From an uncultured Lachnospiraceae bacterium (GTDB taxonomy: Bacteria > Bacillota > Clostridia > Lachnospirales > Lachnospiraceae): a DNA stretch of 32,682 nucleotides. The stretch spans positions 1 to 32,682 of the forward strand of contig CAMWGV010000030.1 of NCBI GenBank assembly GCA_947173945.1. The letters run 5' to 3'. Below the pieces are notes generated by a model. The model had not been told where the DNA came from. It was given only the letters and a program-made list of their open reading frames with translations, and ran no database searches. Shown piece after piece: positions 1-32,682 of this stretch (position 1 is its first letter; each line of letters begins with the position of its first letter). A program made the translations under genes and the position numbers.

Positions 1-7
1 TAGATAT

Positions 8-14
8 CCTCCTT
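8..14 (-). promoter_or_regulatory. Ribosome binding site of a gene starting just beyond the left edge
   Basis: On the minus strand positions 14-8 read AAGGAGG, a near-perfect Shine-Dalgarno site, with seven bases left before the window ends. A start codon would therefore fall immediately outside the window. The site lies about 50 bases downstream of the small HTH gene at 62-244, so the unseen gene is probably its operon partner. The start codon itself cannot be seen. Confidence 0.55.
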
Positions 15-61
15 AAAATTAACATTTTTAATATTATTTTATATGTATTTTAAATAAATAT

Positions 62-244
62 CTAAACAAGACTTTTAGGGTCAATCTGTAAATAGTGACA
101 CACTTCAAGCATTTCCGTAGCATTAAGCTTACGGTTTCCATTATTCTTTAGTATATTTAAATCTACACCGGTGGCATCAGAAATATTTTCTACAGATAAA
201 GAATTATCCGTTATATAATTAATCAATTGCCTTGTTACATCCAC
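62..244 (-). CDS. Small helix-turn-helix protein (Cro/CI-like), 60 aa
   Basis: A 60-residue protein that begins with GTG four bases after an AGGTGG ribosome site (249-254). The stretch from about residue 14 to 58 has the pattern of a short XRE/Cro HTH: a helix containing SVENISDATG, a second helix NILKNNGNRK, then a helix ending in a typical 'HYLQIDPKSL' segment, which often closes such domains. It is too short to carry a sensor domain. It has its own promoter at 286-314, divergent from the larger HTH gene at 407, and it probably precedes an off-window gene. It could regulate either neighbour. DNA binding is inferred from the fold pattern only. Confidence 0.6.
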   Translation of the reverse strand: MDVTRQLINYITDNSLSVENISDATGVDLNILKNNGNRKLNATEMLEVCHYLQIDPKSLV

Positions 245-285
245 ACAACCACCTCACTTTTCTTGTATTTGAAGACTTGTTATTT

Positions 286-314
286 ATTATATCCTTGTTT
301 TCCGAGAATTTCAA
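286..314 (-). promoter_or_regulatory. Sigma-A-type promoter for the small HTH gene
   Basis: The minus strand carries TTGAAA (314-309), a 17-base spacer, and TATAAT (291-286). The predicted start site near 279 gives a leader of about 35 bases carrying the AGGTGG ribosome site. It is back to back with the plus-strand promoter at 345-374, so both HTH genes could be controlled from one shared region. Confidence 0.65.
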
Positions 315-344
315 CATTTTACCATTCACTTTTGCACTGAAAAC

Positions 345-374
345 TTGACACCATAAAAAAACATTTGTTACTAT
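345..374 (+). promoter_or_regulatory. Sigma-A-type promoter for the XRE regulator gene
   Basis: TTGACA (345-350), an 18-base spacer and TACTAT (369-374) lie about 30 bases before the ribosome site TTAGGAGG of the gene at 407. The -35 box is perfect and the -10 box has 4 of 6 consensus bases. Confidence 0.6.
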
Positions 375-406
375 AGTTTCGATAATTAATTTTAGGAGGC
401 TTTGAA

Positions 407-739
407 ATGAAAAATCCTGCCATTTCCAAAATGCTTAAGCATTACAGAAAACTTAATAAACTTAGTGTGCAGGAAGTTGCAGATTACCTGTATCAAAGCA
501 AAATCGAGGTTGCTACGAAAACAATATATGGTTGGGAAAGTGGACGTACCCAGCCTGATGCTGATATCTTCATGTACCTTTGCTACCTATACAAAATTGA
601 TGATATACTCGGTACGTTTGGTTACTCTACTCCTACAGAAAATTCCCAACAATTTTCTGATGAAGAAAAAGCATTGATAGAAGCATACAGAAATCATCCT
701 GAATTTAAGGAAGCAATTAACAAGCTTCTTGAATTATAA
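407..739 (+). CDS. XRE-family transcriptional regulator, 110 aa
   Basis: The N-terminal half (residues about 7-65) is a clear HTH_3 domain. It has the helix RKLNKLSVQEVADYL, then a recognition region with TIYGWESGRTQPDADIF, the 'W-E-x-G-x-x-x-P' signature of Cro/CI-type repressors, and then a helix ending in YKIDDIL. The C-terminal 45 residues are acidic and helical with no recognisable sensor domain. The ATG follows a strong TTAGGAGG site at a good distance. The gene is expressed divergently from the smaller HTH gene and precedes the helical-bundle gene at 815 by about 75 bases. Its targets are not evident; autoregulation through the shared intergenic region is plausible. Confidence 0.85.
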   Translation: MKNPAISKMLKHYRKLNKLSVQEVADYLYQSKIEVATKTIYGWESGRTQPDADIFMYLCYLYKIDDILGTFGYSTPTENSQQFSDEEKALIEAYRNHPEFKEAINKLLEL

Positions 740-762
740 TAACAATATTATAAACAATTTAT

Positions 763-813
763 TTTTGGACATACTACTTATTAATAATATTTTACAGAAA
801 GGAATGTCCAAAA
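763..813 (+). repeat. 10-bp inverted repeat flanking a ribosome binding site
   Basis: TTTTGGACAT at 763-772 is the exact reverse complement of ATGTCCAAAA at 804-813. The 31-base loop contains the ribosome site AGAAAGGA (796-803) of the gene at 815, and the right arm ends one base before the ATG. As RNA this would put the start region in a stem; as DNA it could be an operator. There is no U-run after it, so it is not a standard terminator. Confidence 0.5.
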
Positions 814-814
814 C

Positions 815-1249
815 ATGTGCAATAATGACACAATAATGCTTCTTCAGGAATGTGACTCAGGCTCAAAAATGGCTGTTTCTTCCATAGATGAGGTTCTGGA
901 TAAGGTTGACAGCAATGAGCTCAGGCAGCTTCTTACAAAAAGCAAGGACCATCATTCCAAGCTTGGAAACGACCTGCACGCAATCCTGAAGGAATATGGT
1001 ATAGACCCCAAAGAACCAAACCCTATGGCAAAAGGTATGTCATGGATTAAAACAAACGTAAAAATAGGTATGAACGATTGCGACTCTACGATAGCCGATT
1101 TAATGACCGAGGGTTGCGATATGGGTATAAAATCTTTAAACAAGTATCTTAACCAGTATAATACGGCTGAAAACAGGGCTAAGGATATCTGCCACAGACT
1201 TATATCCATTGAGGAAGAGCTTGATAAAGATTTGAGAAAGTTTTTGTAG
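815..1249 (+). CDS. Helical-bundle protein of unknown function, 144 aa
   Basis: The protein is almost entirely amphipathic helices: an N-terminal helix with NDTIMLLQECDSGSKMAVSS, a long second helix with ELRQLLTKSKDHHSKLGND, a middle helix around WIKTNVKIGMNDCDSTIADL and a final helix ending in LISIEEELDKDLRKFL. The pattern and length resemble the four-helix, ferritin-like DUF2383-type proteins common in Clostridia, but I see no convincing di-iron EXXH pair, so metal binding is not claimed. It has no signal peptide or membrane segment. The start follows AGAAAGGA, which lies inside an inverted repeat (763-813). A strong hairpin terminator follows the stop. It may be co-transcribed with the XRE gene upstream. 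Confidence 0.7.
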   Translation: MCNNDTIMLLQECDSGSKMAVSSIDEVLDKVDSNELRQLLTKSKDHHSKLGNDLHAILKEYGIDPKEPNPMAKGMSWIKTNVKIGMNDCDSTIADLMTEGCDMGIKSLNKYLNQYNTAENRAKDICHRLISIEEELDKDLRKFL

Positions 1250-1280
1250 AAAGCGAAACAGGGCTATCACATTAAGAAAG

Positions 1281-1330
1281 TAAGCTCCCAGTTATCAGAT
1301 AATTCTGATGACTGGGAGCTTATTTTCTTT
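1281..1330 (+). terminator. Intrinsic terminator after the helical-bundle gene
   Basis: A long hairpin spans 1281-1322. The outer arms are TAAGCTCCCAGT and its exact complement, and an inner six-pair stem (ATCAGA/TCTGAT) closes on a TAAT loop, with one T-G wobble between. TTTTCTTTT follows on the plus strand. The minus-strand side has only a short T-rich tract, so it may also act, more weakly, on the convergent MATE gene that stops at 1353. Confidence 0.85.
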
Positions 1331-1352
1331 TATGATACCCTCTCGCTATTAT

Positions 1353-2708
1353 TCACCCATGTGCTCTTTTAATCCCTCTCCATACTATCAAAAAGCATAT
1401 AACATGTGCCAATGTGGTTATACTCCATGACAGCGGGTATGACAAATACAGCATCCTTGTTGTATGATATTTTTCCTCCGCAAATATTGTAAATATCCAC
1501 ACAAGCCTTAATCCGCATGCGCCTATCATTGACACGATTGTAGGAATAACGGACCTTCCAAGTCCTCTTAATATTCCTACCATTACATCCATCATGCCAC
1601 ACAAAAAATATGGTCCGCAAATATATTTCAATCTGACAAGTCCCGCCTCGATAACAAAGTTCTTAGATGAGTATATCCCCAAAAGCTGACCTCCAAACAG
1701 CACAGTAAGCTGACCTAAAACAAGTCCCGTCACAATAACGCACAGCTGACTTAGTATGGCAATTTTCCATATTCTTTTTATTTTTCCCGCCCCATAATTT
1801 TGGCTTACAAACGATATAGCTGTCTGATGAAATGCATTCATTGCCATATATACAAAGCCCTCAATATTCATGGCGGCTGCATTTCCTGCCATAACAGTTG
1901 CGCCAAAGGAATTTACAGAGGACTGTATGACAACATTTGACAGGGAAAAGACCGTGCCATAAATACCTGACGGTATACCAATATGCAGTATTCTTTTTAA
2001 GGCATGCCCGTAAAATTTTATTTTTCCCAAAAAAAGCTGGTACATTGCCTGTTCCCTGCATAAGCACCTTATTATCAGAAATGCCGAAACACACTGTGAT
2101 ATTATGGTTGCAAGTGCAACTCCTGCCACGTCAAGCTTACAGATGATAACAAAAAACAGGTTAAGGACTACATTTATAACGCCTGCAAACATTAGATAAT
2201 AAAGGGGTCTTTTTGTGTCTCCTACTGCCCTTAATATGGAATTGCAAAAATTATAAAGCATTACAGACACAATTCCCAAAAAATATATTTTCAAATATTT
2301 TGATGCAAGTGGAAATACATCCTCCGGCGTATTCATCCACATAAGTATCTGCTTTGTAAATATTAATCCTATGACCGTGAGTACAAATCCGCTCAAAATA
2401 CTTAACGCAACCGCAGTATGCACTGCCTCATGTACCTTTTTTTCCTCCTTGGCTCCATAGTATTTTGCAACAAGAACATTTGCACCTATGGAAAGACCCA
2501 TGAACAAATTTGTCATAAGGTTGATGATTGGCGTTGTGGAGCCCACAGCCGCCATTGAATTATCCCCGCAAAATCTCCCCACAACAACCACATCGGCAGC
2601 ATTAAACAAAAGCTGCAATATACTGGAACACATAAGCGGAATTGCAAACCGAAGCATTTTAGGCAAAATTGAGCCCTCGCACATATCTATAGCATATGTT
2701 TTTGACAT
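1353..2708 (-). CDS. MATE family multidrug/sodium antiporter, 451 aa
   Basis: An integral membrane protein with about 12 hydrophobic segments and the repeated MATE pattern. The N-terminal region reads PLMCSSILQLLFNAADVVVVGRF, followed by a glycine- and alanine-rich 'GANVLVAKYYGAKEE' loop, and the second half repeats the pattern (AISFVSQNYGAGKIKR). This is the DinF/NorM-like branch that exports cationic drugs or metabolites using H+ or Na+. I chose the ATG at 2708 because AGAGGTGG lies just upstream; the open frame extends a further 36 residues into feoAB but with no ribosome site. It starts 23 bases after feoAB stops, so it is probably the last gene of the kinase-feoAB transcript. The substrate is unknown. 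Confidence 0.9.
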   Translation of the reverse strand: MSKTYAIDMCEGSILPKMLRFAIPLMCSSILQLLFNAADVVVVGRFCGDNSMAAVGSTTPIINLMTNLFMGLSIGANVLVAKYYGAKEEKKVHEAVHTAVALSILSGFVLTVIGLIFTKQILMWMNTPEDVFPLASKYLKIYFLGIVSVMLYNFCNSILRAVGDTKRPLYYLMFAGVINVVLNLFFVIICKLDVAGVALATIISQCVSAFLIIRCLCREQAMYQLFLGKIKFYGHALKRILHIGIPSGIYGTVFSLSNVVIQSSVNSFGATVMAGNAAAMNIEGFVYMAMNAFHQTAISFVSQNYGAGKIKRIWKIAILSQLCVIVTGLVLGQLTVLFGGQLLGIYSSKNFVIEAGLVRLKYICGPYFLCGMMDVMVGILRGLGRSVIPTIVSMIGACGLRLVWIFTIFAEEKYHTTRMLYLSYPLSWSITTLAHVICFLIVWRGIKRAHG

Positions 2709-2731
2709 AAAAACCACCTCTATCCTTGCAT

Positions 2732-5071
2732 CTACAATAACATGCCCACAGAATACACAACAAATGCCGCAAGCCATGCAATTATACACTGCATAAATAC
2801 GACAATAACCGCCCATTTTGCCCCAAGCTCACGCTTTACCGAAGCAATTGCCGCAATACAAGGAGTATACAACAGACAAAATACAAGCAGCGAAGCTGCA
2901 CTTACAGGTGTCAGAACAGTGGCAAGAAGCCCCTGTGACGGAATTAAAACCGATAATGTAGACACCACACTTTCCTTTGCCATAAAGCCGGTAATAAGTG
3001 CCGTTGATATTCTCCAATCGCCAAAACCAAGAGGTGCAAACAAAGGGGCAATAAAGCCTGCAACAACCGCAAGCAGGCTGCTTTGTGAATCTGAAACCAT
3101 ATTGAAATGTATATCAAAGGTCTGAAGGAACCAGATTATGATTGTTGCCATAAATATAACCGTAAATGCCCTATGTAAAAAATCCTTTGCTTTTTCCCAA
3201 AGAAGCCGCATAACATTTTTCACTCCCGGCATACGATAGTTTGGAAGCTCCATAACAAAAGGAACCGGTTCTCCCTTAAACATTGTTCTTCTTAAAATAA
3301 GAGCTGTAAGTATACCAACCAGAATACCGCCAAAATACAAAACAATCATTACAAGCCCGCTATACCCCGGAAAAAAGGCAGCAGCAAAAAAACCGTATAT
3401 CGGAAGCTTGGCTGAACAACTCATAAACGGTGTAAGTAAAATGGTCATTTTACGGTCACGGTCTGATGACAGTGTTCTGCTCGCCATAACTCCCGGCACC
3501 GTGCAGCCAAAGCCGATAAGCATTGGTACAATACTTCTTCCCGACAAACCGATTTTTCTAAGCAGCTTATCCATTACAAAGGCAACTCTTGCCATATAAC
3601 CGCTATCCTCAAGCATGGATAAAAAGAAAAACAATGTAACAATAATAGGCAGAAAGCTCAGTACACTTCCGACCCCGTTAAATATTCCATCTATAATCAA
3701 TGAATGAAGAACAGGATTTACACCTGCATGACGAAATGCCAAATCAACCTGTTCCGTCAATACGTCTATTCCCATGGCAAGCAAATTTTGCAGTCCCGCA
3801 CCTATAACGCTGAATGTAAGCCAAAAAATAACAGCCATAATGCAGACAAATGCAGGTATGGCGGTATATTTTCCTGTGAGAACCTTATCTATCGCCCTGC
3901 TTCTTGCATGCTCCTTGCTCTCCTTTGCACGGACAACCGTCTCATCGCTGATTGAGCGTATAAACCGGAATCTCATGTCCGCAATAGCAGCTGAACGGTC
4001 AAGCCCACGCTCCTTCTCCATCTGAATAATAATATGCTCAAGCATATCTTTCTCATTGTCATCAAGAATCAGCCTGTCTATAACTCTCTTGTCTCCCTCT
4101 GCCACCTTTGAAGCAGCAAACCTTAATGGAATTCCTGCGCTCTCTGCATGATCCTCAATCAGATGCATAATTGCATGTATACATCTGTGTACCGCACTGC
4201 CGTCATCATCAGAATTACAAAAATCTACTCTTTTCGGACACTCCTGATACTTTGCAACATGCATTGCATGCTCTATAAGCTCATCAATACCTTCATTTTT
4301 GGCAGCCGATATAGGAACGACCGGTATACCAAGCAGTTCCTCCATCTCATTAATATAGATAGACCCGCCATTTTCCCTTACCTCATCCATCATATTAAGG
4401 GCAAGCACCATTGGTATGTTAAGCTCCATAAGTTGCATCGTAAGATACAGATTTCTCTCTATATTTGATGCATCAACTATATTTATTATGCCTTTCGGCT
4501 TCTGGGTCAATATATATGACCTTGTAACCAACTCCTCATTGCTGTACGGAGACATTGAATATATTCCCGGCAAATCGGTTATTTCTGTATTATCGTACCC
4601 CTTTATTGTTCCTGACTTTTTATCAACCGTAACTCCCGGAAAATTTCCAACATGCTGATTAGAACCTGTAAGCCTGTTAAACAATGTTGTTTTTCCACAG
4701 TTTTGGTTTCCTGCAAGGGCAAATGTAATCAGCTCATTCTCCGGCAGCGGATTTTCATCTGCCTTCACATGATACTTTCCACCCTCACCAAGACCCGGAT
4801 GGGGAATACTGCCTGCCTTTCTTTTTGGCTGGTATTCATCCTTCAAATCAATTTCTTGTATTTCAATTTTTTTAGCATCATCAAGTCTTAATGTGAGCTC
4901 ATATCCATGAATTAAAAGCTCAATCGGATCTCCCATAGGCGCAAATTTAACAAGCGTAAGCTGTGCTTCGGGAATAAGCCCCATATCAAGAAAATGCTGT
5001 CTTAAGGCACCTTCTCCTCCTACAGAAATAACAGATGCTGATTTTCCTATGCCTAATTCGTCTAATGTCAT
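2732..5071 (-). CDS. feoB: Ferrous iron transporter, FeoA-FeoB fusion, 779 aa
   Basis: Imports Fe2+ across the cytoplasmic membrane. Residues 1-75 form an SH3-like FeoA domain (TLDELGIGKSASVISVGGEG...RQHFLDMGLIP). A linker of about 40 residues leads to the FeoB GTPase: G1 GNQNCGKTT at 121-129, the HVGNFPGVTVD switch at 140-150, G3 DLPG at 166-169 and G4 NMMD at 226-229. A guanine-dissociation-inhibitor helical region follows, then the membrane core with two Gate motifs (for example GFGCTVPGVMASR) and the C-terminal FeoB region. FeoA is normally a separate 75-80 aa protein, so this is a natural fusion. The gene lies 35 bases after the hybrid kinase and 23 before the MATE gene, with GTGAGG as ribosome site. 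No convincing Fur box is visible in the short gap. Confidence 0.95.
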   Translation of the reverse strand: MTLDELGIGKSASVISVGGEGALRQHFLDMGLIPEAQLTLVKFAPMGDPIELLIHGYELTLRLDDAKKIEIQEIDLKDEYQPKRKAGSIPHPGLGEGGKYHVKADENPLPENELITFALAGNQNCGKTTLFNRLTGSNQHVGNFPGVTVDKKSGTIKGYDNTEITDLPGIYSMSPYSNEELVTRSYILTQKPKGIINIVDASNIERNLYLTMQLMELNIPMVLALNMMDEVRENGGSIYINEMEELLGIPVVPISAAKNEGIDELIEHAMHVAKYQECPKRVDFCNSDDDGSAVHRCIHAIMHLIEDHAESAGIPLRFAASKVAEGDKRVIDRLILDDNEKDMLEHIIIQMEKERGLDRSAAIADMRFRFIRSISDETVVRAKESKEHARSRAIDKVLTGKYTAIPAFVCIMAVIFWLTFSVIGAGLQNLLAMGIDVLTEQVDLAFRHAGVNPVLHSLIIDGIFNGVGSVLSFLPIIVTLFFFLSMLEDSGYMARVAFVMDKLLRKIGLSGRSIVPMLIGFGCTVPGVMASRTLSSDRDRKMTILLTPFMSCSAKLPIYGFFAAAFFPGYSGLVMIVLYFGGILVGILTALILRRTMFKGEPVPFVMELPNYRMPGVKNVMRLLWEKAKDFLHRAFTVIFMATIIIWFLQTFDIHFNMVSDSQSSLLAVVAGFIAPLFAPLGFGDWRISTALITGFMAKESVVSTLSVLIPSQGLLATVLTPVSAASLLVFCLLYTPCIAAIASVKRELGAKWAVIVVFMQCIIAWLAAFVVYSVGMLL

Positions 5072-5106
5072 AATCCCTCACCATTAATTAATCCATTGTA
5101 AATTAC

Positions 5107-7632
5107 TTAAGAAATCCATTTCTGCAATGTAAGCATAAGCTGTATAGCATCAATCGGCTTTGCAACATGGTCATTCATGCCTGCATCCTTACATCTTTTC
5201 ACGTCATCATCAAATGCATTCGCAGTCATTGCAATAATAGGTATTTCTTTTTTTCGATCAATACTGCGTATTTTTTCCGTAGCTTCAAGTCCGTCCATAA
5301 CAGGCATCATAATATCCATAAGTATTACATCAAAGTCTTCCGGTGCATTTGAATACTTGGAAACTGCTACCTGCCCATTTTCTGCTGTCGTTATTTTTGC
5401 ACCCTTTTCCTCAAGCATATATCTTGCAATCTCAAGGTTAATTTCATTATCCTCAACAAGGAGTATACGGCTGCCGCTGATATCCACCTCACCGCCGATT
5501 TCGTCCTCAATTTTCTCTGCAGAATTCTCTGGAGAATCATCTATTTTCAAAGGCAGAGTAAGCGTAAATTTTGTTCCCACATCCTGTCTGCTCTCCACAT
5601 GTATTTCACCACCGATTTTATCAACCAGTTTTTTTACAATTGCCATTCCAAGACCGGTTCCCTGAAATGTAGTTCTTGCCGACTGTTCTTCCTGAGTAAA
5701 TGCCTCAAAAATATGCTTCAGAAACTCAGCACTCATTCCAATTCCCGTATCTCTTATAATAATTCTTAAATTTACAAAATCATCCTGAACACCCAGTTCC
5801 TCCATACTGAGAAAAACCTCTCCGCTTGGCTTATTGTATTTTACACAATTGCTCATAATGTTCAGAAGAATATGTCTTATATGAAGCGGACTTCCTATAA
5901 GACGTGGATATTTTAACTCTTTCGGGATATCTGTATGTACGGAAATATTGTTGCTGTTTGCCTGTCCCTGCTCTATCTGACAGCATGAATCGATAAGTTC
6001 CTTTACATCAAATGTCTCTTCAGTAAGCACAATATCCCCACTTTCCAGCTTGCTCATATCCAGTACATCATTCACAAGTGAAAGCAGATAATTAGCCGAA
6101 ATATCTATCTTGTTTAGAGCATCATCGATTCTTTCATCATCATTCCTATTGTTCTTGATAATATCCAGCATACCCATAATTCCGTTAATCGGTGTTCGTA
6201 TGTCATGGCTCATTCTTGAAAGGAAATCACTTTTCGCAGCATTTGCCTTCTCTGCATCCTCCACTGCCATTCGGAGCATTTTTTCCTTTTCCAGTTCTCC
6301 AAGAACCTCATCATTTATATTTTGAGACGTTAATGTAACATTTGTAATATGCCCATCCTCTGCCCTGTGCTCAACAATAAAGTTATAACGACACCAGCCT
6401 CTCACGGTACATTCAAATTTTTTGCTTATAATCTGTGTGTCAGCGAGACGCTCACGCAGTGTATCAATACAAAGAAACTCCTTCATCTCATTTTTGTACT
6501 CGTAAGCAACATATTTATCAATTATAATGTTCATTAAAACATCTATTTTACCCTCTTCCGGAATAACGATTTCAGGGTTGCTGTAATTGACAATCTGCTC
6601 GTATCGATTGTAATCTAAATTGAGTGAATAAATGGCCGAATAAAAGCTTCCAAGTGCATTTGTAATCTCCGTTTGCTTTTGGAGTGATACATTTGCAGAA
6701 GCGGCAAGCCTTGTAGCCTTATCGATATCCCGTTGTCTTCTTATGTCATCCTCTATATCCAGTATGGACCAAACTACCATCTGCTTTTCATGCGTATATT
6801 CAGCACTTGGCACAATCTCCATTTTAACCCACCGGAACTCTCCGTTTACGAGTCTTCTGTATCGGCAAAGCAGAGATTTTTCCCCTGCCTTAAACAGACT
6901 TTTTAGTCTATCCACATTGCAAAATTCAAGATATAAATCCACATCATCCTCGTGAATGTTTCCTGCCTTTGCATAATTTTTTGTCCACTCTGATATTTTA
7001 ATATTCTTTTTATTGTTCTTTCTCTTGTTACTTTTTGTTCTTCTTTTTTTATTATTCCATATTATGTCTGCCCTTGCCTCCACAAAGCTCTCATCCGTAA
7101 GATTTACCTTAAGTACCTTTAAATACATTTTGGTGAGGGCAAGAAGTGTATCAGCTAAATCGATTGACTGCCTTTTCATCGTTTTCTCTTTTTGGTACAC
7201 ATCATCAATATTACGGAGTGTAGCTATCCATATGGGCTCTTTTGATGCATCAAATGTATCAATTTTAAATTCACTGACCCATATAGGCGAGCCAGCCTTT
7301 GACCTCACCCTGTATCGTTTAGGGGTTTTACCATTCAAAAAAGAATTACTGTCAAATAATTTTCTGTCATCATCATATACAAGATTTATAAACTTACCGT
7401 CCGTAGCAGACATAAACTCATCAAAATTTTCATACCCCAGACAATATAGCAAATAATCACACACAAAAACAAATGTCATGCCCTCGTCATAGCAGCCTCC
7501 GGCTATGCCTACGGCAACATTCTCTTTCAGTGCCTTATCAATAGCATCCTGAGCGATATCTCCTATTTTCCGGCTATCTTCGGTATAGTTAATTTTGTCT
7601 GTATAAATCTTTTGAATATTCATGACAGTCAC
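5107..7632 (-). CDS. Soluble PAS-type hybrid histidine kinase/response regulator, 841 aa
   Basis: The N-terminal region (about 40-300) holds two PAS-like sensor segments; 'RYRRLVNGEFRWVKMEI' and the 'WSILDIEDDI' strand are typical PAS/PAC endings. A third PAS-like region lies at about 325-440. A coiled coil leads to HisKA with SRMSHDIRTP (phospho-His 476), HATPase_c with N-box NIMSNCVKYN, DTGIGM (628-633) and GTGLGMAI. A receiver domain follows from 721 with VEDNEIN and phospho-Asp 773 in LMDIMMPVMDG. There is no membrane segment, so it senses a cytoplasmic signal. A very basic lysine/arginine/asparagine stretch at 194-211 is odd and may be a linker or nucleic-acid contact. No DNA-binding output or Hpt partner lies in the window. 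A GTG at 7632 is favoured by AAAAGGA at the right distance; an ATG at 7623 is the alternative. Co-transcription with feoAB suggests, but does not prove, an iron or redox link. Confidence 0.9.
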   Translation of the reverse strand: MTVMNIQKIYTDKINYTEDSRKIGDIAQDAIDKALKENVAVGIAGGCYDEGMTFVFVCDYLLYCLGYENFDEFMSATDGKFINLVYDDDRKLFDSNSFLNGKTPKRYRVRSKAGSPIWVSEFKIDTFDASKEPIWIATLRNIDDVYQKEKTMKRQSIDLADTLLALTKMYLKVLKVNLTDESFVEARADIIWNNKKRRTKSNKRKNNKKNIKISEWTKNYAKAGNIHEDDVDLYLEFCNVDRLKSLFKAGEKSLLCRYRRLVNGEFRWVKMEIVPSAEYTHEKQMVVWSILDIEDDIRRQRDIDKATRLAASANVSLQKQTEITNALGSFYSAIYSLNLDYNRYEQIVNYSNPEIVIPEEGKIDVLMNIIIDKYVAYEYKNEMKEFLCIDTLRERLADTQIISKKFECTVRGWCRYNFIVEHRAEDGHITNVTLTSQNINDEVLGELEKEKMLRMAVEDAEKANAAKSDFLSRMSHDIRTPINGIMGMLDIIKNNRNDDERIDDALNKIDISANYLLSLVNDVLDMSKLESGDIVLTEETFDVKELIDSCCQIEQGQANSNNISVHTDIPKELKYPRLIGSPLHIRHILLNIMSNCVKYNKPSGEVFLSMEELGVQDDFVNLRIIIRDTGIGMSAEFLKHIFEAFTQEEQSARTTFQGTGLGMAIVKKLVDKIGGEIHVESRQDVGTKFTLTLPLKIDDSPENSAEKIEDEIGGEVDISGSRILLVEDNEINLEIARYMLEEKGAKITTAENGQVAVSKYSNAPEDFDVILMDIMMPVMDGLEATEKIRSIDRKKEIPIIAMTANAFDDDVKRCKDAGMNDHVAKPIDAIQLMLTLQKWIS

Positions 7633-7671
7633 ACGTTATCCTTTTCTTTTTACTATATTACCTGAATCTTT

Positions 7672-7700
7672 ATTTTATCACTTTTTACGACTCTTAGCAA
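7672..7700 (-). promoter_or_regulatory. Probable promoter of the kinase-feoAB-MATE transcript
   Basis: On the minus strand TTGCTA (7700-7695) is separated by 17 bases from TAAAAT (7677-7672). It lies about 40 bases before the kinase start and is the best sigma-A-like match in the gap after the gene ending at 7734. Confidence 0.45.
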
Positions 7701-7733
7701 ACCAACATCTCCGAATTTCGAAATCCACCATAT

Positions 7734-8330
7734 TTACCACAAACGAAGATTGTAAAACCCATCAAGAACGTCTGCATCCGCCCGTTTTTCTATGTATTCA
7801 TAATCCATAAATTCCGTGTATTTCATGCCAGGCTCCATATCATTCAGCTTTTTCTTCAATTCGGCAACCTCCTTCATTTTTCTGCTGCAATACCGTTTCT
7901 CTTCTTGAATTGTAAAAATATTATATTTTTGGATATAGCGTATCATAAACCTTTTTTCATGTTGGACCCAATAAGTAAAAATGGCAGCACCCATATTTTT
8001 TCCTGTTTTAATCAGTGCAATAAATAAAACAACCACAGCTACCCATATTTCCCATGCCATACCCAGAATACTGCCTCCCGGTGCACTTAACAAAATCGCA
8101 AGAAAACCATCAACTACTGCAACTCCCAAAAACAAAAAGATAGCCCAATACATATCAGATTTACACTTTTCCAGCCTTTTATCTATGCCATCATGCTGTT
8201 CCCGATATAGCAAACCGATATAATCCAGCTTATCCATAAGCTCAGTTTTTACAGCCTCATGCTGTCTTTGCTGCTCTTCTTTTGTTTCAGTTAAAGAGAC
8301 CTCATTTTCCACTTCATTTTTTAATTTCAT
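7734..8330 (-). CDS. Membrane protein of unknown function with coiled-coil ends, 198 aa
   Basis: I do not recognise a family. The first 60 residues are charged and helical (KEEQQRQHEAVKTELMDKLD) and look like a coiled coil. Two adjacent hydrophobic segments follow: one with YWAIFLFLGVAVVDGFLAIL, one with WEIWVAVVVLFIALI. The remaining 80 residues are again charged and helical (RKMKEVAELKKKLNDME). The product may be a two-span anchor with both ends in the cytoplasm. The start at 8330 overlaps the end of the MATE gene by 17 bases, which suggests translational coupling; an in-frame ATG at 8369 would add 13 residues. It is the last gene of the glucosidase-MATE group, so a role linked to the exporter is possible but unproven. 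Confidence 0.75.
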   Translation of the reverse strand: MKLKNEVENEVSLTETKEEQQRQHEAVKTELMDKLDYIGLLYREQHDGIDKRLEKCKSDMYWAIFLFLGVAVVDGFLAILLSAPGGSILGMAWEIWVAVVVLFIALIKTGKNMGAAIFTYWVQHEKRFMIRYIQKYNIFTIQEEKRYCSRKMKEVAELKKKLNDMEPGMKYTEFMDYEYIEKRADADVLDGFYNLRLW

Positions 8331-9693
8331 CGCAATAAACAAACTCCCCCTTCCAAAGTCCCCTGCCAAGCAATATAGGAATCATCAAAAGAACTGCCTT
8401 ACATATATTATCTCCAATCATGCAGTACCAGACTGCCTTTAAACCCATATTCCATTTCGGAACTACAAGTGACGTTAAGAAAATACGCACACCCCACATA
8501 CTAAAGGTTTCAACAAAAAATGTATACTTTGTTTTTCCTAATCCGTAAAAAATACCCTCCGCAACTATCATAAGCCCAAAAAATGGTTCTGAAAATGCAA
8601 CCAATTTAAGCATTTCACTGCCCAGCGACGCAACCGCCTCGCTATTTGTAAGCAAGCACATAAGCGGATATGAAATAACGTAAAGCATAAATCCATTTAT
8701 ACACATCATTGCAAATGTTACAACAACGCTTGTTTTGGTTATAAGCAAAAATTTCTTTTTATCCTGCTCACCAAGTGCATTTCCAACCAGTGTTGAGGTA
8801 GCTGTCCGAAAGCCATATCCTGCTATATAAAATATTGTTTCAGCGGTAACAGCTATAGAATGTGCTGCAAATACCGTTGTACCCATACCGGACACAAGTC
8901 TTGCAAAAACGACATACCCCAGACAGGACGCCATACTCGTTCCAAGAACCGGCAGGCTGACTCCTGCACATTCCTTAAGCAGTGTGATATCAGGCTTAAA
9001 GCTTTTAAATTCCCAATATAAAATTTTGTTTTTTCTGTATGCCACAAACATCAGTACACCAAACACAATGTAGGATACTGCAGATGCTATGGCAGCACCC
9101 TTTACTCCTAACGCTGCCGTATAGATAAGCAGATAGTTAAGAACAACATTTATTATATTTGCCAGTATACTTATGTAAAGGGGTGTTTTTGTATCCTTTG
9201 TTGCACGAAGTGCAGCACCAAATACTGACCCAGCCGCCCGAAAGAGAACTGAGCAGCTTATTATGAAAAAATATACGGATGCATCACCCTGAACGTTTTC
9301 CTCTGCACCCATCCACTTAGGAATAAAAGGACTTAATGCCATCGAAATTACACCGGTCAATGTACCAATAACAACTACAAGCAAAACTGCCTGCTTTGAT
9401 ATTGACTTAACCAGTGTCTCATCTTTTTGACCTGTTGCCTTTGCTATCATTGCAAGAATTCCGATTCCGACTGCAGAGTAAATGCTGCTCACAAGCCATG
9501 TTATAGTTGTAGTAACATTTACAGCCGCTGTTGCCTCTTCCCCCAGATGTCCTACCATTGCTGTATCAACATATTGAAGAAGGGTAGAAAGTATTTCCTC
9601 AATCACAGTAGGCACAGCAAGTACAACAAGTGCCTTAAGCATGAAAAATGCTTCTGTCTTTTCATTTACTTTTTTTATATTTATATTATTCAT
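8314..9693 (-). CDS. MATE family efflux transporter, 459 aa
   Basis: About 12 hydrophobic segments with MATE features: VPTVIEEILSTLLQYVDTAMVGHLGEEATAAV near the N-terminus, an SAVGIGILAMIAKATGQKDE loop, and a second-half copy with TSTLVGNALGEQDKK. It is not closely similar by eye to the other MATE protein at 1353-2708, so a recent tandem duplication is unlikely. The ATG at 9693 follows GGAAGAAGA and lies 10 bases after the glucosidase stop. The proximity to a GH3 glycosidase is notable: plant or microbial glycosides released by the enzyme could be the exported compounds, but this is inference. Confidence 0.9.
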   Translation of the reverse strand: MNNINIKKVNEKTEAFFMLKALVVLAVPTVIEEILSTLLQYVDTAMVGHLGEEATAAVNVTTTITWLVSSIYSAVGIGILAMIAKATGQKDETLVKSISKQAVLLVVVIGTLTGVISMALSPFIPKWMGAEENVQGDASVYFFIISCSVLFRAAGSVFGAALRATKDTKTPLYISILANIINVVLNYLLIYTAALGVKGAAIASAVSYIVFGVLMFVAYRKNKILYWEFKSFKPDITLLKECAGVSLPVLGTSMASCLGYVVFARLVSGMGTTVFAAHSIAVTAETIFYIAGYGFRTATSTLVGNALGEQDKKKFLLITKTSVVVTFAMMCINGFMLYVISYPLMCLLTNSEAVASLGSEMLKLVAFSEPFFGLMIVAEGIFYGLGKTKYTFFVETFSMWGVRIFLTSLVVPKWNMGLKAVWYCMIGDNICKAVLLMIPILLGRGLWKGEFVYCDEIKK

Positions 9694-9703
9694 CGGTATA
9701 GAC

Positions 9704-12475
9704 TTAATCTTCTTCCTTTAGCTTAAATTCTATATCCTTAAGCGCTATTCCCTCTGCACCAACATATAACCTCATAACCGTAAATCTGTCACCAACCAGC
9801 ACATCTCTGGAAATGCTGTCAAGCTCGCCGCCGGTTCCATGAAATGTCATTGTATTAATTGGAAATCCATTAATAAAAAGAGTACATGTCATCTGTGCCA
9901 GTTCACTGAGCTTTGAGCTTCCCCGCAAGGTTACACGGTAGATTCCGGTTGTTTTTGTATCAAATGCCAGCACATAGTTTGTTCCCATTACTGATGGTGT
10001 ATCATCCAGAGGAATTATAAGCTCCTTATCAAGAATACGATACTCCACATCAGACATGTCAAAGTCATCTTTTTCCTTTGGACGCCCCTGTACTTCAACC
10101 TCTGATTCTGTAGATAACAGCCTTTTCATAGCCATAGTATGCATAACAAAATCACATATATTGACAGCGTTACGCTGAAGTTCTCCACGGGTAATATCCC
10201 CGGATGCAAGAGCCTCAAGTGTATTATCTCCGGATGCATTTGTCTCTCCATCAGGACAAACCATGTAAAGGTCCCCCTGAGAGCGTGCCATAGCAGCAAA
10301 ATCCGTAGCTTTCTGGCCTCCATCAGGCCGCATTGTTATGGCCGCCCACCAGTCCGTCATAACGATGCCTCTGAATCCCCATTCTTTACGCAGAATCGTT
10401 GTAGTCAAATCATATATGTTTGCCGTATAACGTCCGTTTAACTTGCCGTAAGTAGTCATGACGCTGTCACTATATCCACTTTTAACCGCCATTTCAAAAC
10501 CTTTAAGGTAAATTTCCCTTAATGCCCTCTCTGAAATGATCGACTCGGAATGTCTTCTCCGGAATTCCTGATTGTTTCCGCAAAAATGCTTAATCGTACC
10601 ACTTACACCATAGCTTTTCAGTGCTCTAAGCTGTGCTGTTGCCATTTTTCCCGTAAGCAAAGGATCCTCCGAAAAATACTCAAAATTACGTCCGTTTAAC
10701 GGATGTCTGTGTATATTCATACCCGGTCCCAAAAGACATTCAACCTTATTTGAAATCATCTCCAGACCCAAAAATTGAAAAAGACGGAAATTCAACTCCT
10801 CATTAAACGTACAGCCAAGCAAGGTACCGTTCGGAAGGCTGAATGCTTTTGCTCCACAGTCAAATCTCATGCCCGATGGTCCATCATCACAGCAGACTGC
10901 AGGAAGTCCAAGTTCACGAAGTGCCTTTGACACCCCACCAAAGGCTGCTGCCGTTCCGGGAGTTACAAGAGAGCTTCCCATACCTTCACCACGTATAATG
11001 GATGCAAGCTCCTCATCAGACAATTGGGCAACAAAATCCTGAATAAGAGGGGAATATCCATCACCATTCTCTGCATCAAGTACGTCTTTCAACATAATCC
11101 CTTTGTGACCTGTATATGAAATTTCCTCAGGCAGATTTTCAAGACGTTTCTCCTCCTGCGTCTTTTTTGCAAGAGGCACCTTCTCATATGTAATATTCAT
11201 AGCCTCGTCCGGCTTTATTCTCTCAAATTCCTCATATGGTGCAAGAGCCTGCTCAAGCTGTTCTATAATCATCTCAGAAAGCTCCACTGTATTTATAAGA
11301 GCAGCACTTCTTACATTTTCACCCATATAAAAGCTATAGCTGCCCTGCTCAAGCAAAAAACAGCAGGCATGTCCCGTTATACCACTGTCATCATAGGATG
11401 CAAAGGTTGAAAAATCTGCTTCCAGATGCACGGTACAGCTTTCATCTGGAGCTAATTCTTTTGTCTTTCCAAATGCAACAAGCACTCTTGACGGCTTTCC
11501 AAGCTTTCCTGACGGTGCAGACGCATAAACCTGTATCACCTGCTTTCCCGCACACTTACCGGAATTTATAACCGCAACATCAACATATATTTTTCTTTCC
11601 TCCACATCGCATTTAAAACCTGTACATTCCATGTCAAAGTCAGTATAAGAAAGACCATAACCAAACGGATATCTCACCCTGTCACGTGCAAAGGTTTCAA
11701 AATACCTGTATCCCACATAAATATCATCACAATAGAAATTTTTGACAGCATCTCCAAAATTTTTATCCGATATATAATCCTCGACGAGATATGCAATTGT
11801 ATCTGACAGCCTTCCCGATGGACATACCTTTCCCGTAAGCACATCAGCCGTTCCGTGTCCTCCTGTCATACCGCCCTGCCATCCGTAAATAACAGCATCC
11901 GGCTTAACCAAATCCACAAACTGCATATCGATTATTCCACCAACATTTAACAGCACTACCATTCGAGAAAATTTTTCTCTCACCTTAAACAGCATATCCA
12001 TCTCCGTGTCGGTAAGACAAAATGAACCTGGTGTATTTGTGCTGTCCTTATCCTCTCCTGCAGTTCTTCCTATAATTACAAGTGCCGCATCAGAGCTTTC
12101 TGCCGCCATATCAACAATTCCGTCATCTACAGGCATTTCCTCCTGTGACCACGGCTCCATACCCCAACCCAAGCCTTTGATAAATGGATGTTCCTTCTCC
12201 CATTCCTCATATACTCCTGCAAGTCTTTCATTTATTGTAACTACGTTGCTTTCCCTTAAGCCCTCCAATATACCTGTCACATGAGACACGTTAACCATTC
12301 CACCGGAACCGGTTCCACTTTTGTAATAATTTGTCTGTATTCGTCCAAAAACAGCAATTTCCATTCCATTTGTGAAAGGCAAAGCATTATTGTTATTTTC
12401 AAGAAGAACAAGTCCCTCTGCCACAGCCTGTCTTGCCACCTTATGATATTCATTCCAATCCAAAATGTACTTCAT
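9704..12475 (-). CDS. Glycoside hydrolase family 3 beta-glucosidase with permuted domains, 923 aa
   Basis: Hydrolyses terminal beta-glucosides or related sugars, probably in the cytoplasm since no signal peptide is present. The domain order is reversed relative to most GH3 enzymes. Residues 1-270 match the usual C-terminal alpha/beta sandwich (ARQAVAEGLVLLENN; GWQGGMTGGHGTADVLTG; RYPFGYGLSYTDF). A fibronectin-III-like domain follows to about 400, and the TIM barrel comes last (about 470-790). The barrel holds DDGPSGMR, GPGMNIHRHPLNGRNFEYFSEDP (broken here only for reading), KHFCGNNQE and the nucleophile Asp708 in GIVMTDWW. A further beta-rich domain of about 130 residues ends the protein and may bind carbohydrate. 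This permuted form is known from Butyrivibrio and Ruminococcus bglA-type enzymes. The ribosome site AGGAAGG is clear. It lies 53 bases after pfkA and 10 before a MATE gene. Confidence 0.93.
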   Translation of the reverse strand: MKYILDWNEYHKVARQAVAEGLVLLENNNNALPFTNGMEIAVFGRIQTNYYKSGTGSGGMVNVSHVTGILEGLRESNVVTINERLAGVYEEWEKEHPFIKGLGWGMEPWSQEEMPVDDGIVDMAAESSDAALVIIGRTAGEDKDSTNTPGSFCLTDTEMDMLFKVREKFSRMVVLLNVGGIIDMQFVDLVKPDAVIYGWQGGMTGGHGTADVLTGKVCPSGRLSDTIAYLVEDYISDKNFGDAVKNFYCDDIYVGYRYFETFARDRVRYPFGYGLSYTDFDMECTGFKCDVEERKIYVDVAVINSGKCAGKQVIQVYASAPSGKLGKPSRVLVAFGKTKELAPDESCTVHLEADFSTFASYDDSGITGHACCFLLEQGSYSFYMGENVRSAALINTVELSEMIIEQLEQALAPYEEFERIKPDEAMNITYEKVPLAKKTQEEKRLENLPEEISYTGHKGIMLKDVLDAENGDGYSPLIQDFVAQLSDEELASIIRGEGMGSSLVTPGTAAAFGGVSKALRELGLPAVCCDDGPSGMRFDCGAKAFSLPNGTLLGCTFNEELNFRLFQFLGLEMISNKVECLLGPGMNIHRHPLNGRNFEYFSEDPLLTGKMATAQLRALKSYGVSGTIKHFCGNNQEFRRRHSESIISERALREIYLKGFEMAVKSGYSDSVMTTYGKLNGRYTANIYDLTTTILRKEWGFRGIVMTDWWAAITMRPDGGQKATDFAAMARSQGDLYMVCPDGETNASGDNTLEALASGDITRGELQRNAVNICDFVMHTMAMKRLLSTESEVEVQGRPKEKDDFDMSDVEYRILDKELIIPLDDTPSVMGTNYVLAFDTKTTGIYRVTLRGSSKLSELAQMTCTLFINGFPINTMTFHGTGGELDSISRDVLVGDRFTVMRLYVGAEGIALKDIEFKLKEED

Positions 12476-12528
12476 AACATAACCTTCCTGTTTGATGTAT
12501 TTTTATTTACATGTCCTTGACAACAATA

Positions 12529-13503
12529 TCACTCTGAAAGCCTTAAGCTTAAATCATATTGAAAAGAATCCAATGTGTTATTTTCTACAGTAACTGCCTG
12601 CTCTGTGTCATAATCACACAGCAGGTCATTCTTAATCGCAACAATACGATTGTTTTTTCCCTGCATTAAAATTTCTATTGCATATGCTCCCATTAAAGAG
12701 CCATACATTCTGTCCTTAGCAGTTGGTTGTCCGCCTCTTTGAATGTATCCAAGAACAGAAACCCTGGACTCAATTCCGGTTTTTTCCTGAATCATCTGTG
12801 CCAGTTCTCCTGCATCTGTAACACCCTCAGCCACAACTACAAGATAACTGTTTCTTCCATCCGTATGACGCTTCTTTATTGCATCACAGATACCGTTAAA
12901 ATTACCATCCCATTTTTCAGGAAGAACGATTGCGTCCGCCGACGTAGCCATACCCGCCCAAAGTGCGATATAACCCCGTTTTCTTCCCATAACCTCAACA
13001 ACACTGCATCTTCCATGTGAAACAGATGAGTCTCTTATTCTGTCAATCGCTTCCATAGCTGTATTTGCAGCAGTATCAAAGCCTAAGGTATATTCTGTAC
13101 ATGCAACATCCCTGTCAATGGTTCCCGGAATACACACAATATTAATTCCTTCATCCTTAAATTTTATTGCTCCTCTTAATGTACCGTCACCGCCAATTGC
13201 AACAACAGCATCAACATTATTTTTCCTCAGATTGTCTGCGGCCTGTATTCTGTACTCCCTGCTCAGGAATCTTTCACTTCTGCTTGTAAATAACATGGTG
13301 CCGCCCTGATTGTTAATATTTCTCACATCATCCAATCCAAGAGGTATCGTTTCCCAGTCAATCAGTCCGTCATACCCCCGAAGCACACCTACAACCTCTA
13401 TTCCAAAATTAAAAGCACTGAATGTAACTGCACGAACTGCAGAATTCATCCCCGGAGCATCTCCTCCACTTGTCAGAACCGCTATCTTTTTAATGTCACT
13501 CAT
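12529..13503 (-). CDS. pfkA: ATP-type 6-phosphofructokinase, 324 aa
   Basis: Phosphorylates fructose 6-phosphate to fructose 1,6-bisphosphate in glycolysis. Visible motifs are TSGGDAPGMN (11-20), GGDGTLRGA (104-112), PGTIDRD (126-132), MGRKRGYIAL and YIQRGGQPTAKDR. Glycine after GGD and glycine before TID are the residues typical of ATP-dependent rather than pyrophosphate-dependent enzymes. The active-site signature is normally TIDND; here the asparagine is Arg131, while both aspartates remain, which is unusual. The length of 324 fits the bacterial ATP-PFK family. The ATG at 13503 follows GGAGAAG; a longer reading to 13542 has no better site. It starts one base after the diguanylate cyclase stop, so the two are translationally coupled. 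Confidence 0.93.
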   Translation of the reverse strand: MSDIKKIAVLTSGGDAPGMNSAVRAVTFSAFNFGIEVVGVLRGYDGLIDWETIPLGLDDVRNINNQGGTMLFTSRSERFLSREYRIQAADNLRKNNVDAVVAIGGDGTLRGAIKFKDEGINIVCIPGTIDRDVACTEYTLGFDTAANTAMEAIDRIRDSSVSHGRCSVVEVMGRKRGYIALWAGMATSADAIVLPEKWDGNFNGICDAIKKRHTDGRNSYLVVVAEGVTDAGELAQMIQEKTGIESRVSVLGYIQRGGQPTAKDRMYGSLMGAYAIEILMQGKNNRIVAIKNDLLCDYDTEQAVTVENNTLDSFQYDLSLRLSE

Positions 13504-13504
13504 T

Positions 13505-15085
13505 TCAATCTTCTCCATATATAAAATAACAATTTTTACCATTATTCTTTGCCTTATAAAGCATGTTATCAGCAGTCTTTACAAGGTCAGAAATATTTCT
13601 CATTTCTTTTGGTATGTAGGCTGTAGATACGATTCCTGCACTTACGGTAATTCCGTTAAACTCTTCTCTCTCCATGTATTCACCGGCCATATCCTCCAAA
13701 AGCTTTTCTGTTTTTCTCTTTATCTCATTATCCTCTTTCCCACTGATCACAATCATGAATTCATCGCCACCCATTCTGGCAATAAAATCATCCTGAAAGC
13801 ATTCCCTCATAATTTCAGCAGTCTTCACAAGTGCCTTATCTCCTGCCTCATGTCCAAAGGTGTCATTTACATGTTTAAAATTATCCAAGTCAAGCATAAC
13901 AAGTGTCACATCATCTCTTGTATAATTACTCTCAAGATAACTCATCAAATTTCTTCTGTTGGCAAGACCGGTTAAAAAGTCAATGTTTGCCCTATGCTCA
14001 TTTTTCTGTGCTATACTCCGCTCAACGGTTATATCTGTAAGGGTTACAATTTTTCCAATCACTCTTTGAGATACATCCCGAATCGGTTCCTCGTCAAAAA
14101 CGAGAACACGTTCTTCATCACCTGTCTGTGTAACAACCTCCTTGATACTGTCATCAATCAGAAGTTTTTTGGATAAGCTCTGCTTCCATTCTGCACTTGA
14201 TTTTCCCACAATATCGATAAATTCCGGAAAATAATCATCAAATTTTGTGTTCTTATTTATAACGATATCCTGTGTATTTTCAACAAGCACGGCAAATGGA
14301 ATACTGTCAAGCACAATATCAAGCTCCGTACTCATATCACGAAGCTCCGTAATATCATGTGCAATTCCACAGGTACCAAATATCTGACCGTCCACATCAA
14401 TCAGGGCTGATTTGTAGCTCTTTAACATTCGTATATCATTTTTGGTTTTAATACTTTCTTCAAAGGTGTTTGTCTTTTTGCTATCCATAATTATCTGGTC
14501 GCTGTTAAGACAGACCTCCTCGTCTTCCTTACTTGCATCCCAAATATAACAATGTCCCTTTTTATATATCTGCTCCTTTGTCTTTCCCACCATATCACAG
14601 AAGCTGCTATTCACAATAAGATGTGCCCCCGACACGTCCTTAAACCATGAAATATCCGGTACACTGTTAATAAGCGTATGAAAGCAGACATCCTGTTTTC
14701 TTGCATCTGCAATATTCTTCATTCGTTTTGCAAGGCGTTCAAAATAAAGACTCAGCAGCTCATTGTCATACTGTTTCTCCTTAGGCATGACCCATATTTC
14801 ACTTACAACCGACACGATAGACTTATCTGTAAGTCTGCCGTTTTCTTTTCCTGTTACAAATATGCACTCCTTATGACCATCCTGCCCATCAGGAAGCTTC
14901 TCACTACTGACATTATCATAAATAAATGCCACATCCGGTTTATTAAAATCATATTCCGCTTCCTTTGCACATGCAATTGTAAAAAAGGTATAATCACAAT
15001 CAATCAGAGCTTCAATTTCCTTTAGAGTCTTCTCAATATAATCATTGTCACTGACAATAAAAAACAAAAAAGAATGATGATACAT
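13505..15085 (-). CDS. PAS-GGDEF diguanylate cyclase, 526 aa
   Basis: Makes cyclic di-GMP from two GTP. The first 120 residues resemble a receiver-like or unknown alpha/beta domain. PAS domains cover about 133-250 (HTLINSVPDISWFKDVSGAHLIVN; GTCGIAHDITELRD) and about 252-358 (ending IGKIVTLTDITVERS). The GGDEF domain begins at DFLTGLANRRNL (369-380) and contains DLDNFKHVNDTFGH and the catalytic GGDEF at 439-443. The inhibitory I-site RxxD nine residues upstream is FQDD here (430-433), so product inhibition is probably lost. There is no membrane segment or EAL domain. The ATG follows AGGAGGGGG, and a very good promoter lies at 15118-15146. Placed directly before pfkA, it may link carbon-flow signals to c-di-GMP. 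Confidence 0.92.
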   Translation of the reverse strand: MYHHSFLFFIVSDNDYIEKTLKEIEALIDCDYTFFTIACAKEAEYDFNKPDVAFIYDNVSSEKLPDGQDGHKECIFVTGKENGRLTDKSIVSVVSEIWVMPKEKQYDNELLSLYFERLAKRMKNIADARKQDVCFHTLINSVPDISWFKDVSGAHLIVNSSFCDMVGKTKEQIYKKGHCYIWDASKEDEEVCLNSDQIIMDSKKTNTFEESIKTKNDIRMLKSYKSALIDVDGQIFGTCGIAHDITELRDMSTELDIVLDSIPFAVLVENTQDIVINKNTKFDDYFPEFIDIVGKSSAEWKQSLSKKLLIDDSIKEVVTQTGDEERVLVFDEEPIRDVSQRVIGKIVTLTDITVERSIAQKNEHRANIDFLTGLANRRNLMSYLESNYTRDDVTLVMLDLDNFKHVNDTFGHEAGDKALVKTAEIMRECFQDDFIARMGGDEFMIVISGKEDNEIKRKTEKLLEDMAGEYMEREEFNGITVSAGIVSTAYIPKEMRNISDLVKTADNMLYKAKNNGKNCYFIYGED

Positions 15086-15117
15086 TGTTCCCCCTCCTGT
15101 AAAAAGTACATGTGCCC

Positions 15118-15146
15118 ATTATACCACGCATATTTATAATTGCCAA
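15118..15146 (-). promoter_or_regulatory. Strong promoter of the GGDEF-pfkA-glucosidase-MATE transcript
   Basis: On the minus strand TTGGCA (15146-15141), a 17-base spacer and a perfect TATAAT (15123-15118) lie about 30 bases before the GGDEF gene. No hairpin terminator is evident between vanT and this promoter, so vanT read-through into the group is also possible. Confidence 0.75.
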
Positions 15147-15201
15147 TTTTTTTAAGAACACAGACGGATATTTTAGGATGTCACGAGACTGTCGGACTAC
15201 A

Positions 15202-17331
15202 TCAGATGCTGCCATGTAATACAACAGGTAGCCTTGCCCCCATACGGCTAAGTAGTTCATTACTTATACTTCCCGCTTTTTTTGCTACATCAGCAGAACA
15301 TAGGGAATCGTTATTATTTGATATCAGCGTTGCCATATCTCCGACAGCTGCATCCTTTATAAATGTTATGTCAACTGCAAGCTGATCCATACAAACCCGT
15401 CCAACAATAGGTGCTGTCATTCCGTTTATCAGCACAGCTCCGGTATTGGACAAGCTTCTCGGAATACCGTCTCCATAACCCACAGGCAATATGGCAATTA
15501 TGCTGTCTTTTTCCGCAATATAGCTCCTTCCATAACCTACAGAATCCCCTTTTTTCACCTGTCTTATAAGTATAATTCTGCTCTTTAGTGATAAAACCGG
15601 TCTCAAATCAAGTGGCAGTTTTTGTGCATCCTCCGGCAGACTTTTTACACCATACAGTGCAACTCCTGCCCTTACATAGTCACATGCAAGCTCCGGATAA
15701 TTCAAAAGACCATAGCTGCTTTGAATATGTATTTTAGGCAAGCTTATACCTGCTTCCTTAAGAACATCAAGCAAATCGTAAAAACCCTTTATCTGCCCCT
15801 TCGTAAATTCTATATCATCCTCACGGTTACTGTCAGAACAGCAAAGGTGGGTAAAAATTCCGGTAACTGCTATATTTTTCATAGAAAAACATTTTTTCAC
15901 TTCCGAAACCGCTTCCCTATCAAATCCAAGTCTGTGCATGCCCGTATCTATTTTTATATGTGCTTTTACGCATATCCCCTGTTCATTTAATGCATCCGCA
16001 TAGTCAGGACTGATTAGCGTCTGGGTCAGATTATACCGCTTAATCTCATTTGCCCTGCTTACTGCTGTATATCCGAGTATCAGTATTTCTCCACGCACAC
16101 CATATTTTCTGAGCTTTATCCCTTCATCTATAGTTGCAACCGCATATGCCCGAACACCTATTTTATCAAGATGCGTTGAAATTTCATAACCCCCATGTCC
16201 GTAAGCTTCATCCTTAACGACTGCCATAAGCTCACATTCAGGTCCCATTGCATTTTTTAGCTCACATACGTTATGTTCTAAATGTTTAAGATTAATCTCT
16301 ATATACGTTCTGTCAGTGTAAGCCGAAATTTTGTCCTGTTTTTGTATTATTTTTTCCAAAAAAAATACTGCAATGATACTGAATGACACTGACCAAACAC
16401 AGACAACTGCAAAGTTGATAAGAAAATCATCTGAAAGAATTGCCCAACGATGCGAAATTCCCGAAAAAACACCTACCATTACTATCATCATAGGATGTAT
16501 GATATAAATTATCAGGGACGCATTTTTCAGCCACGCAATACATTTCCCCTTGAAATTCAAAATAAACAGAAACAGGAAATACATACATGGCAAAAGAAAT
16601 ATGTACATACTGTCATGACGCTGCACGTTAAGACTGCGAAGTGTAAGTGCCTCAAAAAGCATGAGTGAAAAACTTATAACAAAGCCCCAAAGATTTTTTA
16701 CCATTGACGACTTATTGCTGTTCTCTGCAATAAATCCTCCGAGCACAAAAAATATAGGTGCAAAGAAAATTCCGTTTCTCGTATAGTCACACACCTGAAA
16801 TATGTATGTATAAATACCCGAAAGACTGTCTGAAACTCCGTAATAGCTGTCACCAAAAAGCCCGATGAAATACAAAATTCCCGATATGGCAAAGGCTGCT
16901 TTGTAGTCAAAATGCCTTACTAAATATAATGCGATAGTGCCTCCCATTATTGCCGCCGGAAGATACCACAGATGATACATTGTACCATCAAATAAAATAT
17001 CTTTTATAAAATTGGGAACAAAATGATCCATTTTAAAATATCCGTTATAAATATTTATTGGCATGTATAATAGTATGGAAATCCCATATAGCACAGCTGT
17101 CCTTTTTATAAATTTTATAAGCCTTGCTCCATTGTAGTCGTACCTGCTAAGCATAAAAAAACCAGATGTCATAAAAAAAAATGGAACTGCAACCCGGGCA
17201 ACAACCCTTGTTAATATAAAATTTCCAGTATCATTTATTTTTCCGAGTGGTGATGTATGAATGGCTATAATAAGCAATGCAGCAATAAACCTGAAATAAT
17301 CAATACCTGTATAATATTCTCTTTTATTCAT
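15202..17331 (-). CDS. vanT: VanT-type membrane serine racemase, 709 aa
   Basis: Supplies D-serine for vancomycin-resistant D-Ala-D-Ser precursors. Residues 1-330 are a polytopic acyltransferase-3-like membrane domain (GIDYFRFIAALLIIAIHTSPLG at the start and about ten hydrophobic segments); in VanT this part is thought to aid L-Ser uptake. Residues 340-709 form an alanine-racemase fold: pyridoxal phosphate lysine K373 in AVVKDEAYGHG, an IKIDTGMHRLGF strand, a QSSYGLLNYP segment and catalytic Tyr600 in SVGYGRSY. Most alanine racemases have AVVKANAYGHG, so the DE pair is a change towards the VanT form as I remember it. The start overlaps the end of vanXY by eight bases. This two-domain layout is specific to VanT/VanTG, which makes the call firm; L-Ser versus L-Ala preference cannot be read from sequence alone. 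Confidence 0.93.
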   Translation of the reverse strand: MNKREYYTGIDYFRFIAALLIIAIHTSPLGKINDTGNFILTRVVARVAVPFFFMTSGFFMLSRYDYNGARLIKFIKRTAVLYGISILLYMPINIYNGYFKMDHFVPNFIKDILFDGTMYHLWYLPAAIMGGTIALYLVRHFDYKAAFAISGILYFIGLFGDSYYGVSDSLSGIYTYIFQVCDYTRNGIFFAPIFFVLGGFIAENSNKSSMVKNLWGFVISFSLMLFEALTLRSLNVQRHDSMYIFLLPCMYFLFLFILNFKGKCIAWLKNASLIIYIIHPMMIVMVGVFSGISHRWAILSDDFLINFAVVCVWSVSFSIIAVFFLEKIIQKQDKISAYTDRTYIEINLKHLEHNVCELKNAMGPECELMAVVKDEAYGHGGYEISTHLDKIGVRAYAVATIDEGIKLRKYGVRGEILILGYTAVSRANEIKRYNLTQTLISPDYADALNEQGICVKAHIKIDTGMHRLGFDREAVSEVKKCFSMKNIAVTGIFTHLCCSDSNREDDIEFTKGQIKGFYDLLDVLKEAGISLPKIHIQSSYGLLNYPELACDYVRAGVALYGVKSLPEDAQKLPLDLRPVLSLKSRIILIRQVKKGDSVGYGRSYIAEKDSIIAILPVGYGDGIPRSLSNTGAVLINGMTAPIVGRVCMDQLAVDITFIKDAAVGDMATLISNNNDSLCSADVAKKAGSISNELLSRMGARLPVVLHGSI

Positions 17332-18088
17332 TGCTCTTCCTCCACAGGGTTACAATAAAACCGTCAATATTATTGCCCGAAATCTGATAAACAGCTCCAT
17401 TTGGTATTTCAATAAGCGTCTCGTCTGTTCCTTTTGGAACATAATATACTTCAATCCTTGCACCTGAAGATGTCATATACGAAAATTTACAGGAGGATGT
17501 GTAATTTTTTATAAACTCAATATATTCCTCAAGGGAAAGTCCCAACTCGGTAATAATTTTTGAATGGGGATAGCCAACATACCGGAAATGCCACGGTTCA
17601 TGGGAAATACCTGTTATTTTTTCCTTCTCCCTGGTATAACGCTGAATAAACCCATACTGCGGAGCCACCTTTCTGAATTCATCACATATTCCCTTATATG
17701 GAAAATCCGGACATATAAAGTCGATATTCTCCTTGTTAAGTCCAAGGTCAATCGCCTGCCCTGTTTCATGCTCACTATGACTTGGCAGTGCAACATATTT
17801 TCTTGTAAACTCCTCCCCATTTTCTATCAGAGAATCGTTATATATGCCTGTCTGTTCTTCCTCGGAACGGTAACCACTTACAGGAACGATGGAAGCCTCC
17901 GCACCTATTTTTTCCAAAATAAACTGTAGAATATTGGCTGCATTTTTCTTAAGCCTAATATTAGGAAAGCGGGAATCAACAGGAATTTGCCCTTCTGTAT
18001 CCTTCTCTTTGTATGGGTAATCTGCATTCACTAGAAGTAATGTACCTTTATATATTTTTTCATTATCTATTTTTATAGTTTTCATCAT
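17324..18088 (-). CDS. vanXY: VanXY-type D,D-dipeptidase/D,D-carboxypeptidase, 254 aa
   Basis: Removes normal D-Ala-ending precursors by hydrolysing D-Ala-D-Ala and the terminal D-Ala of pentapeptide. It is a zinc M15B-type peptidase: SEHETGQAIDLG carries ligands His107 and Asp114, and HEPWHFRYVG carries the base Glu164 and ligand His167; Arg74 in SGYRS fits the substrate-binding arginine. No signal peptide or N-terminal anchor is seen, so it acts in the cytoplasm as VanXY enzymes do, unlike membrane VanY. The C-terminal 60 residues are a small extra domain. The gene begins at tandem ATG codons, with the first ATG sharing one base with the vanG stop. An alternative is a VanY-like carboxypeptidase only; gene order favours VanXY. 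Confidence 0.88.
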   Translation of the reverse strand: MMKTIKIDNEKIYKGTLLLVNADYPYKEKDTEGQIPVDSRFPNIRLKKNAANILQFILEKIGAEASIVPVSGYRSEEEQTGIYNDSLIENGEEFTRKYVALPSHSEHETGQAIDLGLNKENIDFICPDFPYKGICDEFRKVAPQYGFIQRYTREKEKITGISHEPWHFRYVGYPHSKIITELGLSLEEYIEFIKNYTSSCKFSYMTSSGARIEVYYVPKGTDETLIEIPNGAVYQISGNNIDGFIVTLWRKSNE

Positions 18089-19134
18089 TAAATGTACAGG
18101 CTTATCAGCTTGTCCAGCATATCGGAAAATGAAAGCCCTACTCCTTTCATCATATTCGGATAACGGCTATGGGACGTAAAGCCTGGGATTGTATTCACCT
18201 CATTAAAAACGATTTCTCCCGATTTGGTATAAAACATGTCTACCCTTGCAAAGCCCGAACACCCCAAAGCCTTGTATATGGCGGTTGCTGTATCCTGTAT
18301 CCGTTTTTCAGTATCTTGATCAATCCTTGCAGGCATATATATCCTTGATGTTTTCAATGTATACTTTTCCGTATAATCAAAGAAGCCGCCTGACAGCTCA
18401 ATTTCATCAACTCTTCCGCAGGTAAGCTCATCAATACCAAGAATTGCACATCCAACCTCAAATCCATCAATTGCTTCCTCCGCTATCACTTCACTGTCAT
18501 GACAAAACGCTGTCTCAATGGCAGTATCTAATTCCTCTGCAGAATTTACCTTAGTGATTCCGAATGATGATCCTGCACGTACCGGTTTTACGAAAACAGG
18601 ATATGTAAGTTCCTCCTCTATTCTTCTCTTTGCATCCGGAAGCTCATAGCTTTTAAATGTTACCGCTTTTGGCACTGATACCCCCATAAGCTCAACCAGC
18701 TTATGCGCTCTGTCCTTATCCATACATATAGCCGAAGCAAGTGTATTACAGCCCACAACAGGAATATCAGCCATCTCAAATAAGCCCTGAAGGGTTCCAT
18801 CCTCCCCATTCTTTCCATGCAATACTGGAAAAACCAAATCCACCTTAACTATATTAAAGCTTCCATCATAAATCTCCAAAAAGCCTTTCACAGACGGATT
18901 TGGAGAAACAACTATCGGACGCAGCATTTCACCGTCATCTGCCCATGTGTCATCTGCTATGCTTTCATATTTTCCCAAGTACCAATACCAGCTCCCATCC
19001 CTCGTAATTCCAACTGGAATAACCTGAAACTTATTCGTATCAATATTATTCAGCACGGAGTATACTGATTGTAATGACACCTCGTACTCTGTAGAGTTTC
19101 CTCCGAAAATAACCGCAATTTTTTTCTTTTGCAT
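18088..19134 (-). CDS. vanG: VanG-type D-alanine--D-serine ligase, 348 aa
   Basis: ATP-grasp ligase that joins D-Ala to D-Ser to make peptidoglycan ends with low vancomycin affinity. Motifs are IFGGNSTEYEVSL (9-21), PVLHGKNGEDGTLQG, the ATP-grasp PVFVKPVRAGSSFG (179-192), and the omega-loop DYTEKYTLKTSRIYMP (253-268). The EKYTLKTS form is typical of VanG-like D-Ser ligases; D-Ala ligases and VanA-type ligases differ there. Metal-binding residues lie in VDMFYTKSGEIVFNEVNTIPGFT (split only in part here). I chose ATG 19134 with AAAGG upstream; in-frame TTG and GTG codons at 19140 and 19143 are alternatives. Its own promoter region lies at 19192-19253 after a terminator that isolates it from vanS. 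Confidence 0.92.
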   Translation of the reverse strand: MQKKKIAVIFGGNSTEYEVSLQSVYSVLNNIDTNKFQVIPVGITRDGSWYWYLGKYESIADDTWADDGEMLRPIVVSPNPSVKGFLEIYDGSFNIVKVDLVFPVLHGKNGEDGTLQGLFEMADIPVVGCNTLASAICMDKDRAHKLVELMGVSVPKAVTFKSYELPDAKRRIEEELTYPVFVKPVRAGSSFGITKVNSAEELDTAIETAFCHDSEVIAEEAIDGFEVGCAILGIDELTCGRVDEIELSGGFFDYTEKYTLKTSRIYMPARIDQDTEKRIQDTATAIYKALGCSGFARVDMFYTKSGEIVFNEVNTIPGFTSHSRYPNMMKGVGLSFSDMLDKLISLYI

Positions 19135-19191
19135 TTTCAACACACCTTTCTTTCACTTTCATACTCAGGCAAACGTTCTTTCTGATTTCTG

Positions 19192-19253
19192 TTATCAATA
19201 TAACAACAGGAAATTTCGAATACCACTTACAGCTTTTGTAAGGTTTGTCTTAC
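19192..19253 (-). promoter_or_regulatory. Probable VanR-responsive promoter of vanG-vanXY-vanT
   Basis: The gap holds three evenly spaced five-base elements on the plus strand: CTTAC at 19226-19230, its complement GTAAG at 19238-19242, and CTTAC at 19249-19253. The outer two are 23 bases apart, about two helical turns, as expected for tandem OmpR-family regulator sites. On the minus strand a TATATT -10-like box lies at 19202-19197 with no good -35, which fits an activated promoter. Binding by VanR is inference from position and spacing. Confidence 0.5.
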
Positions 19254-19269
19254 CATTTTCCTGCATCAA

Positions 19270-19319
19270 CAAAAAAAACACTCCTGTTATGTACTAAATT
19301 GTACCAATAACAGGAGTGT
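19270..19319 (-). terminator. Intrinsic terminator between vanS and vanG
   Basis: A 13-bp perfect stem (ACACTCCTGTTAT at 19278-19290 with ATAACAGGAGTGT at 19307-19319) encloses an inner GTAC/GTAC stem. On the minus strand it is followed by eight T residues from the A-run at 19271-19278. It should end vanR-vanS transcripts before the resistance genes, so these need their own promoter. Confidence 0.88.
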
Positions 19320-19369
19320 CATTTATTTGTTTCCCCACAAAGTATTCAGTTTTTTTCCTACGGAATTTC

Positions 19370-20527
19370 TTACGATTTTCCTACGGTCAAAGGAAGTGTC
19401 ACCATAAATTCAGTAATCTCATCTTCACTTTTTGCACTTATTGTACCACCGTGAAGCTCAACAATTTGTTTTGCAATGGCAAGTCCCAGCCCTGCACCTC
19501 CGCTTCTTGTGCCTCTTGAGGAATCCAGTCTGTAAAACTGCTCAAATATTCTTTCTAATTTTTCCTCTGGAATTGTATCTCCTCTGTTCAGGAATTTTAA
19601 TATCAGCATATCCTCCTGACAGCTTGCATGAATGCATATTTCAGTATCATTATAACTGTAAATAACTGCATTTCTGAGCAAATTATCAAAGACACGCTGA
19701 ATTTTGTCGGCATCACACTGCATCATAACATCATTTTCAATCTCAAGCCTGCACAAATTATTTTTCTCATCAAGCATAGGCTTAAATTCAAATATAAGCT
19801 GCTCTAACAGACGCGTTAAGTTTATCCTGCTGTACTGCAACGTTATGTTTGATAAATTGAACCTTGATATTTCAAAAAACTCATTAATAAGCTCCTCAAG
19901 ACGTTCTGCCTTTTCAAGAGAAACAGACAAATATTTTTGCCTTACCTCCTCAGAAATCTGTCCCTCATCCTTGAGCAGGTTCAGATATCCTATGACAGAA
20001 GCAAGCGGTGTTTTTAAATCATGTGCAAGATACATAATCAAATCATTTTTCCGTTGCTCCGTCTCAATAATATCATTTTTTTGTTTCTCGATCGTATTCT
20101 TGACTGTATTAAGTTTCCTCTCCATAGGAAATAATTCCGCAGACATTGATATTTCTTCGGCATTTCCATTTGCAAGGCTGTCAATTCCCTTGTGAATTTC
20201 ATTAAAGTATTTTGTAAATCTGATAACACAGCTAAATAATGACAGAAAAAATACGACGGCAATCGTGAACAAAATTATAAGGTTTTCATTTCGCCGAATA
20301 GCATAATCATAACTGTCAAGTGCAGACTCATAATCCATTCCAAATATCCTTTGAATTATTCCCACTACCCATTCTGAAAAATGGCCTTTAACCACAAATA
20401 CATATAGGAAATAAAGACCAAATACAGCCACGAACGTAATCACTATGGTACGCAAAATAAACATAGTTTTAAATTGTTTGAAATCAACATTTTTTCTTTT
20501 TGATTTATTTTTCAATTGTATACCCAA
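19370..20527 (-). CDS. vanS: VanS-type sensor histidine kinase, 385 aa
   Basis: Membrane sensor that phosphorylates VanR. Two transmembrane segments (about 25-47 and 83-103) bracket a short extracellular loop of about 35 residues (HFSEWVVGIIQRIFGMDYES), too small for a classical sensor fold and typical of VanS. A HAMP-like linker follows. HisKA has the sequence YLAHDLKTPLASVIGYL with phospho-His 169, and HATPase_c shows N-box DNLLRNAVIYS and GGAGLGLAIAKQIVELHGG. The ORF start overlaps the end of vanR by 23 bases, so the two are translationally coupled. The inducer is presumably a glycopeptide or a wall precursor; this is not visible in the sequence. Confidence 0.9.
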   Translation of the reverse strand: MGIQLKNKSKRKNVDFKQFKTMFILRTIVITFVAVFGLYFLYVFVVKGHFSEWVVGIIQRIFGMDYESALDSYDYAIRRNENLIILFTIAVVFFLSLFSCVIRFTKYFNEIHKGIDSLANGNAEEISMSAELFPMERKLNTVKNTIEKQKNDIIETEQRKNDLIMYLAHDLKTPLASVIGYLNLLKDEGQISEEVRQKYLSVSLEKAERLEELINEFFEISRFNLSNITLQYSRINLTRLLEQLIFEFKPMLDEKNNLCRLEIENDVMMQCDADKIQRVFDNLLRNAVIYSYNDTEICIHASCQEDMLILKFLNRGDTIPEEKLERIFEQFYRLDSSRGTRSGGAGLGLAIAKQIVELHGGTISAKSEDEITEFMVTLPLTVGKS

Positions 20528-21206
20528 CTCCCCATACCGTTTTTATAAATTTCGGTTTTTTTGCCGGCTCATTCATCTTCTCTCTCAGCCTTCCGATATG
20601 AGCCATAACAGTATTATTGTTGTTTAAATATTTTTCACCCCACACAGCCTCAAACAGCTCCTCGGAGGGAACAACAACTCCCTGATGCTCACATAAATAC
20701 CAAAGTATTGAAAACTCAATCGGGGTAAGCTGCAGTTCTTTGCCAAACAGCTCACATTTGTGCTTATCCTTATTAATTATAAGTCCTCTTATATCATATT
20801 CGTGAACCTCAGCATCATTTTTTGCATTTGTGTTGTTATAACGCATATACCTTCGGAGCTGTGTCTTAACTCTGGCAACAACTTCAAGGGGATTAAAGGG
20901 CTTTGTTATGTAATCGTCCGCACCGATTGTGAGCCCCATTATCTTATCACCGTCTTCAACCTTTGCTGTCAGCATTATAATCGGATAATAAAATCTCTCC
21001 CTGATTTTCTGGCAAATATGAAAGCCATCAACATCAGGAAGCATAACATCTAATATGGCTAAATCCAACTCCGTTTCCGCTATACATTTTAATGCATCCG
21101 TTCCATTATAGAATTTGTGCACGATATAACCATCATTTACGAGATATACCTCAATTAAATCGGCTATTTCCTTCTCATCATCTACAACTAAAATGTGTTC
21201 TCCCAT
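20505..21206 (-). CDS. vanR: VanR-type OmpR-family response regulator, 233 aa
   Basis: N-terminal receiver with acidic pocket VVDDEKEIADLI, phospho-Asp53 in LAILDVMLPDVDG and conserved lysine in YITKPFNPLEVVARV. The C-terminal winged helix (about 130-233) holds LTPIEFSILWYLCEH, VWGEKYLNNNNTVMAHIGRLREK and the wing FIKTVWGVGYTIEK. The NNNNTVMAHI helix is a usual VanR feature where other OmpR members have a different recognition helix. The gene is 81 bases after the DUF362 gene's stop and has a GAGG-containing site before ATG. It is expected to activate vanG-vanXY-vanT and perhaps itself. Confidence 0.9.
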   Translation of the reverse strand: MGEHILVVDDEKEIADLIEVYLVNDGYIVHKFYNGTDALKCIAETELDLAILDVMLPDVDGFHICQKIRERFYYPIIMLTAKVEDGDKIMGLTIGADDYITKPFNPLEVVARVKTQLRRYMRYNNTNAKNDAEVHEYDIRGLIINKDKHKCELFGKELQLTPIEFSILWYLCEHQGVVVPSEELFEAVWGEKYLNNNNTVMAHIGRLREKMNEPAKKPKFIKTVWGVGYTIEK

Positions 21207-21287
21207 ATATATTCCTCATTTTGCAAATGTTACACCAGTATTTTGTCCGTCACTTATGGAAAATTTCCAAATAATCGTTACATTCCA

Positions 21288-22172
21288 TTAAATAATTGGG
21301 ATTAAATCGTATTCTGTAGTACCATATCCCAGCTTTGCTGCCGCATCAATCGTATGAGTACCATGAAGTGACTCCACTCTCTGTATAAAATGGTCACGTC
21401 CCGGATCATCTGACTTATAGATTAAATCCATACATGCCCTATCAAGTGCAACAGGGTCAAGAGATGACAAAATTCCGATATCCTTCATGCATGGGTCCTC
21501 TGCTACAGCACAGCAGTCACAGTCTACAGAAAGATTGCACATCATGTTTACAAATGCAATATTTCCCTTGAAATACTCCATAATACTGCCTGCCGCATCT
21601 GCCATTGATTCACAAAATACATCCTGCTCTGCCATATGGTCCCAGACAATTGTCTGATCATTTGTATATCCACCCGAATGGATCAGTGACTTTCCATCAC
21701 TGGACGCACAGCCTATGGAAAGCTGTTTTATCGCTCCGCCGTATCCGCCTGCCGGATGTCCCTTAAAATGTGATAAAACAAGCATGGAATCATAATTAGA
21801 AATATTTTTGCCAACATAATTTTCTTTCAGTACTGTTCCATTTGAAATCGGGAGAACTATGTCAGGGCCCTCGGCATCCAGCAAATCAACATCAAAATAT
21901 TTATTCCAGCCATGTTCCTCAATCAGCTTCCTATGCTTATCTGTAGAATTTCTGGCACCATCATATGCTGTATTACACTCCACAATGGTTCCATTTACCG
22001 CCTCTACCATAGGACGCATAAACTCAGGTCTTAAATAATTCTGATTTCCTTTCTCGCCCGAATGTACCTTAACTGCCACTTTCCCCTTAAGCTCTATTCC
22101 GAGCACGTTATACATCTTAACAACCGCCTCTGGTGTAATTGTTTCCGTAAAATAAACCTTTGCTTTTTCCAT
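21288..22172 (-). CDS. DUF362 domain protein, 294 aa
   Basis: The protein matches the DUF362 family: KVAVKVHSGEKGNQNYLRPEF near the N-terminus, SHFKGHPAGGYGGAIKQLSIGCASS in the middle, and the cysteine-rich closing motif DCDCCAVAEDPCMKDIGIL (residues 217-235) followed by SLDPVALDRACMDL. Cys 212, 218, 220, 221 and 228 could bind an Fe-S cluster or other metal. Many family members carry an additional ferredoxin domain; this one does not. No biochemical function is established for this form. It ends 81 bases before vanR and is preceded by a large inverted-repeat element. Its translation leader is nearly identical to that of the GyrI-like gene at 22533-23165. Confidence 0.82.
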   Translation of the reverse strand: MEKAKVYFTETITPEAVVKMYNVLGIELKGKVAVKVHSGEKGNQNYLRPEFMRPMVEAVNGTIVECNTAYDGARNSTDKHRKLIEEHGWNKYFDVDLLDAEGPDIVLPISNGTVLKENYVGKNISNYDSMLVLSHFKGHPAGGYGGAIKQLSIGCASSDGKSLIHSGGYTNDQTIVWDHMAEQDVFCESMADAAGSIMEYFKGNIAFVNMMCNLSVDCDCCAVAEDPCMKDIGILSSLDPVALDRACMDLIYKSDDPGRDHFIQRVESLHGTHTIDAAAKLGYGTTEYDLIPII

Positions 22173-22196
22173 GTTCTACCCCTTTCAATTTTGAAC
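22170..22196 (-). repeat. Duplicated translation leader, copy 1
   Basis: These 27 bases, which end in the ATG of the DUF362 gene, match 23163-23189 at 25 of 27 positions. They contain the ribosome site AAAGGGG. The two mismatches are at offsets 7 and 19 from the ATG end. The similarity extends beyond what a ribosome site needs. Confidence 0.6.
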
Positions 22197-22202
22197 ATTT
22201 TT

Positions 22203-22409
22203 AGACAATTGCGAAACTTAAGTTTTTGCGAACGTCCGTTGTACAATATAGACAAATCGCCGCTGGGCACGCTTTCGCTACTTGTCGCTCGCAACGGTTC
22301 TAAGCTCGAAAATACCTCGCTAAGTACCGGCGGCTCCAAAGTACCCTGCGTGCGATATTATCTATATTGTACAACTGGCTTATCAAAATAAGGAGTTTCG
22401 CAATCGTCT
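22203..22409. repeat. 207-bp imperfect inverted-repeat element (MITE-like or structured RNA)
   Basis: Outer arms AGACAATTGCGAAACT (22203-22218) and AGTTTCGCAATCGTCT (22394-22409) pair with one mismatch. Inner arms GTTGTACAATATAGA (22238-22252) and TCTATATTGTACAAC (22361-22375) pair perfectly. The central 110 bases are clearly richer in G+C than the flanks and include short repeated GCTTTCGC/GTCGCTCGC-type pieces. No transposase is encoded; the short open frames across it are not convincing. It occupies the region before the DUF362 gene. The element could be a miniature mobile element, a palindromic intergenic repeat, or a structured leader. No second copy is seen in the window. Confidence 0.6.
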
Positions 22410-22454
22410 ATTAAATACTTTCAATCATTATAACAGAAATCTTATAATCGTACA

Positions 22455-22502
22455 TATAAAAATTAAGCTGTGGCAATACGAAAATTTTCTTAATACCACA
22501 GC
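22455..22502 (-). terminator. Intrinsic terminator after the GyrI-like gene
   Basis: On the minus strand GCTGTGG (22502-22496) pairs with CCACAGC (22473-22467), with the self-complementary GAAAATTTTC in the loop, followed by a TTAATTTTTAT tract. It is placed about 30 bases after the stop at 22533. Confidence 0.7.
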
Positions 22503-22532
22503 CTATAATACCAAAACGGTATAACAAATAAA

Positions 22533-23165
22533 TCAATATTTTTTTATCGGATGACGAATTACCGTCCGAAGCTTATCCTCCGCTGCCCTTCTCGGATCAC
22601 TGAGGTATATCTCATGATGCCGCCTTATATCTGAAAAATCCACAACATAGCCTTGTTCACTGACAAAGTCATTCATCATCTGAATCGTCTTTGGTTCAGC
22701 ATCATAGCTTCCAATATGCATACATTGCACACATAATCCCTCAGAATAATTAAAATACTTCACCTTTGAGAAATCCATCTGCTTTTTTTCTGTTGCCTCA
22801 CAAAGTGCCCAATCAAATTCTTCCTTTGTTACAAACTCAGGAAGCCGAATCATGGAAGTCCATTCAAAGTTTTCCTTATGGGTATAGTCAATCACATGAC
22901 CTCCGCTTTGTTTCCACAAGCCTTCAAGGGGTGGCACAACATACGGAAAATAGCCCTCAATTTTGTGTTTTCCCTTATAACTCATTTTAATTGTAAATGC
23001 AATTGCATACAGTAATCCTATGGCCGCCTTGTATTCTCCATCAGGCTCATTTGGGTCTCCCGTTCCATCAACCGCAATATAGTTAATGTTCGGCACATCA
23101 ACTATTACTGGTCTTTTGGGTGGTAAATAAAATTCCTTGTATTCTTTTTTATAATCAAAAGCCAT
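22533..23165 (-). CDS. GyrI-like small-molecule-binding domain protein, 210 aa
   Basis: The sequence fits the GyrI-like/SHS2 family: an N-terminal DYKKEYKEFYLPPKRPVIVDVP strand pair, NYIAVDGTGDPNEPDGEYKAAIGLLYAI, a central KIEGYFPYVVPPLEGLW region and a C-terminal CVQCMHIGSYDAEPKTIQMM with HHEIYLSDPRR near the end. Such proteins bind hydrophobic or drug-like ligands; some have been proposed to hydrolyse cyclopropane or epoxide toxins. No HTH is attached, so it is not a regulator by itself. The ATG follows AAAGGGG within a leader shared with the DUF362 gene. It lies 48 bases after the ACS-like gene and may share its transcript, since no terminator is seen between them. Confidence 0.82.
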   Translation of the reverse strand: MAFDYKKEYKEFYLPPKRPVIVDVPNINYIAVDGTGDPNEPDGEYKAAIGLLYAIAFTIKMSYKGKHKIEGYFPYVVPPLEGLWKQSGGHVIDYTHKENFEWTSMIRLPEFVTKEEFDWALCEATEKKQMDFSKVKYFNYSEGLCVQCMHIGSYDAEPKTIQMMNDFVSEQGYVVDFSDIRRHHEIYLSDPRRAAEDKLRTVIRHPIKKY

Positions 23166-23189
23166 GTTGTACCCCTTTCATTTTTGAAC
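23163..23189 (-). repeat. Duplicated translation leader, copy 2
   Basis: This is the partner of 22170-22196: 27 bases ending in the ATG of the GyrI-like gene, 25 identical. It includes AAAGGGG. The sequence further upstream is not shared between the two genes. Confidence 0.6.
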
Positions 23190-23213
23190 GACATTCATTA
23201 CAGCCTGTATCAT

Positions 23214-23909
23214 TTAACTTTTAGCTTTTTTCATATGCAATTCTTTCATACCCTCAACCTCGTCGCAAATCTCTTTCAGATTGCAGGTCGAGCAATCAAA
23301 CAGAATATTATCAAGGATATGATTAAGCGCCGAGGTGGTGCTTTTTATTTTATCTGCTAGCATCAACAATTCATCAAATTTATCAAACTGTGTAATAAAA
23401 ATAATCTGTACGCTTTTTACAATTGGATTTTTAAGATACTCGTTAATCAGCGAACGGCCCAAATCTGCAAAGCTTATCTTCTTTTTTACTGCTTTTTTGC
23501 TTACACGTAGCTGTTCACGCATACTGAGTGCTGAAGCACGCGTCATAAAGCCGTCAGGGCAATAATTATATCTGACAAGCTCAAGCTCCTTTATTTTATC
23601 AAAGGCTGTATCCTCGTCAATATCCTCAATCTCCAGAAAAACAATTTTGCCATAGGCAGTGTCCTCTTTTATTTCAGGAATATCCTTGCCGTAAAGATAA
23701 GTCGAATTATCAAAACTAATTGTACTTGTCACAGCCATTGTGCTGATACACGGCTTCTGACTGCCGCCAAGCTCATATGCAGTATCCTTCAGTAGCAATA
23801 TCGAGTTTTTATCTCCCTGCTTGAGTACAGATTTTTTATATTTAAAACTATTACTGCATGCTGGCAGAAGATCTCTTATCTGATTAATAAGCTGATTATA
23901 CAGTATCAT
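23214..23909 (-). CDS. Acetyl-CoA synthase (CdhC/AcsB)-like short protein, 231 aa
   Basis: Residues about 125-200 resemble the part of acetyl-CoA synthase just before the A-cluster: MREQLRVSKKAVKKKISFAD, LINEYLKNPIVKSVQIIFIT and a helix with ELLMLADKIKS. In full-length ACS this region leads into a CxxC cluster-binding loop. Here the protein ends soon after a Cys206-x2-Cys209-x5-Cys215 motif followed by DEVEGMKELH, and it lacks the Ni-binding CGC and the rest of the A-cluster domain. It could hold an Fe-S cluster but should not make acetyl-CoA. The family link rests on remembered patterns, not a search. The start overlaps the stop of the 52-aa gene (TAATG). It is the last tightly coupled gene of the CooC/2-HAD cassette, so a structural or electron-transfer role there is likely. 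Confidence 0.65.
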   Translation of the reverse strand: MILYNQLINQIRDLLPACSNSFKYKKSVLKQGDKNSILLLKDTAYELGGSQKPCISTMAVTSTISFDNSTYLYGKDIPEIKEDTAYGKIVFLEIEDIDEDTAFDKIKELELVRYNYCPDGFMTRASALSMREQLRVSKKAVKKKISFADLGRSLINEYLKNPIVKSVQIIFITQFDKFDELLMLADKIKSTTSALNHILDNILFDCSTCNLKEICDEVEGMKELHMKKAKS

Positions 23910-24067
23910 TACAACTTTCTGTCCTTTTCCAGATTATCATAGTGCTTACCAAGCAAATCATAAACCTTACGCACTAATTTCATATCAAGGTTAAAATAAT
24001 AAATACCGAAAGTCAAAACAAAAAGTACTGCAATAATAACTAAAATAATAATTAAAACCTTTAACAT
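23909..24067 (-). CDS. Small single-span membrane protein, 52 aa
   Basis: An ATG directly adjoining the activase stop opens a 52-codon frame whose TAA shares a base with the ATG of the next gene. Residues 2-25 are strongly hydrophobic (VLIIILVIIAVLFVLTFGIYY) and are followed by a positively charged tail with KLVRKVYDLLGKHYDNLEKD, so an N-out/C-in anchor is expected. There are no cysteines. The gene is unlikely to arise by chance because it exactly fills a 157-base gap between two coupled genes in the right frame. It may tether the cassette's proteins to the membrane. I recognise no named family. Confidence 0.8.
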   Translation of the reverse strand: MLKVLIIILVIIAVLFVLTFGIYYFNLDMKLVRKVYDLLGKHYDNLEKDRKL

Positions 24068-24859
24068 TTATGCCATTCCTTTCTGTCTTGCATATTCAGC
24101 CGCACCGAGCGCACCCATAAGCTGAGGGTCTGTATCAAGATCTACAACTTTAATTTTAAGCACATGCTCAATAGCCTTTTTAAGTCCTGCATTTTTTGCA
24201 CATCCGCCTGTAAGCGTAATACTGTCAGTTGCTCCTGCTTTTTTAGCCATAACAAAACAGCGCTTGGCAACAGAAAGTTGAATACCTGCTGCAATTTCGT
24301 CCATAGGCTTACCCTCACCTACAAGTGAAATAACCTCTGACTCGGCAAAAACAGTACACTGCGCTGTAATAGGAATTGTATTCTTTGCCTTTAATGAAAG
24401 CTGACAAAATTCAGGAAGTGTCATTTCAAACGCATTTGCCATTGCCTCAAAAAATTTACCTGTACCTGCTGCACACTTATCATTCATTGCAAAGTTTTTA
24501 ACAGTACCGTCTGTATCAATAGCAATACCCTTAACATCCTGTCCACCGATATCAATAATCGCCTTAACACTTGGGTTCGTTACATGCACACCCATTGCAT
24601 GACAACTGATTTCGGAAATATTTTCATCGGCAAACGACACTTTATTTCTGCCGTAACCTGTACCGATTAAATAGCTGAGCTCCTCAGCTGACTTGATATC
24701 TTTCAGCTTGCCGATTGCTTCTTCAAGCGCAAGCTCAGCACTTTTTACCGGATTAATCTTGCTTCTTACTGTTGCATCAGCAGCAATCTTTCCATTTTCG
24801 TTAAGTATTACACATTTTGTGTAGGTTGAGCCTACGTCACATCCGCCAAAATATTTCAT
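24068..24859 (-). CDS. 2-hydroxyacyl-CoA dehydratase-type activase (BadF/BadG/HgdC), 263 aa
   Basis: ATP-driven homodimeric [4Fe-4S] protein that injects a low-potential electron into its partner. It has the ASKHA ATPase fold: GGCDVGSTYTKCVIL (5-19), LIGTGYGR, IIDIGGQDVKGI (101-112), MNDKCAAGTGKFFE (125-138), TLTGGCAKNAGL and MGALGAAEYAR. The two cysteines that hold the bridging cluster in HgdC-type activases are present as Cys129 and Cys168 (in AQCTVFAESEV). Its length equals that of single-domain activases, without the long multi-domain extension of some family members. It lies 12 bases after the larger 2-HAD-like subunit and directly adjoins the 52-aa gene. Confidence 0.93.
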   Translation of the reverse strand: MKYFGGCDVGSTYTKCVILNENGKIAADATVRSKINPVKSAELALEEAIGKLKDIKSAEELSYLIGTGYGRNKVSFADENISEISCHAMGVHVTNPSVKAIIDIGGQDVKGIAIDTDGTVKNFAMNDKCAAGTGKFFEAMANAFEMTLPEFCQLSLKAKNTIPITAQCTVFAESEVISLVGEGKPMDEIAAGIQLSVAKRCFVMAKKAGATDSITLTGGCAKNAGLKKAIEHVLKIKVVDLDTDPQLMGALGAAEYARQKGMA

Positions 24860-24871
24860 ATGTATCTCTCC

Positions 24872-26413
24872 TTACCATGCCATTGTGTCATCAAAATCAA
24901 CCAGTGTTGGGTCTACAGGTTCCTCCTGCAAAACAGTTGTCATATACTTATTAATCTGCTCACGCATATCACGTCTTGAAACAGTTCTCGGATCCATAAG
25001 GTCCTGGTCAACCCAGATGAAATTAATATTTCGCTCTCTTGCCTGGTCATCAAAAATACCATTGAGACCGTCCATACCCTTACAGGATATCTGGTTATAC
25101 ATAATTACAGTATCTACATTGAATTCTTCGCAAACTCTCCACAGCTCATCAACAACATTCTGATAACCGCCCTTGGTATGCTTTCTCATAGTTGTTCTTT
25201 GCAGCGTTTTTGCATAGGTTGCAAGTGACTTATCCTTATTCTCGGTATCATACATTATGTAGGAAATCATTGTTTCCATATCCATAACTACATTTATACC
25301 CCAGCAATTCTCAAGCCAGTTTGCAAGACTTGTGTAATAATTGGCTGGGCAGGACCAAACAATTGCCCTGTGGCGCATTTCTTTGGAAACCTTTTCTTTT
25401 TTCTTAAAGCCCTTCATCATAAGCTTGTTTACCTTTTTATCGGTTTTAAGGAAACGCTTGTCAAATCCGCCTGAAAGGTGGAAATAGAATAATCTGTAAA
25501 GCCAGAATGTTGCACCTGTCATCTGCGGATAATCAGTCTTATTGACATCCCACTTTTGCAACTCGTATTCAAGCTGTTTGTTATAATTTTTCATTGCACT
25601 GAAATATGCATCCCAGTCAAATTTTTCGCCTGTCTGCTCTTCAATAAATCTGATACAGGATTTAACCTCGTCAACAGCATATTCCTGTACCTCCTCTTCC
25701 GTATATCGCAGCGGCACATTAACAACGTGTGACGGAAGATTAAAGCGTCTGTCTATATATGAAGAATTCATTGTCGAACCGTCGCACGGCATATTGCAAG
25801 ATAAAAAGCATTTGCCGAACATTGGATAATCATCATTGATTGCAACACCTGCCTCTGCAGATGGCAAAGGGCAGACATCAGCAGGAACACCATAGCTTTC
25901 TGTCAAATCAAGATAAGGCGGTGTGATGTGCTGATCCACCATTGATGAAAGGAAAATCGGAATTGTCTGAACAGGCACACCGTAAAGATTCGGAAAGCCT
26001 GCCATCAGCTCAAATGAGAAAAGCTCGTCCATACAAACAGTCTTATCCGAAAACTTATCATTCGGATGAAAATGCTTGTCATGCTTAAAGAGCATATGAA
26101 TCATATCGGTAGTATGCTTAATGATAGCATCAAAATGCAAATGAGCGATACGAAGATGTGTACCACGCAGTCCTTCAACATGGCGGTCAACCCACGCAGG
26201 AGCCGAAAGGTAGCTTGCCATCCAACGATAATTCCACAAGCCCTTGATTGTTGATACAGGTGCCTTAAGCACCATTTTAATCATATCCTTCCAGGTGATA
26301 AGCCAGCGGTAATAATCGTACATCGTGTCCTTAAATCCACGCAATTCTCTGTGCTTAAGTATACCTGTTTTAGGCTCATGCAGATTACCTAGATTCTTAG
26401 GCTGATTTGCCAT
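24872..26413 (-). CDS. 2-hydroxyacyl-CoA dehydratase/double-cubane family protein, large subunit, 513 aa
   Basis: Member of the HgdB/BcrC/FldBC superfamily that receives high-energy electrons from the activase. The C-terminal half has the family fold with RHRAIVWSCPANYY, VMDMETMISY and FNVDTVIMYNQISCKGMDGL. Candidate cluster ligands are Cys181, one or more of Cys202/206/210 (KCFLSCNMPCDGSTMNSS) and Cys444. At 513 residues it is longer than the usual 380-430 because of about 110 extra N-terminal residues rich in aromatic and basic residues. I chose ATG 26413 with AAAGGAGG upstream, one base after the previous stop; a longer frame reaches 26467 without a site. No CoA-transferase or acyl-CoA dehydrogenase accompanies it, so the substrate need not be an acyl-CoA. 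Confidence 0.88.
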   Translation of the reverse strand: MANQPKNLGNLHEPKTGILKHRELRGFKDTMYDYYRWLITWKDMIKMVLKAPVSTIKGLWNYRWMASYLSAPAWVDRHVEGLRGTHLRIAHLHFDAIIKHTTDMIHMLFKHDKHFHPNDKFSDKTVCMDELFSFELMAGFPNLYGVPVQTIPIFLSSMVDQHITPPYLDLTESYGVPADVCPLPSAEAGVAINDDYPMFGKCFLSCNMPCDGSTMNSSYIDRRFNLPSHVVNVPLRYTEEEVQEYAVDEVKSCIRFIEEQTGEKFDWDAYFSAMKNYNKQLEYELQKWDVNKTDYPQMTGATFWLYRLFYFHLSGGFDKRFLKTDKKVNKLMMKGFKKKEKVSKEMRHRAIVWSCPANYYTSLANWLENCWGINVVMDMETMISYIMYDTENKDKSLATYAKTLQRTTMRKHTKGGYQNVVDELWRVCEEFNVDTVIMYNQISCKGMDGLNGIFDDQARERNINFIWVDQDLMDPRTVSRRDMREQINKYMTTVLQEEPVDPTLVDFDDTMAW

Positions 26414-26414
26414 A

Positions 26415-27611
26415 TTACTCCGCCTCCTTTGCCTTTTTAATTTTTTTAATTTCAAGGCTTTCAACAAAAGCTTGTACTCTTGTTCTCAGCTGTCCTGATG
26501 CACTTGCAGTATACTGCCTGTCAACCGTAATAGACGGAATACCATACTCATTCGTCATAATATGTGATGCAAGCGCTCGTTCATATCCCCAGAATTCACA
26601 GAATTTAATCTGCTCATAAATAACACCATCCGCGTGATAGTCGTTGACAAGCTGTCTTACATATTCTTTTCTGCCGTCAACTTTTTCCTTACTCATGTAA
26701 CGTGGACACTGGCAGGTTTTCATATAATGAAGCACAATTTGCTCAAGCACATCACCGTTATCGGTAAGATTGATTTCCTCCCTGCCCGGCAGTGAGCCAT
26801 AACAATATCTGTCTGCAACAACAAGCGCACCTGACTCCTCAATAAGCTTTGTAAAATCAGGGTCATCCATCTCGGAGCCAACTACTACAACCTTTGCCCG
26901 GTAGCTTTTCTTTTCATCAGGAACTCGAGTTTTCAACTCCTCGGCAGTTTCGCGAAGCTTGTCGAGAATTAAATATTTAGGACAACAGTATGTAACAAGA
27001 TTAATTACATGGAATTCATAGCCTGTAATTCTTGGATTTTCTTCTTTTCTATATGCTCCGATTTCGGTAATCAGACGGCAAATCTCGTTATGCTCCTCAA
27101 CTGCTTTGCGCAAAGATGCCTCACTGATATCAACACCATAAACCTCATTAAGCTTATCAAGCACCTTAATCTGCATTTGATTTTTATAATGCTTAATCGT
27201 ATGCGGCTCTATTTTAAACGGAATATCCGAAACAGATAAAAAGAACTTGTCATTCTCAACCAGATTCAACAATGTAAAATGCTCGTAGCACCTGTTCATC
27301 TCTGAGCAGGATTCAGAACCGATAAGAGCAGAAAGGAAATTATAACCACCTTCAATTGCACGTTCAAGAATAGCCTTTGAATATCCACACAGATACGAAC
27401 TAAGATAATATGTAGCAATATCCATTGAGCCTGTTCGCGGTGCTCTTAAACGAACTGAAAAGCAGTTGTCAAGATTAAGCAGAACCTCAGGTATATGATA
27501 ACAGGTATACGCAAGAGCCTTTTTACCCTCTGATGTTGCTTGTCTTACAAGCTCATTATTTGCCTCTTGAAGCAAATTTTCAAAATAAATTAAATGCTTT
27601 AAATCTTTCAT
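26415..27611 (-). CDS. 2-hydroxyacyl-CoA dehydratase/double-cubane family protein, small subunit, 398 aa
   Basis: This is an HgdB-like subunit of ordinary length. The conserved cysteine positions of the family are seen: Cys37 in AYTCYHIPEVLL (compare the family's G-x-x-C-x-x-x-PEE), Cys75 in SSYLCGYSK, Cys102 in GSESCSEMNR and Cys338 in IKFCEFWGYE (compare LKFCDPWG). The SVRLRAP segment after Cys50 and YNFLSALI before Cys102 also fit. It would bind one [4Fe-4S] or part of a double-cubane cluster and pair with the 513-aa subunit. Its start overlaps the stop of the CooC-like gene by one base. Whether it is a radical dehydratase, a benzoyl-CoA-reductase-like enzyme or a double-cubane reductase of small molecules cannot be decided here. 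Confidence 0.88.
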   Translation of the reverse strand: MKDLKHLIYFENLLQEANNELVRQATSEGKKALAYTCYHIPEVLLNLDNCFSVRLRAPRTGSMDIATYYLSSYLCGYSKAILERAIEGGYNFLSALIGSESCSEMNRCYEHFTLLNLVENDKFFLSVSDIPFKIEPHTIKHYKNQMQIKVLDKLNEVYGVDISEASLRKAVEEHNEICRLITEIGAYRKEENPRITGYEFHVINLVTYCCPKYLILDKLRETAEELKTRVPDEKKSYRAKVVVVGSEMDDPDFTKLIEESGALVVADRYCYGSLPGREEINLTDNGDVLEQIVLHYMKTCQCPRYMSKEKVDGRKEYVRQLVNDYHADGVIYEQIKFCEFWGYERALASHIMTNEYGIPSITVDRQYTASASGQLRTRVQAFVESLEIKKIKKAKEAE

Positions 27612-28372
27612 TACAGTACCTCTATTCTGCGAAGAGCCTCTTTGACACCCTTAACTACATTAGACTCAGCAGGCAGATTAAATACATTTTCACCCTGTAT
27701 ATCAAACATTGACAAATTTTTGTCATCAGCAATATAACTTAAAACCTCAATACCATTTGTATTTATATAGTCCTTAAGTGACTTATCAGCCATACGATTG
27801 ACAATTGCACCGATTTTATCGTACATAACAAGCTCATCCGCAACACTTTTAATGGTATTTATAACCTGACAGCCTTTTTTGCTCGGGTCTGTAATAAGCA
27901 AAAGATGTGTTACCTTTTCCATTACTCTGCGATTAATCTGCTCAATACCTGCTTCGCCGTCAATTACAACATAATCAAACTCGTTTGACAATATCGAAAT
28001 AACTTCTTTAAGATATGAGTTAATTTTGCAGTAACAGCCCGCTGTTTCAGGTCTGCCGACAGCTATAAATGAATAGCCGTCTGTTTCTACAAGAGCATCG
28101 AATATACGGTACTTAGCCTCGCCTAAAAGTTCTATAGCACCTCTTGTATCGCCCTCGTCAACAGATGCAATAATTTCTTTTCTTATGTCATCTATTGTCA
28201 TTTTTACGTCTATGCCAAGTGCTGTTGAAAGTCCCACTGCAGGGTCAGCATCAATAGCAAGTATTTTTTTGTTTGGATATTTTTCTACCAAACAACGCAC
28301 AATTGTTGCAGAAAGAGAGGTCTTGCCGACTCCGCCCTTACCTGCAACAGCAATAATTGTTGCTTTATTCAT
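27611..28372 (-). CDS. CooC-like metal-maturation ATPase, 253 aa
   Basis: A SIMIBI-class P-loop ATPase with deviant Walker A GKGGVGKTS (11-19), switch I/IDADPAVGLSTALG and Walker B YVVIDGEAGIEQ. The CooC hallmark is present: GRPETAGCYCKIN with Cys113 and Cys115, the CxC pair that binds Ni or Zn at the dimer interface of CooC/AcsF. Known relatives insert Ni into CO dehydrogenase or acetyl-CoA synthase, neither of which lies in the window in full form. ATG 28372 is favoured because GGTGA lies five bases before it; ATG 28378 is also in frame. It is the first gene of the cassette, preceded by a probable promoter. The metal and client enzyme are open questions. Confidence 0.9.
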   Translation of the reverse strand: MNKATIIAVAGKGGVGKTSLSATIVRCLVEKYPNKKILAIDADPAVGLSTALGIDVKMTIDDIRKEIIASVDEGDTRGAIELLGEAKYRIFDALVETDGYSFIAVGRPETAGCYCKINSYLKEVISILSNEFDYVVIDGEAGIEQINRRVMEKVTHLLLITDPSKKGCQVINTIKSVADELVMYDKIGAIVNRMADKSLKDYINTNGIEVLSYIADDKNLSMFDIQGENVFNLPAESNVVKGVKEALRRIEVL

Positions 28373-28389
28373 ATTCATCACCAATTTAT

Positions 28390-28417
28390 ATTATAATGAA
28401 TATCAGACCAAAATCAA
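28390..28417 (-). promoter_or_regulatory. Probable promoter of the CooC/2-HAD cassette
   Basis: On the minus strand TTGATT (28417-28412), a 16-base spacer and a perfect TATAAT (28395-28390) lie just before the first gene. The start site would fall near 28383, leaving a leader of only about 11 bases, which is unusually short. Confidence 0.5.
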
Positions 28418-28477
28418 CAATATTGCGAATATTTTCACAATCGAAAACAAATATAATTTATTTTATCCTAAAAGCCA

Positions 28478-28807
28478 TTATTTCTTTTTCCTTGGTTTTT
28501 TCGGTTTCGGCATTGGCAATTCCTTGCACGTTTCCATCACAAAGCTTGTAAGAAAATCTCTGTCATCAACATTCTCAATTAAAAAATAATCCTTTGCGCC
28601 ATCATATGGCGGTGCCGTTTCAAGTTCCGGCGCAAGCTGCCTTCCTGCATCGGTAATCTTAATAAACAATTGATTTTCACATATAAGGGCAAATATTTTA
28701 CCATCACAATACATTCCATATTCGCCAAACATTTTGCGGTATGTAATATTTCCCGCATCACGTAGCTGGTCAGCAACGTATTCAACAAATTCAGGATTTG
28801 ATGCCAT
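28478..28807 (-). CDS. TfoX N-terminal domain protein, 109 aa
   Basis: The whole protein is a single TfoX_N domain: FVEYVADQLRDAGNITYRKMFGEYGMYCDGKIFALICENQLFIK (given in two overlapping pieces: residues 8-27 and 25-44), then the APPYDGAKDYFLIENVDDRDFL segment. It ends in a basic PKPKKPRKKK tail. Full-length TfoX/Sxy proteins regulate competence, but stand-alone N-domains of about 110 residues are common and functionally unknown. ATG 28807 follows AGAGGTG; a GTG at 28816 is less likely. It starts just inside one base of the GNAT-YoaP stop and is probably translated with it. Confidence 0.88.
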   Translation of the reverse strand: MASNPEFVEYVADQLRDAGNITYRKMFGEYGMYCDGKIFALICENQLFIKITDAGRQLAPELETAPPYDGAKDYFLIENVDDRDFLTSFVMETCKELPMPKPKKPRKKK

Positions 28808-28808
28808 T

Positions 28809-29567
28809 TTAATCACCTCTTAACTCTTTTATTAAAGCAATGAGCTTCTTTTCTGATAATATCTCATTTGTAATATAGTTCCCATTATAAAAAAGTGCAA
28901 AATTCGTCCATGCTACAGGAGCGTTTTGCGCTTTTTCCATACTGTCGATCTTAATTACAGTACATGGCATATCATGATTCCTTGCACATTGTTCCAATAT
29001 CGGTACATATTTTTCAGTAAATGGACAGCCATTTGTATAGTATAAAGCAAAACCATCCAAATTGCTTTTGGGATTTTTTGCACACTCCTTGAATTTCGGA
29101 ACCTCCGCCCGCTCTGAAAAGGTCAGATACATAAGATGAAAATAAGGGTCTGCCGTATCTGCTAGCTTAAATCCTTTGTAAATAAGATATTTGGGATCGA
29201 ATAAAAAGCCTTTTTTCTTTGCAGAAGAAATTATAGTTAAGCCCGATTTCCCTTTGTCTTTTGCATCAGCAATACACTGTTCTAACAAATCATTGGAATA
29301 CCCATGCCCTTTGCAGGAGCCGGAAACCCAAAAGCAGTTGATGTGCATATATCCATCTGCCACAATCGGAACCCATGCATATTCAGCAGGAATATACTCA
29401 ATAAAACACTTACCTCGAATATCCCCCTTCAAAAATACAAGTCCCTCTTTCAGCCTTTGTCTGAGCCATTCTTTTTTTGATATAACCTGAGGGTCTTTAT
29501 TATTTGAAATAGCACAACAAATATGTTCGGACTCTAAATTGTCCTCCGTAATTTTAATATAATTCAT
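28809..29567 (-). CDS. GNAT acetyltransferase with C-terminal YoaP-like domain, 252 aa
   Basis: The N-terminal 150 residues are a GNAT domain: FIEYIPAEYAWVPIVADGYM, then CFWVSGSCKGHGYSNDLLEQ, whose SCKGHGYS matches the acetyl-CoA pyrophosphate loop, and a late LIYKGFKLADT strand. The C-terminal 85 residues match the YoaP-like thioredoxin-related domain, with YTNGCPFTEKYVPILEQ, a beta strand PCTVIKI and a FALFYNGNYITNEILSEKK ending. Only one cysteine of a CxxC site remains (GCPF). Bacillus YoaP-type proteins are putative acetyltransferases of unknown substrate. The start overlaps the WYL regulator stop by four bases (ATGA). Confidence 0.85.
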   Translation of the reverse strand: MNYIKITEDNLESEHICCAISNNKDPQVISKKEWLRQRLKEGLVFLKGDIRGKCFIEYIPAEYAWVPIVADGYMHINCFWVSGSCKGHGYSNDLLEQCIADAKDKGKSGLTIISSAKKKGFLFDPKYLIYKGFKLADTADPYFHLMYLTFSERAEVPKFKECAKNPKSNLDGFALYYTNGCPFTEKYVPILEQCARNHDMPCTVIKIDSMEKAQNAPVAWTNFALFYNGNYITNEILSEKKLIALIKELRGD

Positions 29568-30472
29568 TCTGAATATCTCGCCTCCATATTTTTTATTATT
29601 TGCTGCATTTCATTTGCAAGATTCTGTGGCTCTAAAAGCTTTACCTTATCCTGAAAGCTAAACAGCCATGTAATTAAATTTTCCTTGTCAGTGTAATCAG
29701 CATGAAACAATAGCCTTCCGTCAGGCTGTTCTTCAAAGCAGCCTGTCCCAAAGTCTTCCACCAACCTCCATTTGCACTCAGCATCAAACAATGCCTTCAC
29801 ATGTATACCGCCGGGAAAAATACGCTCATTGCTTAAATCCGGCAATGGTACGGAACGTTTATCAAAGGTTTTCTCTGATAATTTCAAACGATCCATTCTA
29901 TTTAGCTTGAACAGTCTGAAATCCTTCCGTCCCTTGCACCATCCCCATACATACCAGCTTGACCAACGGAAAATCAGATAATAAGGCTCAATATTCCTAG
30001 TGCTCTCACCGTTTGGAGAATAATATAAAAATTCGAGCTCCCTACCGCTCTCAATAGCTGTCCGGATTAGTTCAATTTTCGGAGCAAGCATGTCCTTATA
30101 CCAAGATGATAAATCAATCAGCACAGACTGGCTTCCCGACATAAAATCCGATGAACCAGCCAACAGCTTTTCCATGAGCTGTCCATACCGGTTCGTACCG
30201 TTCACGCTGTCAAGGCTGTGAAGTCCTACAAGTATATCCTGCATTTCCCTGTTTGTCAGCAGTGTCCTCTCTATTTTATAATTCTCCATGATGGAAATAC
30301 CACCATTTACTCCCTGCTTTGTTACAATCGGAATTCCTGCCTTGCATAAATCTTCAATGTCACGATTAATTGTTCGTCTTGTAACCTCAAATTGCTTGGC
30401 AAGATATGGCGCTGTTACTGTTTCCTGCTGTAATAGTATTGCTAAAATACCAATCAGCCTGTCGATTTTCAT
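29564..30472 (-). CDS. YafY-type HTH-WYL transcriptional regulator, 302 aa
   Basis: The N-terminal HTH_11/DeoR-like domain reads KIDRLIGILAILLQQETVTA, then APYLAKQFEVTRRTINRDIE and CKAGIPIVTKQGVNGGISI. The WYL domain follows from about 140, with ELEFLYYSPNGESTRNIEPY, FRWSSWYVWGWCKGRKDFRLF and LNRMDRLKLSE, and a WCX-like C-terminal extension (GCFEEQPDGRLLFHADYTDK). WYL domains usually sense a ligand or nucleic acid. ATG 30472 follows AGAGGG; GTG at 30481 is the alternative. A perfect palindrome at 30510-30535 lies upstream and is a likely site for self-control. It heads an operon with the GNAT-YoaP and TfoX_N genes. Confidence 0.9.
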   Translation of the reverse strand: MKIDRLIGILAILLQQETVTAPYLAKQFEVTRRTINRDIEDLCKAGIPIVTKQGVNGGISIMENYKIERTLLTNREMQDILVGLHSLDSVNGTNRYGQLMEKLLAGSSDFMSGSQSVLIDLSSWYKDMLAPKIELIRTAIESGRELEFLYYSPNGESTRNIEPYYLIFRWSSWYVWGWCKGRKDFRLFKLNRMDRLKLSEKTFDKRSVPLPDLSNERIFPGGIHVKALFDAECKWRLVEDFGTGCFEEQPDGRLLFHADYTDKENLITWLFSFQDKVKLLEPQNLANEMQQIIKNMEARYSE

Positions 30473-30509
30473 ATATATCACCCTCTGAATAAATTAAATA
30501 TACTACACT

Positions 30510-30535
30510 AAACATGACAACTATATGTCATGTTT
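30510..30535. promoter_or_regulatory. Perfect palindrome, probable operator of the WYL regulator
   Basis: AAACATGACA (30510-30519) and TGTCATGTTT (30526-30535) are exact reverse complements separated by six bases. The centre-to-centre distance of about 16 bases, one and a half turns, suits a dimeric HTH protein. No U-run follows on either strand that would make a strong terminator. It lies 38 bases before the regulator gene and 61 after the peptidase gene ends. Confidence 0.6.
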
Positions 30536-30596
30536 TATAATAAATGTTTCAATGTATATAACCACGGTGATAAACCTTTTACTAGTTCAACATCCA

Positions 30597-32303
30597 TTAT
30601 TCTATCATCTCTTTTTCAAGATATTCCATTGCATACTCCAGTTCATAATCAATTTCCTCCTCAAAGGAGAATATTTTCAATGCACTTTCTTTAGTCATCG
30701 GGATAGTAACATCAAGAGGTATCCTGTTTTTTCTGGTATGGTCTGTATCAATCAACGGCTCGCTGTCAGATGAAAGGCTCAAAAACACAGGATATGCAAC
30801 GCAGATATTATCTGTGAGATAGATATACCCGCCGTTATTTTGATTTACACCGCCGCTTGCCGTAATACCCATAAGAGTGACATTAGGGCAATCACCCAGA
30901 AATTTTGCCATTCCGTCTCCGGCACTCACACATTGCGCATTTACTAAAACTACAACAGGAATATCTTTGTATCTACCGTCCGGGAATATGTATTGACTCT
31001 CTGCGATATGGTATCCCTCTTTATCCTCATATCCGAATGACACCATATGTGTCTTTTCATCTGTAAAAAGAGAAGCTAATGCTCCGGCAACAGAATCATA
31101 TCCGCCTCCGTTATTTCTGATATCTACCACAAGATACTCCATACCCTGTTCTTTGAGATCCTGAATAAGGCTGGCATAGTATTCCGTGAGCTTCGGATAG
31201 TAACCATTTCTCAATGCAGAGATATCATCAGACACTGTATCATAGCATTCGCTTATAATCTGGAGATACCCACATTTATCATCAAGCATACAGGAGTAGA
31301 AATTGCGCCACTCCATGTCATAATGCAACAGCTTTACATATGCCATAGTAAAACGATTATCATAGTTTCCGATTTTTTGAACGTTAATACTTTGCTTGTC
31401 GCCGTCATCATTAACGAAAGTAATCTCAACGCTGTCGCCGCCTTTCCCTGCAAGAAAGACGGGTCGGAATACATCTTCATTGCTTTCAACAGGGAATTGA
31501 ATTGTCTGATAGATACACTCGATGTTTTCGATTGCTTCGTTTATATCTTGACCGTTCCATGAAAGAATGGTCGTCCCGTCATGTATACCAAGCTTATAAG
31601 ACTCACTGTCAGGTTCAACAAATATGGCGATAACGCTTCCGTCATCTAATTTTATCATTGACAATCCATAGTCATTTCCTGCCAGATTCTCACGAGCAGC
31701 CTCATTTAATTCAGGAGACAAATGCGAATATACATGTGAATCATAAAATCTATACGTCACTTCGTTGATTATTGTTGCATATGCGAGCTCGTCATTGTTT
31801 TTTTCTGCTTCCTCTACCCTTGGTAAGTATTCCTTAAGCAATGCATCGTAATCGATATGCTTCCAAGCATTAAGAACATATTCCTGTTCCATAGTATTCA
31901 GCATTTTTCTGAAGCTTTCTGTATAACTATATCTTGTATAATTATGTACCATAGGTGATGAGATTGAATTAATCAAAAAGTTGATACATACAGTAAAAGT
32001 CAATACTGATGCTACCACCGACTTAGCTGCTGTAAGCTTACCCGACTTCCCCGGCAGCAAATTGATTAAAGGCAAAAGCGTTTCTATATAGAGATATTTA
32101 AATGCCCAATATGTAATAGTCCCATATACCGCAAAATGAACGAATGCGCCGATAGCAGGTAATACACACAAAATCCGCATAACAGCATACTTTTGCTTTT
32201 TTTTAAGGATTGGGCATAGTATTGAAATGATAATAGAATACAATAGTATTCCAATCGCAATAACACCATTAAAGGTCTTCATAGTCAAATAAAACAAATA
32301 CAT
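30597..32303 (-). CDS. Membrane-anchored S41 family peptidase (C-terminal processing type), 568 aa
   Basis: Residues 1-118 contain four hydrophobic segments (about 10-33, 42-61, 62-83 and 95-113). A helical region follows to about 210, then a PDZ-like domain with EPDSESYKLGIHDGTTILSWNG (split: 230-240 and 238-251). The S41 core begins near 340, with YLVVDIRNNGGGYDSVAGAL (390-409), then VVLVNAQCVSAGDGMAKFLGD, in which Ser460 is the probable nucleophile, and GITASGGVNQNNGG. Its helper lysine is not certain from the sequence alone: GMAKFLG puts Lys467 seven residues later, unlike the usual S-x4-K spacing of tail-specific proteases. The ATG follows GGGGGCG. It comes 12 bases after the AT-rich gene at the right edge. 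Extracytoplasmic location of the peptidase domain is inferred. Confidence 0.85.
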   Translation of the reverse strand: MYLFYLTMKTFNGVIAIGILLYSIIISILCPILKKKQKYAVMRILCVLPAIGAFVHFAVYGTITYWAFKYLYIETLLPLINLLPGKSGKLTAAKSVVASVLTFTVCINFLINSISSPMVHNYTRYSYTESFRKMLNTMEQEYVLNAWKHIDYDALLKEYLPRVEEAEKNNDELAYATIINEVTYRFYDSHVYSHLSPELNEAARENLAGNDYGLSMIKLDDGSVIAIFVEPDSESYKLGIHDGTTILSWNGQDINEAIENIECIYQTIQFPVESNEDVFRPVFLAGKGGDSVEITFVNDDGDKQSINVQKIGNYDNRFTMAYVKLLHYDMEWRNFYSCMLDDKCGYLQIISECYDTVSDDISALRNGYYPKLTEYYASLIQDLKEQGMEYLVVDIRNNGGGYDSVAGALASLFTDEKTHMVSFGYEDKEGYHIAESQYIFPDGRYKDIPVVVLVNAQCVSAGDGMAKFLGDCPNVTLMGITASGGVNQNNGGYIYLTDNICVAYPVFLSLSSDSEPLIDTDHTRKNRIPLDVTIPMTKESALKIFSFEEEIDYELEYAMEYLEKEMIE

Positions 32304-32314
32304 ATTATCGCCCC

Positions 32315-32682
32315 CTATGTATTAAATTTTTCTTTGCATTTTATATATTGTGCTACTAAAAAATAATTAGTTATATCTTTATCATCTAATCCTGCAAATA
32401 CCATTAGTTCATCATATAAATAACTACTTCCTTCAACAAAAATATATGATGTATTTAACTCTATTCCAACTATAATTTTAATTCCTTTAAAAATAGCATC
32501 CTGTTTTTCATATAAATTTTTATCTGTCACTTCAAATAATCTTATTATTGGATTTTTACCACATAATTTTTGATTTGAATATTCATTTAAAACTATATTA
32601 TCATAGACAACTTTTTCTAACACTGGATTTTCAACTTCTACAACTGAATAATTTTCTTTTAAGTGTTCTATTATTTCTAAAC
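32315..32682 (-). CDS. Unknown protein, 5' end outside the window (at least 122 aa)
   Basis: The frame is open from the right edge to the stop at 32315, with no start required inside the window: the codons before an internal GTG at 32623 read ...HLKENYSVVEVENPVLEKVV, so the gene continues upstream. The visible part is mixed alpha/beta with an FVEGSSYLYDELMVFAGLDD segment and ends in LVAQYIKCKEKFNT. I do not recognise a family. Base composition is much more AT-rich than in the neighbouring genes, which may mean recent transfer. It lies 12 bases before the S41 peptidase and is probably co-transcribed, so it could be a peptide, substrate or partner of that enzyme. Confidence 0.7.
   Translation of the reverse strand, partial: LEIIEHLKENYSVVEVENPVLEKVVYDNIVLNEYSNQKLCGKNPIIRLFEVTDKNLYEKQDAIFKGIKIIVGIELNTSYIFVEGSSYLYDELMVFAGLDDKDITNYFLVAQYIKCKEKFNT

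Follow-up and report, generated by a model that had tools for sequence, protein, structure and literature searches.

An apparent ATP-driven iron-sulfur reductase is encoded with a CooC ATPase and an acetyl-CoA synthase-like protein in a conserved six-gene cassette of gut, rumen and other anaerobes

Introduction

A contig from an uncultured Lachnospiraceae bacterium (CAMWGV010000030.1, assembly GCA_947173945.1; all 32,682 nucleotides were analysed and are called the window here) carries two proteins of the 2-hydroxyacyl-CoA dehydratase family and an activase beside a CooC-like ATPase and a protein resembling acetyl-CoA synthase (ACS). What kind of enzyme is encoded by such a cassette, and what do these two partners do for it? 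A review of gut metalloenzymes that surveyed approximately 5000 gut genomes files the protein family under 2-hydroxyacyl-CoA dehydratases in its available text (PMC11574389). No published description of the six-gene system was found in the literature searched.

Results and discussion

Gene organization of the cassette

The locus comprises six genes, all on the minus strand, at 23214-28372/28384. They are packed as tightly as the original prediction had it, with successive gaps in cassette order of -1, +1, +12, 0, and -1 bases when the start of the second reductase subunit is taken as the ATG at 26413. The gene for a CooC/AcsF-type P-loop ATPase with an invariant CxC motif (27611..28384) has its ORF start at the TTG at 28384, and its likely start codon is the ATG at 28378 or 28372. 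It is followed by subunit A (HADA; 26415..27611, 398 amino acids), a BzdN/DCCP-like HGD-D protein, and by subunit B (HADB; 24872..26413, 513 amino acids from the ATG at 26413), a BzdO-like HGD-D protein. An alternative HADB ORF begins at a TTG at 26467 and encodes 531 amino acids; the ATG at 26413 is preceded by AAAGGAGG, and the longer ORF is probably 18 residues too long. In a scan against family models, the pair was identified as two HGD-D proteins (9.6e-96 and 3e-45).

Next is the gene for an ATP-dependent activase (archerase) of the HgdC/BadFG type (24068..24859, 263 amino acids), which matched BcrAD_BadFG at 8.4e-56 and TIGR00241 at 3.3e-64, above cut-off. The two bridging-cluster cysteines predicted for it are both present and line up with those of MbdQ; we take them to be cluster ligands. 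A 52-amino acid protein (23909..24067) has a charged C-terminal tail and a conserved FNLDMK region, and its predicted single span is evident as a 19-residue window with mean hydropathy of up to 3.4. The last gene (23214..23909, 231 amino acids) encodes the ACS-like protein (ACSL), consisting of ACS domain 2 and a Cys3His tail, with a CdhC domain at 1.5e-7, above cut-off. GyrI-like and DUF362 genes located downstream were rejected as members of the system, as they were found beside the cassette only in the window and at L033/L062 (one place reached twice).

The six genes are conserved as a unit

The genes stay together across genomes, and the outcome that would have refuted the original prediction, their separation, was not observed. 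Their order was kept in 25 of 27 survey loci, with L055 and L061 as exceptions, and in 47 of the 54 named loci that extend 6 kb or more upstream (the named loci are the best 80 of 479), with seven exceptions; a looser order rule gave 54/61 in the same best 80 of 479. Gene calls in the GC-rich genomes include spurious ORFs. CooC and ACSL occurred together without the other cassette genes, within the fetched stretch, in 6 of 110 loci, a set that holds five places reached twice.

Among 392 genomes of the order, ACSL, HADB, and the cassette-type CooC were found in the identical 29, which are spread over 10 of 172 genera. For HADB the next-best match scored 58 bits, compared with at least 654 in the 29 carriers, and for the cassette CooC the values were 194 and at least 342 bits. 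Chance agreement of two such 29/392 sets is approximately 10^-44 by a naive estimate that ignores relatedness. The cassette is more than a chance neighbourhood: the six genes form a closely conserved system that occurs in anaerobic bacteria from the gut, the rumen, and elsewhere.

The HADA-HADB pair resembles double-cubane reductases

HADA contains six cysteines (37, 75, 102, 270, 302, and 338) that are invariant in 16/16 sequences. In the sequence alignment they match C36, C73, C100, C263, C293, and C327 of BzdN, given as its [8Fe-9S] ligands in the available text of PMC11971306. HADB has three cysteines (199, 228, and 462, counted in the 531-amino acid ORF) that align with the [4Fe-4S] ligands of BzdO in 13/13 sequences, as well as an extra invariant Cys388 (same count) and a long N-terminal extension for which no PDB relative was found by sequence. 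The three HADB cysteines recur in every one of the 21 alpha-type reference rows, the dehydratase-like rows among them, so that only the HADA cysteines discriminate. Across the 21 beta-type rows, cysteine fills six of the positions in 14, four in three, three in three, and none in one (L265); a HadC-like row has three of the six, whereas HADA has all six.

The closest solved relatives were BzdN for HADA (6.6e-36) and the double-cubane cluster protein DCCP for HADB (8.4e-13). Neither subunit reached the cut-offs of the BzdN, BzdO, DCCP, HadC, BcrB, or BcrC models: with the NCBIfam models, HADA scored 150 of 350 bits for double_cubane and 95 of 453.8 for BzdN, and HADB scored 53 of 350 for double_cubane and 21 of 448.6 for BzdO. 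In a quick tree computed without bootstrap, using the last 400 residues of HADB, each subunit formed one group (SH-aLRT 100) on a long stem, adjoining the uncharacterised L262 pair and outside the DCCP, BzdNO-like, and HadBC-like rows. DCCP was represented there by 10 of 31 DCCP-type loci (L142, L202-L231), with the NCBIfam label on L202 only. The dehydratases in the tree were HadBC-like rows only, whose HadC label reached 253 of 700 bits. Relative to these rows, the subunits did not fall inside a dehydratase clade, the other outcome that would have spoken against the original prediction.

Because HADA has the six double-cubane cysteines, the pair resembles BzdNO and DCCP. BzdNO, the class I benzoyl-CoA reductase dimer, is likewise a heterodimer of two HGD-D proteins with six and three cysteines and ATP-driven activation, as described in the available text of PMC11971306. 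The cassette pair differs from it in falling below the BzdN and BzdO cut-offs, in its separate place in the tree, in the HADB extension and Cys388, and in having one activase gene together with CooC, ACS-like, and single-span partners. DCCP (6eno, 7yyl) shares the six-cysteine pattern and a cognate activase, but it is described as a homodimer (PMC11971306, available text), whereas the cassette encodes two different subunits with double_cubane scores well short of cut-off. HadBC/HadI, HgdAB/HgdC, and FldBC/FldI share the protein family and an activase with the cassette; the differences that we found, in cysteine positions and in the tree, are from HadBC-like rows. Judged from sequence, HADA/HADB looks like an ATP-driven, very-low-potential Fe-S reductase and not a dehydratase, in agreement with the original prediction of a distinct low-potential reductase, which the six HADA cysteines sharpen. 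"2-HAD pair", as the genes were first labelled, is correct as a family name and misleading as to function. A plain 2-hydroxyacyl-CoA dehydratase was rejected on the HADA cysteines, the tree with its HadBC-like rows, and the co-occurrence.

CooC and ACSL occur once beside many reductase copies

The CooC-like ATPase has the deviant P-loop GKGGVGKTS and, as originally noted, a CxC motif (C117/C119, counted from the TTG at 28384), both invariant in 13/13 sequences. It is a MinD/CooC-type ATPase whose best PDB match is CooC (3kje, 4.8e-20). ACSL has the ACS domain-2 fold and, unlike ACS proper (AcsB/CdhC), lacks the N-terminal domain, the A-cluster domain, and the CGC nickel site. The "ACS-like" label therefore holds for domain 2, with only a short Cys/His tail in addition and the Ni-binding domain missing. 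The protein ends approximately 25 residues past the first tail cysteine, whereas the reference ACS (L267) continues for approximately 220. The tail, C206-x2-C209-x5-C215-x9-H225, was invariant in 51/51 rows (one from the window, the others from 50 named loci among the best 80 of 479). It has three cysteines and one histidine in place of the four cysteines of ACS (506, 509, 518, and 528), which are presumably the cubane ligands; the first and last spacings are equal and the middle one differs. Since the hhalign alignment does not reach through the tail, its homology to the A-cluster ligands is an argument from spacing; confidence in the model is also lowest in the tail, with blocks of pLDDT 47-72.

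The 29 cassette genomes hold 52 or more strong HADB copies, a minimum because no more than three candidates were scored in each genome, compared with 29 ACSL and 29 cassette CooC genes. In a further nine genomes, ACSL was present exactly once in 9/9 and CooC once in 8/9, the exception being G439 (1.8 Mb, completeness not given), where ACSL was present and no CooC was seen; seven of the nine carry 8 to 20 matches to HGD-D, the reductase family. A single CooC and ACSL beside many reductase-family matches leads us to propose that the two mature a whole family of ATP-driven double-cubane reductases as a shared pair, a reading to which we give an even chance.

A set of accessory genes for a CODH/ACS was rejected, as no ACS over cut-off was found in 30/30 cassette genomes and no CODH over cut-off in 25/30 (it was present in 5/30). 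The genome of the window has neither over cut-off, in line with the absence of CODH originally noted. HypA was not found in that genome either, which thus shows no sign of nickel use beyond CooC among the genes looked for (HypA, ACS, and CODH), and it was absent from 5/30 cassette genomes. Of 110 loci, 10 have HypA nearby together with a 960-amino acid FAD/Fe-S oxidoreductase, and one or the other is close to HADA in 7 of another 39 loci. The oxidoreductase resembles IsrA, the putative isoprene reductase encoded with HypA/HypB in the isr operon (PMC10134865), by size and domains alone; an HGD-D subunit, an activase, and an ACS-like protein are all missing from the five-gene operon described in the available text of that paper.

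Stand-alone pairs and their neighbours

The 52-amino acid gene recurs behind many HADA-HADB pairs. It was located beside 5 of 14 stand-alone pairs and was not found beside the other nine, and in a second locus set there were 24 single-span genes against 40 matches to each reductase subunit; the membrane location originally suggested is not established by this distribution. Among 11 candidate genes scanned next to stand-alone pairs, seven encode regulators of the TetR, LysR, GntR, or AraC type, which fits inducible, substrate-specific enzymes. No substrate gene was seen to recur beside the 14 pairs.

Proposed function and alternatives

Ferredoxin is the electron source of the activase family. 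In the cassette, ATP hydrolysis by the activase would push single, ferredoxin-derived electrons into an [8Fe-9S] double-cubane cluster of HADA, from which they would pass to an open-site [4Fe-4S] cluster in HADB. HADB could then reduce a small, probably poorly reactive substrate, for example at a C=C, aromatic, or heteroatom bond, and the single-span protein may anchor many pairs at the membrane. CooC would use ATP to load a metal, most likely nickel, onto the Cys3His tail of ACSL, which may hand it on to the reductase pairs. A more specific version, which we hold only tentatively, is a nickel-dependent branch of the BzdNO/DCCP proteins in which [8Fe-9S] electrons reach a Ni-containing or Ni-matured site in HADB, nickel comes from CooC via an ACS-remnant metal carrier, and gut and rumen clostridia have multiplied the reductases under different regulators as inducible low-potential electron sinks.

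ACSL could instead be a working part of the enzyme, active in electron transfer or in CoA or substrate binding, with a Cys3His cluster or metal site fed by or feeding HADAB, and CooC maturing ACSL as AcsF/CooC matures ACS. It is the only cassette component of ACS ancestry, CooC-type ATPases have ACS/CODH as their targets, the contacts of ACS with CoA and ferredoxin involve domain 2, and CooC and ACSL adjoin even when the remaining genes lie elsewhere. A single ACSL gene in genomes with as many as 20 HGD-D matches is nevertheless odd for a stoichiometric subunit, and with the A-cluster domain and its Ni-binding CGC absent we regard this role as rather improbable. It is unlikely that CooC handles Fe-S or another metal in place of nickel, with ACSL as an Fe-S carrier for double-cubane assembly. 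The genome of the window, without HypA or an ACS or CODH over cut-off, would suit this idea, Cys3His is a possible [4Fe-4S] site, and Fe-S-carrying Mrp-type ATPases are related to CooC; the closest solved ATPase, however, is the CODH/ACS accessory CooC. Furthermore, BzdNO produced from a bzdNO plasmid in E. coli showed the [8Fe-9S] cluster (PMC11971306, available text), so double-cubane assembly as such needs no CooC/ACSL pair.

A role of HADAB and the activase in reductively activating or maturing another metalloenzyme, such as neighbouring flavoproteins or the ACSL metal site, has a precedent in CfbCD and the MCR activation complex, in which ATP-driven electrons build or activate a nickel cofactor. 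Same-strand genes for flavoproteins of three families occur in the fetched flank of 19/25 survey loci and 20/47 named loci (best 80 of 479), and the 960-amino acid flavoprotein with HypA points the same way. None of the three families was found on the same strand near the cassette of the window or 26 other named loci (best 80 of 479), however, and it is HADAB that expands, accompanied by several different regulators, which fits substrate enzymes better; we consider this role quite unlikely. Least probable is a conventional enzyme for CoA esters, whether 2-hydroxyacyl-CoA dehydratase or class I benzoyl-CoA reductase, beside which CooC and ACSL lie only incidentally. The protein families and the standard activase are those of such enzymes, but the unreached model cut-offs, the separate long-stemmed groups, the six HADA cysteines against three in the HadC-like row, and the identical distribution with ACSL and CooC over 29/392 genomes all argue against it. 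The eight window proteins scanned against family models, moreover, include neither a CoA-transferase nor an acyl-CoA dehydrogenase; the remainder of the window was covered as ORFs.

Implications

In many gut and rumen genomes, a branch of the family filed under dehydratases carries reductase-type double-cubane ligands instead, and in the 392 genomes compared it is always found with CooC and an ACS fragment. This exact co-occurrence makes the idea of a shared maturation pair directly testable. If this picture is right, the branch would constitute a novel group of ATP-driven reductases, which may attack recalcitrant compounds from the diet or the host, would offer a defined test of the role of double-cubane clusters in nature, and would show that a domain of acetyl-CoA synthase has been put to use outside carbon fixation.

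Conserved gene order and patchy distribution of the cassette

The six genes of the cassette occupy 28384 to 23214 on the minus strand, all pointing the same way. In order, they encode a CooC-type ATPase, the HGD-D proteins HADA (398 aa) and HADB (513 aa, with its start probably at the ATG at 26413), an activase, a single-span protein of 52 aa, and ACSL, a 231-aa ACS-like protein with the fold of ACS domain 2 and a Cys/His tail. The successive intergenic gaps are -1, +1, +12, 0, and -1 bases. In the window's genome (2.84 Mb, 108 contigs), HADA and HADB were the only matches with E <= 0.001. Directly downstream on the same strand lie genes for a DUF362 protein (21288-22172) and a GyrI-like protein (22533-23165), found beside the cassette elsewhere only in L033/L062, a 98%-identical relative. 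Five further minus-strand genes (15202-21206), named from their ORFs, resemble a cluster of the VanG type, with a response regulator, a sensor kinase, a D-Ala ligase, a carboxypeptidase, and a serine racemase/acyltransferase, and a putative FeoA-FeoB-like fusion, also judged from its ORF, lies at 2732-5071 on the minus strand.

ACSL was found in 29 of 392 genomes of the order, representing 10 of 172 genera. Just two of 61 close relatives drawn carried it, both from the window's genus, and its distribution is therefore patchy. The original prediction that the six families stay together in other genomes was borne out by neighbourhood comparison: the order CooC-HADA-HADB-activase-single span-ACSL was kept in 25 of the 27 survey loci (among 28) with at least 6 kb upstream. 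The exceptions were L055, where the HADs are at another place in the genome, and L061, where other genes interrupt the cassette. Of 492 candidate stretches picked out from 84,980 species genomes, 479 were confirmed as ACSL relatives, with carriers including Blautia parvula, Butyrivibrio, Faecalicatena orotica, Emergencia sp., Clostridium algidicarnis, and a Vallitalea MAG. Among the best 80 of the 479 plus the window, 54 of 81 loci had 6 kb upstream; the six genes stand in order in 47 of the 54 (exceptions L085, L098, L100, L110, L113, L115, and L139).

Profiles for HADB (29 strongly matching genomes at >=654 bits, next match 58 bits) and for the cassette CooC (29 positive genomes at >=342 bits, next 194 bits) recovered exactly the genomes positive for ACSL (29 of 392 each). 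Because the genomes are related, a formal probability for these matching sets would be too small; positive and negative genomes do occur within single genera (g1, g26, g29, g33, and g59).

HADA and HADB resemble a double-cubane reductase

In benzoyl-CoA reductase, the [8Fe-9S] cluster of BzdN is ligated by Cys36/73/100/263/293/327 and the open-site [4Fe-4S] cluster of BzdO by Cys95/128/380 (PMC11971306). All six BzdN positions are Cys in 16/16 HADA sequences, and all three BzdO positions are Cys in 13/13 HADB sequences. The latter three are also Cys in 21/21 alpha-type rows, and therefore only HADA discriminates reductase from dehydratase. Six Cys occur in 14 of 21 beta-type reference rows and in 10/10 double-cubane cluster protein (DCCP) rows, nine of which are labelled through kinship to L202. 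Three positions are kept in the HadC-like row L250, whose label falls below cut-off (253 of 700 bits), and its two nearest kin, four in three other beta-type rows, and none in the odd row L265. Among ten references scored with NCBIfam, L251 exceeded the cut-off for BzdN and L202 that for DCCP. In a quick maximum-likelihood tree of 81 rows, HADA and HADB formed separate groups on long stems (SH-aLRT 100), outside the BzdN/BzdO and DCCP rows and adjoining the uncharacterised pair L262. As anticipated, both subunits also fell outside the dehydratases, represented here by HadBC-like rows rather than characterised HgdAB or FldBC sequences. Judged by its cysteines, the HADA-HADB pair is a predicted reductase, not a dehydratase.

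HADB also carries an extra, invariant Cys388 found in none of the alpha-type rows, and sequence searches found no PDB relative of its N-terminal extension. L262:3-2472, the HGD-D pair of genome G518, is the nearest outgroup to both subunits; a contig edge cuts off its flanks. The six double-cubane Cys also occur in twelve beta-type subunits other than BzdN and L262 (L246, L247, L248, L249, L252, L253, L254, L259, L260, L261, L263, and L264), which are probably further uncharacterised double-cubane enzymes. The six scored (L246, L247, L249, L252, L254, and L260) reached no NCBIfam cut-off.

Multiplied reductase pairs and single helper genes

Seven genomes (G431-G437) hold 8 to 20 HGD-D matches each, mostly HADA-HADB pairs spread across contigs. 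Exactly one ACSL copy was present in 9/9 genomes of the G431-G439 set, and one cassette CooC in 8/9, with none found in G439. Across the 29 survey genomes, at least 52 strong HADB copies compare with 29 ACSL and 29 CooC. Six of 110 fetched loci, which include five places reached twice, carry CooC and ACSL without other cassette genes in the fetched stretch. Their genomes do contain reductases, as the matches in G431-G437 show. Eleven scanned neighbour candidates of stand-alone pairs, picked partly by eye, comprised seven TetR-, LysR-, GntR- or AraC-type regulators and four proteins without a family. Since the pairs are multiplied, the helpers single-copy, and regulators nearby, we read HADA-HADB as an expandable, probably substrate-specific unit and CooC with ACSL as the helper common to the reductase pairs. 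The main rival explanation casts ACSL as a component with a role in catalysis or electron transfer. The single-span gene follows many pairs, yet only 5 of 14 stand-alone pairs were found to have one next to them, and a further set of loci yielded 24 copies against 40 matches each to HADA and HADB.

Nickel is the likely but unproven metal of this system, because the CxC-containing CooC, the ACS ancestry of ACSL, and HypA with a 960-aa flavoprotein close to 10/110 loci speak for it, whereas HypA is absent from the window's genome and 4 of 29 other cassette genomes tested. HypA or the flavoprotein also lies close to 7 of 39 further HADA loci. For IsrA, a putative isoprene reductase, a comparable pairing with HypA is discussed (PMC10134865); the 960-aa protein resembles IsrA in size and domains only. 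A small His-rich protein that recurs in ten loci also counts for nickel. Seen near the cassette in Butyrivibrio-like loci, L087, L092, L103, and L106 among them, it combines a His-rich N-terminus with a conserved C-terminal part; Pfam gave no name for L092 and a sub-cut-off name for L106, and NCBIfam none for L092 and L109.

Besides the 960-aa protein, Old Yellow Enzyme-like proteins of 687 and 760 aa, closest to the BaiCD and bilirubin reductase models but below cut-offs, occur near cassettes. At 19/25 survey and 20/47 named loci with enough flank, the fetched flanking DNA carries at least one of the three on the cassette's strand. This hints at C=C reduction as a theme in some lineages. None is nearby on the same strand in the window, and these flavoproteins cannot be an obligatory cassette neighbour.

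What the analysis demonstrates is the gene architecture and its conservation, the cluster-ligating cysteines, the ACSL fold, and the copy numbers. Judging from the family, ATP-driven electrons would pass from the activase to [8Fe-9S] and on to [4Fe-4S]-OH2. CooC and ACSL would deliver metal as a pair to all HADAB paralogues, the single-span protein may act as a tether, and the substrates may be small molecules, with inducible expression. We found no published description of the six-gene set, with subscription journals partly covered. The reductase belongs to an already known family; its constant tie to CooC and to a partner descended from ACS, together with its expansion in gut genomes beside single helper genes, is apparently new.
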